This document shows, one piece after another, positions 1-64,000 of a DNA stretch of 64,000 bases. A model generated the notes under the pieces. The model was not told where the DNA came from. It saw nothing but the letters and a program-made list of their open reading frames with translations, and ran no database searches. Source of the stretch: Methylacidiphilum caldifontis (GTDB taxonomy: Bacteria; Verrucomicrobiota; Verrucomicrobiia; Methylacidiphilales; Methylacidiphilaceae). Every line of letters begins with the position of its first letter. Position 1 is the stretch's first letter. The stretch covers positions 1,984,001-2,048,000 of the forward strand of contig NZ_CP065957.1 of NCBI RefSeq assembly GCF_017310505.1. Direction: 5' to 3'. The position numbers were made by a program, and so were the translations under genes.

Positions 1-1
1 T

Positions 2-382
2 CAACAGAAACTGGATAGTAACCGTTCTAAAAAAGCTTTTTTTTACAACGATGCTTTCATGTACTTGGCCAATCGCTATGGTATTGTGGTTGCAGGTATT
101 GTTGAGGAGTGTGGTGAAAGGGGAGGACCCTCTCCTAGAAAGCTAGCAACCATTCTTGGAGTGATGAAAATCAAGAAAATCCCTTTTTTTTATACCCCCT
201 TTTCCAATGCTTTTCTTGTTAAAGAGATTATAAGAGAAGGTCAGTCTAGGTCAGCAGAAATTGATGCCATGGAAGGAGCTGAGCTCCATCCTTTAATGTA
301 TGAAAAGGTTGCAAAGAAAAATCTCGCCATTTTTATGGATGTTTTTGGAGGGATAATCCTTTCGTTCAAAAGAAATTTTTAA
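2..382 (+). CDS. znuA: Metal ABC transporter substrate-binding protein, C-terminal part (ZnuA/TroA family)
   Basis: The frame is open from the left edge, so the true start lies outside the window. The visible end contains the DAFMYLANRYGI stretch, which matches the conserved H-DAF-YLA-RYG region of periplasmic zinc/manganese-binding lipoproteins of ABC importers, followed by the typical late GPSPRKL segment. It binds the metal in the periplasm and hands it to the permease. The ATPase begins 13 bases after its stop and the permease follows, so the three form one operon. The metal (Zn or Mn) cannot be decided from this fragment. Confidence 0.8.
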   Translation, partial: QQKLDSNRSKKAFFYNDAFMYLANRYGIVVAGIVEECGERGGPSPRKLATILGVMKIKKIPFFYTPFSNAFLVKEIIREGQSRSAEIDAMEGAELHPLMYEKVAKKNLAIFMDVFGGIILSFKRNF

Positions 383-394
383 GTCCAAGTCCCT

Positions 395-1159
395 ATGCAA
401 AAATGGGAAGTTAAAGAAACTCAATCAGCCTTTATAGTCCAACAAGGGGAAAAATTGCTTTTGAAAGCCGACGATTTAACGATCGCTTATACTGAAGAGT
501 CGGCCTTGGAAGACATTTCAATGGAAATAGAAAAAGGGAAGATCATCGCCCTTATTGGTCCAAATGGAGCGGGCAAAACAACTCTTTTGAAATGCTTTGC
601 GGGTATAATTAAACCGAAGAAAGGCAAAATATGGCGCAAGGAAGGACTTAGAGTAGGCTATTTAGCCCAAAGACCATCCGTTCCACGATACTTACCCGTA
701 ACGGTAGAAGAATTTGTTGCTTTAAGGTTGAGTTGTTTCCGGCTTTTTGATTGGCCATTTGAGAAAAAGCAAAGAGAGAAAAAGATCATTGAAATTTTGG
801 AATCTTTTCATGCAGAAGGTCTTCTACATAAAAAGCTCAATGAACTTTCAGGTGGAGAAATGCAAAAGGTTATGATCGCATCTACGCTTGCCAAGAATCC
901 GGGTTTATTGTTATTGGATGAACCCCTTACAGGGATAGATGCTGTAGGAGGATTTGAGTTTGACCAGTTGCTTCATGAACTAAAGGAAAAAAAAGAAATT
1001 GGCACCGTTTTGGTCAGTCATGATCTTCAGCTTGTTTCCCATATTGCTGATTGGGTCTATTTTTTAAATCACCGGATTCTTGTCCAAGGAAGACCTTCGG
1101 ATGTCCTCCAGGAAAAAAAGCTTGCTGCTGTCTATAGCCTTATCCATACCAAGGGCTAA
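395..1159 (+). CDS. znuC: Metal ABC transporter ATP-binding protein (ZnuC type)
   Basis: A 254-residue cytoplasmic ATPase that energises metal import. Visible motifs in order: Walker A GPNGAGKT at about residues 55-62, Q-loop AQ near 91, signature LSGGE at 151-155, Walker B LLLLDEP at 171-177, and a VSHD switch histidine near 210. Length is normal for ZnuC/MntB-type ATPases. It sits between the binding protein and the permease with short gaps, which supports one transcript. Zinc is the default guess for this family; manganese or iron is possible. Confidence 0.88.
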   Translation: MQKWEVKETQSAFIVQQGEKLLLKADDLTIAYTEESALEDISMEIEKGKIIALIGPNGAGKTTLLKCFAGIIKPKKGKIWRKEGLRVGYLAQRPSVPRYLPVTVEEFVALRLSCFRLFDWPFEKKQREKKIIEILESFHAEGLLHKKLNELSGGEMQKVMIASTLAKNPGLLLLDEPLTGIDAVGGFEFDQLLHELKEKKEIGTVLVSHDLQLVSHIADWVYFLNHRILVQGRPSDVLQEKKLAAVYSLIHTKG

Positions 1160-1176
1160 AGGAATTAACAAAAAGC

Positions 1177-2040
1177 ATGGATATTTTTTCTTTTGATTTT
1201 TTTAGGCGTTCCTTGTTGGCAGCTCTTTTATCAGGACCAACATGTGCTCTTTTAGGAGTAATCACTACGTCTCGGGGACAGGCTTTTTTCAGTGACTCTC
1301 TTGCTCATTCTACCATTGCTGGATACGGACTTGGACTGCTTATTCAGCTTTTATTGAGTCAGCTCTTAGGAATAAGTTTTTCTTCCGTTTTTATTTCTTC
1401 TTTTATGTTTTTTTACTGTCTTGGAGTTTCTCTTCTTTTCATCTTGTTTTTAAACAAAACAAGGTTGGAATCGGATACGCTTCTTTCCCTTATTTTTACG
1501 GGCAGTGTAGCCTTAGGGATTCTTATTTTGACCAAGATGATCCGTTATCCTTTTCTTGAATCCCTACTTTTTGGGGATATCAATGCTTGTTCTTGGACGG
1601 ATGTCCTTCTGCTTGGCCTGGTCAGTCTGAGTGCTTTTTTCTTCCTTTTTAAAAACATGCCTGGCCTTTTGCTTTTAATGATTGATGAAAACATGGCCGT
1701 TGCTGAAGGGGTGCAAGTCAAGAAATTAAATTATCAAACGGTCATTCTTATCGGAGGGATTATCGCTCTTAGTCTTAAACTTCTAGGAGCAATTCTTGTC
1801 AGTGCAATGATCGTCATTCCTGCAGCAACAGCCAAGTTGTTGGCCTGGAATTTTCGTTCCCTTCTTTTTTTGTCTCTTTTATATGGACTGTTAGGAGCGG
1901 TTGGAGGGGTCCTTTTATCCTATTACATTGATGCCATGACCGGGCCTACGATAGGTGGTTTTGAGATTTTGCTCCTATTGTTTTCCTTTTTTATAAAAAA
2001 GTTTTTCAAAAAGAAAGACTCTAAAAAACAGCTGGATTAA
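1177..2040 (+). CDS. znuB: Metal ABC transporter permease (ZnuB/ABC-3 family)
   Basis: A 287-residue, very hydrophobic protein with about eight membrane segments, typical of the ABC-3 permease family that moves zinc or manganese through the inner membrane. The conserved GI.LLG..L.SA..VIPAATA stretch is visible around residues 195-220. It is the last gene of the transporter operon. Its last four bases overlap the end of the convergent HAD gene, leaving no room for a separate terminator. Confidence 0.88.
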   Translation: MDIFSFDFFRRSLLAALLSGPTCALLGVITTSRGQAFFSDSLAHSTIAGYGLGLLIQLLLSQLLGISFSSVFISSFMFFYCLGVSLLFILFLNKTRLESDTLLSLIFTGSVALGILILTKMIRYPFLESLLFGDINACSWTDVLLLGLVSLSAFFFLFKNMPGLLLLMIDENMAVAEGVQVKKLNYQTVILIGGIIALSLKLLGAILVSAMIVIPAATAKLLAWNFRSLLFLSLLYGLLGAVGGVLLSYYIDAMTGPTIGGFEILLLLFSFFIKKFFKKKDSKKQLD

Positions 2041-2681
2041 GAAAGTTTTTCTTCCAAGGCCTTTAATGTTTCTATCGCTTCCTTTAGGTTTTCAAAGAGA
2101 AACGAAGGTCGAGCTGCAAGGAGCTTGTTCTTGGAATTGTAACCCGTAAGAACCGCGGCAGAAAAAATACCTCCTGCATGGGCAGCTTCAATATCATGAA
2201 CCATGTCCCCAAAAAAAATCGTTTTCTTGGGATCAATATTTTCTTTGACTATAATCTGTTTGATAGTCACTCTTTTATCTTCTATTTCCGTGTAAATGCG
2301 ATCGAAATATTTTTCTATGTTAAGTCTTTTGGCCTGCTGAAAAAAATGCCCCCTATGAATGGTACTCAGAAGAATAACGGTGTAGCGGTTTTGCTTACAG
2401 AAATTCAAGAAATCAAGAGCGTAAGGCAGCAAAGGGATATTGACTTGTAATAGCCGAAAAAGAGAATGATAATGGGCATCCATTTCGGAGAAAGAAACTT
2501 CGGGCAAGTAGGATTTATAGAATTCTTTGAGAGGCAAAAAAAAGGTTTCTTTGAATTCCTCTACCGAAAGTTTGGGTTTGCCATAGAGAGAGAAAACAAA
2601 ATTGGAAGCTCTGAGTACAAAGGGGAGATCATCAGCAAGGGTTCCTGACCAATCTAAAATAACAGTTTGGATTTTTTTCAT
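2037..2681 (-). CDS. HAD-family hydrolase (phosphoglycolate phosphatase-like)
   Basis: A 214-residue HAD-superfamily protein. Motif I is DWSGT at residues 10-14, motif II is the LLST stretch in the middle, and motif IV is FFGDMVHDIEAA near residue 157. The helical cap sits between motifs I and II, as in phosphoglycolate phosphatase-like enzymes. In most HAD phosphatases the second acid of motif I (D-x-D) is Asp; here it is Ser12, so substrate and reaction are uncertain. It is convergent with the permease and separate from the LOG gene upstream. Confidence 0.75.
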   Translation of the reverse strand: MKKIQTVILDWSGTLADDLPFVLRASNFVFSLYGKPKLSVEEFKETFFLPLKEFYKSYLPEVSFSEMDAHYHSLFRLLQVNIPLLPYALDFLNFCKQNRYTVILLSTIHRGHFFQQAKRLNIEKYFDRIYTEIEDKRVTIKQIIVKENIDPKKTIFFGDMVHDIEAAHAGGIFSAAVLTGYNSKNKLLAARPSFLFENLKEAIETLKALEEKLS

Positions 2682-2714
2682 AGCGTTGTTTCGTAAGGAC
2701 TTTACAGGGGGTAT

Positions 2715-3758
2715 TTAAAAGAGATTGATCCGATTGATGAACATTCTTAATCTTCCGTAGGATCGCTTGTTGAAAGCAAAAACTATCCTGGGCAGCTGAG
2801 CTATTTCAGGTTCATTGGACTCCTGAGCTAAGGCGGCAGAAACATGGAGAGTATCCGGTTTTGTCATGATATCTGAAAAATCGTTGCGCAAAGCTTCGAG
2901 CTCTTCGTCTCCAGGGGGCCGATAGACGCGAATAACAAGGTTTTCGCCAACAAATCGATAAGAATGAAAGTTGTGATAAAAAGAAAGAATCTCTTTTTGG
3001 GCTTCATAAAGGTTTTCGGTGAGGAGGAAAAGATGAAAATCTTCTTCCGAGATAAGCCCTCTTTTCAAAAGATTATTCGAAAGGAAATCAACAAAGTTTT
3101 TCCAGTATGTGCCCCCAGCCACATCAATGAAAACAAAAGGGACGAGGTTGGCTTTCCCTGTTTGAAGAAGGGTTAAAGTTTCAAAACATTCATCCATTGT
3201 ACCGAATCCTCCAGGGAAAAGAGCGATAGCATGTGACTCTTTGACAAAATGAAGTTTACGATTAAAGAAATACCGAAAACTAATGAGCTTTGGATCCCCA
3301 TCGATGACTTCGTTAGGCTTTTGTTCGAAAGGCAAACGGATATTCAGACCGAAACTTTTGTCCTTTCCGGCCCCCGACTGCGCAGCTCTCATGATTCCTT
3401 CCCCCCCGCCCGTAATCACCATAAATCCACTTTCAACCATGAGCTTTGCGAAATCTCTAGCAATAATCCATTCAGGACTTTGAGGTTGGATCCGGGCAGA
3501 ACCAAAAATCGTTACTTTTTTAAAAGCCTTGTAGGGCTGAAAAATAGATTGAGCGTATCGAACTTCTTTCAGAGATTGATTGACCAGTCTGATATCCGCA
3601 TAAGGAGGATTTAAAGAAGCAAAACGAACAATTGTGGCGATCATTTCGAAATATTCTCTGCGATTTTCTTCTATCCCAGTGGCTTGGAGAAATTCGTCTA
3701 TCTTTTTGTCAATTTCGGGTTTACCTGTAGAATATGTAAAACTTTTTTTTGCTGTCAC
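2715..3758 (-). CDS. LOG-family protein (TIGR00730-like)
   Basis: A 347-residue protein whose middle carries the hallmarks of the LOG family: the Rossmann-like ITGGGEGIM segment and the PGGFGTMDE motif, which in cytokinin-activating LOG enzymes binds the phosphoribosyl group of nucleotides. The family is often misnamed lysine decarboxylase. The protein is longer than minimal LOG enzymes (about 190 residues), with an alpha-helical N-terminal extension of about 80 residues and an extra C-terminal tail. The likely activity is nucleotide 5'-monophosphate phosphoribohydrolase; the physiological role is unknown. It is divergent from the methyltransferase/reductase gene. Confidence 0.8.
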   Translation of the reverse strand: MTAKKSFTYSTGKPEIDKKIDEFLQATGIEENRREYFEMIATIVRFASLNPPYADIRLVNQSLKEVRYAQSIFQPYKAFKKVTIFGSARIQPQSPEWIIARDFAKLMVESGFMVITGGGEGIMRAAQSGAGKDKSFGLNIRLPFEQKPNEVIDGDPKLISFRYFFNRKLHFVKESHAIALFPGGFGTMDECFETLTLLQTGKANLVPFVFIDVAGGTYWKNFVDFLSNNLLKRGLISEEDFHLFLLTENLYEAQKEILSFYHNFHSYRFVGENLVIRVYRPPGDEELEALRNDFSDIMTKPDTLHVSAALAQESNEPEIAQLPRIVFAFNKRSYGRLRMFINRINLF

Positions 3759-3786
3759 TTTATCTATAATGCCTCGAGAAAAAAGA

Positions 3787-5622
3787 ATGGCAACATTAAT
3801 AGAGAGATTGAATGAATCTTTACTTATTGGCGATGGAGCCTTAGGAACTTATCTTTATTCCTTGGGTGTTCCCCGAAACTATTGTATTGAGGAATTAAAT
3901 CTTTCCCAACCCTACCTGGTAGAAAAAGCACTTAAGGATTATATTGATGCCGGATCCCAGATTATCAGGACCAATACCGCTGAAGCCAATCTTTATTATT
4001 TATCTTTTTTTAAGCTCGAAAACAAAATAAAAGAAATCATCGGCAAATCCATAGAGCTGGCAAGAAGAGCACTTGGTTCACGGGAAGGATGGATAGCGGG
4101 CACGGTAAGCCCCATATGGATAAAGCCTGCTGATCCCCCAATCGATCTATCGACAAGGCGCCATCTCTATGAGGAGCAGATTTCACTTTTATTGGAAGGG
4201 GGATGTGATCTTCTTTTTTTTGAAACATTTACCGATCTTTCCGATCTGCTTCTTGCCTTGGAACTTGCACGGAATAAAGGGGCACGCCTGATTTTTGCTT
4301 TTGTCGCTTCCTTTGAGGAAGGAAAGTTGGCAAGCGGGGAGTCTGTTGGAGAAGCCTTTTCAAAACTTAGGGAAGCGGGAGCATCTCTTGTAGGAATCAA
4401 CGGGGCAACGGGAGTCCAGGCTTCCATACACTTGCTTGAAGAAATTGAAAAAAAAGAAAATGAATTACTGGGTGCCTATCCTAATGCAGGTAAACCTGAG
4501 TTTTACGAAGGCAAACTGACTTATTCTGCTAGTCCATCCTATTTTGGACAGAATGTCTTGAGATTTGTTGAAGAAGGGGTGTGTTTGCTCGGTGGAGATT
4601 ATGGGACTGAACCTGTACATATTGCAGCAATGGCTCAAGCAGCCGTGGGGCTAAAACCAGTCAAGAGGAAAGCGCCAAAATTGAGACTGCGCTATGAAGT
4701 TTCAGAAAAGGAGACTTTGCCCCAGGTTGAAGAATCCTTACTCGAACGGTTAAATAAAAAACCGATTTTCCTTGTGGAATACGACTCTCCAAAGACGCTT
4801 ACAATGGGAAAATTCATCGAGGGGGTTAAGGCGATCGAAAGAGCGGGTGCCGATGCCATTACTCTTGCAGACAACTCCCTGGCGATATTAAGGGTGAGCA
4901 ATTTTGCCGCAGCCATTCACGTCAGGAGAGTTTCTAATCTGATTCCTGTCCTCCATGTTGCTTGTCGGGATCGAAATCTGCTCGGCTTGCAGTCCGAGTT
5001 AATGGGACTTGGAACACTTGGATTTAGGCATGTTTTGGCGCTCACCGGTGATCCTGCGAAGTCCGGTGATCATCCTGGAGCTACCTCTGTCTATGATCTT
5101 AACTCTATTGGATTGATCAGGTTGCTTAGCGGTTTGAATAGGGGAGTCAATGCTGCGGGAAAAGATTTAAAAGGTAAAACGGATTTCATAATTGGTTGTG
5201 CTTTTAATCCCAACACGGCGCAATTTGACGTGCAGGTAAGAAAACTTGAAGCGAAATTAGCGGCTGGGGCTAGTTTTGTCATGACTCAGCCCGTCTTTGA
5301 TTTTGAACTTGTTAAAAAGATCTTCAGCTATCTTAAGCCTTTGGGAATTCCAGTATTTGTCGGTTTAATGCCTATTTTAAACTATAGGAATGCGGAGTTT
5401 CTTCACAATGAAGTTCCTGGAATATCCATTCCTGAAGAGATACGGAACAGGTTGCGGAAACTAGAGGGAGAAAAAGCAACAGAAACAGGGGTTGAATTTG
5501 CAAAAGCACTTGGAGAACAAATCCTTTCTCATTTTAACGCCCTTTATCTTATTACCCCTTTCTTTAGATATGATATTTCAGTCAGATTACTGGAATCACT
5601 CCATGCCAAAACGCCCGTTTAA
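3787..5622 (+). CDS. Bifunctional homocysteine S-methyltransferase / methylenetetrahydrofolate reductase-like protein
   Basis: A 611-residue two-domain protein of the YitJ type. The N-terminal half (GDGALGTYLY near residue 14) is a homocysteine methyltransferase barrel; the C-terminal half (from about residue 325: VEYDSP, TLADN, ACRDRN, LALTGDP) is a methylene-THF reductase flavin barrel. I chose ATG 3787, preceded by a purine-rich stretch; 3769 and the upstream in-frame start overlap the divergent LOG promoter area. Oddly, the zinc cysteines of the first domain are missing: the GxNC motif is GING (near residue 204) and GGCC is GGDY (near residue 268). The reductase half looks intact. Confidence 0.82.
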   Translation: MATLIERLNESLLIGDGALGTYLYSLGVPRNYCIEELNLSQPYLVEKALKDYIDAGSQIIRTNTAEANLYYLSFFKLENKIKEIIGKSIELARRALGSREGWIAGTVSPIWIKPADPPIDLSTRRHLYEEQISLLLEGGCDLLFFETFTDLSDLLLALELARNKGARLIFAFVASFEEGKLASGESVGEAFSKLREAGASLVGINGATGVQASIHLLEEIEKKENELLGAYPNAGKPEFYEGKLTYSASPSYFGQNVLRFVEEGVCLLGGDYGTEPVHIAAMAQAAVGLKPVKRKAPKLRLRYEVSEKETLPQVEESLLERLNKKPIFLVEYDSPKTLTMGKFIEGVKAIERAGADAITLADNSLAILRVSNFAAAIHVRRVSNLIPVLHVACRDRNLLGLQSELMGLGTLGFRHVLALTGDPAKSGDHPGATSVYDLNSIGLIRLLSGLNRGVNAAGKDLKGKTDFIIGCAFNPNTAQFDVQVRKLEAKLAAGASFVMTQPVFDFELVKKIFSYLKPLGIPVFVGLMPILNYRNAEFLHNEVPGISIPEEIRNRLRKLEGEKATETGVEFAKALGEQILSHFNALYLITPFFRYDISVRLLESLHAKTPV

Positions 5623-6908
5623 TGCTGGGAAGAGATAGCTGGAGGTCCATTGTGGTGTATGGAAATTTGTTCAATCCAGCGAATGCGTTCGAAAACCGAA
5701 GGGTGGCTTTCGTAAAATAAGGTATAGAGAGGGTCGGAATCATAGGTTAAATAATTTGTAGAAACTATCTTTTTCAAAGCCTCGATCAGGGGTTTAGCAT
5801 CCCACTTTAATGCGGCAAAGGCATCTGATTCTTTCTCCGCTTTTCTAAGCATCCAGTTTTTTAAAGGTTCTAGGGGATAAAAGAAAATGGGCAAGAGGAT
5901 AATCGCGAGTGCAAAAGTCGACGCTGGCCAGTTTGGATCAAGATCAAAGGCGGATATCCAGTTTTTGTGACTGTCGAAGATTCCAAGGAAAAAAAACAGG
6001 GCTAGTCCCCCTAGAAGGGTTACGAGCCGGCTTTTCCATAGATGCCCAAGCCGGAAATGAGCCAGTTCATGAAGAAGCACCGCGATCAGTTCTTCTTTTT
6101 TGAGCTGGGTGGTCAGGGTATCATAAAGAATAATCCGCCTATGCCTTCCGAATCCGGTCAAAAAAGCATTACTGTGAAGAGAACGGCTACTGCCTTCCAT
6201 CACATAGATCTGTTGAATAGGAAATCCGTTTTTCTGAAAAATGTTTTCAATTTTAGATTTTAATTCTTTATCTTCGAAGGGTTTCAATCGGTAAAAAAGA
6301 GGGATAATCCATACAGGAAGAATCCATTCCACCAAAAATAAAGCCAAAATCCAAATTCCCCAGCAATAAAACCACCACAGAGAAAAATTTTCTTTCAGCC
6401 ATAAGAACGAAAGAAAAAGAGGTAGAAGAAGGCATAGGGAAAGAATCCAATGACCAAGTTGATCAAAAAGAAATAAAATGGGGGTTGTCCGATTGAAACC
6501 GAATCGGGATTCTATCCCAAAAGTTCTCCATGCACTAAAAAGTACTCGTAATATATCTTCGATCCAGAGGATGGAAATCAATAAAAAGCAACTAGACCAG
6601 ATGGGGGGAAAAGGAAAAAGTTTCCAGAAATCTTCAAAGGATTTTAATCCTCCAAAAGGGATCCAAAAGAGAAACAAGAGATAAGAAAAAAAGGAACGCA
6701 GTTGGCCAAGCTTGATTTTCTGACGGCTGTAGAGATAAGGACTACTCGAAGCTGCAAAAGAGGGATGATCAGAAGAAGAAGATAAAGAAGGAAGATTTTT
6801 TTTGAAAAGGAATTTGAGTTGTCTTGAACTCAGCCAGTAATCCCAGAGAAGTTCGACACTGGCTAGCAAAATCACTAATTCTCCAATGCCTTGCTGTGTT
6901 GTAAGCAT
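5619..6908 (-). CDS. M48-family zinc metalloprotease (Ste24/CAAX-protease-like)
   Basis: A 429-residue membrane protein with several hydrophobic segments before and after a catalytic HELAH motif near residue 282. The third zinc ligand is supplied by the later EKESDAFAAL stretch. The layout matches Ste24-like M48 peptidases, integral membrane enzymes that in bacteria act in membrane protein quality control. The gene is convergent with the methyltransferase/reductase gene, with a four-base overlap of the stop regions. The substrate is unknown. Confidence 0.85.
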   Translation of the reverse strand: MLTTQQGIGELVILLASVELLWDYWLSSRQLKFLFKKNLPSLSSSSDHPSFAASSSPYLYSRQKIKLGQLRSFFSYLLFLFWIPFGGLKSFEDFWKLFPFPPIWSSCFLLISILWIEDILRVLFSAWRTFGIESRFGFNRTTPILFLFDQLGHWILSLCLLLPLFLSFLWLKENFSLWWFYCWGIWILALFLVEWILPVWIIPLFYRLKPFEDKELKSKIENIFQKNGFPIQQIYVMEGSSRSLHSNAFLTGFGRHRRIILYDTLTTQLKKEELIAVLLHELAHFRLGHLWKSRLVTLLGGLALFFFLGIFDSHKNWISAFDLDPNWPASTFALAIILLPIFFYPLEPLKNWMLRKAEKESDAFAALKWDAKPLIEALKKIVSTNYLTYDSDPLYTLFYESHPSVFERIRWIEQISIHHNGPPAISSQH

Positions 6909-7074
6909 TTCTTATTAATAATAAAGCAATTTTTTTACTACTCGTGATGATAAATATATTATAAGGTGAAAAAAAAATTAAAAAAGGAAGAGTTTATTTT
7001 GCTGTTTGCGAAGAGGCTTAAATTGATCAAAAAAATGGCAAGATAAGTTTGATACCCCCTTAGACTAAGAAAAG

Positions 7075-7692
7075 ATGACCAAAAACAGGAGTTTTATTAT
7101 CTTCTTTTTGTTATTTTGTGGACAATCTTTTTTATCAACTGTCTTGGCATCAGATCAGCAAAAAACAACAAGCCCTCCCCTCAAGCATGTCGAAAAGATT
7201 TTTGCCGTTGCTGAGTATGGGCCAAAGCTTCCTCCAGAAAATCTCCAGAACAACATCGACCGTTACATGGCAAAGGTTTCACAACTTTTTGATTATTATG
7301 TCCAGCGATCGGCGGCAAAAAAAAGGATAAGTCTATTACCGTTTACTTTTACTCCACTTCACGGCTTTGTTGCCTTAGGTTTTTATGTGAGTCCTTTAGG
7401 GGTGATTACTGAAAAAGTTTTTTTTCATGATTCCGGGGAGATGGCCGATTTGGTTGAAAATTGTTTGAGAGAAGCATTGGCGAAGATGGCGGTTTTAGAT
7501 CCTCCTTCGAAAGACATCCAGGAACAGCTTGGATCAGGTTTTTGGAAGTTCTTTTGTTGTTGGTGGCCACCGCAATACGCCGGACTGAGCGACGATCTTG
7601 AGAACGCTACTCGGTATTTTAATAAAGGGGGAAATTTTGGTCCAGGAGCGGGTGGAGGCAGTCCTTTGGAATTCCATCAGAGGAAAAAATAG
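7075..7692 (+). CDS. Hypothetical exported protein
   Basis: A 205-residue protein of unknown family. The N terminus (MTKNRSFIIFFLLF...VLAS) looks like a Sec signal peptide cut after about residue 25. The mature part has a central hydrophobic stretch, a tryptophan/cysteine cluster (FWKFFCCWWPP) near residue 160 and a glycine-rich tail. The next gene, a thioredoxin-fold exported protein, starts six bases after the stop, so the two are probably cotranscribed. No function can be assigned. Confidence 0.6.
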   Translation: MTKNRSFIIFFLLFCGQSFLSTVLASDQQKTTSPPLKHVEKIFAVAEYGPKLPPENLQNNIDRYMAKVSQLFDYYVQRSAAKKRISLLPFTFTPLHGFVALGFYVSPLGVITEKVFFHDSGEMADLVENCLREALAKMAVLDPPSKDIQEQLGSGFWKFFCCWWPPQYAGLSDDLENATRYFNKGGNFGPGAGGGSPLEFHQRKK

Positions 7693-7698
7693 ATTGTT

Positions 7699-8865
7699 GT
7701 GTATCAAGCTTTTTTCGACAAACCCGTGACAAAATCAGCATTTTTTTTCTTTTTTTATTTATTTTTCTTTTCAACTTTGCTCAGTGGTCATCCGGCCGAA
7801 AGTCTTCCACCAATGGATTCTCCACCAAGTACTGGACCCCAGAAATATCTTTATCCCCTTGTGGGAGATTGGATAAAAGGACCAGTCCGCGCACCCGCTT
7901 TTATTATTGAATACGTTGATTTTCAATGTCCTGTGTGTAAAAGATATAACGAGATCGTTAACAACTTATTGAAGGACTATCCGGGCAGACTTTCGGTAAT
8001 CTTTCGCCATAAACCTTCAGAGGCCCATCCCTATGCCTTTATTGCTGCTTTGAGCGCTGAAGCTGCAGGAGCCGAAGGATGTTTCTGGCAAATGGCTAAC
8101 AGTCTTTTTGAAAAGCAGGAGCAGTGGTCAAACTCCTCGGATCCACTAAAGCTTTTTAAAGAATACGCCATGGCTTTAAACATTCCAGAGGAGAAATTTA
8201 TGAATAACTTGAGAAGACCAGAGTTAGGTAAAAAAATTTTCCAGGATATCCAAAGCTCCTTGGTTTTGGGTGCTACCCGAGTCCCCTCTTTTATATTAAG
8301 CGGGGAAAGAATTCCTAATCCCGAATCCTATGAGGATTTCAAGATCCTTGTCGAAGCTTCCCTGATAAAATCCAAGAAAACCCAGGTCCATGAGCATGCC
8401 GATTTCAGGGTAGTTTTAGAGGGCAAACCGGTTGATTTCAGTGCAGCTAAGTATCAATCTCGGTTTGGTCAAGAAATAGATCCTTACGTTCATTTGCATC
8501 ATGGCAATGGACGAGTATTACACAAGCATAAAAAAGGGATAACCCTAGGTTATTTTTTCAAAACCTTGGGCATGGAATTAAACAAAAATCGTTTCGTTCT
8601 CGATACGGGAGAAAAGTACGAAGTCCGCGAGGGAAAAGTTCTTCTCCTCTTTGTCAATGGGAAAGAAGAGCCCTTGTTGGATAATTATGAACCCCAGGAC
8701 TTGGATAAAATCCTCGTTTATTATGGGCCTTTTGATTATAAACTGATTTCAAAAGAGATTTCTCTTGTGAGTGACGAGGCCTGTATTTATTCATTAAAAT
8801 GCCCACAGCGAGGAGTTCCTCCTGAAGAGGAATGTGTTGGTCAACTCGGCTCGGATTGCCAGTAG
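7699..8865 (+). CDS. Exported DsbA/thioredoxin-fold protein with histidine-rich C-terminal domain
   Basis: A 388-residue protein starting at GTG; another in-frame GTG at 7726 would place the signal peptide closer to the N terminus. After the hydrophobic leader, residues 65-215 form a DsbA-like thioredoxin fold with the redox motif CPVC at 77-80 and the cis-proline segment ATRVPSF. Residues 230-360 are a separate domain rich in histidine (HEHADFRV, HLHHGNG, LHKHKKG), seen fused to or near thiol-disulfide proteins in other thermophiles. It probably acts as a periplasmic disulfide oxidoreductase. A metal-binding role for the second domain is inference from its histidines. Confidence 0.72.
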   Translation: MYQAFFDKPVTKSAFFFFFYLFFFSTLLSGHPAESLPPMDSPPSTGPQKYLYPLVGDWIKGPVRAPAFIIEYVDFQCPVCKRYNEIVNNLLKDYPGRLSVIFRHKPSEAHPYAFIAALSAEAAGAEGCFWQMANSLFEKQEQWSNSSDPLKLFKEYAMALNIPEEKFMNNLRRPELGKKIFQDIQSSLVLGATRVPSFILSGERIPNPESYEDFKILVEASLIKSKKTQVHEHADFRVVLEGKPVDFSAAKYQSRFGQEIDPYVHLHHGNGRVLHKHKKGITLGYFFKTLGMELNKNRFVLDTGEKYEVREGKVLLLFVNGKEEPLLDNYEPQDLDKILVYYGPFDYKLISKEISLVSDEACIYSLKCPQRGVPPEEECVGQLGSDCQ

Positions 8866-8867
8866 TA

Positions 8868-9653
8868 ATGAAAAGCACTGATTCCCAATCACAAACAAAC
8901 GATCAAGGGGTGGAAGTCACCTTCAGGTTTTATGCCAAGTTGAATGATTTTCTTCCGCCCTGGCAAAGGCAAAAAGAAATAAAAAAGAAATTCGGTAGAC
9001 ATACGACTTTGAAAGATGCCATTGAGTCTTTAGGCATTCCTCATACCGAGATAGCTCTGATTCTTGTAAACGGCTCTGCTGTCGGTTTTGACCACAAGGT
9101 TTCTGAATCTGCCCGTATTAGCGTCTATCCCCATTTTAAATCGATAGACATTGGAGGACTTTCTCCGCTTAGAATAGATAAATCTGACTTTTTTAAATTT
9201 GTTCTTGATGTTCATCTGGGAACATTGGCCCGTTACCTGCGAATGCTTGGTTTTGATGCCCTTTATAGCAATGACTTGGCTGATGAAAAGCTGGCAGAAA
9301 TTTCTTTCGATCAACAGAGGATTTTATTGACCCGGGATCCTGGACTTTTAAAAAGAAAGAAAGTTGTCCATGGGTATTTTGTCCGTGCAACCGAGCCTCG
9401 TTTCCAGATCCTTGAGCTTATAAGGGAGTTTCAACTCAAGGACAAAATCTCCCCCTTTGGTCGGTGCATGCGCTGTAATGGCCTACTGAAACCCATCTCC
9501 AAAGAAGAAATAAATAGTGATATTCCTCCTCGAATAAAAGAAATGCATTCGGTTTTCCTTCAGTGTCAAAGCTGTGGTAGAATATATTGGAAAGGTAGCC
9601 ATTACCATAAATTGATGCTCTTTATAGATTGGATTTTGACTCATTCCTATTGA
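8868..9653 (+). CDS. Mut7-C RNase-domain protein with N-terminal ubiquitin-like domain
   Basis: A 261-residue protein that starts two bases after the previous stop; a start at 8832 is possible but would overlap. Residues about 10-85 resemble the Mut7-C ubiquitin (ThiS/MoaD-like) domain. Residues about 95-250 match the Mut7-C PIN-like RNase domain: FVLDVHLGTLARYLRMLGFD, then LLTRDPGLLKRK, and a zinc ribbon formed by CMRC (near 200) and CQSC (near 236). The family is predicted to cleave RNA; the target is unknown. Spacing suggests translational coupling to the thioredoxin-fold gene. Confidence 0.82.
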   Translation: MKSTDSQSQTNDQGVEVTFRFYAKLNDFLPPWQRQKEIKKKFGRHTTLKDAIESLGIPHTEIALILVNGSAVGFDHKVSESARISVYPHFKSIDIGGLSPLRIDKSDFFKFVLDVHLGTLARYLRMLGFDALYSNDLADEKLAEISFDQQRILLTRDPGLLKRKKVVHGYFVRATEPRFQILELIREFQLKDKISPFGRCMRCNGLLKPISKEEINSDIPPRIKEMHSVFLQCQSCGRIYWKGSHYHKLMLFIDWILTHSY

Positions 9654-9753
9654 GAGCTATCCAAAAGTATAGAGGGAATAATCGAAATAAAATATCAATT
9701 TTAATTGGGGTTTATTTCATTGACTGACTGAATGATAGTTAAGTAAAGAAAGT

Positions 9754-9788
<35 letters not shown>

Positions 9789-9842
9789 CTATACTTGGGA
9801 AGGCGGTGATTATTTTAAGTCTCTAATTGATAAAGGGAAAAA

Positions 9843-10646
9843 GTGAAAGAAAAAGATGCACCCTTGGATCCTTTGGAAATCTTTTCTCAAATAAAAAAAT
9901 TATTACCTTTTTTCCGTTCTTTTCGTCGAGATAAAAACTCGGTTGATATCCTTAATCTTTTGAAAGACATAGCCAGGGCACTTCAGCTGGTCCGTAAAGG
10001 AGGAAAAAATCTTCTGTTTGATCTTACAAGCCTTTCACGAATTCAGATTGAAAGTTGTTTTAATCTCATTGGATTAGGTAAACTCTGTATATTTTATCCG
10101 CATCTTCAGGCTGTCTATGCCGCTCAACAAACCGCTTTCCCAGGGGTATGGTGGATGGAAAAAAAGGAAAGGCAAGAAAAGGTTTCCTCTCTCTATATAG
10201 AAGTGGGAAGGATTCCTGGTTTTGTATTTTTAGAGAATAAAGAAAGGATAAAAAACCCCGATCTGAAAACTGCCCTTTGTTCTTTGGGATCTTCCCGAAT
10301 TAGTTTACAAGCTTTGGTCAGTTCTCTTGTGAGCTATACCTGTGAGCAGATAAGAGATAAAACCGAAAGAAAGATTCATTTAAATCTTCTTCCCTTGATG
10401 ATGCAGGATATAAAAACCCTTCATTGCCTGTTACCCAAAACCGATTTTACTATCTACTCCCGGGAGAAACAGGCATGGATCTTTGGCACACCCTGGAAAA
10501 ACATCTGGTGGTTTGAAGAAGTAGCCGACCCACAAGTTAATCAAAAAAGCATAGGGCTTCTTATCTGTGAATTTCCCTATTCTTTGTTTCCAGATTACTT
10601 GGAGCTGGACATAAGTGCTCGAAGGCTAGAGAAAATCGCTGCCTAA
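9843..10646 (+). CDS. Hydrogenase expression/formation protein, HupH/HyaF-like
   Basis: A 267-residue protein starting at GTG. Residues about 55-120 follow the HyaF/HupH pattern: a FDLTSL strand, an LG turn, a TAFPGVWW motif and then IEVGRIP. The similarity weakens in the second half, although a second WIFGTPWKNIWW segment resembles the repeated domain. HupH/HyaF proteins help prepare the small subunit of uptake [NiFe] hydrogenases. The assignment is supported by a maturation protease and HypA downstream. The sequence is divergent, so the exact role is tentative. Confidence 0.58.
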   Translation: MKEKDAPLDPLEIFSQIKKLLPFFRSFRRDKNSVDILNLLKDIARALQLVRKGGKNLLFDLTSLSRIQIESCFNLIGLGKLCIFYPHLQAVYAAQQTAFPGVWWMEKKERQEKVSSLYIEVGRIPGFVFLENKERIKNPDLKTALCSLGSSRISLQALVSSLVSYTCEQIRDKTERKIHLNLLPLMMQDIKTLHCLLPKTDFTIYSREKQAWIFGTPWKNIWWFEEVADPQVNQKSIGLLICEFPYSLFPDYLELDISARRLEKIAA

Positions 10647-10893
10647 ACAAGGTTCTCATTTATCTTCTTATCTGGGCGGATACACCGCCCGAGTCTTATA
10701 TCTAGGTCTTAGAAGAACTGCTGGTTTTCTTTTGTTCCCATGCTTTTTTTTCCTTGGCCTTTTTCGTCTTCTCTGGTACCGATAAGGGACACCGGTTCGC
10801 TAGCCTAGAGAGAGGGTAGAGGGCAGGATCATGCTTCTGAAACATAACGGTTGTTGGCTGGAAAGCCCAAAAAGCTGTGTTAAACTGTTTTAA

Positions 10894-11379
10894 ATGACTA
10901 CGGCAATTGTCGGTTGTGGTAATTTACTGCGGAAAGATGACGGGCTGGGACCGGAGCTCATACGAAGGCTTATGGCTTTAAATCCTGCTCTTCCTGTAAA
11001 ACTCATCGATTATGGAACAGCTGGTTTTGCGTTCCTTGACGAACTTGAAAGGAACGAGGAGTTGATCATTGTTGATGCAGTAAGCAGTGGCGCGGCTCCA
11101 GGCACTATTTTTAGAATAGAAAAAGAAGAACTTGAGCTGCTTATGAAAAAAAAGGAAGCCTATCCCGACCTTCATACCTTTCGGTGGGATGATGCTTTAA
11201 GTTGGGGAAAGTGGCTCTTAATGGAAAAGTTTCCAAAAAACATCAGGGTATATTTGGTCGAAGTCAAAGAAACTGGTTTTGGAATAGGACTTTCTGAGCC
11301 CGTAAACGAAGCCGTTGAGAAGTTAGTCGATAAATTTAAAAAAGAATTCTATAGAAGAACGGATCTGACTCCTATTTAA
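10894..11379 (+). CDS. Hydrogenase maturation protease (HyaD/HupD/HycI family)
   Basis: A 161-residue endopeptidase of the M52 family that removes the C-terminal tail of the [NiFe] hydrogenase large subunit after nickel insertion. The N terminus carries the signature [14 protein letters not shown] at residues 7-20, with the nickel-sensing Asp in the DDG turn; DYGTAG and IVDAV follow as in the family. The HypA gene starts two bases after the stop, so the genes are coupled. No hydrogenase structural genes are in the window. Confidence 0.88.
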
Positions 11380-11381
11380 CT

Positions 11382-11723
11382 ATGCACGAGCTTTCCCTGT
11401 GTGAATCTCTTGTTAGCCTTCTTGAAGAAGAGGCCTACAAGGCTGGGTTTCATGCAGTTAAAAAAATTGTTTTGAAGGTCGGTCCATTAGCCTTGATCGA
11501 ACCTGAAGCGATGAAATTTTCTTTTGAAGTAGTCTCAAAAGGTACTGTTGCAGAAGGAGCTGAGTTGTCAATAGAATGGATTGCTGTCAAAGCATATTGC
11601 TTAAGCTGTCAAAAAGAGGTTCTTGCCAAGAATATAGGAGATAGTTGTCCCTGTTGTGGAGCAGTTATGATTCTTTCCGAAGAGGGCAAAGAGATGAAAG
11701 TGGAAAGCATTGAAGTTGAATAA
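11382..11723 (+). CDS. hypA: Hydrogenase nickel-incorporation protein HypA
   Basis: A 113-residue nickel metallochaperone. It begins with MHE, whose His2 binds nickel in this family. The structural zinc site is made of two CxxC pairs, CLSC near residue 73 and CPCC near 89. It delivers nickel to [NiFe] hydrogenase with HypB, which is not in the window. The two-base gap to the protease gene indicates a shared transcript. Confidence 0.93.
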
Positions 11724-12040
11724 TTTTGATTTCCCTCATCGGATTGATTGGTTTTGGCTTAATGGGAGCTAGAGATGACAAACCCAGGGGTTATTCTTTT
11801 TCTTTATCTTGTGAGCTTTTATGCTGTACAAAGCCAAAAAACTTGCTGCCCTTTTATCATTTTAGGCTTTCTTGGAGCAAATAGAGAAGACTTATAAAGA
11901 CTTGCAAGTAATTCAGCTAGGGTTATCTAGGACAGGACTAGAGACTTAGCAGGATCATGGTTTCTTGTATTTAATTAATCATTAAGTTCATAACGTTGAA
12001 GTTATTGAAAAAATAGAATAGATATAAGAGCGGTAATCCT

Positions 12041-12130
12041 ATGGCTGCTTTTATTCTTTATAGACTAACCCCGGGAAAGCATGAAATATCCTTCAATGAT
12101 CCAAAATTTGACAAAAAATCTTCCAGTTAG
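12041..12130 (+). pseudogene. Remnant of a GYD-domain gene (5' end only)
   Basis: The stretch starting at ATG 12041 lines up with the beginning of the GYD gene at 18871: both encode a start like M-x-x-F-I-L, then LTPxxxxE, then a K-F/L-x-K segment. About 65 bases upstream of the ATG also resemble each other. The copy hits a stop after about 29 codons and has no GYD C terminus. The rest of the 11724-12190 gap shows nothing I recognise. Confidence 0.6.
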
Positions 12131-12190
12131 ATTAAAGGGGAATAGCTGGTAAAGCAACGATGGCTGGACAATAGTTCGTTGTAAAAGTGG

Positions 12191-13723
12191 ATGAAAAAAC
12201 TGATTGTACTTCCTTCTTTTTTTCTAGGCCTTTTGCTCATCTTCGTTCTCAGTGCTGCTTTCAAATACAAAACCGAAAGAAAAGCAGCCGAGACCAAGGA
12301 AAACAGCTCTCTTTTTTTCTCTAAAGTTATTAAAAAAGCAAAAGAACTGTCATATTTTCCTTATGTGAGCCCTTCTGCTGTTCCTGCTGTGCTTTCCAAC
12401 CTCAGTTATGATCAGTGGTTTGGTATTAGTTTTAAAGACCAAAGAGGGATTTTCCCTGGAAAAAGCCGGTTTGTGATCAAGCCTTTTCCACTGGGCTATC
12501 TGTTCTGTCAGCCCGTCTTCATTCATCTGATTACACTCAGAGGGGAAGAAAAAAACTATGTTTTTGAGCCTTCGTTATTTGATTATAACAATGTGAATGT
12601 GGAGAATTTACCAAAAAACCTTGGATTTGCTGGTTTTAGGGTTTTTTTTGATACCTTTGAGAAAGAAAGGCTGGTTGAACTTTTTTCGATTGTCGGAGCC
12701 AGTTATTTTAGGAGTTTAGGATTAGGACAGGCTTGGGGACTTTCAGCGCGTGCCCTAGCCGTTAACACCACGGGCAGCAGCAAAGAAGAATTTCCTTACT
12801 ACAGGGAATTCTGGATCGAAGAACCCAAAGAAGATGACCAAACCCTTTCTTTTTATGCAATCCTTGATGGAGAAAGTCTTACTGGAGCCTTTCATTTTAT
12901 ATTCAGCCCAGGAAAAACGAGTAAGGTGGAGATAGAAAATTACATTTTCTTAAGAAAAACGGTGGAAAAATTGGGAATCGCTCCCTTGACAAGCATGTTT
13001 CTTCAAGGCGAGAACAGTCCAGTGCTCTATAATCCTTTGCATCCAGAAGAACATGACTCCGATGGGCTTTCTATTCAGCTGGACACAGGCGAATGGATTT
13101 GGGGTCCTTTGCAGAATCCCCCCTATTTTTCTTCTCTTGAGTTTCCCATTCAGGGCAAACTCCTTGGTTTTGGGTTAATGCAGAGGGACAGAAACTTCGA
13201 CCATTACAAATCGCTCCTTCTCCATTATGAATCCAGGCCGAGTGCTTGGATTGTCCCTGGCCAAGGATGGGAAGGGGGGCATATCGAGCTGGTCGAACTG
13301 CCCACCACAACAGAGACCAAAGATAATATTGTTGCCTATTATGTTTCCGATACCCCTGCTCTTTCACAGAAACAGTTTCACTATGCATATACGATTTTTT
13401 GGGGAAGAGAAGAGACTCCAAGCTCCGAAATTGGACGGGTGGTTTCCACTCGTTGCGCACAGCTTGATAGGACAATCAAAGAGTATATTGTTGATTTTTC
13501 TATTCCTGGCTTTTCTGAAGGAGTGAGCCCGCAACCTATTCTTTTGGTCGGTCAAGGAGCCAAGCTTCTGGAACTTAGAGTAGAAAAAAATGCTTATGTC
13601 AGTGGGTTTCGGTTAACTTTTAGGATCCAGAGACAAGAATCTGGTTCCATTCCCCTTAAAGCTTATCTTGAAGCCAAAGACTTTCCTTTGACCGAAACCT
13701 GGAATTATATCGATTTTCCTTAA
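12191..13723 (+). CDS. Periplasmic glucan biosynthesis protein OpgG/MdoG-like (copy 1)
   Basis: A 510-residue secreted protein with a hydrophobic leader at residues 4-24. The rest follows the MdoG/OpgG family: the KAKELSYFPY start, the YDQWFGISF repeat, a galactose-mutarotase-like beta-sandwich core with APLTSMFLQGEN near residue 265, HDSDGL near 290, and LGFGLMQRDRNFDHY near 330. OpgG proteins work in the periplasm on branching or release of osmoregulated glucans made by OpgH. A paralogue follows seven bases after the stop and OpgH lies downstream. Confidence 0.87.
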   Translation: MKKLIVLPSFFLGLLLIFVLSAAFKYKTERKAAETKENSSLFFSKVIKKAKELSYFPYVSPSAVPAVLSNLSYDQWFGISFKDQRGIFPGKSRFVIKPFPLGYLFCQPVFIHLITLRGEEKNYVFEPSLFDYNNVNVENLPKNLGFAGFRVFFDTFEKERLVELFSIVGASYFRSLGLGQAWGLSARALAVNTTGSSKEEFPYYREFWIEEPKEDDQTLSFYAILDGESLTGAFHFIFSPGKTSKVEIENYIFLRKTVEKLGIAPLTSMFLQGENSPVLYNPLHPEEHDSDGLSIQLDTGEWIWGPLQNPPYFSSLEFPIQGKLLGFGLMQRDRNFDHYKSLLLHYESRPSAWIVPGQGWEGGHIELVELPTTTETKDNIVAYYVSDTPALSQKQFHYAYTIFWGREETPSSEIGRVVSTRCAQLDRTIKEYIVDFSIPGFSEGVSPQPILLVGQGAKLLELRVEKNAYVSGFRLTFRIQRQESGSIPLKAYLEAKDFPLTETWNYIDFP

Positions 13724-13729
13724 GACAAG

Positions 13730-15247
13730 ATGAAACATTGGATTCTGATCGCAGTTTATTCTGTGGCATTGCTTTTCTTTTTTTTCCCTCTGGTTTCTTC
13801 TGCTCAACCAACTGTATGGGAAGAGGTAAAAACAAAGGCTAGGGGACTAGCGAATTTTCCTTTTCGGGAACCGCGAAGTCGTATTCCTAGCTGGTTGGAA
13901 AAACTCTCCACCTCCCAATGGGAAGAGATCCATTTTGATGCCAATAACAGTCTTTGGAGAGCTGACAACCTCCCTTTTGAAATCCAGTTTTATCATTTGG
14001 GTTCTCTTTTCAGGATTCCAGTTACACTTTTTGAAGTGGTCCATGAGCAGGAAAGGAAAATTGAATTTGTAGAAAAATCATTTTTTTACGGTCCTTCTAT
14101 CCAGAAAAAACCCATAGACAAAGACATCGATTTTGCGGGCTTTGCTGTTTACAGTTCAGATTGGCAAAAAAAAGAATATTGCATGATCACGAAATTTCTT
14201 GGTGCCTGTTTCTTTCAAGGCCTAACTTGCGGGCAAATCCCAGGAATCACAGCCAGAACAATAGCGATCAATACCGCTTTATCCGAGGGCGAAGAGTTCC
14301 CTTTTTTCAGGGAGTTTTGGCTTATAAAGCCTAAAAAAGAAGATTCGCAACTTGAGCTTTATGCGATTGTAGATTCTCCGAGTATAACTCAGGCCTGTCG
14401 GTTTGTTATTCTATTTGAAGGCTTCTCAACCGTTTGCAAAATCGACTCGCAACTTTTTTTCCGTGCTTCTCCAAAGAAAATTGGACTGGCTCCTCTTTCT
14501 GCCATGTTTGAATATGGGGAAAACGGTCCTAAACCCGCCTCTGATTTTAGGCCACAGGTCCATGAGGCTGACGGGTTGCTCATTCAATCTGCTCCTGATG
14601 ATTGGTCGTGGAGTCCCCTGGAAAATCCTCCCCGGTTAGTGTTAAAGGAAATGACAAAGGGTCAGCTTTTAGGGTTTGGACTGGTTCAAAGGAACAACTC
14701 GTTTGATTCGTATCTGGATCTTCAAAGGAGGTTTCAGGATATGCCTTCGGCTTGGGTTCAGTTGAAGGAGGGATTTTCTGAAGCCGGCAAATTGGAGTTG
14801 GTTGAAATTCCACTCAAAGATGATCTGAACAAAAACATCATTCTGTATTGGACGCCGGCCAGAACTCCCTTTGCTGGTCAGTCGGCCAGTTTCAGTTATA
14901 CGATTAGTTGGCTCAAAGGGGATGTACCTGCTGAAGGGAAACTGGGTAAAGTCGTTTCCTCAAGGATTGATCGATCGAAACGGGTGCAAGGTAAGACGGC
15001 ATTTCTGGTTAGCTTTAAAGGGGAGTTATTGGAAGAAGAAGCTTTCGGACTTAACGCGGTGGTTCATGTGTTAGCTGGAGGGGAGCTTCTCTATGCAACG
15101 GTTGGATGGAATGACCGGGAAAAAATCGCACTGTTGGAGGCTCAAGTCCAGGAAAATGGAAAAGAGCCGTTGCGGATGGAAGGGTGGATCGAACGGAATG
15201 GAAGAAGACTGACGGAAAGGTGGATTGAGGATTTTACAAATGAATAA
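13730..15247 (+). CDS. Periplasmic glucan biosynthesis protein OpgG/MdoG-like (copy 2)
   Basis: A 505-residue paralogue of the preceding gene, with a signal peptide ending near SSAQP (about residue 25) and the same landmarks: TSQWEEIHFD, IGLAPLSAMFEYGEN, HEADGL and LGFGLVQRNNSFDSY. The two copies have diverged considerably, so they probably have distinct roles, as OpgG and OpgD do in enterobacteria. The stop overlaps the start of the next small gene (ATGAATAA), which points to translational coupling. Confidence 0.87.
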   Translation: MKHWILIAVYSVALLFFFFPLVSSAQPTVWEEVKTKARGLANFPFREPRSRIPSWLEKLSTSQWEEIHFDANNSLWRADNLPFEIQFYHLGSLFRIPVTLFEVVHEQERKIEFVEKSFFYGPSIQKKPIDKDIDFAGFAVYSSDWQKKEYCMITKFLGACFFQGLTCGQIPGITARTIAINTALSEGEEFPFFREFWLIKPKKEDSQLELYAIVDSPSITQACRFVILFEGFSTVCKIDSQLFFRASPKKIGLAPLSAMFEYGENGPKPASDFRPQVHEADGLLIQSAPDDWSWSPLENPPRLVLKEMTKGQLLGFGLVQRNNSFDSYLDLQRRFQDMPSAWVQLKEGFSEAGKLELVEIPLKDDLNKNIILYWTPARTPFAGQSASFSYTISWLKGDVPAEGKLGKVVSSRIDRSKRVQGKTAFLVSFKGELLEEEAFGLNAVVHVLAGGELLYATVGWNDREKIALLEAQVQENGKEPLRMEGWIERNGRRLTERWIEDFTNE

Positions 15248-15632
15248 TACCGAGTGGAAAGTTTTACTCAAAGAGAGGCTTTTTTTTTATGCGCGTCTTA
15301 GCGGTATGGAAGATGAGGTAGCCAAGAAGGCCTTGGAAGAGGCTTTTTGTTCTGCGGATAATCCTGAAGGAGTTTTTGATGCATTAAGGTTTGTCTTTTC
15401 GCAAGCAGGAAATGATCAATCCCTTCTGAGTCAATGGATCGAAAAAGAGTTGTCGCAGCTCTTTGATTTCAAAGGACATGGTTTTTGTTTCGATACGGCC
15501 TTTTCTAAGCCCTTAGTCACAGCGATGTTGCCGATCAAAAGAAAATCGATGACTGCTCGAATTTCTTTGGAACCTGATCGATTCCTGAAACTCGTCGGTT
15601 TTTTCAGCCGATTAAGAAGAAAAACCGCTTGA
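15240..15632 (+). CDS. Small hypothetical protein in the glucan operon
   Basis: A 130-residue cytoplasmic-looking protein with no recognised family. I chose ATG 15240 because it overlaps the OpgG stop by eight bases; the upstream in-frame ATG at 15225 lies deeper inside OpgG. The first two thirds are charged and helical (EDEVAKKALEEAF), and the end is basic. It is followed 19 bases later by opgH. Its position between OpgG and OpgH suggests an accessory role, but this is inference only. Confidence 0.6.
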   Translation: MNNTEWKVLLKERLFFYARLSGMEDEVAKKALEEAFCSADNPEGVFDALRFVFSQAGNDQSLLSQWIEKELSQLFDFKGHGFCFDTAFSKPLVTAMLPIKRKSMTARISLEPDRFLKLVGFFSRLRRKTA

Positions 15633-15651
15633 TTGTTTTGGAAAACTCCCA

Positions 15652-17733
15652 ATGTCAAACCAAAGTTCCTGGCAACAGGTTGCCTTAAAACGAAGGCTTT
15701 TATTGCTTATTCTTGTGATTTTCCCCACGCTCATAGCCACTGAGTTTATGGCGAATATTCTGCCCAACAAGGGGTTCAATCCCTTGGAACTCATCATTGT
15801 TCTTCTCTTTGGGATTCTTTTTGGTTGGATTTCTGTCGGGTTGTGGACAGCAGTAGTGGGTTTCTTCCTATTGGTGAAGAACAAAAAAAAAGATAAGGAC
15901 TCATTCCTAAAGCGTGAAAAGTGGGGTATTCAAGCCGACACCCGGGTTGCAGTGGTAATGCCTGTGTATTGTGAAAAAGTTGAAAGGGTTTGTGCCGGGA
16001 TCGAAGCCATTTACAAATCTATAGATGAAAAGGGAAAACTTTCTATTTTTGATTTTTTCATTCTAAGCGATTCAGACAATCCGGATAGCCAGGTTGATGA
16101 AGAAATCGGCTGGGCAAACCTTTGCAAAAAAATCAATGGACTCGGTAAAATTTTTTATAGGATAAGAAAAGTCCGGTTAAAAAAGAAAAGTGGGAATATT
16201 GCTGAGTTTTGCCGGCGTTGGGCAGCCTATTACAAATACTTGATCGTTCTCGATGCTGACAGTCTTATGGGAGCTCAAACTATTCTCAGACTTGTGGAAA
16301 TCATGGAATCTAATCCAACTATTGGGTTGGTTCAAACGGTGCCTAAAGCAATGAGGGCTAGTTCCCTTTTTTCCCGGATAGAACAGTTTTCAAGTCATCT
16401 TTTAGGTTCTCTGTTTGCTGCGGGCATTCATTACTGGCAGCTTGGAGACGGTCAATATTGGGGGCATAACGCGATTATCCGGACTGAACCTTTTATGAAA
16501 TATTGTGGATTACCAAAACTATCGGACAGCCTGCCTTTTGGAGGAGAAATCCTCAGCCATGATTTTGTCGAATCCGCCCTCTTAAGAAAATCAGGCTATT
16601 CGGTTTGGTTAGCGTATGAACTAGAAGATAGTTACGAAGAGTTGCCTCCCACCCTTCTTGATGAATTGAAAAGGGACAGGAGATGGTGTCAAGGTAATCT
16701 TCAACATTTGCGTCTTATTTTTTCTAAAGGCTTGTTTATCTTTAACCGGTTTCTTTTTCTTAACGGGGTGATGGCCTACGGTTCAGCGATACTCTGGGGA
16801 GGGTTTCTTTTGCTTTCGACAATCGAAAGCCTGATTCAGGTTTTAATCGTTCCTAACTACTTTCCTCAAGGGATGAGTCTTTTCCCAAGCTGGCCTGTTT
16901 TTCATGCGGACTGGGCAGCTCTGCTTTTCATGTTTACTCTACTTGTTTTATTTTTGCCAAAACTCTTAGGCGTACTGCTTGTAGTTTGGGCAAATGAACT
17001 TGAAAAATATGGGGGTATGAAAAACCTCTTGAAAAGTGTTCTTCTGGAAATTCTTTTTTCTACCATGATGGCTCCCCTAAAAGCCCTTTTCCATGGGACT
17101 TTTATCCTATCGGCCCTTTTGGGAAAGAAGATAAGCTGGGGAAAACAGATAAGGGAGGGAACTGAATTCTCCTGGAAAGAGGGCTTGTACCACTTTTATC
17201 CGCTAACCGTGACTGGCATGACTCTTGGGATCGGTACTTACCTTTTAAATCCCCCGAGTTTCTGGTGGCTTCTGCCCATTATTTTTTCTTTTTTGTTGTC
17301 CATACCCTTAGCCGTGCTATCAAGTAGGATATCCTTGGGCAGCATCGCAAAAGAAAAAGGGTTGTTTAGGGTTCCTGTCGAATCGGCTCCAAGTCCTGTG
17401 GTCGAAACCCTTGAAAAAGCATTAGACCAAAAGGCTATTTATCTTGAACGAAGACTTTCTCTTTCTGGTTTTAGATCCGCCGTTGTCGACCCTCTTGTCC
17501 ATGCTCTTCATTTAGCCTCTATTGGATTGTCAAAATGCAAGAAGGAGTCTATGGAGATTACCAGCTGGAAAAAACAGTTAATTGAGCGATCGCTCCACCA
17601 TGGGCCAGATTCCTTGTCCACTTTCGAAAAGAAAGCACTGTTGCGGGATCCCTCCAGTTTGAGCCTGCTTCATAAGAAAATATGGACGGCAGACCCTCCT
17701 GTTTGGGCTCTTTGGACAAAAAACATTGAATAG
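15652..17733 (+). CDS. opgH: Membrane glucosyltransferase OpgH/MdoH
   Basis: A 693-residue inner-membrane glucosyltransferase that polymerises UDP-glucose into periplasmic glucans. Two membrane segments near the N terminus precede a cytosolic GT-2 domain with the conserved acids DSD (near 142), LDADSLMGA (near 203) and HDFVESALL (near 303), and the RRWCQGNLQHLR signature near 345. Several further membrane spans follow. Length and order match MdoH, somewhat shorter than the 847-residue E. coli protein. It is the last gene of the glucan operon. Confidence 0.92.
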   Translation: MSNQSSWQQVALKRRLLLLILVIFPTLIATEFMANILPNKGFNPLELIIVLLFGILFGWISVGLWTAVVGFFLLVKNKKKDKDSFLKREKWGIQADTRVAVVMPVYCEKVERVCAGIEAIYKSIDEKGKLSIFDFFILSDSDNPDSQVDEEIGWANLCKKINGLGKIFYRIRKVRLKKKSGNIAEFCRRWAAYYKYLIVLDADSLMGAQTILRLVEIMESNPTIGLVQTVPKAMRASSLFSRIEQFSSHLLGSLFAAGIHYWQLGDGQYWGHNAIIRTEPFMKYCGLPKLSDSLPFGGEILSHDFVESALLRKSGYSVWLAYELEDSYEELPPTLLDELKRDRRWCQGNLQHLRLIFSKGLFIFNRFLFLNGVMAYGSAILWGGFLLLSTIESLIQVLIVPNYFPQGMSLFPSWPVFHADWAALLFMFTLLVLFLPKLLGVLLVVWANELEKYGGMKNLLKSVLLEILFSTMMAPLKALFHGTFILSALLGKKISWGKQIREGTEFSWKEGLYHFYPLTVTGMTLGIGTYLLNPPSFWWLLPIIFSFLLSIPLAVLSSRISLGSIAKEKGLFRVPVESAPSPVVETLEKALDQKAIYLERRLSLSGFRSAVVDPLVHALHLASIGLSKCKKESMEITSWKKQLIERSLHHGPDSLSTFEKKALLRDPSSLSLLHKKIWTADPPVWALWTKNIE

Positions 17734-18094
17734 CAGTAGTTTTTTTCGTTTTCTATTCATGCATGCCTAGACATAGGCACAGCTTGATTGCCCTCTGAAT
17801 ACGGTCGGTAGAGGGAAGCAGAAAGATTGTTTAATTGGTTTCAAAAAGTTCGATGATTGTCGGGGGATTGATGAAGCCATGCTCCTCGACTTGGATCTTG
17901 ATTTCTTTCCTTTTGAAAAAAGATATATGACCATAGGAAGATCATCGAATAGATTATTGTTAAATCCAACACATTCAGTTCTGACAATGAAAGGATTATA
18001 AAGATAATTGGCTAGTTTGGTCTTTACTGCGACTGGCTCATGATCCTCTAGGAAAAGAAGAAAAAGTGGGTAATATTGGGATGGAATCAGTGGA
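17734..18094. other. Gap of 361 bases without a convincing gene
   Basis: Between opgH and the endonuclease V-like gene. The minus strand is open from 18153 to 17767 (128 codons) but the reading has no recognisable family, overlaps the start of the plus-strand gene and lacks a clear ribosome site. I see no tRNA, repeat or strong terminator. Confidence 0.4.
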
Positions 18095-18787
18095 ATGAGT
18101 TCTTGGCCTACAACTACTGATGAGTTGATCTTAGAACAAAAAAGATTGGCCACTTTGTCTTTTACTTGTTGGGAAAAACCTACAAAGCCCTTTATTAGTG
18201 CTGGGGTATTTGTTTGTTACGGCAGGAACGTAGCGGGTGCCGGTAAAAAAGATGATCAGGGATGGGCTTCCGCTGTTGCTCTTTTCCCAGGTGGTTCGGT
18301 AAAAGTCTTTCGTGTTTCAGGAAGAGCTACTTTCGATTACATTCCAGGCTTACTTGCTTTAAGGGATGGGCCGTTGTTAGAAAAGGCTGTTCTTGGACTT
18401 GAACTGCGTCCTGAAATTCTTTTTGTAAATGCGACCTCCAGAGATCATCCCTACAGAGCTGGCTTGGCTTTGCATTTGGGATATAAACTGGATGTTCCCA
18501 CGGTAGGAATCACTAGGAACCCTTTGATAGCTGAAGGATCCCTGCCAGGAATAAAAAGAGGAAATAAATCTGAGCTTCGGGTTGGCAACGAAACTGTGGC
18601 TTTTTGGCTTAGAACACAGGACAACAAAGCTCCGCTTGTTGTGCATCCGGGTTATCGGCTTGACGGGGATAGCGCAATAGAAGTTGTCCTTTTCTATACT
18701 GAAAAATACAGGACTCCTGAACCCTTAAGACTAGCAAGAAAATCAGCCAGGCTATACCGGGCAGGAGTGGAAGACCAGGCAGTGTGA
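18095..18787 (+). CDS. Endonuclease V-like protein with altered active site
   Basis: A 230-residue protein that aligns along its length with endonuclease V (Nfi), which nicks DNA or RNA near deoxyinosine/inosine. Matching blocks: YIPGLLALRD near residue 82, HPYRAGLALHLGYKLDVPTVGI at 118-139, HPGYRLDGDSA near 185, and RTPEPLRLA near 205. The three metal ligands of E. coli Nfi (Asp35, Glu80, Asp110) correspond here to Phe39, Asp91 and Asn112. The fold is conserved but the usual two-metal chemistry is doubtful, so it may be a non-catalytic or re-purposed member. Confidence 0.72.
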   Translation: MSSWPTTTDELILEQKRLATLSFTCWEKPTKPFISAGVFVCYGRNVAGAGKKDDQGWASAVALFPGGSVKVFRVSGRATFDYIPGLLALRDGPLLEKAVLGLELRPEILFVNATSRDHPYRAGLALHLGYKLDVPTVGITRNPLIAEGSLPGIKRGNKSELRVGNETVAFWLRTQDNKAPLVVHPGYRLDGDSAIEVVLFYTEKYRTPEPLRLARKSARLYRAGVEDQAV

Positions 18788-18870
18788 TCCTGCTTTGTTG
18801 TATTTGGTCAACAAGTTCATGTTGTTAGCGTTAGAAAAAATACTATAATTAATAAAGAAGGAGTAATCGT

Positions 18871-19173
18871 ATGCCCACTTTTATTATTCTTAGTAAATTA
18901 ACCCCTGAAAGCATGAAAGAGCCTTCAGAAATCAAAAATTTGGCAAAGGTCGTTTCGGGAAAGATTAAAGAGGAATGCCCGGGGATTAAATGGAAAGAGA
19001 GTTATGCTACGCTTGGGGAGTTTGATATTGTGGATATCGTTGAGGCAAAAGATATTGCTGAGGTGGAAAAAGCGGCGATGATTCTCCGAGGATATGGCAA
19101 AGAGATCACCGAAACGATGTCAGCTGTTCCCTGGGATGAGTTTGTTTCTTCAATGGCAGCTCATAAGAAATAA
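18871..19173 (+). CDS. GYD-domain protein
   Basis: A 100-residue protein of the GYD family, small ferredoxin-like-fold proteins of unknown function. Typical features: MPTFIILSKLTPE at the start, a central LGEFDIVDIVEA strand (residues 50-61) and a late ETMSAVPWDEF. A good ribosome site (AAGGAG) lies about eight bases before the ATG. A broken copy of its 5' end and leader lies at 12041-12130. Confidence 0.78.
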   Translation: MPTFIILSKLTPESMKEPSEIKNLAKVVSGKIKEECPGIKWKESYATLGEFDIVDIVEAKDIAEVEKAAMILRGYGKEITETMSAVPWDEFVSSMAAHKK

Positions 19174-19225
19174 CTGCTGAAAGAATAGGTTTTTTTGAAA
19201 AGGTTTAAACGAAGGCTGTCTTTTT

Positions 19226-20188
19226 CTATTCGCGAACGACATCCGTGGGATACTTGTCTGTACGAAGGCCTACAAAGACAGGCTGGCGGATTTTTCCCTG
19301 TGCTGTCCATTCCCTGAATGCTACCTCGCAGACAATGGTCGGTTTTGTCCAATGGATAGCAAGAGATTCAGGTAATTGCAGGGAGGATAACTGACTAAGA
19401 GGGGATGATACGATTTCATGGTTTTTTAGAAGCGTATACAGCTCAAGGGCTATTTTTTCTGAAAATCCAGTTCCTACCCTGCCGGCATAACAAAGAATAT
19501 GGTCTTGGTAATAGCCTAAAAGGAGAGCTCCAAAAGGCCTTAGCGATCCTTTGGGTTCAGTCCAACCTATAATGATAAACTCCTGGCGCTTTAAAAACTT
19601 GAATTTCAACCAGGATGAGGATCTTTTCCCCGATTCGTAGAGTGAATCTGCACGTTTTGCAATAACCCCTTCAAAATTGAGTTCTTTTATTTTGGCGAAG
19701 ACCTTTTCTGGTTGTTCGGTAAAATGAGGAAGCAGCCGAATTGGGGAGGGGAGAGGATGAAAAAAGTGCTGAAGTAGTTCTTTTCTTGTTCGAAGAGGCA
19801 GACCACGCAGGTCACGCTTCCTTAAAGAGAGCAAATCGAAGAGATAAAAGATGGTCAATGAGTTTTCTCTAGCCGTTTGAAGAAGGCTAAAAGAAGGTTT
19901 ACCCTGGGGATCAAGAGCAGCAATTTCTCCATCGATGATCCATGAAGGTTCTTTAGAAGAGCTTAAGGCTTTGAGTATGGCGGGAAACTTTTTGTTTTCC
20001 GATAACTTCCGACGAGAAAAAAGAATGATCTGTTGGTTATCAAATTTAACAGCAATGATCCTCATTCCATCGATTTTAGGCTCGTACATCCAACCGGGGT
20101 ATGGAATCTGGCGGTATGCAGGTTGAGCCAGCATCGGCTCTAAAAACTGAGGTTCCAGTTTGGGTAAACCCAACAGATCCAATTTCAT
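19226..20188 (-). CDS. ATP-dependent DNA ligase, LigD ligase-domain type
   Basis: A 320-residue ligase. The catalytic lysine motif is EPKIDGMR near residues 34-41, followed by SRR, the IDGEIAALD motif, FEGVIAKR near 173 and the SSWLKFKF motif; an OB domain fills the C-terminal third. In bacterial end joining this ligase seals double-strand breaks held by Ku. Here only the ligase part exists, without the polymerase and phosphoesterase domains of large LigD proteins. Its start overlaps the Ku stop by four bases, indicating coupling. Confidence 0.9.
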   Translation of the reverse strand: MKLDLLGLPKLEPQFLEPMLAQPAYRQIPYPGWMYEPKIDGMRIIAVKFDNQQIILFSRRKLSENKKFPAILKALSSSKEPSWIIDGEIAALDPQGKPSFSLLQTARENSLTIFYLFDLLSLRKRDLRGLPLRTRKELLQHFFHPLPSPIRLLPHFTEQPEKVFAKIKELNFEGVIAKRADSLYESGKRSSSWLKFKFLKRQEFIIIGWTEPKGSLRPFGALLLGYYQDHILCYAGRVGTGFSEKIALELYTLLKNHEIVSSPLSQLSSLQLPESLAIHWTKPTIVCEVAFREWTAQGKIRQPVFVGLRTDKYPTDVVRE

Positions 20189-21033
20189 TGGGTTTTTTTC
20201 TTTCTTGTTTTACGCTCCTTTTTTAGTATGCTAGCGGTTGAGATTTGGGTCCTGCCGTTTCCCATTCTTAAACTTTCTTCGAGCAAAGAAATAAGGTCTT
20301 TTTGTTCTTTAGCCGCTCCTTTCCGAAGTTTTGTTTCTTTAGGAATTCCTTTAGTTCCTTTCTTTATTTTTTCTTTGATGATTTTTTCAATGGCTTTCGA
20401 GTATTCGTCTTGATAGCGGTTTGGATCCCAAGGTACAGACATTTTTTCAATCAATTCGACCGTTATTTTTTTCTCGCGTTCATCCAACTCAGCTTTTGGT
20501 GGGGCAGGCAGTTCCTTTGGATCAACGATTTCCCTTTGAAAATACATGAGCTCAAGTGTCAGAAATGAATTTTTAGGTTTTAATGCAGCTAAATGCTCCT
20601 TGTTGTGCAATACAATCTTGGCAATGGCGGTCTTGCCAGTTTTAACTAACCCGTAATGCAGCAGTTGGTAGGCTTTTTCTCCGCCTTTATCGGGGACTAA
20701 ATAATAAGGTTTTTCGAAGTAAACCGGATCGATTTCAGCCAGTACAACAAAATCTAGGACTCTGACTGTATGAATGGCTTCCATATCGACCCGATCAAAG
20801 TCTTCATCTTTAAGAATTACAAATTTCCCTTTTTCATATTCATATCCACGAACTACTTGATCCCAGGGGACTTCTTTGTTATCCGCAACCGCTATCCGTT
20901 TGTTTGTGATGGGAGAAAGATCACTCTTACGGAGAAACTTGAATCGTAAAGGTTCGGTTTTTACGGCTGGATAAAGTTTTACTGGGATAGTGACAAGGCC
21001 AAAACTAATGGTCCCCTTCCACAGGGCTTTCAT
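20185..21033 (-). CDS. ku: Non-homologous end-joining protein Ku
   Basis: A 282-residue bacterial Ku. The N terminus MKALWKGTISFGLVTIPVKLYPAV is the family signature, and the beta-barrel continues through YEYEKGKFVILKDEDF and YYLVPDKGGEKAYQLL. The C-terminal tail is very rich in lysine and probably contacts DNA or the ligase. Ku forms a dimeric ring on broken DNA ends and recruits the partner ligase encoded just downstream. The pair makes a minimal end-joining operon. Confidence 0.95.
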   Translation of the reverse strand: MKALWKGTISFGLVTIPVKLYPAVKTEPLRFKFLRKSDLSPITNKRIAVADNKEVPWDQVVRGYEYEKGKFVILKDEDFDRVDMEAIHTVRVLDFVVLAEIDPVYFEKPYYLVPDKGGEKAYQLLHYGLVKTGKTAIAKIVLHNKEHLAALKPKNSFLTLELMYFQREIVDPKELPAPPKAELDEREKKITVELIEKMSVPWDPNRYQDEYSKAIEKIIKEKIKKGTKGIPKETKLRKGAAKEQKDLISLLEESLRMGNGRTQISTASILKKERKTRKKKTQ

Positions 21034-21145
21034 GAATTACAATAAATTCTTCTTATAGAAGAGGCAACAACCTGCTAAAATAAAAACCTTAAAAGGAGTT
21101 CTTGCAATTCTTCGAAAGCTGGATAAGGAAAAAAGAGACAACCGT

Positions 21146-21221
21146 TGCCGCGTGGTGCAATTGGTAGCACATCAGACTCTGGATCTGAGTGTTCTAGGTT
21201 CGAATCCTAGCGCGGCAGCCA
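21146..21221 (+). tRNA. tRNA-Gln (anticodon CTG)
   Basis: The sequence folds into a full cloverleaf. The acceptor stem pairs 21146-21152 with 21211-21217, followed by G and an encoded CCA. The anticodon stem TCAGA/TCTGA frames a seven-base loop with CTG in the middle. The T arm carries GGTTCGAATCC. An AT-rich three-gene island begins about 230 bases downstream, a common integration arrangement, but I saw no repeat of the tRNA 3' end on the far side. Confidence 0.96.
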
Positions 21222-21450
21222 ATTTAAATGGGTTTGATGTCTATTGATGGAAAAGCAAAATTTACCTAAGAGCGGTTTTTTATCTTTGTCCAGCTCTATA
21301 ATTGAAAAAGCTTTGTTTTATGCCCGTATGATCTTTGAATTTTTGCATCCGGATAGAAGGATCATCCTGGTTGGATCTTGTCGAAAAGTTGGTAACGCCT
21401 TTCTAATGACTTTGGTTTGCAGCTAAATCGGCTTATTTTCATAAACTCCA

Positions 21451-22332
21451 TTATTTATGTTTTGAGTCAATTCGAGTCATAATTTTCCAGAGTTGATCCA
21501 TTTCTTTGCCTAGCCCGTCTAGATCTGGAAAAATAACTGATTCAGTAATTCCACTATCTCTGAGCTCTATTTTTAATTCTTCACAGCATGAACTATCTAT
21601 TTTTATTTTTTTAATGTAATCTTCGTGCATATTATTTTGAAACCACCAGGGATCCTTTCCAAATATTACCATTCGACTTCTTTGAGAACCTAGTCTAGAG
21701 GTTAGATGTGGAGATTGTAATAAAAGAGGGGGATTGGGAATATCGATTTCTTTAAGATCTTCTTCATCTGCTGGTAAATAGGCCTCTTCCCAAAGCTCTT
21801 CATTAATCTTTCTTCCAGGATGTTTTTTTGCAAAATCTTTCCATTTCGGTTGAACAATATTTTTAATTTCGTTACTTTTATCTGTCATTTCTCTAAGCTT
21901 ATCATTAAAAGGATTAAGGATGTATATTATAGGATTTTGGGTGTCATCACTGGATTTATCTCTAATAGCAAAGTGAAGGGCAATCAACGCTCCATCGGTC
22001 CAATCGAGTAACCGGGTAGGTGCTCCATGGTTCTGCATTAGAACGTAGGTATCCCAATCAAAATACTCTTCTGAGTATTTATCTAGAAATTTAGGACACG
22101 TTCTCTGAAATTCATCGTATAAAACATATTCATATTCAAAAAAATCTAGATTAGTCCTGTTTTCCAGAGCGAGCCACTGCCTATAAATTTTTGGAACGAG
22201 GTAAGTCTTATACTCTTTATCTTCTCCTCTAAACCAGAGTTCTTCGTCGGGGTATAATTTCCACTCATTACGTATTTCTTTTACACTTGTTAGGAAACTA
22301 GCTAAGTCTTTAATAGGTTGAGTGGAGTCCAT
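21451..22332 (-). CDS. FRG-domain protein
   Basis: A 293-residue protein with the FRG domain at residues about 10-150, named after the motif seen here as ELWFRGEDKEY, followed by VPKIYR and the QNHGAPTRLLDWT segment near residue 95, the strongest family mark. FRG proteins often sit in phage-defence or toxin loci; their biochemistry is unsettled. It is the last gene of a minus-strand operon with the AAA-nuclease-FtsK gene (64 bases upstream). Base composition is AT-rich compared with the neighbouring Ku and ligase genes, suggesting acquisition. Confidence 0.78.
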   Translation of the reverse strand: MDSTQPIKDLASFLTSVKEIRNEWKLYPDEELWFRGEDKEYKTYLVPKIYRQWLALENRTNLDFFEYEYVLYDEFQRTCPKFLDKYSEEYFDWDTYVLMQNHGAPTRLLDWTDGALIALHFAIRDKSSDDTQNPIIYILNPFNDKLREMTDKSNEIKNIVQPKWKDFAKKHPGRKINEELWEEAYLPADEEDLKEIDIPNPPLLLQSPHLTSRLGSQRSRMVIFGKDPWWFQNNMHEDYIKKIKIDSSCCEELKIELRDSGITESVIFPDLDGLGKEMDQLWKIMTRIDSKHK

Positions 22333-22396
22333 AAAAAAATACTTCCATTATGCTTATTTTCGATTGAGTGACTATTATTAGCTAATAGTTTTGCTA

Positions 22397-25300
22397 TTAT
22401 ATACTCATATCACCTAAAATAACCTTTTCCCATTCTTTATCAGTGATTATGGGTGATTGAGCCCTTAAAAGGCCTTGTTGACCAAAATTACAAAGCAGGT
22501 CTCCATTGCCAAGAAGATTCTTTGCTCCAATATCATTAAGAATAAGATAAGATTCAGTGCCATTATTGACTCTAAAACAGATTATTCCAGTTAGGTTACC
22601 TTTGATTAGTCCTGAAACAACTTCTTTCCTAGGGCTTTGTGTGGAAATAATAATATGAATGCCAGCAGATCTCCCTTTTTGTGCAATTCTTTGAATACAA
22701 CTTTCAATCTCACTTTTAGATTTACTTCTACTTTGGAGTCCTGAAATCATATCTGAGAATTCATCAATAACAATTATCCAATAAGGAATGTCTTCTCTTC
22801 CACTACAAAATCGGCTGTTAAGATCTTTAAAATTTTCTCTTTTTAGCTGATTATAGCGCTTGTCCATTTCTTTGACAGCGAGATTCAATAAATTTTGTGC
22901 TTCCTTATGATCATTTATACTTTCAAGTGGACCAAAATCTGTTCCTTTAAAATCAATTAAAAAAATTTTAGCTTTTGTTCTATATTTATAAAGAATGGTT
23001 GCCATAAGTGATTTTAAGAATTGACTCTTTCCGCTTCCAGTTGTTCCTGCAACAAGCAGATGAGAATAATTATTGTTTGTAAAATCCCCAATTATCCATT
23101 CAGAGTCTTTCAAAGCAATCGTCTTCCCAATAGGATATGCAAGATTTCCTTTTAAATGATCTAATGCCTCTCTCCAAAGCACATAATCTGTCTGAGCTTT
23201 AGGAATATCAATACTTACATATTCATTATATATACCTATTAATGGAGGAGAGTTAATCCCCAAATGCACCTGAATGTCTTTTTCTCTATTTCTAATACGA
23301 ACTAATTTTTCTGTAACATCTTTGGTGATAAGAAATCGAATAAAGCGAGGTGAAATCTTCCATGAGCTAACTATGGCTTTAATATTATTTGTAGAGAAAA
23401 ATTCATTCAATTTATTTTTATATTTTTCAGTGTCATTGATGGTGGGATTTAAAGGATCAAGAACAGGTTCGATTTCAGAAGGAAAAAAATTTTCTAGCTC
23501 ATTTTTTCCAATTGTAAAAACTTTTCTTTGAGGCGTATAGTATTCTAATAATATTCGTTTTGGTATATAATTAGATTGCTTTAATATCCAGTAATAAAGA
23601 GCAACTTGAAGTTTGTCTATTCTAGTTGGAAATGATGATGCTTGATTATTTCCTATTTTATAATCAACTAATTCGATTATATTATCTTCTGTTTTACTTA
23701 ATCGATCTATTCGTCCAACAATTTTTATTTTTGTTTTATCTTTTTTGGTATATATAGCCTTTATATCTTCTTCTATTTTCCAAAAAAGATGATCGAGTTT
23801 ATTTGAATAGTGGTTTAATTGCTCAGCTAAACCCTGACAAAACTCTTGTAAAGCCGTTTTTAAAAAATCTTTTTCTTTTAGACTCTCCTTTACGATACTT
23901 TTCTTTAATTCCTCGATCCTCTTTAGCCATTTATTTAGCTCAACAGGACCATTTTGTTCCTTAACTTCTTTACTAAAAGCAGCAACAATTTGATGAAAAT
24001 ATTTTCCAAGTAATGGATTTTGCTGTGATCCAAGTCCAGTTGTTTCATTTTCAACTATTCTTTTTATAATTTCGCTTACAGATAAGGTAATTTCGCCATT
24101 AGGTTCTGATCCATTATTACCATTTCCATTTTTTTTTATTAATTTTATTAAGGAATCAAGCCACGAGGAAAGCTTCTCACTACTCAATTTTTCGACTTCT
24201 TCTTTCGAATAACGTATATCTCCAGAAAAAGCCTTGTGATAGAGCAAGGACAAAGCATAGAAAGTGGCCGTTTCTTCTTTATCAAGATTTACTATACGTA
24301 ATGGACCAGATAGAGCTTTATTGATTTCTTCTTTAATTTTCCAAGTTTTTCCTGGAATTTCTTTTAATTCGGGCGTTCTAAGGAATACTCCTAAAAAACG
24401 ATAATTTTTATCCTGATGAGTAGATAGATCTACTGTTTTCTTGGTAATCGCTAGCCACCGGTTCCAATTATTACTTTTTTCTAAGCCAAAATATATAACA
24501 GTTTTATATTGTTCGTTCTGCCAGCACAGAGCATAATAATCATCCTTTATTTGTTGAAATTTTTCTCCTCTTCCTATTAGACTAGCTCTTATAGCCTCAC
24601 GAAAAAGATTAGCATCAAAAGTAACAGGTCCTGAAAGGATTTTCTTTTTTTCTTCGTTAAAAATCTCTTCTAGCGATGGAGGTCCATTATTATCAATTTT
24701 TTGTTTTGCCCATTCAAGGAAAGTCCTAATCCCAACTTTTGTTTGGTCTGAAAAATTCAAGGGGAGATCTTGATAAAGTTCTTTTGCCTTTTTTTCTTCA
24801 ATTGGATATTTACTTAACCTTTGCTTAACAAGAGCGTGAGCCTGATCTAAATTTATTCCTTCAAGTTCTAATTCTTTTTCGTAAGAAATTCGATCAAGAT
24901 CAGCTTTTTGCAGGTAATTTTTAAATTTTTGTGCCCAGTCGTAGGAATTAGCAGTAATGATTGTCAGATGATTATTGCATTCGTTAACAAGAGTGCTTAC
25001 AACTGAACCAAGTTTTTGACACAATTGTTCAGATTCACCATAACGTTCGGTTTGATCAAAACAAAAAACAAAAGGACGAGTAAAGGCAGCTAGATTGCAA
25101 AATTGAATGACTCGATTTTCACATAAATCATTTTGAGTTTCAGCAGAATATTCAGCAGAATAATATCTTAAAGGATTAAGGTATTTTTTGGGCAGACTTA
25201 TTTTTTCACCATCTGCTTCATCTAGTGTACCACCCCTTAACCATTCTATGCATAATTCCCTTTTGCTAAATTCAGGATTTGCAGAATACCAAAAAAAGAC

Positions 25301-25969
25301 CCATAAGAGAGGAATTAGATCATAAAGCATTCCAGCCCTAATGCCTCTTTCATACAAAGCATGTTCAACACAACGATCTATTGATTTCCACCAATTTAAT
25401 TGCATCCATTGAATCCACTCTTTAGAAGGATTTGAAAAATTGATATTATCATTTGGAGTATTTCTTAAAGCCTCAACCACTTTGACTTTATCAGAGATCC
25501 CTTTTACAAGTCCCTTTAAGACGAATTCTAGAAAATCAATTAAGCCAAACTCAATAAGGTCAGCCAAAAGATTGCCAATAACTCTACTTGTAAAAATCTC
25601 AAATTGTGTATAAGAACGATTAGAGTTTAGCATTACAAATTCTTCAGGCTGACAAAGTTCGTCAAGAATACGGTCAAAGATTCCTTGCCAAAATCGATAA
25701 GGATCAGCAATTGGTCTAATATAAATTAGGGTTCCTTTGCCTTTGAGTTCCTTAAATAATCTTCCAATTAGAAAGGTTTTACCATAACCTGCATTAGGCG
25801 AAGATAATAAATAGGCTTTGGGGAGTTTCCGTTCTTTACAAAGCTCATCAAATTTATTGAGAAGAAATTTTAAAGGCTTCTCATTCAATCCTGGGAGAGG
25901 ATTATCAGGAAGGACTCTTGGATCTGTAACAATTTGTTGCTCAAAGGGGTTCATTATTTGGTTGTTCAA
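22397..25969 (-). CDS. Giant fusion: AAA-type NTPase, RecB-like nuclease and FtsK/HerA-type ATPase
   Basis: A 1190-residue protein with three recognisable parts. Residues about 1-450 look like a STAND/ORC-like NTPase: a P-loop variant PNAGYGKT near 60-67 and a Walker B-like FVFCFDQTE near 303. Residues about 745-800 carry a RecB/Cas4-type nuclease core, GRIDRL followed by ELVDYKIG. Residues about 930-1190 form an FtsK/SpoIIIE translocase domain with Walker A AGTTGSGKS near 972 and Walker B WIIVIDEFSD near 1066. The order suggests a DNA-pumping, DNA-cutting machine. It overlaps its upstream partner by 29 bases. Function is inferred as defence; no named system fits in my judgement. Confidence 0.72.
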   Translation of the reverse strand: MNNQIMNPFEQQIVTDPRVLPDNPLPGLNEKPLKFLLNKFDELCKERKLPKAYLLSSPNAGYGKTFLIGRLFKELKGKGTLIYIRPIADPYRFWQGIFDRILDELCQPEEFVMLNSNRSYTQFEIFTSRVIGNLLADLIEFGLIDFLEFVLKGLVKGISDKVKVVEALRNTPNDNINFSNPSKEWIQWMQLNWWKSIDRCVEHALYERGIRAGMLYDLIPLLWVFFWYSANPEFSKRELCIEWLRGGTLDEADGEKISLPKKYLNPLRYYSAEYSAETQNDLCENRVIQFCNLAAFTRPFVFCFDQTERYGESEQLCQKLGSVVSTLVNECNNHLTIITANSYDWAQKFKNYLQKADLDRISYEKELELEGINLDQAHALVKQRLSKYPIEEKKAKELYQDLPLNFSDQTKVGIRTFLEWAKQKIDNNGPPSLEEIFNEEKKKILSGPVTFDANLFREAIRASLIGRGEKFQQIKDDYYALCWQNEQYKTVIYFGLEKSNNWNRWLAITKKTVDLSTHQDKNYRFLGVFLRTPELKEIPGKTWKIKEEINKALSGPLRIVNLDKEETATFYALSLLYHKAFSGDIRYSKEEVEKLSSEKLSSWLDSLIKLIKKNGNGNNGSEPNGEITLSVSEIIKRIVENETTGLGSQQNPLLGKYFHQIVAAFSKEVKEQNGPVELNKWLKRIEELKKSIVKESLKEKDFLKTALQEFCQGLAEQLNHYSNKLDHLFWKIEEDIKAIYTKKDKTKIKIVGRIDRLSKTEDNIIELVDYKIGNNQASSFPTRIDKLQVALYYWILKQSNYIPKRILLEYYTPQRKVFTIGKNELENFFPSEIEPVLDPLNPTINDTEKYKNKLNEFFSTNNIKAIVSSWKISPRFIRFLITKDVTEKLVRIRNREKDIQVHLGINSPPLIGIYNEYVSIDIPKAQTDYVLWREALDHLKGNLAYPIGKTIALKDSEWIIGDFTNNNYSHLLVAGTTGSGKSQFLKSLMATILYKYRTKAKIFLIDFKGTDFGPLESINDHKEAQNLLNLAVKEMDKRYNQLKRENFKDLNSRFCSGREDIPYWIIVIDEFSDMISGLQSRSKSKSEIESCIQRIAQKGRSAGIHIIISTQSPRKEVVSGLIKGNLTGIICFRVNNGTESYLILNDIGAKNLLGNGDLLCNFGQQGLLRAQSPIITDKEWEKVILGDMSI

Positions 25970-26702
25970 GTTTCACTCTTAAAAAACGTTTGCCTTGAAA
26001 GTGCAAAGCTGCCTCTTTTTCTTCTTTAGGTGCTAAAGCCCAATCGCCTTCAAAAAGATGGGCAAATCCCTTTTTGCTCTGTTCGAGAAGCAAGCGATGA
26101 AGCAGATTGAGATCAATGCCCGTTTTACTTTGTAGGGAGGCAATTGAAACATGAGAAAAGTTAGTATAAACCTGCTCCTTTCGTAATTGGATATAAGCAT
26201 CATATATTTTTTTTGGATCTATGGAGGTTAAAGGGGGACCATCTTTTTCATTAGCTTTAAAAAGAGCCATTGGCAAATAGTACCGAATTTTGCCTATTCT
26301 TAGGGGAATGATAATCCGATCGGCAATTAAACAATCTAATGCTTCCTCAAAAAGAATTTCAGGACAATTTGAGCATTTTTTTTGAAGTTGAGCTTTTGAA
26401 ATGGGCTTGTATTCAATCGGCTTTTCAGCTGTAGTGAAAATGGAATGTAAGGTCTTTTCTATTCGATCGGCGACCGTTTCGATATTAGGGGCATATCCAG
26501 GTGCATAATACCTTTTGGAAAGCTCAACGACTTTGTTTTCCTGGACAAGCTCAAGAAGTGCTTTTTGATCTTCTTTTTTATTCTTCTTTGAGAGAAGCTG
26601 GCTAAGTGTACGACCCTTTTCTTTTGCTCTAGCCAAAAGCTGGAGTAGTCGGTCTTTCCCCGTTAACGATTTTTTTGCCTCTTGTTTTGTAATCTTTCCC
26701 AT
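25941..26702 (-). CDS. Hypothetical partner protein with predicted winged-helix segments
   Basis: A 253-residue protein, first gene of the AT-rich operon. It is charged and largely helical; segments such as KDRLLQLLARAKEKGRTLSQLL and VSIASLQSKTGIDLNLLHRLL look like helix-turn-helix or winged-helix units, and a CSNC pair occurs near residue 110. No family is recognised. Its 3' end overlaps the start of the giant fusion gene by 29 bases, a sign that the products work together. It may be a DNA-recognition or loading subunit; this is inference. Confidence 0.6.
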   Translation of the reverse strand: MGKITKQEAKKSLTGKDRLLQLLARAKEKGRTLSQLLSKKNKKEDQKALLELVQENKVVELSKRYYAPGYAPNIETVADRIEKTLHSIFTTAEKPIEYKPISKAQLQKKCSNCPEILFEEALDCLIADRIIIPLRIGKIRYYLPMALFKANEKDGPPLTSIDPKKIYDAYIQLRKEQVYTNFSHVSIASLQSKTGIDLNLLHRLLLEQSKKGFAHLFEGDWALAPKEEKEAALHFQGKRFLRVKLEQPNNEPL

Positions 26703-26841
26703 TGACTCAACCCCAAAGATTCATTTTAAAACAATTAATTCTTAAGAAGTCAACAATATATTTTACATTTGATATAAACTAAAGTTTTGGATGATTTTTG
26801 GATGGATCTTTGACCATTGAAAGAGTCTTTACGAAGGATAT

Positions 26842-26985
26842 ATGTGGGAGACAGTTGAAAAGATCAAAGATCTTATGGATGCGATTTGTAAAATTGTTAA
26901 GAAAGTTAGTCGTGTAACTATAAGCAGTAAGAACTTTATTGAGAAATCGTTGGAACAGCAGGTAAGAAAACGAGTAACCAATTAA
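26842..26985 (+). CDS. Possible 47-residue protein divergent from the island operon
   Basis: A short frame encoding a basic, helical peptide (MWETVEKIKDLMDAI start, VRKRVTN end), with GAAGGA three bases before the ATG, tight spacing for a ribosome site. It lies alone in the 320-base gap between the island operon and the cupin gene and points away from the operon. It could be an antitoxin-like or regulatory peptide or a chance frame. Nothing else is seen in this gap. Confidence 0.3.
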   Translation: MWETVEKIKDLMDAICKIVKKVSRVTISSKNFIEKSLEQQVRKRVTN

Positions 26986-27024
26986 AATTTTGGAATCCTA
27001 ACGTATAAGTCAAAAAGGCTTAAT

Positions 27025-27537
27025 TTATTGTTGGCTCCAAATTTTAACTAAAGGGCCATTCAAACCATAAATGGGATCAGCTTTTGGTAATGGAACTTGT
27101 TGCAAATTACTTAACACAATAGGCAATTCTTTTGGATCGCCTCGTCGAAGATCCCAAGATCTGCCTTCTGGATAAGCACCCACAACCGTAAAACTTTGAT
27201 TTGACCACATACGTGCATGGGAAAATCCCGCTGGAAGAATGACGACGTCACCAACACCGATTTCTATCGTTTTTCCAATAGGACCTCCCAGTCGTACCTT
27301 AGCGTGTCCATCTATTACTGCCAGGACTTCATGAGTTGTTGAATGAAAGTGATCAAAGGAATATATGCCATTAACCCAAGGACCTTTCCAATCATTTGAG
27401 TAAAAAAGCTCTTCGACCAAACTTGGATTGCCTTCAAGATTTTTTATCACGGCTTGATAAAGAAGAACAGGTAAGTGACTGTTGGGAAAACCTCCATGAG
27501 AAGGAATAATAAGGGTTATTGGTTCGACAAGATCCAT
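27025..27537 (-). CDS. Cupin-domain protein (YjlB-like)
   Basis: A 170-residue single-domain cupin. Metal-binding motif 1 is seen as DHFHSTTHEVLAVIDG near residues 62-77, and motif 2 as GDVVILPAGFSHARM near 96-110. The sequence STTHEVL...G.A.V.LGGP is characteristic of the YjlB subgroup. The substrate is unknown. It stands alone, with about 300 bases to the next gene on each side. Confidence 0.8.
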   Translation of the reverse strand: MDLVEPITLIIPSHGGFPNSHLPVLLYQAVIKNLEGNPSLVEELFYSNDWKGPWVNGIYSFDHFHSTTHEVLAVIDGHAKVRLGGPIGKTIEIGVGDVVILPAGFSHARMWSNQSFTVVGAYPEGRSWDLRRGDPKELPIVLSNLQQVPLPKADPIYGLNGPLVKIWSQQ

Positions 27538-27769
27538 TTTTTATAGCTTAACATGGTTAAGTAAAATTAAAAAGCAAGGGCTTTACTATAACTTCATCCC
27601 CAACGAGACACTGTCCATTCAAGTGAAGAGAAAAAGAGGTTTTATCGGGAATGGAGAGAAGATCATAAGGGAAGTCTTGGAGCTGTGTACAACATTAGTC
27701 ATAGGCCAACGTTTCTAAGGATCCCATAGATTTATTTACAGGAAATTCAGTCTAGTCCAATGAGCTAAG

Positions 27770-27850
27770 ACATCGATTTTCCCAATATTCAATAGGTTTT
27801 TTCCCGTAGCGATATTCACTTTCAGTTGTGACTGCTACTTTGGACATTTT
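27770..27850 (-). pseudogene. C-terminal remnant of a coiled-coil/nuclease-like gene
   Basis: On the minus strand this stretch ends with codons for KPIEYWENR, the same ending as the protein encoded at 55284-56330 (EPIEYWENR), and the preceding bases also align. No open frame extends upstream, so only the tail of a relative survives. The rest of the 27538-27869 gap has no gene that I can support. Confidence 0.55.
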
Positions 27851-27869
27851 TCTCCTAATCCAATATCAT

Positions 27870-28964
27870 TTAGCAACATATAGGAATGGAGTAAGGGCTC
27901 TTTCTTTCATTTAGTAATTTGTAGCTTGTCCAAAGGAGATTTTCCTTCAGTTGTGCTGAAAGGGATTTGTAAGTTCCTTCAGGATTCGTAACTTGTCTAA
28001 AAATTTCGGCTCCTGCGATTCTAAAAGCAAAATCAATGTCAAATACCATTAATTGCTTATAATGATTTAAAGCATGTAAAAAATGTTCAGTTAAACCTAA
28101 TAGTAGAAGATGAGCTAATAGCAAACCCAAGTCGATTTCTGCTCTTCCACAGATCATTGATTCGAAATTGACAATACCAACTCCGGTTTCCGTTCGGATC
28201 CATGAACTAGGCAAAAAGTTACCATGAATAAGAGTCGGTCCTTGATCTAAATACTGAAAAGCGGCATGTTTCATCGCTGAATAAAACTTCCAGTCTGCAA
28301 GAAACTTCCGTTTAAGCCCATAGATCGGTTCGTCATTTTTGGAATTTAGAGCCGTTTTTCTAGGTTTCATTGGGGTAACGAAAAGATTTCTCCAGTGATA
28401 TTTTCGCATCGCCTGATTTTCGAATCTCACAATCAACTTTTTTTTGTAAAAGGCATGGTGAAGATAGGATAAAAACTCCAGAAGCAAATCTAGCTCTTCA
28501 ATGGAAAAGGGCTCATCTTCACATACTGCCGAAAGATTTTTCTCCCCAATATCTGATAAAATAAGAAGGTAGTTTGAATTATCCACGAAAAGGAGTGATG
28601 GAACATAACTTTTGAGAAAGAAGTCCTTGGAACAGATCATATAAAATTCAGCTTCTTTAAATATGCGACTCAAAGGAGCCCGGCTAGAGGGACAACATTC
28701 GATCCAAGGCCTAGATTGTTTTAAAATGAAAGTTCGTTGTGATGTCGTCACTCTGATTGATTTGTCTATACAGGTCGTTGGACATGTCCTTAGGGATAGG
28801 ATTGTTTCAGTAGGATCCAAAAAACGGATCGTTTTTAAGTAAGTTTCAATCTTGGGAAGCTGTTCTTCTAAAAAAAACAGATCCGGAAAGTTTTTTTCCC
28901 AATCATGAATATCCTTTGGAACCCTTTTATTCTTTTGATTTGAAACAAGTGGAGAGAAAATCAT
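27870..28964 (-). CDS. Phosphotransferase-fold protein lacking catalytic aspartates
   Basis: A 364-residue protein resembling the APH/methylthioribose-kinase fold. The N lobe has the lysine-containing FILKQSRPW segment (near residue 78). The catalytic loop, usually HGDxxxxN, reads LIHGNFLPSS near residue 246. The metal-binding Asp of the following strand (usually D-x-E/D) reads VNFES near 268. The distal AEIDLGLLLAH helix is normal. With both acids changed to Asn, it is probably a pseudokinase or binding protein. No partner gene is adjacent. Confidence 0.66.
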   Translation of the reverse strand: MIFSPLVSNQKNKRVPKDIHDWEKNFPDLFFLEEQLPKIETYLKTIRFLDPTETILSLRTCPTTCIDKSIRVTTSQRTFILKQSRPWIECCPSSRAPLSRIFKEAEFYMICSKDFFLKSYVPSLLFVDNSNYLLILSDIGEKNLSAVCEDEPFSIEELDLLLEFLSYLHHAFYKKKLIVRFENQAMRKYHWRNLFVTPMKPRKTALNSKNDEPIYGLKRKFLADWKFYSAMKHAAFQYLDQGPTLIHGNFLPSSWIRTETGVGIVNFESMICGRAEIDLGLLLAHLLLLGLTEHFLHALNHYKQLMVFDIDFAFRIAGAEIFRQVTNPEGTYKSLSAQLKENLLWTSYKLLNERKSPYSIPICC

Positions 28965-29303
28965 AAATCCCTATGCTTCCCTATAAGATGAAAGGACTTA
29001 TCAACCCACTTTATTCCAGGCTATTGAAATCTTTTTTATGTATAGAGTTTGTGAAAATATGATGGTTATACGCCAGTGCTCGAAATTAAAAATCTTTTGG
29101 GAATCAAGCAGTTCTTAGCAGGAAATGGAAACATAAGGCCTAGAAATCAAATGAGAAGACCATTATTCATTGGTCATATTTGATTATGTTTTAAAGAACA
29201 ACAAAGGAAACAAACTATAAAATTTTGGAAAAAGATTTCGTACAATGCGAGACTCATAATCAGTCATCATACCAAAGGATAGGTTGCAAAACCGACCTTC
29301 GTC
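28965..29303. other. Gap of 339 bases without a gene
   Basis: This AT-rich stretch separates the divergent pseudokinase-like gene and P-type ATPase gene and presumably holds both promoters. I see no reading frame, RNA gene or clear operator in it. Confidence 0.5.
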
Positions 29304-31190
29304 ATGTTTTTGGATAAAGCTCAAAAAACCGACAGAACAAAAAAAAGAACATTACTTGAGATAAGAAATGAGCTTATAGCGATTAGCTCTTTTCTATCGA
29401 TCATCGTTTATTTGTTACTGCATTATGTCCTTAAGCTTGATCCCATTTTTCCTAACCTTCCTTTGTTTTTTAGCTATGGTATCGGTGGAATCCCGCTCAT
29501 CATAGAGTTAGGGATTAAATTGTTCCGTCTTGAATTTGGCTCAGATCTACTGGCTGGAATCTCGATCGTTAGCTCTTTACTTCTTGGAGAATATCTTGCA
29601 GGGGTAATAGTGATTTTGATGCTGAGCGGAGGGCAGCTGTTAGAACGATTTGCTATAGGTCATGCATCTGCCGTGTTACAGGCCCTTGCTCGAAGAATGC
29701 CTACGGTTGCTCATCAAAAACTCGATGTGGCATTCAAAGACATCGATTTGAAAGAAGTAAAAGAAGGCATGGAACTTATCATTTATCCCCATGAAATCTG
29801 TCCCGCCGATGGCATTGTTATTGAAGGCAAAACGGTTATGGACGAAAGTTATTTGACTGGTGAGCCTTTCATGATTTCAAAAGCGGTGGGATCCACAGTT
29901 CTTTCTGGAGCCATCAATGGAAATGAAGCCATTAGCATACGCGTTCTCAAAAAACCTGAAGATTCAAGGTATGCAAAAATCATGGCTGTCATCAGAAAAA
30001 CTGAAGAAGAAAAACCCCGAATTAGGCGACTGGCTGAACAGATTGGGGCTTATTACACTCCCTTGGCCATTTTCATAGCTATCGTGGCAGGGATAGTTTC
30101 TGGTCAACCTATTCGATTTCTCTCGGTCATGGTCATTGCAACCCCTTGCCCACTTCTTTTAGCGATTCCAGTGGCTATCATTGGCTCCATATCCTTATGT
30201 GCACGTCGATCGATTATTGTGAAAGATGGTCAAGCACTCGAACTGGTTGAAAAATGCAAAACGGCGATCTTCGATAAGACAGGTACATTAACTTATGGTA
30301 AACCAAAACTGCTAGAAGAATACTATTCTAGCCTTTTTGAACCGCGGTTTGTTTTTGATCTAGCTGCAAGTCTTGAGCGGTATTCCAAACATCCATTGGC
30401 AGCCGCAGTGCTACAGAAAGCTAAAGAAAAGAAAATCGATTGGAAGGAGCTTTCTGTTGTTTGTGAACCTCCTGGTCAAGGCCTTTATGGCCAATTTGGC
30501 AAAAGGAGCGTAAGGATCACGTCGCGGTCGAAGCTTCCGCCACACACCAAGGGATTAGAGCAGATACCTGAAGAACAAGGAGGATTGGAATGTATTGTAT
30601 TGATTGATGAAATTTATGCAGCGACCTTTCGATTCCGGGATGCTCCAAGGGAAGAGAGCAAACCCTTTATTGTCCATCTATCATCTAAGCATGGTTTTAA
30701 AAAAGTGCTCATTGTTTCCGGTGACCGAGAATCTGAAGTCCGTTACCTGGCTCGACAGGTTGGCGTATCAACCATTTATGCCCAGTGTAGCCCGGAACGA
30801 AAAGTGGAAATTGTCAGAGCAGAAACCCAGAAAGCAAAAACGTTATTTGTGGGGGATGGTATAAATGATGCGCCGGCCATGATGGCAGCAACCGTAGGAA
30901 TCGCTGTAGGATTGAATAGCGATGTGACGGCTGAGGCTGCAAAGATTGTGGTGATGGAAAACACGTTGAAAAAGGTTGATGAATTTCTTCATATAGGAAG
31001 AAGAATGAGGCTTATAGCCTTGCAGAGTGCCCTTGGCGGTATGGTACTAAGCTTTATTGGCATGGGGATAGCAGCGCTAGGAGGATTGGCTCCAGTTGAA
31101 GGAGCCATTTTTCAAGAAGTCATCGATACGATTTCAATTGTTAATGCGCTTCGAGCTGCTTTTCCACCTAGAATACTAAAAGATTTTTAA
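29304..31190 (+). CDS. Heavy-metal-transporting P1B-type ATPase
   Basis: A 628-residue P-type ATPase without an N-terminal metal-binding domain. It carries the actuator motif TGEP near residue 191, the membrane metal site TPCPLLLA near 279, the phosphorylation site DKTGTLT near 324, and the GDGINDAPA hinge near 515. The protein starts with several membrane spans and ends with two. The single CP motif (TPCP rather than the copper-type CPC) leaves zinc, cadmium, cobalt or another divalent metal possible. It probably exports the metal from the cytoplasm. Confidence 0.88.
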   Translation: MFLDKAQKTDRTKKRTLLEIRNELIAISSFLSIIVYLLLHYVLKLDPIFPNLPLFFSYGIGGIPLIIELGIKLFRLEFGSDLLAGISIVSSLLLGEYLAGVIVILMLSGGQLLERFAIGHASAVLQALARRMPTVAHQKLDVAFKDIDLKEVKEGMELIIYPHEICPADGIVIEGKTVMDESYLTGEPFMISKAVGSTVLSGAINGNEAISIRVLKKPEDSRYAKIMAVIRKTEEEKPRIRRLAEQIGAYYTPLAIFIAIVAGIVSGQPIRFLSVMVIATPCPLLLAIPVAIIGSISLCARRSIIVKDGQALELVEKCKTAIFDKTGTLTYGKPKLLEEYYSSLFEPRFVFDLAASLERYSKHPLAAAVLQKAKEKKIDWKELSVVCEPPGQGLYGQFGKRSVRITSRSKLPPHTKGLEQIPEEQGGLECIVLIDEIYAATFRFRDAPREESKPFIVHLSSKHGFKKVLIVSGDRESEVRYLARQVGVSTIYAQCSPERKVEIVRAETQKAKTLFVGDGINDAPAMMAATVGIAVGLNSDVTAEAAKIVVMENTLKKVDEFLHIGRRMRLIALQSALGGMVLSFIGMGIAALGGLAPVEGAIFQEVIDTISIVNALRAAFPPRILKDF

Positions 31191-31239
31191 ATATTAACTA
31201 CCGATCTTTTTATTATTAGAACGAATTTTTCGGGGTGCT

Positions 31240-31527
31240 TTAAAGATGTATTTTTAAAATAATACCTAAAAGCAGCAGTCCTGCGAAGAGGAACTCAAAA
31301 TAGCGAGTAAGCCGTCTATCCAGCGCTTCAATTTTAGCATCTAATTTGTCTATTCGAAGAGCTAATTGTATCTCAACTCGATCTACGGGATGAAAGGAAC
31401 TGATTCTTTCGTTTTCTTTAACCAACTCTTCAGCGAGCGCTAAAGAGATCATTTCAGCTTGTCTTTGACTAAGTCCTGCTTCTTCCAGACGCTTGGACAA
31501 TTTCAGGGGATCAAATGTAGAGGCCAT
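31240..31527 (-). CDS. DUF1640-like coiled-coil membrane protein
   Basis: A 95-residue protein. I chose the ATG at 31527 because GGAG lies about nine bases before it and because the family similarity starts there (FDPLKLSKRLEEAGLSQRQAEMI); the frame is open upstream to 31638. The first two thirds form a helical coiled coil (DKLDAKIEALDRRLTRY), and the end is one membrane span (FLFAGLLLLGIIL). This is the layout of bacterial DUF1640 proteins, distant relatives of mitochondrial calcium-uniporter regulators. The role in bacteria is unknown. Confidence 0.75.
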   Translation of the reverse strand: MASTFDPLKLSKRLEEAGLSQRQAEMISLALAEELVKENERISSFHPVDRVEIQLALRIDKLDAKIEALDRRLTRYFEFLFAGLLLLGIILKIHL

Positions 31528-31638
31528 TGCTTTATTCTCCTTTTTTTTGTTAATGCAAGAATATAGCCAGCAATCTTTTTTTAAAATTTTATTTAGCTTT
31601 CTATATTTTGGCTTGTTGTTTTTTAGGCAGTCAATCAA

Positions 31639-32008
31639 GCCTTATAAAAGAAGGTTTGATCGGTGGTAATCTCGTTGTTCTTTTTAGTCGACTTCGCTTT
31701 TTATTTTAAAACTTTATGAGCCCAAATATTTTCAAGAAATCAATTTTAGTTTGAGCAGTTCTTATTCTTTTTTACTCTATTGCTTTTATCTTTTCCTTAA
31801 TCTCTTTCCTTGACTGTTTGTCAGTCCATTGAACAAGACTATTCAACTTTTTTTGCTCTTGCCTCGAAGAGAGAATGTATTAGGGCAATCAAAAAAGTAT
31901 GTTTTAAAATTTGTATACAACAGTTCCCTGGACCCAAAATGGTAGACCTGGAACAATTGAGGTATAATCCAACTCTCTGGTTGGTGACATGCCTACCCCT
32001 GCGGGGAG
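31639..32008. other. Gap of 370 bases without a supported gene
   Basis: A short plus-strand frame from 31810 runs into the end of the TonB receptor gene and resembles nothing known to me, so I do not call it. No RNA or strong hairpin is seen. Confidence 0.4.
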
Positions 32009-34321
32009 CTAATATTTTTGGTTTGTAAAATTGAAAATGTTAAATCGTGTTTCCCACTTCGGACTAGAATAGAAAATCGAACTATTCATAACAAATTGTA
32101 AGGGAATCCTTGTCCGGTAGTCATATCCAAGATATTGATCTGACAGAACAAGAGCTCCAATGGTTAGGCCTAATCCAGAATCAAATTTATAGGTCATCAT
32201 CCCACTAAAAACTTGATCTGGCCATCCGATCAAAGCGTATTTTTCAGGGGGAAAAGTCCCATTGTTGTTGAGAGGAAGCCCATAGATTTTTGCAAAATTA
32301 GTGGAATAAGTTTGTGCCATTTCCGGTCCTTCTGGAAAACCACTCCAATCTTCTACTCCTTGCTCAAGAAGATAGCCCATTCTTATCCAGAAATGTCTGT
32401 CAGGTTGAAAAGTTATATTTGCCTCTAGACCTTGAAAAGAAGCTGGGGTTGAAGGAAATTCAATATTTCCCAAAAAAGTGTCTTCTGAAAAACCCGATAT
32501 TGCAAAATAACATTTGTCCCGAAGAAGATTGAGTTTGACTCCACCTTCGATGAGTTGGTTGAGGAGATGAAAAGCGGTGGCTGGAAAAATGGGAGAATAT
32601 CCGCCTCCACCTGAAGCATTGGTAGTATATTGCCAGTTGTAATTAAAATAAAGACTTGTCCAGGAAGTCGGTCTATAAATAATAGCGGCATTGACAAGAG
32701 GATTCAGTTGCTTGGTATTCAATGATTGGAACAAAAAAGTTGGTGTGCCTGGAGGAGTTTGCGAGTGTACAAAATAACTATCTAGTCTTGTTCCGATAAA
32801 AAAGGTGATCTTTTTTTCTATGAGTTCCAGTTGGTGTTGATAAAAAGGAGAAAGCCGAAAGAATTGAGTTTGGTTAGTTTCGTCATTGAGGGGAATAAAA
32901 AAACCTCCTGCGGGAGAACCCGGTATAGGATAGAGACCAAAGTTGGCAAAGTTGTTCGACAAAAGAAAGTTAAATAATTGAGGGTTTTCTGTGAGGGCAT
33001 CCCAGCTATTGCCTAGATATACCTCGGATTGATAGTCGAGAGTACGTTGAAAACGAAACTCAAAACCTGAATCGATAAAATGGGTAAGTTTAGTATTTTT
33101 GAAATCTGAGTCGAAATTGGTTCTGATTTCGGTTCGGTTGTCGATTTCGTAATCACCCTTAAAAACATTGGCTTCGTAAGTTTCAAAACGGATGGCGGTT
33201 TGGTCTTGGTACCAGAAGAAAGTGTTATTGACTATGTCCAAATTGTCGCTTACATGTATCCGTTGAATGACCTGACTCATTGCAAATGTAGCCTGCCCAA
33301 TGTCAGCTGGATATTTTACGGTAGCTCTTCGACTTATAGGCAATTCTGATTTTAAATAGGTGTTAGCCGGGGGATTATTTTCGGTTCCAGCAGTAACCTC
33401 GGAAGGAGGAAGAAATCCAGTAAGATAAAGACCGTTATTGATTAGGGATTGCGTGGGCCTGTTAAGCAAAAGTTCTATGGGCGTGTAATCAGCGGTGCCA
33501 AAATCCGAATAAAAATCAATTTGATAGTTTTCTGTTGGCCTGTAACCAAGAGCGAAATAGAAGTTTTGCTGCTCGTTGCGGACATACTGATAATAGAGCC
33601 TATTATTGATGCCCATATAACTTGCCCTGTAAGCAAGTTTTCCTTTTTCGATTGGTCCGCCTATATCGGCTCCCCACATATAGTTTTCATACATGCCGGT
33701 CGTGTCCCAAACGTTTCCTCTGAATTTATCGAAATAGGTTTGTTTTGTGATGTAATTGACATAACCATTGGATGGCTGTGTGGCGCCGAAAATAGCTCCT
33801 GGAGGCCCTTCGACAAGATCAAAATTTTCTACCATGTTAAAATTCCAAGGTGGGTTGAAAAAACCATCGTTGTTGACGTTTTGTTCAATACCGTTGATGA
33901 AGGTCAAACCAGGTTTCCCCCGAATGATAGGAGAAGACATTTCGTAAAGTTCAGAAGCATCAAACTGGGCTGCGGGAGTTGCCATGGTGATACTCAAGGG
34001 ATCAGGCCAACCTTGAGAACCAATTGCTGCTGATTTCATGAGCGTTTGATTTATTGGAGTCACTGTTCTTGGTGTGTCCATGATGTTGTAGTCTGTTCCA
34101 TAAACAGAACTGATAGATTGCTCGGTTTGAAGGATGGATTCTACTCTGGATTCTTCAACTGTGACTTCTGGAAGGCTTGTAACAGGATAAGAATCTAGAG
34201 GCTCGGTCTTGCATTCAATGGGTGACAAAAAGAATCCCCAAATCAACAGAATAGCCTTAAAGCACAAGTAAAAGGGAGGGGAAAAAAAATTCTTTTTTAA
34301 TGAAAAGAAGGATTTTACCAT
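32009..34321 (-). CDS. TonB-dependent outer-membrane receptor (copy 1)
   Basis: A 770-residue receptor. A signal peptide (hydrophobic to about residue 38) is followed by LPEVTVEE, a likely TonB-box region, then a plug domain with PIIRGKPGLTFINGIEQ and VEGPPGAIFGATQPSNGYVNYITKQ, and a 22-strand barrel ending in FNFTNQKY. It resembles siderophore-type receptors and the second receptor at 56883-59405. It lies downstream of glcF in the same direction, with 348 bases between them that may contain its own promoter. The ligand (metal chelate, vitamin or other) is unknown. No TonB/ExbBD genes are in the window. Confidence 0.88.
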   Translation of the reverse strand: MVKSFFSLKKNFFSPPFYLCFKAILLIWGFFLSPIECKTEPLDSYPVTSLPEVTVEESRVESILQTEQSISSVYGTDYNIMDTPRTVTPINQTLMKSAAIGSQGWPDPLSITMATPAAQFDASELYEMSSPIIRGKPGLTFINGIEQNVNNDGFFNPPWNFNMVENFDLVEGPPGAIFGATQPSNGYVNYITKQTYFDKFRGNVWDTTGMYENYMWGADIGGPIEKGKLAYRASYMGINNRLYYQYVRNEQQNFYFALGYRPTENYQIDFYSDFGTADYTPIELLLNRPTQSLINNGLYLTGFLPPSEVTAGTENNPPANTYLKSELPISRRATVKYPADIGQATFAMSQVIQRIHVSDNLDIVNNTFFWYQDQTAIRFETYEANVFKGDYEIDNRTEIRTNFDSDFKNTKLTHFIDSGFEFRFQRTLDYQSEVYLGNSWDALTENPQLFNFLLSNNFANFGLYPIPGSPAGGFFIPLNDETNQTQFFRLSPFYQHQLELIEKKITFFIGTRLDSYFVHSQTPPGTPTFLFQSLNTKQLNPLVNAAIIYRPTSWTSLYFNYNWQYTTNASGGGGYSPIFPATAFHLLNQLIEGGVKLNLLRDKCYFAISGFSEDTFLGNIEFPSTPASFQGLEANITFQPDRHFWIRMGYLLEQGVEDWSGFPEGPEMAQTYSTNFAKIYGLPLNNNGTFPPEKYALIGWPDQVFSGMMTYKFDSGLGLTIGALVLSDQYLGYDYRTRIPLQFVMNSSIFYSSPKWETRFNIFNFTNQKY

Positions 34322-34345
34322 CGATCAACACAATAGAGTTAGTCG

Positions 34346-34374
34346 AGATTATTTTCTAATCCTCTATTGCTCAA
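34346..34374 (-). promoter_or_regulatory. Candidate promoter of TonB receptor copy 1
   Basis: On the minus strand TTGAGC (34369-34374) and TAATCT (34346-34351) are separated by 17 bases, ending about 25 bases before the ATG. A similar GAGCAATA...GGTTAG block lies at the same distance upstream of the second receptor (about 59444-59470). The conservation between paralogues supports a shared promoter or operator. The rest of the 34322-34669 gap holds nothing I recognise. Confidence 0.38.
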
Positions 34375-34669
34375 TTTTTTGTTCCTTTTTGCTCTTTTAG
34401 ATCATGAACTGGCAAAGGAAAGTAGAAATACTAGAGTTCTAATCCTTAAAACAAAACCGGTTCAGATTTTGGATAAATGAACGGATGAAGGTGTTTGGGA
34501 CTAATAAGCTTTCATGAAGCTCAATCGAACAAGAAGCAAAGACTTATGCTTTTAGTCGGTGTTGTGCATGAGCGTAAGATTTTTTAGCAAGAAAAAAGAA
34601 TGGAGGATAGAAAAAGAAGATGAAAAAAATCTTTTGAAAGGCAATAACCAAGCTAATGAATGCCATTGT

Positions 34670-36031
34670 TTATTTAGGAATGGCTAATTTTTCCTGATTT
34701 TTTTGAGGGGTTGGTTCTCCTGGGTTTGCCATCTTATACCATTGGGCAAGAAGGGAAATTGGATGGACTGTCTGGATGTTTAACTGCTGTTTTTTTAAGC
34801 CTTTTTCTATGAAGAGAAGACAACCTGGGTTGGCTGTACAGAGTATGGAGGCAGCTGTTTGTTTAATTTTTGCTATTTTTTTATTGAGTAGTTTATGTGC
34901 CATCTCAGGTTGTAAAATGTTATATATGCCCGCACTACCGCAACAGTGATCGGACTCTTCCAGTTCCACAAAGCGGATAAATGGCAAGGAGTTAAGTATG
35001 ATTCTAGGTTCATTCTTTATCTTTTGCCCATGACAAAGATGACAAGCATCATGATAGGTAACTACGGGTTGAGGTTGAGAAGTATCTGTTAATTTAGGCT
35101 TGGAAAAGCCTATCTTTACAAGCCATTCATGGATATCGAATACTTTTTTATCCCATTCTTCGGCTTTCTTTCTCCAAGGGGTTCCTGGAGGGAAGAGATT
35201 TGAGAAATGTTTTAGATGAGATCCACACCCAGCAGCATTTGTTATCAGAGCGTCCAGTTCATTTAAAGGGAAAGCATCCATTAATTTTTGAGCTAGCAGT
35301 TGGGCTGTTTTCAGCTCCCCGTTGTGGGCATGAAGTGAGCCACAACAACCCTGATGTGGCGGACAGATCACTTCGCAACCATTGTAAAGCAGGACATCTA
35401 CGGTATCCCTGTTAATTTTCGAATAGACCAGGTCTTGGACACAACCTGTCAGAAGTCCGACTTTCCATCGAACCTTTGTATGGAAGGGAGTTTCTCGGGG
35501 CTGAATAAGTTCAGAAGAAAAGTGTGAGGCTATAGGGGGTAGTTGAGCCATCATATCTTTTAATTTGGCTGGAATAAAGGGTAAGTATGGGACCAACCGA
35601 TCTAGCCCGATGCTTTGATAAACTCGAAGCATTTTGCCAAAGGTTCTCAATCTGAAGGATGAGCGGAAGAGAAATCGGATCAGTGCAGTTCTTGCTATTT
35701 GCCTTAAGGGATTGTTTAAAATTTGAGATTTTTCAATGTCTTGTCTTGAGGCTTCAAATAAGGTTTTGTAATCAACCCCTACGGGACAAGCTGTCTGGCA
35801 AGCAAGGCAGCCAAGGCAGAAATAAAGTTCATGAGCAAATAATTCAGTCAGATCCATTCTTTTTTCAGCGATGGCCCTCATGAGAGAAATCCTTCCCCTG
35901 GGGCTATTGCGTTCTATCTTTGTTTCTTGATATGTTGGACAGCTTGGAAGACACATTCCACAATGAATGCATTTTTGAATGATTGTTGGATCAAGAGACA
36001 GAAGTGAAAATCTGGAATTTAAGTTGTTCAT
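34670..36031 (-). CDS. glcF: Glycolate/D-lactate oxidase iron-sulfur subunit GlcF
   Basis: A 453-residue iron-sulfur protein. Two 4Fe-4S motifs lie near the N terminus, CIHCGMCLPSCP (near residue 18) and CLGCLACQTACP (near 72). Two CCG-type cysteine-rich domains follow, marked by HQGCCGSLHAHNGE (near 235) and DHCCGSAGIYN (near 365). It accepts electrons from the flavin subunit encoded eight bases upstream and passes them to the respiratory chain. In this locus D-lactate from the glyoxalase step is the most likely substrate. GlcE is absent. Confidence 0.88.
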   Translation of the reverse strand: MNNLNSRFSLLSLDPTIIQKCIHCGMCLPSCPTYQETKIERNSPRGRISLMRAIAEKRMDLTELFAHELYFCLGCLACQTACPVGVDYKTLFEASRQDIEKSQILNNPLRQIARTALIRFLFRSSFRLRTFGKMLRVYQSIGLDRLVPYLPFIPAKLKDMMAQLPPIASHFSSELIQPRETPFHTKVRWKVGLLTGCVQDLVYSKINRDTVDVLLYNGCEVICPPHQGCCGSLHAHNGELKTAQLLAQKLMDAFPLNELDALITNAAGCGSHLKHFSNLFPPGTPWRKKAEEWDKKVFDIHEWLVKIGFSKPKLTDTSQPQPVVTYHDACHLCHGQKIKNEPRIILNSLPFIRFVELEESDHCCGSAGIYNILQPEMAHKLLNKKIAKIKQTAASILCTANPGCLLFIEKGLKKQQLNIQTVHPISLLAQWYKMANPGEPTPQKNQEKLAIPK

Positions 36032-36039
36032 TCAGATGA

Positions 36040-37431
36040 TCAATCAAAAATTTTCCCCGGATTTAAAAGATTATCGGGGTCGAGGATTTTTTTTATGCTT
36101 TTAAGCAGTTGGAACTCTTCCTTGTTATATTGATAAGCTAGGAATTCTTTTTTAGCTAAACCCACACCATGTTCTCCAGTGATCGTTCCTCCCAGTTTTA
36201 TGGCATAAAGAAAGATCTCTTTCATAGCCCTGTAGACTTTTTCCATTAAATCTTCGTTTTGCTCATCGGCTAAAAAAACAGGATGCAGATTGCCATCGCC
36301 CATGTGTGCATAAACGGCTATTTCGACTCCATATTGGCTTGAGATTTGTTGGATTTTACGGATCATTTCAGCAAGCGCACTTCTTGGAACCGTAATATCT
36401 TCTAAAAGAACGGTAGGAGCTTTTCTAGCGAGGGCTGAGAATGCAACTTTTCGTGCCTTCCACAGTTGCTCTTGATCTTTAGGTTCTTCAGCGATTTTGA
36501 TGTCCAATGGATTATAAAGCTGGAGAACTTTAAGTATGCAAACGATTTCGTCACGGACAGCTTGAGGATGACCATCGGATTCAATGAGCAATACCGCTTC
36601 ACTTTCTTTAGGAAAACCAGCGGGATTGTATTGTTCAATGCAATCGATGGTTTTGCGATCAAGAAACTCCAAGGCACTAGGGATTAATGCTGCATTGATG
36701 ATTGCGGAGGTGGCTTCAGCCGCTGCTTCCAAGGTAGAGAAAGAAGCTAAAATAACCTGTCTTTCTTGTGGCTTTGGAATTAAACGGAGCAATACCTTGC
36801 TGACAATGCCAAGTGTCCCTTCAGAACCGATAAAAAGATCTTTCAAGGAGTAGCCTGCGGAGTCTTTCATGCATTTGTTGCCCAACCATAGGAGCTGCCC
36901 GGTTGGCAAAATGACTTCTAGACCAAGAACATAATTTCTTGTCACCCCATACTTTAGACCTCTGATTCCACCCGAATTATGGCCAACATTACCCCCGATG
37001 GTTGAAATTTTATAAGATCCTGGATCTGGAGGATAAAACAAAGAAAGTTTATCGGCTTCTTCCTGCACAGATTGAGTCGTGACACCGGGTTCAACCAAAA
37101 TAGTTAAATTGTTGCGATCTATTTCCAAAATTTTATTCCACTTGGCCATAGAGAGAACAATGGAGTTTTTTTGAGGGACGACCGCTCCACTCAAGCTTGT
37201 TCCAGAACCCCTAGGAAGGATACAAGCATGATTGGCTTTGGCCCATTGCAAAATCCATTGGATATCTGCGATAGAAGAAGGGAATAATACAGCAAGGGGT
37301 GGCTGATAAAAGGTGGCCGTGGCATCAAAGCTATAGGGAATAAGATCTTCTTTAGAGATGAGTAGGGAGCTTTTAGGAAAATGATCGATCAAGCTCCTTA
37401 GAGCCTCATCTGTAGGTTCTTTGCTTACCAT
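36040..37431 (-). CDS. glcD: FAD-linked D-lactate/glycolate dehydrogenase subunit GlcD
   Basis: A 463-residue flavoprotein of the VAO/PCMH family. The FAD-binding part contains LPRGSGTSLSGAVVP (near residue 97), VEPGVTT, DPGSYKISTIGGNVGHNSGG (near 140), and GSEGTLGIV. The C-terminal substrate domain has AHMGDGNLHP near 375 and GTITGEHGVGLAKK near 420, typical of D-lactate and glycolate dehydrogenases. It would turn D-lactate into pyruvate together with GlcF. It lies between the GMC dehydrogenase gene and glcF on the same strand with short gaps. Confidence 0.9.
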   Translation of the reverse strand: MVSKEPTDEALRSLIDHFPKSSLLISKEDLIPYSFDATATFYQPPLAVLFPSSIADIQWILQWAKANHACILPRGSGTSLSGAVVPQKNSIVLSMAKWNKILEIDRNNLTILVEPGVTTQSVQEEADKLSLFYPPDPGSYKISTIGGNVGHNSGGIRGLKYGVTRNYVLGLEVILPTGQLLWLGNKCMKDSAGYSLKDLFIGSEGTLGIVSKVLLRLIPKPQERQVILASFSTLEAAAEATSAIINAALIPSALEFLDRKTIDCIEQYNPAGFPKESEAVLLIESDGHPQAVRDEIVCILKVLQLYNPLDIKIAEEPKDQEQLWKARKVAFSALARKAPTVLLEDITVPRSALAEMIRKIQQISSQYGVEIAVYAHMGDGNLHPVFLADEQNEDLMEKVYRAMKEIFLYAIKLGGTITGEHGVGLAKKEFLAYQYNKEEFQLLKSIKKILDPDNLLNPGKIFD

Positions 37432-37462
37432 ATTTATAACTTAGCCTTTAAAGGGCCATTAT

Positions 37463-39043
37463 TCAAAGCCGTAAAGCTTTCATTTCCTTTATAATATATT
37501 CAGCTTGACGGATAGCCAGAGCGGATATGGTCAGTGTAGGATTTTCACAAGCCCCCGTAGGAAAGACACTCCCATCAGAAATGAAAAGGTTTTTTACTTC
37601 ATGGCATTGGCCATAAGAATTGGTGACCGAAGTTTCCGGATCATTTCCCATGCGACATGTTCCTAGATTGTGAGTGGCAGGATAGGGTGGGGTATCGTAG
37701 ACTTCTATGGCTCCTGCAGCTTCATAGATTTCCCTTGCTTTTTTCCAACCAAATTCGCGCATGCGCTTATCGTTAGGATGATCATTAAAGGTAATAACCG
37801 GGATGGGCATACCAAATCGATCTTTTTTTTCTTTGTGCAAAGTCACCCCGTTTGAGAGCTGAGGAAGATCCTCTCCAACTATCCACATGCCAGCGACATG
37901 GGTGTAGTTATCCATCAAGTTCTGGAGTGGTTTGCCCCATAAAGCTTTTGCCTGGGAAGTGGAGGTAGCGGGTCCTGGTCTAATAAAAACCGATAGAAAT
38001 GCGGGTCCTAGCATTATGGTTTCGAGATGAAATCCACCCACAAATCCTCTTTTAGGTTCATTTTTTGCAAACTCATCGATAAGTCCCATCATGGTTATGC
38101 CTTTATAAGCATGGACAGGATTAGGAAATAGGGCATAAGAAGAAGCAGTTAAATGGCGCATGTAATTTTTACCCACCATGCCGCTACCATTGGCTAACCC
38201 ATGAGGGAATTGTGAAGATTCAGAATTGAGCAAGAGTCTTGCCGTTTCAATGCTGTTGCAAGCTACACAGATAACTTTTGCCTTGATTTGATGAAGTTTT
38301 CCTTGAGCATCCGCATAAATGACTTTGTTTGCTCTTTTGCTGGAATCTGTTTCTATCCGAATGGCTTGACATTGCGGTCTTAAATCCAAGTTTCCCGTTT
38401 GCTCCGCTTTAGGAATGGCTTCGTAGAGAACATTCCATTTCGCTTTAATGGTACAGCCCTGGAAACAAAAACCACATTGGTCACAAGGAGGTCGCCCATC
38501 GTAAGGCAGGCTATTAATGGCCATAAAGCCAGCTGTCGCCTTAATTCCAAGTTTTTCAGCTCCTTTTTTCATAACCAGAAAATTGGTGTTTCCAGGTTGA
38601 AAAGGCATGATGCGACCAGAAACTCCAAGGACTTTTTCAGCCTTTTCGTAGTAAGGCAAGAGTTCTTCAAGGCGGATTGGCCAATCCACAAGGTTGGCTT
38701 GGGGAATATCACCATAGATCGATTTGACTTTAAACTCCCATGGTTGAATCCGTAATGATGCTCCTGCCCAATGGAGGGTTGTTCCTCCAACAGTTTTACA
38801 TGTCCAGGTAGCAAGTCCTGTTATATCTTTTCCTTGAGTTTCTCGAGGATCTAACCATGCTGTTTTCAAAAACATGGCCCATTCATCATTTTCAAAATCT
38901 TTTTCAGGGACAAGCCGCGGGCCAGCCTCAAGAGCAGTGACTTTGACTCCTTGAAGGCAGAGCTCTCTGATCAGATTGCCGCCACCGGCTCCTGTTCCTA
39001 TTACACACACATCAACTGTTTCATTTGAAGAGAGAACACCCAT
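37463..39043 (-). CDS. GMC-family FAD dehydrogenase (candidate acetol/alcohol dehydrogenase)
   Basis: A 526-residue flavoprotein. The FAD Rossmann motif is VIGTGAGGGNLIREL near residues 14-28. A cysteine-rich CDQCGFCFQGC segment near 190 and a C-terminal HNLGTCRMG...DGSVFPTGACENPTLTISALA (near 450-505) are typical of the large subunit of gluconate/sorbitol-type membrane dehydrogenases. The His/Asn pair for alcohol oxidation lies in the latter block. No signal peptide is visible, so it is probably exported with its Tat-carried small subunit, encoded just upstream. Oxidation of acetol to methylglyoxal is inferred from the neighbours. A cytochrome subunit is not present. Confidence 0.82.
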   Translation of the reverse strand: MGVLSSNETVDVCVIGTGAGGGNLIRELCLQGVKVTALEAGPRLVPEKDFENDEWAMFLKTAWLDPRETQGKDITGLATWTCKTVGGTTLHWAGASLRIQPWEFKVKSIYGDIPQANLVDWPIRLEELLPYYEKAEKVLGVSGRIMPFQPGNTNFLVMKKGAEKLGIKATAGFMAINSLPYDGRPPCDQCGFCFQGCTIKAKWNVLYEAIPKAEQTGNLDLRPQCQAIRIETDSSKRANKVIYADAQGKLHQIKAKVICVACNSIETARLLLNSESSQFPHGLANGSGMVGKNYMRHLTASSYALFPNPVHAYKGITMMGLIDEFAKNEPKRGFVGGFHLETIMLGPAFLSVFIRPGPATSTSQAKALWGKPLQNLMDNYTHVAGMWIVGEDLPQLSNGVTLHKEKKDRFGMPIPVITFNDHPNDKRMREFGWKKAREIYEAAGAIEVYDTPPYPATHNLGTCRMGNDPETSVTNSYGQCHEVKNLFISDGSVFPTGACENPTLTISALAIRQAEYIIKEMKALRL

Positions 39044-39083
39044 AACTCCAATCTCTTTGTAGAATGTTTTCGTTTGGTCTGTT

Positions 39084-39662
39084 TTACCAGCTCAGTTGGT
39101 CGAATCCTTTGTTAACATACCCTCCAAGATACTTCCCATTATCATTCATAGAGGGTCCAGGATATCCAATTGCAGCCCATACTCCATGATTATTGTAGAA
39201 AACAGAAAGAATCTGATTGAGAAGATCTTGGAAAATCTTTTGGGATTCAGTTTGTTGGATAATCTCCGTCCCTTCAGAAGAAGAAAGAGAATAGAAATCT
39301 TTTCTTGATGTTTTTTGAGCATACCGTTGAAGCAAATCGAGGTAAGCTTTTAGTTTCTCTTGTTTCTTCACATCTGCGTCTTTTGACCATGAATGAAGAA
39401 GGGAATCAAAGGTGTTGTTCCTAGCCTTTTCAAAGGCTTCTCCCTGATGAGGAACAACCAGTGCTATAAATTGTCTGAGGTTTTTTTGTTGAAGATCACT
39501 AAGAAATCCATTTTGAAAACCGTTTTCAACCAGTGGTGAAGTCGCCAAAAAAGAGTTCTTTGGGCTACAACAACTTGAGCTAAATAACTGTTCGCTTTTT
39601 CCTATAAAGAAGAAAGCCCCAAAAAAATAGAAAAAGAATTTTCTACGTGAAATGGTTTTCAT
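39084..39662 (-). CDS. Gluconate 2-dehydrogenase subunit 3-like protein with Tat signal
   Basis: A 192-residue small subunit. The N terminus contains SRRKFFFYFFGAFFF, a twin-arginine signal. The mature part matches the Gluconate_2-dh3 family: LRQFIALVVPH near residue 63, a helical middle, and a final WAAIGYPGPSMNDNGKYLGGY block. Such subunits carry the cofactor-loaded GMC subunit across the membrane. The GMC gene follows 40 bases downstream, so the two very probably form one periplasmic dehydrogenase. Confidence 0.82.
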   Translation of the reverse strand: MKTISRRKFFFYFFGAFFFIGKSEQLFSSSCCSPKNSFLATSPLVENGFQNGFLSDLQQKNLRQFIALVVPHQGEAFEKARNNTFDSLLHSWSKDADVKKQEKLKAYLDLLQRYAQKTSRKDFYSLSSSEGTEIIQQTESQKIFQDLLNQILSVFYNNHGVWAAIGYPGPSMNDNGKYLGGYVNKGFDQLSW

Positions 39663-39690
39663 ATATAAAAGAATATTTCAAGGGATACTA

Positions 39691-40089
39691 TTATTCCTTT
39701 TTATTATCTTTTTGATCTTCTTGAATAAGTTCGATTTCATAACCATCAGGGGCATCAATGAATGTAAATAAAAGGCCATTTTCTGCTCTTTGTACGCTAT
39801 CTGTAAACGGCCATCCCATCTTGTTACATTTTATGCGTGCCTCTTCGAGATCTTTAACTGAGAAAGCAAGATGAGTTAAATCGGGTGGAACAATGACTTT
39901 TCCACTATCTGGAAATTCACAAAGTTCAAGGAGACATTCACTTTCAGGAGCTTTGAGAAAAACCAATTTAGAACCTCTTGGTGAAACTATCCTACCCACT
40001 TCTTGAAGGCCAAGAAAATTAACAAAATAATAAATAGCTTTTTCCAAATTTGAGACTCGATATCTTACATGTAGAAAACGTTCAATCAT
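39691..40089 (-). CDS. Glyoxalase I-like VOC protein
   Basis: A 132-residue lactoylglutathione lyase-type protein. I chose ATG 40089, preceded by AAGGAGG, because the longer frame to 40140 would begin upstream of the sigma-54 promoter's expected transcript start. Metal ligands align with glyoxalase I: His7 (LHVRYRV), Glu55 (LLELCE), His73 (THLAFSV) and Glu120 (DGYEIELI). It would convert the methylglyoxal-thiol adduct toward D-lactate. It is the first gene of the minus-strand operon. Confidence 0.85.
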   Translation of the reverse strand: MIERFLHVRYRVSNLEKAIYYFVNFLGLQEVGRIVSPRGSKLVFLKAPESECLLELCEFPDSGKVIVPPDLTHLAFSVKDLEEARIKCNKMGWPFTDSVQRAENGLLFTFIDAPDGYEIELIQEDQKDNKKE

Positions 40090-40116
40090 TGATCCTCCTT
40101 CTTTTGTCAGATATCG

Positions 40117-40132
40117 AGCAGGAAATGTGCCA
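40117..40132 (-). promoter_or_regulatory. Sigma-54 promoter of the glyoxalase-GMC-glcDF operon
   Basis: Read on the minus strand the site is TGGCACATTTCCTGCT: TGGCAC at -24, ten bases between GG and GC, and CTGCT at -12. The expected start is near 40106, leaving a short leader with the ribosome site of the glyoxalase gene. It faces away from an equivalent site for pmoC. Confidence 0.8.
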
Positions 40133-40178
40133 TTTATCATTATAGCTAGGAATGGAAAGAGCTACTTCCATGATAATG

Positions 40179-40221
40179 ATGCAGATGATGCATTTGGCTA
40201 TGTACTATGATGCATTATGCA
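40179..40221. promoter_or_regulatory. Two inverted repeats, candidate activator-binding sites
   Basis: ATGCA-N5-TGCAT at 40179-40193 and TGCAT-T-ATGCA at 40211-40221 use the same half-site. They lie roughly 110-155 bases upstream of the expected pmoC start and 70-115 upstream of the opposite start, the usual place for sigma-54 activator sites. They could serve both promoters. Confidence 0.5.
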
Positions 40222-40305
40222 ACGGTACATGAAAATATTATAAGTTTTATTAGGCGGCTATCCAATAAGTGACTGATCTACAAAGAATAAAAAATCATTT
40301 ATTTT

Positions 40306-40321
40306 TGGCACGCATTTTGCT
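40306..40321 (+). promoter_or_regulatory. Sigma-54 promoter of the pmoCAB operon
   Basis: TGGCACGCATTTTGCT matches the sigma-54 consensus TGGCACG-N4-TTGCT with exact GG-N10-GC spacing. The expected start is near 40332, about 55 bases before pmoC, whose strong ribosome site AAGGAGG lies at 40374-40380. Confidence 0.9.
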
Positions 40322-40386
40322 CGAAGGAGTATGCATAAATTACATATGCAGTAAAAAACAAAATTAAAAAATTAAGGAGGTTTAGT

Positions 40387-41250
40387 ATGGCTAATGAAAG
40401 AGCAGCAACTGTAGGAGCAATAGATCTATCAGCTATTGCTGAACAGATACCTAAAAAGGAATACTTCAATAATTGGAGATTCTATATTTATTGCATACTG
40501 ATATCGCTCTTTTATGGAGCTTGTATGCTTTATCAAAGAGCCTTTGCAATCACCAAGGGCATAGATTATACCTCGCAGGACTTCCAGACTTATTGGATGA
40601 ACCTATTCTGGGGTATAACCATAATGAATGTAATCATATGGACCCTGACATGGGGTTGGATCTGGTATGTATATAGGGATAGGCATTTGGAACAACTTAG
40701 CCCAGCTGAGGAGTTGAAGAGGTGGTATTCCAACTGGTTATTGACTCTGGGAGTCTATGCGTGGTGCTTGGTTTGGGCTGTATTTTTTGTTGAGCAGGAT
40801 GGGGTATGGCATTCATCCATGATCAGAGACACGGAGTTTACTCCGAGTCACATTTTTAATTTTTATCTGAGTTGGCCCATTTTTATTAATTTTGGGGTTG
40901 CCGGCTTGATGCTTACAAGAACAAGGCTCCCTGTAATGGGTAAAAAATGGTTGCTTCCTTTGGTCATGGAAGTAGCTTGGCCAATCATGTTTATTCCTTT
41001 AATTGGGGAAAATGAATGGGGACACAGTGCTTGGATTTTAGAAGAATGGTTTGCGGCTCCTTTGCATTGGACCTTTGTGCCTTTTGCGTGGGCGGCCGTG
41101 TGGTTTTTAGGCAATGGATTTGACATGTTTCCAAGAATAGCGGCTGTCTTGAAGGCAACCTATTTTGGTGAAAATTGCATGTCGGCTGCTGAGGCGATGG
41201 AGAATCCAGAGGAAGCTACAAATCCCGTACATACCCTTCCTGGTATGTAA
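40387..41250 (+). CDS. pmoC: Particulate methane monooxygenase-family subunit C (PmoC3 type)
   Basis: A 287-residue membrane subunit with about six spans. Both proposed copper sites known from PmoC structures are conserved: Asp138, His142 and His155 (DGVWH...SH) and Asn209, His213 and His227 (NEWGH...LH). Thus the likely catalytic region is intact. It heads a pmoCAB operon under a sigma-54 promoter. Linked genes suggest a ketone rather than methane as substrate, as reported, from memory, for the third pmo operon of Methylacidiphilum. Confidence 0.93.
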   Translation: MANERAATVGAIDLSAIAEQIPKKEYFNNWRFYIYCILISLFYGACMLYQRAFAITKGIDYTSQDFQTYWMNLFWGITIMNVIIWTLTWGWIWYVYRDRHLEQLSPAEELKRWYSNWLLTLGVYAWCLVWAVFFVEQDGVWHSSMIRDTEFTPSHIFNFYLSWPIFINFGVAGLMLTRTRLPVMGKKWLLPLVMEVAWPIMFIPLIGENEWGHSAWILEEWFAAPLHWTFVPFAWAAVWFLGNGFDMFPRIAAVLKATYFGENCMSAAEAMENPEEATNPVHTLPGM

Positions 41251-41290
41251 TGATTAAGAGGAATATTATCCCGGTCACCATATAAACAAT

Positions 41291-41321
41291 GGGAAGGGGG
41301 AGAATAAGGCTCTCCCTTCCC
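41291..41321 (+). promoter_or_regulatory. Stable hairpin between pmoC and pmoA
   Basis: A 12-bp stem (GGGAAGGGGGAG with CTCTCCCTTCCC, one G-T pair) with a seven-base loop lies 41 bases after pmoC and ends about 20 bases before pmoA. There is no T run, so it is more likely an mRNA processing or stability element than a terminator. Confidence 0.75.
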
Positions 41322-41340
41322 AGTTACGAAAAGGAGAAAA

Positions 41341-42090
41341 ATGCAAACACAGACGATAAGAACTTCCCCTGAACTGCAAAAGGAAGGATTAGCGGTTGGG
41401 AAAAGGATTCAATTTGTAGCGTGGGTAATTATTGGAATGACTGTAACTGTAGGAACATTTGCTTCTCAGTCTCTTCTAGAGGGAGACTGGAGCTTCTGGA
41501 TAGATTGGAAAGATCGTCGGTATTTTCCAATTCTAGGGGTGATTTCCTACATGTTAATGTTGGTCAGTGTTCAGGCAGCATGTTGGATTAAAGCTAGGCT
41601 TCCCGTAGGGATGACCTTGTGTGCTGTAGGAATCAATCTTTGGCAGTGGTTTGAAAGGTATGTCAATTGGTGGGGATGGTTCGGTTATCCAATGAATGAA
41701 TTGTTCCCGGAGACGGTTATTCCTTGTGCGATTGCTGCCGATTGCGTCCTTCTTTTATCAAGGAAGCTTCTCTTGACTTATCTATTTGGTGCCTATGCTT
41801 TTGCCTTGACTTTTTATCCGGCTAACTGGGTCATGATTGCCCCCTTTCACCAACCTATAGAAGCTTTAGGCCAAACATTAAGTCTTGCAGATTATATCGG
41901 CTTTTCTTACGTGCGCTCCGCTATTCCTGAATATTTAAGAATGATCGAAAGCGGTACACTGCGTACTTTTGAAGGAGGAGCTTTAGGGCCAGCCATATTT
42001 TTCAGTGGGGTTGTCGGTATCTTCATTTATGCGATTTTCTGGTGGATTGGAGATCAGTGCACAAGAAATCGTTGGGTGAAGAAAATCTAA
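41341..42090 (+). CDS. pmoA: Particulate methane monooxygenase-family subunit A (PmoA3 type)
   Basis: A 249-residue membrane protein with about seven spans and the PmoA layout: WSFWIDWKDRRYFP near residue 52, INLWQWFERYVNWWGWFGYPMNE near 98, PANWVMIAPFHQP near 160, and a SYVRSAIPEYLRMIE...GTLRTF block near 200. It surrounds the PmoC subunit in the enzyme trimer. The ribosome site AAAGGAG is eight bases upstream. As the usual phylogenetic marker it could place this operon precisely among verrucomicrobial paralogues. Confidence 0.94.
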   Translation: MQTQTIRTSPELQKEGLAVGKRIQFVAWVIIGMTVTVGTFASQSLLEGDWSFWIDWKDRRYFPILGVISYMLMLVSVQAACWIKARLPVGMTLCAVGINLWQWFERYVNWWGWFGYPMNELFPETVIPCAIAADCVLLLSRKLLLTYLFGAYAFALTFYPANWVMIAPFHQPIEALGQTLSLADYIGFSYVRSAIPEYLRMIESGTLRTFEGGALGPAIFFSGVVGIFIYAIFWWIGDQCTRNRWVKKI

Positions 42091-42127
42091 CAGATTCATA
42101 AGAAAAAAATCAGGGAAGGTTATCATC

Positions 42128-43369
42128 ATGAAAATAAAAAATTGGTTCATCATTCCAATTGTTTTGGCTTTTAGTCTAATGCTAGCAACAATTGCTTCTA
42201 ACTCTCTTTTTGCTTCCGGAATAGGCGAAAGGGCACAGGAAGCAATTCTAAGAATGCGAACGGCTCAATTTTATGATGTTCGGTTTTCATCGAATCATCT
42301 GAAAGTGGGCGAAGATCTCGTGGTCACGGGAAAAGTCATGATATTGCCCATATGGCCACATGAACTTGGATTTTCGGGTATTGGTTATATCAATTTTTTT
42401 GAACCTGGGCCAAGGCTAGTTCGAAAAGAAACCGTGGTCAATGGCCAGCCGGTGTTTTCAAGCATGATTATAAAGCTTGGGGATACCTATGATTTCAAGG
42501 AAGTGTTAACTGCCCGACAGCCAGGAACCTGGCCCGTGGGGGTAACCATGAATATTAAAGATATCGGGCCAATTGTAGGTCCTTCCATCAAGGTTACCAT
42601 CGATCCCTCTTCAACTCCATATACTAACACCGTACAAACGTTGACGGGTCAAAGCGTTAACTTAGAGAACTATGGATTGAGTAGGGCCATGGGTTGGTCT
42701 TTTCTGTGGGTTTTGTTAGGTATTGGGTGGCTTTATTATTGGCTTATTTTAAAACCCACAGCCCCAAGGCTTGGATTGGCTTACTTAGAAAAAGAAGATG
42801 AACTGGTTACTAAGCAAGATCAAAAGCTTGGGTTATTGTTTCTTGGTCTTGTTATCGTCCTTGTTTTTGGTGGTGCTTTTATTGCCTCCAAACAATTTCC
42901 TATAGTCGTTCCTTTACAAAAAACATTTGTAAGGATTGATCCCTTACCCCAGGAACCGACGTATGTGGAAGCTAAGGTCAATAAAGCAACCTATAATGTC
43001 CAGCAGAGAAGTCTAGATTTTGATTTAGTAGTCACCAATAAGGGAACAGATAAGGTATATTTAAGACGGTTTCAAACAGCAAATGTAGCCTTTTTGAATC
43101 CAGCAGCTCCCGACAATCAATGGCCTGCAGATTCACCGGAAGTCAATGGAGGAGATCTTCAAATAACCCCAAATGACCCCATTTTGCCGGGTGAAACCAA
43201 GCAATTGCACATTAAAGCTCAGGGAGCAGCTTGGGAAGTTGAAAGGCTGTCTACCATTTACAAGGAGTCGGCTTCTCGATTTGGTGGACTGCTCTTTTTT
43301 GGGGATACTCAAGGCCATAGAAATATTATTGCTATAGCTGATCAGTTTATTGTTCCAGTGTTTCAATAA
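42128..43369 (+). CDS. pmoB: Particulate methane monooxygenase-family subunit B (PmoB3 type)
   Basis: A 413-residue subunit with a signal peptide (to about residue 30), two periplasmic cupredoxin domains and two membrane helices (near 192-212 and 235-255). The three histidines that bind copper in proteobacterial PmoB are missing: the RMRTIH-type motif is RMRTAQFYD (Gln47), and the HVH pair is PVG (Pro136, Gly138). The LTGQSVNLENYG block is conserved. Loss of this site is known for verrucomicrobial PmoB and agrees with catalysis in PmoC. Confidence 0.93.
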   Translation: MKIKNWFIIPIVLAFSLMLATIASNSLFASGIGERAQEAILRMRTAQFYDVRFSSNHLKVGEDLVVTGKVMILPIWPHELGFSGIGYINFFEPGPRLVRKETVVNGQPVFSSMIIKLGDTYDFKEVLTARQPGTWPVGVTMNIKDIGPIVGPSIKVTIDPSSTPYTNTVQTLTGQSVNLENYGLSRAMGWSFLWVLLGIGWLYYWLILKPTAPRLGLAYLEKEDELVTKQDQKLGLLFLGLVIVLVFGGAFIASKQFPIVVPLQKTFVRIDPLPQEPTYVEAKVNKATYNVQQRSLDFDLVVTNKGTDKVYLRRFQTANVAFLNPAAPDNQWPADSPEVNGGDLQITPNDPILPGETKQLHIKAQGAAWEVERLSTIYKESASRFGGLLFFGDTQGHRNIIAIADQFIVPVFQ

Positions 43370-43380
43370 TACACCAATCC

Positions 43381-43998
43381 ATGAAAAGACTATATAAATA
43401 TGGATATATAACACTGTTGTCTATAGCTATATGTTGTTGCGATCTGTTAAGAGGTGAAAACATAGTAAAATGTGGTTTTGTGGAAAATAATTATTTTGCA
43501 GCTCATTTTACTATATATTCAGAATATAACATGTTAGATATAAAATCCTGCTTTATAAACGATTATTGCAATAAGAGCCCGCACAGCGGAATGGTGTCAT
43601 TGGTGTATGACATCATTGGGATAGGAAACATACTTGAAAATCATAAAATAAACATAGGTATATCATACAAAAAAGAACCCGGGAGACAGATATACTCTTG
43701 GTGCGAAACCCCTGTAAATGGTGTCATATGGAAAAGGGTATATCTGAATCCTGGGTCTTATGTATCTACAATAAATATATTTTGTGATAACGATATAATA
43801 GAAAAATTAAATAAGTTAGGTATCTTTGTTAATGAAAGATATGTTAATTTTAGTTTTCCTTTCCAAATAGAAAATGATCATGTTTTATTGCAGATAAGCT
43901 ATAAAGTAATATATGTATTATTTATAACTATAGCTATATGCATATTTATTGGTGCTTTATGGAGAATGGTTCAGAATAGTTATAAGTATAACGAATAA
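43381..43998 (+). CDS. Exported membrane-anchored protein, PmoD-like in topology
   Basis: A 205-residue protein starting 11 bases after pmoB. It has a signal peptide (to about residue 25, with a CCC cluster), a periplasmic part with several scattered cysteines, and a single C-terminal membrane span (VLFITIAICIFIGALW) with a short basic tail. This is the layout and the genomic place of PmoD/AmoD copper proteins, but I do not recognise the PmoD copper motif, so identity is unproven. Codon use is strikingly AT-rich compared with pmoB. Confidence 0.55.
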   Translation: MKRLYKYGYITLLSIAICCCDLLRGENIVKCGFVENNYFAAHFTIYSEYNMLDIKSCFINDYCNKSPHSGMVSLVYDIIGIGNILENHKINIGISYKKEPGRQIYSWCETPVNGVIWKRVYLNPGSYVSTINIFCDNDIIEKLNKLGIFVNERYVNFSFPFQIENDHVLLQISYKVIYVLFITIAICIFIGALWRMVQNSYKYNE

Positions 43999-44014
43999 AC
44001 AATGGAGTATAGTT

Positions 44015-46462
44015 ATGAGTATAAAAGGTGAGGTGTGTAACAGTACGGATTATGTGTTATGGTTTAACCAGATTACTATAGAAGACATTGCTATAGTGGG
44101 CGGGAAAAATGCATCTCTGGGTGAGATGATGAAAGAGCTATCTCCATTCGGTATCAACATTCCTAATGGATTTGCCATTACTTCGTTAGCCTATGAACAA
44201 TTTATAAATTTTAACAACATTCGTGATGAAATTAATAACAAAATAAGACAAATAAATTATTCAGATTTATCTAGCATAAAAGAAAATAGCCAATACATCA
44301 GGAACCTCATTATTAATTCTAAGATTCCATATAAATATAAAAAAGAAGTCATAACTGCCTATAAATATCTATCTAAGGATGCAGAAGTCGACGAGGTTGA
44401 CGTAGCAGTTCGTTCCAGTGCTAATATTGAAGATCTTCCTTTAGCCAGTTTTGCCGGTCAGCTCGATACCTACTTGAATATAAAGGGAGTCGATCCTTTG
44501 TTTAATGCGATAAAGCATTGTTATGCATCCCTTTATACAGAAAGAGCAATATTGTACAGGAAGGAAATGGGATATGAAAATGATAACATATCCATGTCGG
44601 TGGGTATCCAGAGAATGGTAAGATCTGATCTAGCATGTTCGGGTGTAATGTTTACTATTGATCCTAAATCTGGGTTTAAAAAGATTGTATTGATTAGTGC
44701 TTCGTATGGGCTGGGAGAAAGCATTGTACAAGGTATTGTTAATCCTGATGAGTATTATGTATTCAAGCCCACGCTGATGAAGGGATATAAGCCCATTATA
44801 CAAAAAAGAATAGGAAGTAAAGATATTAAGCTTATCTATGATGTACAGAGTGAAAATGTTTTAAACAATGTTTATGTAAAAAATGTTTCTGTTCCCGAAG
44901 ATGATAGAAATAAATACGTATTATCAGACAATGAAATTCTTCTTCTTAGTCAATGGGCATGTCTCATAGAAGAACATTACACTCGTAGAAATGGCCGCTA
45001 TACCCCCATGGATATAGAATGGGCAAAAGATGGGTTAAGTGACAAACTATTTATCCTTCAAGCTAGGCCGGAAACTGTTCATAGAGACAAATCCAAAAAA
45101 ACAATCGAAATCTTTCAAATAAAAAGACAGGGGTCTCTCCTTGTTGAGGGTAAAGCGATAGGTGAAAAAATATCGCAGGGAAAAGTTAGAGTTATCAAAG
45201 ATTTACAACAACTTGATCAGTTTCAGCCTGGAGAAGTTCTTGTTGTTGAAAAAACCGATCCAGACTGGGAACCAATCCTTAAGAAAGCGGCAGCGATTGT
45301 TACCGATAGGGGTGGAAGAACCTGCCATGCGGCTATTGTCAGTAGAGAACTGGGTGTTCCAGCGGTCGTTGGGACCGAAACTGCAACAAAAGTATTAAGA
45401 GATGGAATGGTTGTTACGGTTTGTTGTGCTGAAGGAGAAATCGGTAAGGTCTACGAGGGAGAAATCCCCTATACGATCGAAAAGATTAACCTCGTAGAAA
45501 TCCCATCCACTAAGACAAAAATCTTAATTAATATTGGAAATCCTCAAGAAGCCTTTGATTTTTCTTTCCTTCCCAACGACGGGGTTGGTCTTGCTCGTGA
45601 GGAATTTCTCCTGACCAATTACGTCAAGGTCCATCCTATGGCTTTGGTTAATTTTGAAAAGCTAAGGGAAGGAACAGAAAAAACAAAAATACGTCAATTA
45701 ACCCAGCATTATCCCCAAAAAACAGATTACTTCGTAGAAAAGCTTGCCGAAGGCATCGGGATGATCGCTGCAGCCTTTTACCCGAAGGATGTCATTGTCA
45801 GGCTTAGTGATTTTAAATCTAATGAGTATGCCAATTTGTTGGGAGGAGTGGACTTTGAGCCCGTTGAAAGAAATCCAATGATCGGGTTTCGAGGTGCTTC
45901 ACGCTACTATCATCCTTATTATCGTCAAGGTTTTGCCCTGGAATGTATGGCCATTAAAAAGGCCAGGGAATCCTTTGGGCTCATCAATATTAAAGTGATG
46001 ATCCCGTTTGTGAGGACCGTAGAAGAAGGGAAAAAAGTTATTGAAGAGTTGGCCAAAAATGGACTCAGAAAAGGAGAAAATGGCCTTGAAATATACATGA
46101 TGTGCGAGGTGCCCAGTAATGTCATTTTAGCCGAGGCATTTTGTGAAATATTTGATGGCTTTTCTATAGGATCCAACGATTTGACTCAATTTGTTCTCGG
46201 TGTTGATAGGGATTCTGAAATTATTTCTTCCCTCTATGATGAGCGTAACGAGGCAGTTAGGAGAATGATCGCTTCTGTGATTCAGGTTGCGAAAGAGAAA
46301 AAAAAGAAAATTGGTATTTGTGGGGAAGCGCCTAGTAATTACCCGGATTTCCTAGAGTTTATTATCAAAGAAGGCATAAACAGCATATCTGTTAATCCTA
46401 ATTCTGTATACACAACACTTTTAAAAGTTTCGGAAATAGAAAAAAATATAGAAAAAACATAG
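44015..46462 (+). CDS. ppsA: Phosphoenolpyruvate synthase
   Basis: An 815-residue PEP synthase. I chose ATG 44015, with GGAG eight bases upstream and GGKNASLGEM near residue 29, matching the family start; the longer frame overlaps the previous gene. The swivelling phosphohistidine domain shows GGRTCHAAIVSRELGVPAVVG near 430, and the C-terminal PEP barrel has GFRGASRYYHP and SIGSNDLTQ. It makes PEP from pyruvate and ATP, needed when carbon enters as pyruvate. It follows pmoCAB, supporting C3 growth. The first 350 codons are noticeably more AT-rich than the rest. Confidence 0.93.
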   Translation: MSIKGEVCNSTDYVLWFNQITIEDIAIVGGKNASLGEMMKELSPFGINIPNGFAITSLAYEQFINFNNIRDEINNKIRQINYSDLSSIKENSQYIRNLIINSKIPYKYKKEVITAYKYLSKDAEVDEVDVAVRSSANIEDLPLASFAGQLDTYLNIKGVDPLFNAIKHCYASLYTERAILYRKEMGYENDNISMSVGIQRMVRSDLACSGVMFTIDPKSGFKKIVLISASYGLGESIVQGIVNPDEYYVFKPTLMKGYKPIIQKRIGSKDIKLIYDVQSENVLNNVYVKNVSVPEDDRNKYVLSDNEILLLSQWACLIEEHYTRRNGRYTPMDIEWAKDGLSDKLFILQARPETVHRDKSKKTIEIFQIKRQGSLLVEGKAIGEKISQGKVRVIKDLQQLDQFQPGEVLVVEKTDPDWEPILKKAAAIVTDRGGRTCHAAIVSRELGVPAVVGTETATKVLRDGMVVTVCCAEGEIGKVYEGEIPYTIEKINLVEIPSTKTKILINIGNPQEAFDFSFLPNDGVGLAREEFLLTNYVKVHPMALVNFEKLREGTEKTKIRQLTQHYPQKTDYFVEKLAEGIGMIAAAFYPKDVIVRLSDFKSNEYANLLGGVDFEPVERNPMIGFRGASRYYHPYYRQGFALECMAIKKARESFGLINIKVMIPFVRTVEEGKKVIEELAKNGLRKGENGLEIYMMCEVPSNVILAEAFCEIFDGFSIGSNDLTQFVLGVDRDSEIISSLYDERNEAVRRMIASVIQVAKEKKKKIGICGEAPSNYPDFLEFIIKEGINSISVNPNSVYTTLLKVSEIEKNIEKT

Positions 46463-46472
46463 GAGGTATATA

Positions 46473-47255
46473 ATGAAATCAAAAAAACGACATTTAAGTC
46501 TAAAACATAAAGTAAGTTATGTTTTGAGTATTATATCAGTTTTAATATTATACAAATCAGTACTTCACGCTGAATCAAATAGTAATATATCTGACATAAG
46601 AGAAGATGAAAACCAGCAAAAATCATATGTGGAACATAGGAAGCAACTTTTGGAAAATAATGAAATCAACAAGCCAAAGCCTTATCATCTTTTTGTTCTA
46701 GGTGGTTTTGGCCCTGCCTTTCCCTATTCTGGATCATCCACATTAAATGGAATGACGACAGATTTTGCAAAAAACTATTCCTATGTTCCCGCCGTCGAAG
46801 TAGGAGTTCTTTGGTATGATCCATCCCGATGGAAACATCTGACATTTGGTATCGCATTCGTGGGGGCGTTTTTAGGGAACCAAAGTTTGTCCTATGTTCA
46901 AGGATTACAAAAAATGGATAATAATTCTGCCATTGGGGGATTTTTAGGACTGTCCGCTATTGTTGGATATGTTACGGGAAAGTTTGTTCCCTACATAGGA
47001 GTGGCTGGTGGAGGAGTCGTGTTGAGTCTAGAAAGCAGTAATGCATATCTAGGTAGTGTTTGGGGCAGTTGGTATTCCCCGGTTCTTGGGTTTAATTATT
47101 TGATTGATAAACATTGGTTTACGGGAGCTACACTATTTTGGCTCTTTGATCAGAATCTCAATGGGTATCATAATAGCAAAGCAGGTATTAATGCTTTTAA
47201 TCTTAATCAAGTATATGAGCCGCTACTTACAGCAAATATAGGATTTATGTTTTAA
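46473..47255 (+). CDS. Outer-membrane beta-barrel protein of unknown function
   Basis: A 260-residue protein with a Sec signal peptide (cut near HAES, residue 35), a charged linker, then alternating hydrophobic strands (GVLWYDPSRW, FGIAFVGAFLG, FVPYIGVAGGGVVLSLES) ending in GFMF, with a terminal aromatic as in outer-membrane barrels. The length suggests eight to ten strands. AGGAGG lies seven bases upstream. It is the last gene before a strong hairpin, so it belongs to the pmoCAB-ppsA operon. It may be a porin or anchor; no family is recognised. Confidence 0.65.
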   Translation: MKSKKRHLSLKHKVSYVLSIISVLILYKSVLHAESNSNISDIREDENQQKSYVEHRKQLLENNEINKPKPYHLFVLGGFGPAFPYSGSSTLNGMTTDFAKNYSYVPAVEVGVLWYDPSRWKHLTFGIAFVGAFLGNQSLSYVQGLQKMDNNSAIGGFLGLSAIVGYVTGKFVPYIGVAGGGVVLSLESSNAYLGSVWGSWYSPVLGFNYLIDKHWFTGATLFWLFDQNLNGYHNSKAGINAFNLNQVYEPLLTANIGFMF

Positions 47256-47280
47256 ACTATTTTCTTATCTCCCATCCCCA

Positions 47281-47312
47281 CCCCAGCGCTGGAAATCAAA
47301 CCAGTGCTGGGG
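47281..47312 (+). terminator. Strong hairpin ending the pmoCAB-ppsA operon
   Basis: A 12-bp stem, CCCCAGCGCTGG with CCAGTGCTGGGG (one mismatch), and an eight-base loop lie 25 bases after the last gene. No long T run follows, so termination efficiency is uncertain. The bases just after it repeat the 3' end of the preceding gene (ATATAGGxTTTATGTTTT). Confidence 0.7.
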
Positions 47313-47422
47313 ATTAAATATAGGGTTTATGTTTTCAATCATAAAAACTCGGGAAAGAACGCATCAACGATTAAAAAATCTATCACATCACTTAAACTCG
47401 AAAATGGCAAGTTCTAGCCGAT

Positions 47423-49229
47423 CTTCCTTATAATTTTGAGCAAAATTTAGGCAGACAAAGCACTTAGGGCCAACAAAGTAGGACGTAATATGTGAATAAA
47501 TGTGAATTATTTTTGTTGGTTATTTTCTCATATTTTGACATACTGTAGGCATGTATTTGCAGGAGGTGCGTACCTACCAGAAAGGCAAGATCTATCGGTC
47601 CTATCTCGTCCGGGAGTCCTACCGAGTGGGCAAACAGGTCAAGACAAGGATCCTGGCTAATCTGACTCGGATGCCTGAAGAAGTCAGGGATGCGGTCAGG
47701 GCAATCTTGCAGGGGAAGAAGCTTGTTCCCCTGGAGGAGTGGGAAGCCCCGGATGCTTTGGATTACGGGGGCCTGGCAGTCCTCGAGCAAGCTTGGCAAC
47801 GATTCGGTTTGGATCAAGCTCTTGGCGGAGTCAAATCGGAACGGAAACGGAAGATTTTGAAGGCGATGATCTACGGGCGGATTCTTTTTCCCTCATCCAA
47901 GCTTGCCCTGCGGGAGGAAGCCCGGGGGACACTCCTGGCCAAGGCTTGTGGGTTGGAGGAGGATGACCTGGAGGAAGAAGATCTCTACCAAGCAATGGAT
48001 GGACTCGGGTGGCTTTGGAGCAGAATCGAGAAGAAGCTCTACGAGGAATCTCAACCGACTGGAGCAAGCCTGGTGCTCTATGATCTATCCAGTGTATATT
48101 TTGAAGGGGATGGTCCAGCTGGCTTGGCCCAATATGGATACAGCAGGGATCATCGGCAGGATAGGCTGCAGGTTCTTCTTGCCGTCGCTACGGATAGTCG
48201 GGGCATTCCAATTCATGTGGAGGTGCTTCGAGGGAACCGGGCGGATAGTACGACCCTGACGGGGCTTTTGGTTACCCTGCGACGAAGGTTTGGGATCCAG
48301 GAAGCGACCTTTGTCTTCGACGGGGGGATGAAGAGCCGGTGGAACCTGGAGATATTGACAGGCCTAGAACTCAGGTACGTGACTCGGGCAACTCAGGCGA
48401 AGTTGCAGGAGATTGTCGGTAGCCTTCCTGAAGACCGCCAGCTTTGGTTTACAGATCGGACTCAGGTTCTGGAGATCGAACAGCAGGGAGTTCGTTATGT
48501 TATTGCCGGAGGGGAGTGGCGAGCGCAACGGGATAGGGAGCGACGGGAAAGACGGATCGAGCAAGGAGAAGAGCTGCTGCGCCAAATAGCACGATCGATG
48601 CGGAAGGGAGTGGATCCGGTCAATCTGGGCAGCCGGGTCGGCCGGGCGCTCCAGAAAATCCAGGCGCATAAATACTTTCGGTACGGGGTTGACGCCAAAG
48701 GCCGGTTCTGGTGGAAGCTCGATAGGGATCGGGTCAAGGAAGAAGAGGCAATCGATGGGTGGTATCTTTTGGAAACTAACCTTCCCTCGGCCAAAGCTTC
48801 GGATCAACAAGTCCTCACGCACTACAAGAGGCTTGCAGAAGTTGAGTCAGCCTTTTGCGAGCTCAAAAGTTACCTGGAAATCCGTCCGGTCTATCACTGG
48901 CGACCGGACCGGGTTCGTAACCACATAAGGCTCTGCTTCTTGGCCTTCTGGATTAGCGCCCGGCTCGGAACCGAATGGGTAGAGAAGGGTTTTACCGAAG
49001 AAGTTCCCAAAGTGCTCCGCCGCTTGCAATCAATCCGCTTGGTCCAACTCTCTAGCAAGGGAAAGCCTGTAACCTGGCTTTTATCCCGGATCCCTACAGA
49101 GCTCAACGCATTGCTTCAAAAACTCGACCTGCTACCGCTGTTTGCTCATCCGCCCAAGTGGGTTATGTAGGCAGAATAAAAATGTTATCTCGTTCTGCTG
49201 CAACAACTTATATTTTAGAGTTTCGGAAG
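47423..49229 (+). mobile_element. IS1634-like insertion sequence, intact copy
   Basis: Ends are estimated by comparing three copies: similarity to the element at 52305 starts at CTTCCTTATAATTTTGAG and stops near the GGAAG after the transposase. The outer five bases (CTTCC/GGAAG) are inverted; a longer terminal repeat or a target duplication was not established. It is GC-richer than its surroundings. Confidence 0.7.
47551..49170 (+). CDS. IS1634-family transposase, full length
   Basis: A 539-residue DDE transposase. The N terminus (VRTYQKGKIYRSYLVRESYRVGKQVKTRILANL) is typical of the IS1634 group. Catalytic acids are visible in LYDLSSVYFEG (near residue 170), FVFDGGMKSR (near 250), and the AEVESAFCELKSYLEIRPVYHW region (near 430) with the conserved glutamate. 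The GGAGG in the start region is inside the gene, so the ribosome site is weak. The copy is intact and may be active. Confidence 0.85.
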   Translation: MYLQEVRTYQKGKIYRSYLVRESYRVGKQVKTRILANLTRMPEEVRDAVRAILQGKKLVPLEEWEAPDALDYGGLAVLEQAWQRFGLDQALGGVKSERKRKILKAMIYGRILFPSSKLALREEARGTLLAKACGLEEDDLEEEDLYQAMDGLGWLWSRIEKKLYEESQPTGASLVLYDLSSVYFEGDGPAGLAQYGYSRDHRQDRLQVLLAVATDSRGIPIHVEVLRGNRADSTTLTGLLVTLRRRFGIQEATFVFDGGMKSRWNLEILTGLELRYVTRATQAKLQEIVGSLPEDRQLWFTDRTQVLEIEQQGVRYVIAGGEWRAQRDRERRERRIEQGEELLRQIARSMRKGVDPVNLGSRVGRALQKIQAHKYFRYGVDAKGRFWWKLDRDRVKEEEAIDGWYLLETNLPSAKASDQQVLTHYKRLAEVESAFCELKSYLEIRPVYHWRPDRVRNHIRLCFLAFWISARLGTEWVEKGFTEEVPKVLRRLQSIRLVQLSSKGKPVTWLLSRIPTELNALLQKLDLLPLFAHPPKWVM

Positions 49230-49398
49230 TTCAGCTAGAGCTTGCTTCTTTTATCAAATTGCAGGCTTTCAATGACAAGCCGCTTCCCCAATGTGCGGAT
49301 AGAGCTTGATATTTAATTATAGGAACAAAAATTGGAGTACCGACTGCAATTTGTGAATAAATAAAAAACTATATTGCCTTATTCCCATGTAATTTTTC

Positions 49399-50040
49399 CA
49401 ATGAGTTTCAGTTGGTGCTGTAACAAAAAGAGAAAGCTGGAAAAAATTGGGTTTGGATAGTTTCGACATTGAGAAGAATAAGAAACCATTTCCAAGAGAG
49501 CTAGGTATTAGATAGAGATAGAAATTAAGAAAGTCTTTTTAGCAGAGAAATTTAATAATTGGGGAGGACCTCTGAGGGCATCCTAGCTGTTGTCCAGATA
49601 TGCTTAGGATTGATCGTAAAAATTGCGTTAACAATTCGTTTTTGAAGTCTCTAAGGCCACATTGGCTCTTATTTAGGTTCGGTTGACGGTTTCGTAATCT
49701 CCCTTACAAAAACTAATTTCGTGAGTTACAAAACGGATTGTCCATTGGCTCTTGGAACCAGGAGAAGCTTTTAAAATTGTCAACGTCAAGTTTATCACCT
49801 ATACACCTTATTGAATCAGTTGACTCATCGAAAAGGTTCCCTGCTGCATAACGTCGACTGGGTAATTTACCCTAGCTCTTCGACTGATAGGCAATTCTGA
49901 ATTTTTAAATAGGTATAAGCCTAAGGATTATTATCAGTTCTTTCGGTAACCTCTAGCAGGGAGGAAATCCAGCAAGATAAAAACGGTTATTGATTAAGGG
50001 ATGAATTGGCCTGATAGGCAAAAGTTCAATTGCCCAGATA
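49399..50040 (-). pseudogene. Decayed fragment of a TonB receptor gene
   Basis: The stretch aligns base by base with 32815-33480, the middle of the intact TonB receptor gene, in the same orientation, with many small indels and stops. Shared landmarks are the TCAGTTGGTG, AGCTCTTCGACT and AATAGGT blocks in identical order. It lies between the intact IS copy and the sigma-54 regulator gene. The remaining parts of the 49230-50235 gap show nothing else. Confidence 0.82.
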
Positions 50041-50235
50041 TAAAAAAAACAAATCAAAGAATGGCGAAGAAGATCGAAAAATTTATGAGGATAAAAAAAA
50101 GAGAATCCATTAAAGTCATTCAATTTTATATGGTTAGCTGGAAATTTTTGAATTGCGCTAGAAATAAAATTTGATTGATCATCATTAATGTTTTAATAGG
50201 TTCATAAAAGAAAATTATTGTATCTTTAATGTAAG

Positions 50236-52218
50236 ATGAATGACATTATTCAAGAATGGGAGAATTTTACCTTGGGCAATGGGGTTCAACCAAGGGTTAG
50301 AAATGACATTTTGAAAAGCTGGGAAAGATGCAAAAAATACGGTGTTGATGTTGAAAAACACTCGCCCTTGCTTCTTCCTTCACAAGAAGAAAATCTTAAC
50401 CTAGACATAGATTCATTTTCTTTTCTTCAACCTCTATTTCCCCTGCTTCGAATGCAGGCACTCGATTTTGATTGTCTGATAGCCATCACCAGTTCTGAAG
50501 GAGTGGTGAGTTTTGTCGATGGACCAGAAAGATTTTTAGAAAAGGCGAATTTTTATAAGTTGGTTATTGGAGCCAATTGGAGTGAAAAATATTGCGGTTG
50601 TACGGCTATTGGAGCGGCAATCGAAGAAAAAAAGCCTGTTACGGTTATTGGTCCAGAACATTATTGTGCTTCTCTTCACGATATATGGTGTACTTCTGCA
50701 ATTATTCACAAACCTGAATCGAAAGAACTTTTTATGGCTTTAACGATGATTGGCGATCTTGCACACAAACCCATCCCGATCAGTGTGGCCATAACCAACA
50801 GTTCTCTTATTGAAAGCAAACTTGCAACAGTCCTTTATGCAGATAGGGCTTATCTTTACAGTTGGTTTATAGAAAAAAAGGGACTTTATAGGACTTCTCC
50901 CTTTTTGCTCATCGATTCATTAGGAACCATTTTACATTGTACAAAAGAAATTCTAGCTGAATTTCAGGCCACCCCGTTAGAACTCGTAGTTATTAGAAAT
51001 AGACCAAGAAGTGTTTTTAATCAGCCTAAGGTATTTGAATCTGATATTGTTCTTGGAAAGACGGTCATTACCGCTCTGATTGAGCCTATTTTGAATCAAA
51101 ACAGAATTATTGGATACCTCATCGAACTGCCTCATAGCTTTTCTGGGGCTTCTTCTGGGAGAAATGTCAAAACCTTGGATTTCTCCTACATTTCATCTAA
51201 ATCTCAAAAACCGAGTACTGAAACACAGGTTACGGTTTCTGCTGATTCGATTATTGGTAAGTCTACCGCTTTTGTAGCTGCAATTGAGGAAGCCAAGGTT
51301 GCAGCTCAAAATGATTTGCCCGTTCTTCTCTTAGGTGAAACGGGTACCGGAAAAGAAGTTTTTGCCAAGTTTATTCATCAAAAAAGCCGAAGATCAAAAG
51401 AAACTTTTTTAGCAATTAATTGTGCTGCCATTCCAAAGGAATTGGTGGTGAGTGAGCTATTTGGATTTGAGGGGGGGACTTTTACTGGCTCTTCTAAAGA
51501 AGGAAGAAAGGGAAAATTTCTTCTAGCCAATTACGGAACAATTTTTCTCGATGAAATTGGAGAGCTTCCTTTAGAGATTCAGGGCACACTTCTTCGTGTC
51601 CTTGAAGAGTTTGAAATTTTTCCAATAGGAGCTAAAAATCCCATTCCAGTAGATGTTAGAGTTATTGCAGCGACTAACAAGGATCTTAATTTGTTAAGTC
51701 AGAAGGGATTATTTAGAAAAGATCTTTTTTACAGATTAAACATTTTCCCAATTTATCTTCCTCCATTAAGGGATCGAGGGAAAGATATTGAATTGCTCTT
51801 TATGTATTTTGTTGAACAGATCTCTAAAAAATTGCAATTTTCTCCACCTATCGATTGGGATGGAATTTTACCGGTCCTTTATTCCTATTCTTGGCCTGGT
51901 AATGTAAGAGAGCTAAAGAACGTTGCTTTTAGGCTTATTGCTAAAAATCTTCAAAACAAACTGATTAAATCAACTGATCTGCTTTCCATTTTAAATAGTG
52001 CTGCTAATGAAACTCAAGAGAGCCGATTGCCCCACGAACAGAATCAGAACGAAATGAAGCTATCTTTCGATACAAATCTTCTTCATTATAAGAAGCATAA
52101 AAAAGAGCTCATCGTTTCTGCATTGGAGAAATCAGGGGGGAACATGAGTGTAGCTGCAAAATTGCTAGGAGTACACCGCAGTACGCTTTATAGGAATCTA
52201 AAAAAATTCTCATCATAA
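50236..52218 (+). CDS. AcoR-like sigma-54-dependent transcriptional activator
   Basis: A 660-residue regulator. Residues about 20-200 are a GAF-type sensor with GANWSEKYCGCTAIGAAIEEKKPVTVIG and HYCASLHDIWCTSA, typical of the AcoR group that senses acetoin and related small compounds. The AAA+ domain has Walker A LGETGTGKE (near 365), Walker B TIFLDEIGELP, and a NVRELKN segment. The loop that touches sigma-54, usually GAFTGA, reads GTFTGS (near 413). A Fis-type helix-turn-helix ends the protein (AAKLLGVHRSTLYRNL). It is the natural candidate activator of the two sigma-54 promoters at 40117 and 40306. Confidence 0.88.
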   Translation: MNDIIQEWENFTLGNGVQPRVRNDILKSWERCKKYGVDVEKHSPLLLPSQEENLNLDIDSFSFLQPLFPLLRMQALDFDCLIAITSSEGVVSFVDGPERFLEKANFYKLVIGANWSEKYCGCTAIGAAIEEKKPVTVIGPEHYCASLHDIWCTSAIIHKPESKELFMALTMIGDLAHKPIPISVAITNSSLIESKLATVLYADRAYLYSWFIEKKGLYRTSPFLLIDSLGTILHCTKEILAEFQATPLELVVIRNRPRSVFNQPKVFESDIVLGKTVITALIEPILNQNRIIGYLIELPHSFSGASSGRNVKTLDFSYISSKSQKPSTETQVTVSADSIIGKSTAFVAAIEEAKVAAQNDLPVLLLGETGTGKEVFAKFIHQKSRRSKETFLAINCAAIPKELVVSELFGFEGGTFTGSSKEGRKGKFLLANYGTIFLDEIGELPLEIQGTLLRVLEEFEIFPIGAKNPIPVDVRVIAATNKDLNLLSQKGLFRKDLFYRLNIFPIYLPPLRDRGKDIELLFMYFVEQISKKLQFSPPIDWDGILPVLYSYSWPGNVRELKNVAFRLIAKNLQNKLIKSTDLLSILNSAANETQESRLPHEQNQNEMKLSFDTNLLHYKKHKKELIVSALEKSGGNMSVAAKLLGVHRSTLYRNLKKFSS

Positions 52219-52304
52219 GTAGTCAAACAAGGAAATAAAAGATAATCTTCCTTATTTTTTTAGCTGTCTCATCATGCTTAAGATTTTTCCTTTAATTAAC
52301 CGTT

Positions 52305-54113
52305 CTTCCTTATAATTTTGAGCAAAATTTAGGCAGACAAAGCATTTATGGCCAACAATGTAGGACGTGTTAATATGTGAATAATATATGTTATTTATTC
52401 TCATCTTTTGACATACTGTAGGCATGTATTTGCAAGAAGTGCGTACCTACCAAAACGGCAAGGTTTATCGGTCCTATCTCGTCCGGGAGTCCTACCGAGT
52501 AGGCAAACAGGTCAAGACAAGGATCCTGGCTAATCTGACTCGGATGCCTGAAGAAGTCAGGGATGCGGTCAGGGCAATCTTACAGGGGAAGAAGCTCATT
52601 CCTCTGGAGGAGTGGGAAGCCCCGGATGCTTTAGATTACGGAGGTTTGGCAGTTCTCGAGCAAGCCTGGCAACGATTCGGTTTGGACCAAGCTCTTGCCG
52701 GAGTCAAATCGGAGCGAAAACGAAAACTTTTGAAGGCGATGATCTACGGGCGGATTCTTTTTCCCTCATCCAAGCTTGCCCTGCGGGAGGAAGCCCGGGG
52801 GACACTCCTGGCCAAGGCTTGTGGGTTGGAGGAGAATGAGCTGAAGGAGGAAGATCTCTACCAAGCGATGGATGGACTCGGGTGGCTTTGGAGCGGGATC
52901 GAGAAGAAGCTCTACGAGGAATCTCAACCGACTGGAGCAAGCCTGGTGCTCTATGATCTATCCAGTGTATATTTTGAAGGAGATGGACCAGCTGGCTTGG
53001 CCCAATATGGCTACAGCAGGGATCATCGGCAGGATAGGCTACAGGTTCTTCTTGCCGTCGCTACGGATAGTCGGGGCATTCCAATTCACGTGGAGGTGCT
53101 TCGAGGAAACCGGGCAGATAGCACGACCCTGACGGGGCTTTTGGTTACGCTGCGACGAAGGTTTGGGATCCAGGAAGCGACCTTTGTCTTCGACGGGGGA
53201 ATGAAGAGCCGGTGGAACCTGGAGATACTGACAGGCCTGGAACTCAGGTACGTGACTCGGGCAACTCAGGCGAAGTTGCAGGAGATTGTCGGTAGCCTTC
53301 CTGAAGACCGCCAGCTTTGGCTTACGGATCGGACTCGGGTCCTGGAGATCGAACACCAGGGAGTTCGCTATGTTATTGCCGGAGGGGAGTTGCTAGCACA
53401 ACGGGATAGGGAGCAACGAGAAAGACGGATCGAGCAAGGAGAAGAGCTGCTGCGCCAAATAGCACGGTCAATACGGAAGGGAGTGGATCCGGTCAATCTG
53501 GGCAGCCGGGTCGGCCGGGCGCTCCAGGAAATCCAGGCGCATAAATACTTTCGGTATGGAGTTGACGCCAAAGGCCGGTTCTGGTGGAAGCTCGATTTGG
53601 AGCGGGTTAAGGAAGAAGAGGCGATCGATGGTTGGCATCTTTTGGAGACTAACCTTCCCTCAGCCAAAGCTTTGGATCAGCAAGTCCTCACGCACTACAA
53701 GAGGATTGCAGAGGTTGAGGCCGCCATATCCCAAGCTCAAGAGCTACATGGAAATCCGTACGGTCTATCACTGGTGGCCGGACCGGGTCCGTAACCACAT
53801 GAGGCTCTGCTTCTTGGCCTTCTGGATCAGTGCCTGGCTCGGAACTGCAGTGGGTAGCGAAGGGCTTCACCGAAAAAGTTCTCAAAGTACTTCGTCGCTT
53901 GCAATCAATCTGCTTGGCCCAACTTTCTACCAAGGGAAAGCATGTGATCGGGCTCTTATCCAGGATCCCTAATGAGCTCAACGTATTGCTTCATAAAATC
54001 GATCTGCTTCCGCTCTTCGCTTATCCGCCCAAGTGAGCCCTGTAGGCAGAATAAAAGTGTTATTATGTTCTGCTGCAATATGTTATATCTTAGAGTTTTG
54101 GATGTTTGGTTAG
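52305..54113 (+). mobile_element. IS1634-like insertion sequence, inactivated copy
   Basis: Same element as at 47423, with the flanking similarity ending at corresponding points. The sequence is highly similar over the first 1300 bases. The 205 bases between the regulator and the transposase start are mostly its left end. Confidence 0.7.
52424..54036 (+). pseudogene. IS1634-family transposase, frameshifted
   Basis: The first 440 codons match the intact transposase. One extra base in the AEVE-A region (near 53730) shifts the frame and the reading ends at 53794. A second extra base near 53845 is also found in the third fragment, and the remaining tail is readable again from 53830 to 54036. The catalytic glutamate region is therefore lost from the main product, and the copy cannot encode a complete enzyme. 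Confidence 0.85.
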
Positions 54114-54306
54114 GAAAGCGGGATTCTTGCGCAAAATCGGTGGTGGAACATCAACAAATGGGCTAGGTCGTGATCCTCTTTTCTTGATTGCGTCAGTCAA
54201 TGGAAATGGGATTACCTCGAGGGAAAAATAGCGAGCCGAGCTCGATGAAATGACGAGCCACCTACAAACTCATCGACTACGGCCTGTAGATTAGGGAGCT
54301 TGTCGA

Positions 54307-54872
54307 TTAGCTGGGTTGCGAGGCGCTCTGTCCTTTACCAGCCGTGGTGAAAAGGCTCTGAAGGATCGCGGCGATTCGCTCAGACTGTTCGAAGAGGGCA
54401 AAGTGACCCGCATCAGGGAGTTCGGTATACTCGGCGTCACCTCCCACATTCCGAATTTCCCGGGTCAGGAGTTCCATGTCGGCTAGAGGGCTTGAAGGGT
54501 CTTCGCCGCCGGCGATCACGCAGCAAGGGACATGTATCGTGCGGGCTGTCACTAAGGAGGGGACTTGTCGCAAGGCCCTCCTGGACGGCAATCAGAGCTT
54601 CTGGCGAGATTATCCGCATCATCTCGGGCGCTTAGGCCACGATGTCCGGCTTTTGCCCACGGGGGGTGGCTCCGATCAGGGTGCCGAGCTGCTCCTCGAT
54701 GAACTTTTTGATCTTCCCTGCGAGAATCTTCGCAATGTTCGCTTGGCGCCTGGCAAGGACGGCTTATATGTCGGCTTGCGGCCGGGAGTAGCAGAACGCT
54801 AAGCCTGAAACCTGTGCGGGAATCGCCCGCCAGATTGCAAAGAGGGTATCTCCTCCAATGGAATATCCGTTA
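54307..54872 (-). pseudogene. Broken alpha/beta hydrolase gene, GC-rich
   Basis: The minus strand reads GYSIGGDTLFAIWR (nucleophile elbow) near 54840-54872. It then passes at least two in-frame stops through KFIEEQLGTLIGATPRG and ends with a typical hydrolase C terminus: VPCCVIAGGEDP, ending in PDAGHFALFEQ with the catalytic-type Asp and His. Only the last 94 codons (54307-54591) form an open frame. The GC content is far above the neighbours, so it came from another genome. The stretch 54114-54306 shows no gene. Confidence 0.72.
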
Positions 54873-55150
54873 GGAAGATCATTAAAGGTAATAATGAGGA
54901 TGGACATACCAAATCGATCTTTTTTCCCTTTGTGGAAAGTCACCCTGTTTGTGAGCTGAAGAAAATCCTACCCAACTATCCACATGTCAACAACATTGAG
55001 ATAGTTATCCATCAAGTTCTGGAGTGGTTTATCCCATAAAGCTTTTGCTTGGAAGTGGAGGTTGCGGGACCTAGTCTAATATAAAACCCGATAAAAATAC
55101 GGGTCCTAGCATTATGGTTTCAAAATGGAATCCTCCAATAAATCCTCTTT
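54868..55150 (-). pseudogene. Decayed fragment A of a GMC dehydrogenase gene
   Basis: Aligns in the same orientation with 37768-38055 in the intact GMC gene, including CATACCAAATCGATCTTTTT, TATCCATCAAGTTCTGGAGT and GGGTCCTAGCATTATGGTTT, with scattered indels and stops. It abuts the broken hydrolase at 54870, which marks a recombination junction. Confidence 0.85.
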
Positions 55151-55230
55151 GAGGAATCTGAAAAAACTGTCATCACAATGATTAAACAAAAAAGTAAAAG
55201 GGAGCTTTCCTTAATTTACAGCTGCTCCTT
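55145..55230 (+). pseudogene. Possible remnant of the 3' end of a sigma-54 regulator gene
   Basis: The stretch GAGGAATCTGAAAAAACTGTCATCA and the following 50 bases resemble 52190-52265, the last codons and downstream bases of the regulator gene. It directly follows the GMC remnant. The match is short and AT-rich, so it is only a candidate. Confidence 0.42.
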
Positions 55231-55283
55231 CCTAGGATATTGTAAATTGTATTCAGATAAACCTATCGCCTATCAAACTGTGA

Positions 55284-56330
55284 TTACCTGTTTTCCCAAT
55301 ATTCGATAGGTTCTTCCCAGTAGAGATTTTTGTTTTTGGTTAAAATGACTACTTTAGAGTCTTTAGCCTTTCTTAGAACAACCTCTTCAGGTATTTGTTC
55401 ACTGTAAACCATGGGGAGGGAAGGCTGAAAATATTTCAGCATGATTTCGGCACGTTTGAAAGCTTTTTCGATGTCATCTGCATGAGCTCTCCATGAAATT
55501 TCTACCACGACAACAATTTTCTTTCCACTATTATACTTGGATATGCCTTCGACGATAGCATCGGCTCGGCTCAGTTCATCGTGATCTTCATTGCGGATAT
55601 TAGGGATATCGGAAGGATCAATAAGCTTTGCTTTTTTAAGAAATATGCCCAGATAAGATCCGGGGAACATCTTTAGCTGTGTTTCTAGACCATTTTTTTT
55701 CAGTTCAGCTAAATCATTTTCTATTCGGCTAAATCTTTGATCTGCAGCTACCATAAAATCATGCAAAGTTTTTTCAGTTTTCTTCTGGGCTTCGGCAAGA
55801 GAATCAACTCTTTGCGTTAGAGAATCTACTCTTTGTGTCAGAGAATCTAGTCTTTGGGCCAAAGTATCTACAATTTGCGTTAAAGAATCTACTCTTTGGG
55901 TCAGAGAATCCAATCTTTGAGTCAAAGTGTCTACTCTTTGCGCCAGAGAATCCAGTCTTTGGGTCAAAGTATCTACAATCTGTGTTAAGGCATTGAGTCT
56001 TAGAGATAAGATATTGAGGTTTGTTTCAGTTCTTTCCTGGGCTATAGCAAGATTTTTAAGTTCAGTTTCAATGGATTGGAACCTTTTATCTGTTGATTCC
56101 ATGAAATTATGCAAAGCTTTTTCGGTTTTCTCCTGAACTTTAACAAGAGAATCTACTGTTGATGTGAGCTGTTGAAGAGCTTCTTTGGTTGCTTTATTTT
56201 CTTTTTCAAAAACTGCAGGCAGATGCAAAAATTCTTCAGTAAGAAGTTCTTTTCGGATCTCTTCTTTCCATTCGGGATGTTCCCTAAGAAGTTTTAAAAT
56301 TTTAACTAATTCTTCGACTTCTACAGGCAT
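55284..56330 (-). CDS. Coiled-coil protein with nine heptads and a nuclease-like C-terminal domain (DUF3782-like)
   Basis: A 348-residue protein. Residues about 1-105 are helical (TVDSLVKVQEKTEKALHNFMES). Then come about nine near-identical seven-residue units of the type V/LD-T/S-L-T/A-QR (residues 113-178). A second EKTLHDFM segment repeats the earlier one. The C-terminal domain has RADAIVEG and KIVVVVEISW, which resemble a PD-(D/E)xK fold, though the usual E-x-K is E-x-S. Such DUF3782-type proteins are common in cyanobacteria and thermophiles; the function is unknown. Confidence 0.68.
   Translation of the reverse strand: MPVEVEELVKILKLLREHPEWKEEIRKELLTEEFLHLPAVFEKENKATKEALQQLTSTVDSLVKVQEKTEKALHNFMESTDKRFQSIETELKNLAIAQERTETNLNILSLRLNALTQIVDTLTQRLDSLAQRVDTLTQRLDSLTQRVDSLTQIVDTLAQRLDSLTQRVDSLTQRVDSLAEAQKKTEKTLHDFMVAADQRFSRIENDLAELKKNGLETQLKMFPGSYLGIFLKKAKLIDPSDIPNIRNEDHDELSRADAIVEGISKYNSGKKIVVVVEISWRAHADDIEKAFKRAEIMLKYFQPSLPMVYSEQIPEEVVLRKAKDSKVVILTKNKNLYWEEPIEYWENR
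55800..56000 (-). repeat. 21-bp tandem repeats encoding heptads
   Basis: About nine imperfect 21-base units of the form A-GAATCTACTCTTTG-GT- within the coiled-coil gene. Unit differences are mostly silent or swap Val/Leu, Ser/Thr and Ala/Thr, so the register is kept. Copy number could vary by slippage. Confidence 0.88.
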
Positions 56331-56787
56331 AAAAATATTGTGGGGTGAAGAGGTTGAAAATCAAATAGTTTTCTTTCTTCTCGGATTAAAAAGAGAAGAA
56401 ACCTACAGGATTTCTTACTCTGATTCTTCAGCTATCCCTTCGGTGTGAAGTAGCCAACTTGATCCATTGAATAGGCTAGAAAATCTGGCTACTGGTCTGG
56501 CCAAAGCTATGTCCAACCATGTGTTTTGGAGATCTTAAATTTCGACTAATTCCCCCTTTTTTATCCTCATTTGCCTGTTTTGTTTGGCAAGCCCGTTGCT
56601 TTGAATATTCAATGCATCTCTACGGTTATATCGCCTATAGTAGAGGTGTCTGGCAGGGTGGTCTTAGATTGCGCAAGTGCCTGGGGTCAATCGAATCAGA
56701 CTTTGCAAAAACGACTCGATCAGCTTGTTTGCGTTCTTTAAAGCTATAATCTTATCGTTTTAACCTATTGCAGGTGACTTAAATAGC
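56331..56787. other. Intergenic stretch with a sigma-54-like site but no gene
   Basis: A short plus-strand frame (56611-56749) has no recognised relative and I do not call it. At 56585-56600 the sequence TGGCAAGCCCGTTGCT has the GG-N10-GC layout of a sigma-54 promoter, facing right toward no intact plus-strand gene. Confidence 0.4.
56585..56600 (+). promoter_or_regulatory. Orphan sigma-54-like promoter
   Basis: TGGCAAGCCCGTTGCT keeps the invariant GG and GC at the right spacing. No intact plus-strand gene follows, so it may be a leftover of the decayed C3 locus or chance. Confidence 0.4.
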
Positions 56788-56882
56788 TTTTGTGTTATGT
56801 TAATGAAATTTTTCTTGAGCATCCACGTAAATCACTTGTTTGTTTTTTCTAGTATCTGTTTCAAAGCGAATGGGAATAGTTA
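56788..56882 (-). pseudogene. Decayed fragment B of a GMC dehydrogenase gene
   Basis: Aligns with 38268-38366 in the intact GMC gene (CTTGAGCATCC, ATCTGTTTC, CGAATGG blocks in the same order and orientation). Fragments A and B are 220 bases apart in the intact gene but 1.6 kb apart here, with the coiled-coil gene between them. Confidence 0.7.
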
Positions 56883-59405
56883 TTAAAAATTTATTCGAAC
56901 CATTGCCTGAGCCCAAAAAGGCATCTGGAAAGCAGCATACTCGAGATTAGCTGAACGGGCAGGAGTAAAACCAGGAGCTCCAGCAATCCAGTAATGGTGA
57001 TCAGTAAGGTTATAGAGCCAAATTCGTATCTCCCAATGCTTAGTAGCGTAAAAGAGGCTTGCATTAATGGTGTACCATGCTGGGGCTCTTACCGAGTAAT
57101 CGTAGGAAAGAAATTGTCCTCCCTGTTCGATTGTCCACAGGGAGATGCCAAAACCTGAATTAAACTTGTAGCTAAGCATTAAGTTTCCGTACTCTTTTGG
57201 AAATCCAATGAAAGGATAAATGCCTGGAGCAAGTGAAATAATTTGGCTCACAGGTAGTCCATACTGAGCTGCTACGCTAGCTGTATAAGGAGTGAATGTG
57301 GTGGGGCCAACCCCATCGGTCTGCGTCCAGTTCTCATAGCCTTGCATGTAATTAAAGCCGAAATTGATCCAAAAATGGTTGTTTGGCTGGTAGCTTCCTT
57401 GAAGTTGTACCCCTTGAATATCGGCAGATACGGTTGGGGTGGTGCCTCCAGGAAGAACGAAGGCTGGAATAAAACCTGACTGAGCATAGGCCGAAAGCCC
57501 AAGAAATAAACTGTCATGGAGGAATGAACATTTCAGTCCTGTCTCGTAAAGTGACTGGGTTTGATGGTAATAAGTGCTTGTAAATTCCGGAGCAAAGGTT
57601 CCCAAAATGGATTGAGCGGTTGTCTGACCAAAATAATAGGTAGCATACCATGACATCCAAGGTAGTATCCGGTAGGTGGGACTTATAGTAATCTGGGGCA
57701 GAAGTGCGCTTGTAGATGTTGCTTCATAGTTCGTATAAGGAGCTAGGAGAACGGCAGGAGTTCCAGAAGGAGGTTGAGCATTGACAAAATAAGAGTCAAC
57801 TCGAGCTCCTAGAAAGAGAGTTGTTTTTTCACCGAAATGAAGAATATCCAGTACAAATGGGGAAAATTCCAAGAAATTACACTGAGTAGAAGCGAAATTA
57901 TCGACATTGAAATATTCCCCTGGATGGCTCGGAATAGGGATATCGGTAAGAAAGGGATTGTTATAAGCAGGACTGATTGCTACTGGATAGGGAACTGGAA
58001 TCGAGGCATCGGCCAAAGTAATAGGTTTTGTCATATCAGCCTGATTGCTTGTGGGATGCCAGCTACCCGAGTATTCCTCGTCGCTTAAGAAGCGGAAGGC
58101 AAGGCCTGCATCGAAGAACTGTGAAAACCAGGAGTTTTCTTTTTCGGGTGTCCAAAGGATTTCTAGCCGGTCAGCAAGATTGAGCCCGTAGGGCATAACA
58201 ACCCAGGTTGGATCTGGGACTGGTTGGGCGACATTGGTTTGATAATACTCAAAGAGGGTATTGTTAACAATCTTTAGCTCTTCGTTTAGCTGAATGGTAG
58301 TGATCGCTTGGCTAACCGCGTAGAGTTGACGAGAAGTGTCAAGTGGAGTATTAAAGAGATTAGCTCTAGTACTGATTGGAACGAGTGGTCCCCAGTTGAT
58401 TGCGTAGCCAAATCCGGGCGGAGGTGTTCCTTGCCCTGGATGAAACTGTCCAAAAGGTTTGGAAGGTGATGTAGGGGGAGTGTAGTAACCGATCCAAGAG
58501 CCACTCTGATAGAGACCTGAGTTGATTAAATTTTGAGTTGGTCGGTTAATTCCCGCGTAGGGCAGAAAATCATTCTGATCGATTTCTCCGTTCCAATTGA
58601 TCTGAATGTTATCCGTTGGGTTCCAAGTAATGGTGAGATACCCACATTCCCTATTTAGATAGGATCCATCATAATAGTTATAGGGTGCGTAACCCTCTTG
58701 ACCAAAATAGTCAAACCGGTAGGCTAGTTTTTTTTCGGTTCCGATTGGCCCACCGATATCAATATTCCACATATTGGTGTCGTACATTCCTACAGTATAG
58801 AAAGCATCTCCATGAAACCGATCAAAGAACGGCTGCTTGGTGATCTCATTTACGTAGCCGCCAGCAAATTCTTGAGGACCATAGACAACGCTTACAGGAC
58901 CCGTAACGGTATCTATTGAGTCGTCTGCATTAAAGTTTAGAATAGGCCCCCAGTTCCCTCCACTGGAAAAGCCTACAAGCATGCCATTACGGAACATGGT
59001 AGCAGGAAGTCCGCGGATGACCGGTTCACTGACAACGTTACCTGTTGCTTGAGTTGGATTAATTGAAGGATTAAAAGCGACTAGATCGTTGACCTGCTGC
59101 ACCATAACCGTTTTGAGTTGTTCTTGGGAAACATGGAGCACATCCCGCGGAATTTCCATAATCGATAAATTTGGACCATAAACGGAGCTTTGTTCTTTAG
59201 GGGCAGCAGTGGTTGGTTTTTCTTCCTGTGCATAAACGGTGACTTCGGGAAGTTGAGAAATCCCCGGAGGAGTAGAAATAGGAGGACTGGTTTGTGTGGG
59301 ATCGGGTATGGAAAGGGTGGATTGAGCGGTCAATTCAATGGGTTGAATACCAAATAAAAGTAAAATAATAAGGAGTTGAGATATTTTTTTTAAAGGCGCA
59401 TCCAT
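56883..59405 (-). CDS. TonB-dependent outer-membrane receptor (copy 2)
   Basis: An 840-residue receptor with a signal peptide (cut near LTAQS, residue 28), LPEVTVYAQEE (likely TonB box), a plug domain with PVIRGLPATMFRNGM and GPVSVVYGPQEFAGGYVNEITKQ, and a barrel ending in AQAMVRINF with terminal phenylalanine. It resembles the receptor at 32009-34321 in the N terminus (SVYGxxxxIMxxPR) and barrel but is longer and rich in Pro/Tyr. The ligand is unknown. The upstream gap (59406-60013) keeps a GAGCAATA element like that of copy 1. Confidence 0.88.
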   Translation of the reverse strand: MDAPLKKISQLLIILLLFGIQPIELTAQSTLSIPDPTQTSPPISTPPGISQLPEVTVYAQEEKPTTAAPKEQSSVYGPNLSIMEIPRDVLHVSQEQLKTVMVQQVNDLVAFNPSINPTQATGNVVSEPVIRGLPATMFRNGMLVGFSSGGNWGPILNFNADDSIDTVTGPVSVVYGPQEFAGGYVNEITKQPFFDRFHGDAFYTVGMYDTNMWNIDIGGPIGTEKKLAYRFDYFGQEGYAPYNYYDGSYLNRECGYLTITWNPTDNIQINWNGEIDQNDFLPYAGINRPTQNLINSGLYQSGSWIGYYTPPTSPSKPFGQFHPGQGTPPPGFGYAINWGPLVPISTRANLFNTPLDTSRQLYAVSQAITTIQLNEELKIVNNTLFEYYQTNVAQPVPDPTWVVMPYGLNLADRLEILWTPEKENSWFSQFFDAGLAFRFLSDEEYSGSWHPTSNQADMTKPITLADASIPVPYPVAISPAYNNPFLTDIPIPSHPGEYFNVDNFASTQCNFLEFSPFVLDILHFGEKTTLFLGARVDSYFVNAQPPSGTPAVLLAPYTNYEATSTSALLPQITISPTYRILPWMSWYATYYFGQTTAQSILGTFAPEFTSTYYHQTQSLYETGLKCSFLHDSLFLGLSAYAQSGFIPAFVLPGGTTPTVSADIQGVQLQGSYQPNNHFWINFGFNYMQGYENWTQTDGVGPTTFTPYTASVAAQYGLPVSQIISLAPGIYPFIGFPKEYGNLMLSYKFNSGFGISLWTIEQGGQFLSYDYSVRAPAWYTINASLFYATKHWEIRIWLYNLTDHHYWIAGAPGFTPARSANLEYAAFQMPFWAQAMVRINF

Positions 59406-60013
59406 CTTGACCTGTATGAGTGGTCAAAATATATGTGGATGCGGATAATCGCTAACCGTATATTGCTCGATTTTTAACTCTCTTTTGTCTAAGAAGCTTT
59501 AGTATTCAATATCCTTTGGCTTTGGGATTGCCTTTATGATGCTAGATTGATGGTTTCAATTTTGGATAAAATAACCTCTCTGAAAACAGGATAGGGGATT
59601 ATTCTTTTTTTACTTGTAAAACCCTCTTATATCTAAGCTGCGTCTTCGTTTCTGCTAGATATAGAAAATGAGTTAAGAATGCCAAAAGATTGAAGGATCT
59701 TTCTTGGACTCAGAAATATTCATTTAATTTACTTGTCAATCGAACTAATAGCAGTCGTTTTAGATAAAGAGCTTGAGTAGAGGTAGCTGACTGGTTTTAC
59801 GTGTATCATATCAATATGGGTGGGATATAAGAGATTTCTTTAAGCTTTTAGTTTCTTTCTCTAAAAAAAATACAGATATTTGATTTCTCTTTCTATGTAA
59901 AAAAGAGGAAGCGGCTCTTTACGCAGATCAATCAACGCAGAAAAGAAACCGCTTCCACAAGAGCTTATGAACCAAATGATTTTTTTTTTAACTCTATTTC
60001 TGTAAATTGGCCA
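59406..60013. other. Gap of 608 bases, mostly empty
   Basis: It carries the presumed promoter area of the TonB receptor near 59444-59470 and a hairpin at 59907-59956. I find no reading frame or RNA gene in between. Confidence 0.5.
59907..59956 (-). terminator. Hairpin downstream of the carbonic anhydrase gene
   Basis: GGAAGCGG (59907-59914) pairs perfectly with CCGCTTCC (59949-59956). The pairing extends inward through CTCTTT/AAAAGA, and the loop holds a direct repeat ACGCAGA. It lies 58 bases past the carbonic anhydrase stop. Confidence 0.5.
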
Positions 60014-60595
60014 TTATTTAGCTTTCCCAACCTTGCTCGCCTCTTCAACCTCAATGAGTTTTCCAGATTTCACATCGTATATAAACCCATAAATTGGAAT
60101 CTCAGGAGGAACAAGAGGATGATTTCGAACCCGAAGTACATCTTCTATAACACTCAGTGGTTGGTTTTTGATCGTTAACCAACGGATATATTTTCCTTCA
60201 GAAGAGCCTTTCGTTTTGCCAACATCTTTCCATTGCCCCCCTTCAAGAACAGCTGTTTGTAGGCTTTTCTCCAAAAGCTCTTCCATGATACTATCCGAAA
60301 ATGTTTCCATTCCACAGTCAGTATGATGGATAATGAACCATTCTCTTGTTCCTAGCAGCTTGTAGGAAATGACAAGAGATCGGATAGCATCATCACTAGC
60401 TCTGCCTCCTGCATTTCTAATCACATGCGCATCTCCTTCCTTTAAACCAGCAAACTTTGCGGGATCTAACCTTGCATCCATGCAGGTAAGGATCGCAAAA
60501 TGCCGGGAAGGGGGTGTAGCCAATTGGGCTTTGTCTCCAAATGTTGATACATATAGTTCATTTGCCTTCAAAACTTCTTCATAAATTTGACTCAT
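60014..60595 (-). CDS. Beta-class carbonic anhydrase
   Basis: A 193-residue enzyme that interconverts CO2 and bicarbonate. Zinc ligands are Cys38 (TCMDARLDP), His91 and Cys94 (HHTDCGM), and the Asp40/Arg42 dyad is present. [15 protein letters not shown] follows as in the family. No signal peptide is visible, so it is cytoplasmic. Autotrophic methanotrophs of this phylum fix CO2, which could explain the need. It is monocistronic. Confidence 0.93.
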
Positions 60596-60837
60596 AATAT
60601 TTTCCTCTCTAATTGGTTATGACTTCTTTTATCATGTAATGAAATGAAATCAATTACATTTTTTAAAAGGCAAATTAAAAAATTTTAAAAATACTTTTTG
60701 GGATTTGGGAAATAATGGATTTTACAGGAATCGTTCAGTTGCAAGAAAAAAAGTTGTTTTTGATAATATTTTTTTTTGTTTTGAGACTGTAAGAAAAAAT
60801 TTTGAGTGAAAAAAGGGCTTTTCTTTGCAAAATAGGA

Positions 60838-61187
60838 ATTCTTTGGATTATCACTGGTGGCCAGATCGGGTCCATAATCATATAAGGCTCTGCTTCTTGG
60901 GTTTCTGGATTAGCGCCCGGCTCGGAACCACAGTGGGTAGCGAAGGGTTTCACCGAAAAAGCTCCCAAAGTGCTTTGCCGCCTTCTGGTAATTCGCTTTG
61001 CCCAACTCTCTATCAAGGGAAAGCCTGTGATCGGGCTCTTACCCCAGATTCCTACAGAGCATTGCTTCAAAAACTCGACCTACTTCCGCTCTTTGCTCAT
61101 CCGCCCAAGTGGGCCCTGTAGGCAGCATAAAATGTTATGTTGTTTTGCTACAATATCTTATACTTTAGAGTTTCAGAAGTTTAGCTA
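60838..61187 (+). mobile_element. IS1634-like element, 3' fragment
   Basis: The last about 280 bases of the transposase gene and its right flank, similar to 48891-49229 and to the frameshifted copy. It shares the extra base of the second copy (ACAGTGGGTAGCGAAGGG) and has additional deletions. No start or catalytic region remains. Confidence 0.85.
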
Positions 61188-61406
61188 TCTATTGAAAAAT
61201 ACTGATAATGTGGATCATTTGAAGTTTTCCAATGCACTCTTGCAGATAGAAATTTTGGGGAATATTTTTACTTTTTAATAAAAATGTTTTTTTGATTAAC
61301 AATTGTTATTAAAAGAATAAGAAACATTAGGATGGAGAAATTTAATGTTTAATTTGGGAAAAATTTTTTTATGCATTTTGATTATAAATAAAACGAAAGA
61401 AAATTT

Positions 61407-62303
61407 TTAATAAATGCGATCAAATTTTAAAGCAAATCGACCTTTTTCTTTGCATGCCTTATAGATTTTTACATCCATCTGTTTAGCTTGTTGTATAATT
61501 TTTTTAGAAAATTCATCATCTATTAGTAAGCCTAAATAAATAGAGTTTATAGAAGAGTTATTTATTGAGCATGTTTTAATATCTTGGTTTGATTGTGCTT
61601 TTTTTGAATAATCTAAAGATAAATACAAATCAGATACTTGGATTCTCCATTCGTGCTCTCTTTCCCAAACTTTTGATTTTATTTTATCCATTTTTGTATA
61701 ATACCTTTCTTCAAGTTTAGTTTCTTTTCTTTCTTTTATTTTTCCAATAGACAAATGATATTCTTGTTTATAAAATTCATAAAACATATCAGCAGGTATT
61801 AAATCTATATCATCAACGTATTCAATTTTAATCCAGATTGAATCATTTTTTGAATTGTCATAATTATAAAATTTTTTAATATTTTCTTCTAATTGATGAG
61901 CATTAAATTCAATTGCGACACCTCGATGCCCATTGGCATAATGACTCCACATATATAGATCATATTCAGGTTTAAACTCTTTATTTTTTTTACAAGTACA
62001 AAAATAATACAAGCTTTTTTTTATTGATTTGGGTATTTCATTAATTTCTTTAATAAGTCTATTCCAATTATCTTCTGTAACACATCTTTTATACCATAAC
62101 TCATAATCGGAAGGATATTTTCTTTTGATATATTCAGACAGTTTTTGATAGCTTTCATCGAAATCTGTTTCAAAGAAAAAGTACGGGTCAAAAGGATCAT
62201 TTATTAAATTGGAATGGATAAAAGCTATTTCTAGGTTTGAAATAACTTCAAGTGCATATTTAGGTTCACTATAGAATCTTATAACATTGGATGGAATATC
62301 CAT
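61407..62303 (-). CDS. DUF2971-family protein
   Basis: A 298-residue protein matching the DUF2971 pattern: a start about residence of a substrate or threshold (NVIRFYSEPKYALEVI), a NDPFDP turn near residue 36, LYMWSHYANGHRGVAIEFN near 116-134, and KVWEREHEWRI near 215. The family is widespread, often near defence genes, without a known reaction. DNA here is very AT-rich. It is followed on the same strand by no gene and preceded by the FkbM methyltransferase with a 34-base gap. Confidence 0.75.
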   Translation of the reverse strand: MDIPSNVIRFYSEPKYALEVISNLEIAFIHSNLINDPFDPYFFFETDFDESYQKLSEYIKRKYPSDYELWYKRCVTEDNWNRLIKEINEIPKSIKKSLYYFCTCKKNKEFKPEYDLYMWSHYANGHRGVAIEFNAHQLEENIKKFYNYDNSKNDSIWIKIEYVDDIDLIPADMFYEFYKQEYHLSIGKIKERKETKLEERYYTKMDKIKSKVWEREHEWRIQVSDLYLSLDYSKKAQSNQDIKTCSINNSSINSIYLGLLIDDEFSKKIIQQAKQMDVKIYKACKEKGRFALKFDRIY

Positions 62304-62337
62304 AAAATAGTTCTTTTATTATTTTAGTAATATAGTT

Positions 62338-63066
62338 TTATGACATATTTTTAAAGAAAAAATCTCCTTGAATGCAATTCTCATATTTATCATAATATAA
62401 ATTATATATTCCTTTCAATTTAAAACGATAAGAATTTAAAAATATTATAATATCATCAGCTAATGCCTGATTTAAATAGAGCTCACAAAAAGAGGATTCA
62501 ACATATACATAAGAGAAAAATGGAAGCAAGTCTTCTGAACCATAAAGTACGTCTAGTTCATATCCTTGAACATCAATTTTCAATAGAGTAGGATTTACAA
62601 TATCGTTTTTATTAATCCATTGAGTCAAAGGTGCTATTGGAACATTTATTGTTTCTTTATGCCCAGTTTTAGGAAATACCCTTAATTGATTTTCTCCAAT
62701 AGGCAAAAAAGAAGAAGAATCATCTTGGTATGAAACATAAAAAGGACGTGTTTCTTTTTTTCTTCCTATTCCAGCTTCAATTAAATGTACAGTAGGATCA
62801 TTTTTAAATATTTTTCTAAAAACTGACGCAGGGATAGGTAATGGTTCAAAGGCAAAAATTATTGCGTTAGGAAATAGATATTTCGCCATCAATGAAAATT
62901 GTCCTCTATTTGCTCCTATATCAATTATTGTTTTACAATGTAAATTTTTTAATAATGATTTATGTTCTGCACCTGCATAAACACCATATTGTAAGCCTTT
63001 CCAAAAAAATGGATTAGAAATATTAAATAAAAATTTTTTAGATTTTTTATATAAATTATTTATCAT
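62338..63066 (-). CDS. FkbM-family methyltransferase
   Basis: A 242-residue SAM-dependent methyltransferase. The SAM site is IIDIGANRGQFSLMA near residue 46, followed by IFAFEPLP near 71 and the LLKIDVQGYELDVLYG block near 160, the FkbM signature. Such enzymes often methylate sugars of surface polysaccharides. It overlaps the glycosyltransferase stop by four bases, indicating translational coupling. The target sugar is unknown. Confidence 0.86.
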   Translation of the reverse strand: MINNLYKKSKKFLFNISNPFFWKGLQYGVYAGAEHKSLLKNLHCKTIIDIGANRGQFSLMAKYLFPNAIIFAFEPLPIPASVFRKIFKNDPTVHLIEAGIGRKKETRPFYVSYQDDSSSFLPIGENQLRVFPKTGHKETINVPIAPLTQWINKNDIVNPTLLKIDVQGYELDVLYGSEDLLPFFSYVYVESSFCELYLNQALADDIIIFLNSYRFKLKGIYNLYYDKYENCIQGDFFFKNMS

Positions 63067-63911
63067 TTTTGTTTAATTAATTGTCGTCGTTCATAAATTT
63101 TTGAGTCAATCAAAAATCGAAACCAAAATGTTTGTAATGTAAAGAAAATTAACCCTTCGATACCGTCTAAAATACCTAATTTAATAATATATCTATAAAA
63201 AAACAATAAATATGGTCTTATAAAAAGAGGTAAACTATTGTATTTTTCCTTCCACCACCTTTTCCTTTCTATTTTATTTCCAAATAATTTTCCCTTGATA
63301 ACATCTTTCTTGTTATTTTTATTTCTTGGTTCAGAAAGAATGTCATCTGCTTCCAAATCTGACCAACGATTGTGACGAATAATAAATTCACTTAAACTAG
63401 TACAAACATTGTCAATGATATATCCTTTTATTTTTATTGTTTTTCCTTCGACAATAAAATGTTGATCATATTTTTTTTCTTCGCATCTTCCGTATCCCGA
63501 ACGAAAAAGACGCAAATGCCATATAGGAGTCATTCCTCCATGTATGATTTTTTTATTAAGGAATATAACTAAACGTTGAATCATTATTCCATGAATGCCT
63601 GATAAATTCTCTTCGGATAAGCTGCTAATGGATTCAATTAAGTCATCAGATAAAAATTCTCCTGAATCTATATGAAATTGCCAATTGTATTTTGTAGCAA
63701 TATTCTTTATTGCCCAATTCCTTTGTTGACTATAAGTTACAAATTCGTGCTGAATAAAATGGATATTGTAAGATTTTAAAATTTTGATAGTATCATCGCT
63801 GCTAAATGAATCAACAGCGTTAATGTCGTCTGATATTTGATAAAGATTAGTAATTGCTTTTTCTAAGTATTGTTCAGAATTATATGTTAATAAAATTACA
63901 GATACTTTCAT
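63063..63911 (-). CDS. Family 2 glycosyltransferase (WaaE/KdtX-like)
   Basis: A 282-residue GT-A enzyme. The N terminus MKVSVILLTYNSEQYLEKAI binds the nucleotide sugar; DAVDSFSSDDT and a YSQQRNWAI segment follow, as in lipopolysaccharide core glycosyltransferases of the WaaE type. The D-x-D equivalent is HIDSGEFLS, less acidic than the usual DADE. The C-terminal part has a GGMTPIWHLRLFRSGYG block and one hydrophobic segment near 225-260. It probably builds surface glycan with the methyltransferase. The start is 90 bases from the window edge. Confidence 0.82.
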   Translation of the reverse strand: MKVSVILLTYNSEQYLEKAITNLYQISDDINAVDSFSSDDTIKILKSYNIHFIQHEFVTYSQQRNWAIKNIATKYNWQFHIDSGEFLSDDLIESISSLSEENLSGIHGIMIQRLVIFLNKKIIHGGMTPIWHLRLFRSGYGRCEEKKYDQHFIVEGKTIKIKGYIIDNVCTSLSEFIIRHNRWSDLEADDILSEPRNKNNKKDVIKGKLFGNKIERKRWWKEKYNSLPLFIRPYLLFFYRYIIKLGILDGIEGLIFFTLQTFWFRFLIDSKIYERRQLIKQK

Positions 63912-64000
63912 TAAAGAAATATATTTAGAAGAAGACTATTTGTTATCTCTCAATAGAGAAAAAGCCCCATGATGAGGGATTAATTGCCGCTTCAATAGAA

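Follow-up and report, generated by a model that had tools for sequence, protein, structure and literature searches.

A probable sigma-54 divergon with a linked candidate activator at the C3-induced copper monooxygenase locus of Methylacidiphilum

Introduction

In a methanotroph, soluble methane monooxygenase is controlled by a sigma-54 promoter, that of mmoX, and by a linked activator, MmoR (PMC5874634). In Thauera butanivorans, the promoter P-bmo of a short-chain alkane monooxygenase is served by BmoR, a sigma-54 activator that responds to C2-C8 n-alkanols, while in Mycolicibacterium chubuense NBB4 the copper monooxygenase genes hmoCAB adjoin a gene encoding an AcoR-like regulator (PMC8784404). 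The locus described here shares with MmoR/mmoX the association of a (predicted) sigma-54 promoter and a linked activator gene with a methanotroph monooxygenase, and with hmoCAB the proximity of a copper monooxygenase and an AcoR-like regulator. It differs from MmoR/mmoX, where the enzyme is a diiron protein, transcription runs in one direction and C3 compounds are not the inducers; from BmoR/P-bmo, where the enzyme is again a diiron protein and a divergent downstream operon is not described; and from hmoCAB, for which no sigma-54 promoter was reported.

PMO3, encoded by pmoCAB3, is an unusual pMMO homologue that hydroxylates acetone and whose regulation had been left open. In strain IT6, C3 substrates induce pmoCAB3 14-40-fold and the 12 genes with the strongest induction all lie within the cluster; sigma-70 promoters were predicted there with BPROM and CNNpromoter, with pmoC3 under independent control (PMC8630023). 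In strain SolV, transcript levels rise from 8-500 TPM on methane to 1,500-47,000 TPM on C3 substrates, i.e. 20-330-fold (PMC12235487). Both halves of the cluster are co-induced on 2-propanol, acetone and acetol (PMC8630023, PMC12235487). Our literature search, which covered the main texts of openly available papers, found none joining sigma-54 to pmoCAB3, PMO3 or, a review aside, CuMMO; the sole mention of sigma-54 in PMC3404531 concerns amtB.

Results

The window, i.e. the whole 64,000-nucleotide stretch analyzed here, belongs to a genome of 2,254,698 bp assembled as a single contig. Its gene order glcF-glcD-gmc-gmcB-gloA | pmoCAB3-pmoD-ppsA-orf1-transposase is that of IT6_09370-09425 (PMC8630023), including the transposase past orf1. 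The left-hand operon, on the minus strand, comprises gloA (glyoxalase/VOC family, 39691-40089, PF00903), gmcB (gluconate 2-dehydrogenase subunit 3 family, 39084-39662, PF13618), gmcA (GMC oxidoreductase, 37463-39043, PF00732/PF05199), glcD (FAD-linked lactate/glycolate oxidase subunit, 36040-37431, PF02913/PF01565) and glcF (Fe-S subunit, 34670-36031, PF02754/PF13183). The right-hand operon, on the plus strand, comprises pmoC3 (copper membrane monooxygenase subunit C, 40387-41250, PF04896), pmoA3 (41341-42090, PF02461), pmoB3 (42128-43369, PF04744), pmoD (43381-43998, recognized by its position and its published name IT6_09410), ppsA (PEP synthase, 43949-46462, PF01326) and orf1 (46473-47255), which is co-induced and of unknown function. 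Orthologs of pmoC3 (91-95% identical) are present in all four other Methylacidiphilum genomes.

The start of gloA was set at 40089 from its Shine-Dalgarno sequence and alignment; the mechanical ORF start at 40140 was rejected, as the longer ORF would overlap its own promoter. The true start of ppsA probably lies further in than 43949, since its orthologs align from residue 29-33. In one relative (G004), the best tblastn stretch for ppsA (one stretch shown) spans residues 445-836 only, which may reflect a broken or frameshifted gene in that genome. Two large proteins of the window, of 770 and 840 residues (32009-34321 and 56883-59405), share about 31% identity; the former has no Pfam match, and another relative (G001) likewise has a member of the family near its cluster.

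The spacer between gloA and pmoC3 is 297 bp long and contains two outward-pointing elements that match the -24/-12 consensus of sigma-54 promoters: TGGCACATTTCCTGCT (40117-40132, minus strand), which would serve the gloA-gmcB-gmcA-glcD-glcF operon from a start predicted at about 40105, and TGGCACGCATTTTGCT (40306-40321, plus strand), which would serve the pmoCAB3-pmoD-ppsA-orf1 operon from a start predicted at about 40332 (starts were assumed to lie 12 nt past the -12 GC). As the preliminary description had it, both have an exact GG-N10-GC spacing, here within TGGCAC-N5-TTGC, and both face outward; the two sites are 173 bp apart. Beyond them, gloA has a short leader with GGAGG, and pmoC3 one of about 55 nt with AAGGAGG.

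To gauge the significance of these matches, we searched the 2.25-Mb genome for TGGCACN5TTGCW with at most one mismatch and obtained 57 matches, versus 15 for a reversed-pattern control. Only three matches were perfect: the pmoC3 site, a site upstream of P-II/glutamine synthetase-like genes (glnB-glnA) and a site upstream of a NifA-like gene in a nif-type region (gene names at these last two loci were read off translated starts). Since glnB-glnA and nif-type loci are classic sigma-54 targets, they act as internal positive controls for the consensus. In a spacer of the same composition, the chance of a hit with at most one mismatch on both strands is about 5e-5. A scan of the window alone at two mismatches was uninformative (22 matches found versus 25 expected). 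The genome encodes one rpoN (C-terminal domain, E = 2.8e-58). As for other pmoC genes, sigma-54 control of the copies besides pmoC3 was discarded, no site with up to two mismatches being present in the scanned loci, and no sigma-54 site was found at the locus of a distant gammaproteobacterial PmoC relative. A second outward-facing pair of sigma-54 sites exists in the same genome (872887, minus; 873027, plus; L112:4888-5043), next to a NifA-like activator gene within a nif-type region.

We then compared the spacer in five Methylacidiphilum species genomes, that of the window and four others. Both sigma-54 elements occur at the same place in all five, so that the two promoters pass the scan of relatives that the preliminary description had called for. 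The spacer itself measures 291-300 bp and is largely unalignable in detail: outside the conserved features, 60 of 252 alignment columns (24%) are invariant. By comparison, 13 of 16 columns are invariant in the gloA-side element (Fisher p = 5e-6 versus the rest of the spacer) and 10 of 16, TGGCA and TGCT included, in the pmoC3-side element (Fisher p = 0.0017). Conservation and the genome counts led us to reject a chance origin of the motifs.

Two further blocks stand out between the promoters: AATGATGCAGATGATGCA (40175-40192, plus strand; 14 of 18 columns invariant, Fisher p = 6e-6) and ATGATGCATTATGCAAC (40207-40223, plus strand; 12 of 17 columns invariant, Fisher p = 1e-4). They have in common the pattern ATG-N2-GC-N(2 or 4)-ATGCA, and their centres are 31.5 bp, or three helical turns, apart in all five species. 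An earlier reading of this region as two inverted repeats with ATGCA half-sites thus holds in that the blocks are real and conserved, but they are imperfect as strict inverted repeats. Their placement agrees with that reading: in the five species, the blocks lie, relative to the predicted gloA start, at -75 to -78 and -107 to -110 and, relative to the predicted pmoC3 start, at -111 to -129 and -142 to -160. The putative activator sites are thus at -75 to -160 from both starts, in keeping with the roughly 80-160 bp upstream expected of such sites. The exact block 2 pattern occurs once elsewhere in the genome, at 403155, and was discarded as a further target because it sits inside a coding region.

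The candidate activator for both promoters is a 660-residue protein encoded at 50236-52218 (plus strand), with the AcoR-type layout of sigma-54 activators (bEBPs): an AAA+ sigma-54 interaction domain (PF00158, E = 2e-62) is followed by a C-terminal Fis-type HTH (PF02954, E = 5.5e-12). A putative N-terminal GAF domain scores 18.0 bits, below the Pfam cut-off of 22.4; it exceeds the cut-off in three of the four full-length homologues scanned. AlphaFold modelled the sensor region with a confidence too low to allow a fold search (pLDDT 46), and a sequence search against solved structures gave no match. The sigma-54 contact loop reads GTFTGS (residues 414-419) instead of GAFTGA, with F-T-G retained; the five species share this variant, as does the closest homologue sampled, that of Peribacillus.

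Orthologs of the activator, 65-79% identical, are present in the four other Methylacidiphilum genomes; no full-length ortholog was found outside the genus, and PMO3-type PmoC has the same phylogenetic range. In all five species the activator gene lies within 10 kb of the cluster, while its position and orientation vary between three arrangements: past the pmo operon and co-oriented with it (window), past the pmo operon but convergent (G002), and past the glc operon (G001, G003 and G004). That the linkage is kept through rearrangement is good evidence of a functional tie to the cluster. Upstream of the activator gene (around 50150-50235), the five species share a TTTGACT-like box together with a -10-like stretch rich in AT, which suggests that this gene has its own sigma-70 promoter. 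A transposase gene (47551-49170, PF01609) lies between orf1 and the activator gene and fits IT6_09425, reported as C3-induced. The list of induced genes ends at IT6_09425, directly downstream of orf1 (PMC8630023), and the induction of this transposase fits read-through of one long transcript that would start at the pmoC3 promoter.

Full-length homologues of the activator (28-36% identity) were found in a tblastn search against plasmids; the comparison loci all come from plasmids and are therefore a biased sample. Their neighbourhoods largely concern C3 metabolism, with either a propane/acetone diiron monooxygenase or an acetone carboxylase. A diiron monooxygenase accompanied by VOC, gluconate-2-dehydrogenase-3/Tat and GMC genes is found in Methylocella tundrae, Bradyrhizobium CB82, Azospirillum oryzae, A. 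thermophilum, Indioceanicola, Skermanella and Ponticoccus, a diiron monooxygenase alone in Aminobacter, a VOC-GMC set with gloB and dld in Sphingobium, and an acetone carboxylase in Methylorubrum CM4, Ancylobacter, Cupriavidus and Acidibrevibacterium; the exceptions are Beijerinckia, Bradyrhizobium 186, Agrobacterium, Paracoccus (acetoin) and Rhizorhabdus. The acetone carboxylase (acx) loci resemble the window in that a homologous activator is linked to acetone use, but there acetone is carboxylated and not hydroxylated.

Three of these plasmid loci, from A. oryzae, A. thermophilum and Indioceanicola profundi, have the same paired layout as the window: a monooxygenase operon diverges from a VOC - gluconate-2-DH-3/Tat - GMC operon, with paired outward sigma-54 sites, two tandem dyads and a linked activator of the GAF/AAA+/Fis type, the GAF domain of the window protein being putative. 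Each of the three spacers contains exactly two sigma-54 sites (at most two mismatches), outward-facing and 166-208 bp apart. Between them, each Azospirillum species has dyads TGTC-N9-RACA at a distance of 33 bp, or three turns; of the Indioceanicola dyads, the second fits this pattern and the first, 33 bp earlier, is TGTCCCATTGCGGGACG. Window gmcA is 52-54% identical to the GMC proteins of alphaproteobacterial propane clusters. There are also differences: the monooxygenase is a soluble diiron enzyme (SDIMO) in place of the copper membrane enzyme, the dyads are of the TGTC-N9-RACA type and not ATG-N2-GC...ATGCA, the VOC-GMC operon is led by a c-type cytochrome, unlike that of the window, and the regulators, about 30% identical to that of the window, are not its sister group.

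Discussion

The best account of these observations, and in our view a very probable one, is that the 297-bp spacer is a sigma-54 divergon whose two promoters are opened by a C3-sensing activator, most likely the linked 660-residue protein. Sigma-54 RNA polymerase would wait at the two outward-facing promoters. The activator, most likely the 50236-52218 protein, would respond to a C3 signal, be it acetone, 2-propanol, acetol or a product, and as a higher oligomer would bind both tandem sites (40175-40223) and loop the DNA to either side, thereby opening both promoters. Acetone hydroxylation (pmoCAB3, pmoD and ppsA) would then rise from a low basal level together with the conversion of acetol to pyruvate (gmc, gloA and glcDF). 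Here we infer the binding, the looping, the signal and the choice of activator; as regards binding of the 40175-40223 sites by this protein, gene linkage is circumstantial, and the GTFTGS loop and the low GAF score speak against the scheme. The expression data agree with it: a sigma-54 divergon predicts joint control with a very low basal level and a high ceiling, and it would explain both the near silence of the operon on methane and its strong induction on C3 substrates.

Could the cluster be driven by sigma-70 promoters instead, the sigma-54-like words being coincidental or minor? Sigma-70 promoters were indeed predicted for it (PMC8630023), and the spacer does contain a fair sigma-70-like site, TGGATA-16-TATAAT (40264-40237, minus strand). 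However, the tools used modelled sigma-70 promoters and were thus blind to sigma-54, sigma-70-like sites are no commoner in the spacer than in shuffled sequence, and the stretch with the TATAAT-type site is unconserved among relatives while both sigma-54 elements are kept in every species, so that we find this explanation hardly credible. A different objection accepts the divergon but assigns it to another activator, for instance of the response-regulator type, or to one protein per side. The genome has seven strong sigma-54 activator domains to choose from, four of them in proteins that resemble response regulators of the receiver-domain kind, one in a NifA-like protein and one in a protein without an N-terminal domain; the AcoR-like sensor region is found only in the 50236-52218 protein. 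This linked protein is also the only one that has the same phylogenetic distribution as the PMO3 locus and remains next to it despite rearrangement, and its homologues are tied to C3 loci. The fixed spacing of the two conserved enhancer-like blocks fits a single regulator. We therefore regard a different or a split regulator as unlikely. The suggestion made at the outset that one activator could switch both halves of the locus is thus supported by the shared conserved site pair, the conserved linked activator gene and the published co-induction.

A sigma-54 divergon with a ligand-sensing activator is a known mechanism. What is new, as read from the sequences, is that it apparently serves a copper membrane monooxygenase and that diiron loci in another phylum have a matching layout. 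In this heat- and acid-loving methane-eating bacterium, the two predicted switches and their putative shared control site sit between the first enzyme of acetone oxidation and the finishing enzymes, and the analysis names promoters and a candidate sensor for testing. We lean, if only slightly, towards the broader view that two or more phyla have a C3-sensing sigma-54 divergon, made up of an activator, tandem sites three turns apart, paired promoters and a VOC-GMC acetol module, in which the monooxygenase is interchangeable; Methylacidiphilum, with a copper membrane monooxygenase in the slot of the diiron enzyme, would provide the first such enzyme under sigma-54 control. This gives a testable evolutionary picture in which the switch and the downstream steps stay constant and the first enzyme is swapped between unrelated copper and iron oxygenases.

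The regulator tree bears on how the resemblance arose: the Methylacidiphilum proteins pair with that of Peribacillus (99/99), outside the clade of all sampled diiron-linked regulators, and this tree does not support a recent transfer from Azospirillaceae of the divergon as a whole. The shared layout could stem from an older common origin or from convergent assembly. Note finally that in Acidibrevibacterium, from acid mine water, a single 68-kb plasmid carries a VOC-GMC operon along with the locus of the activator and acetone carboxylase, where a sigma-54 site directly follows the activator gene (L136:18500-25742).
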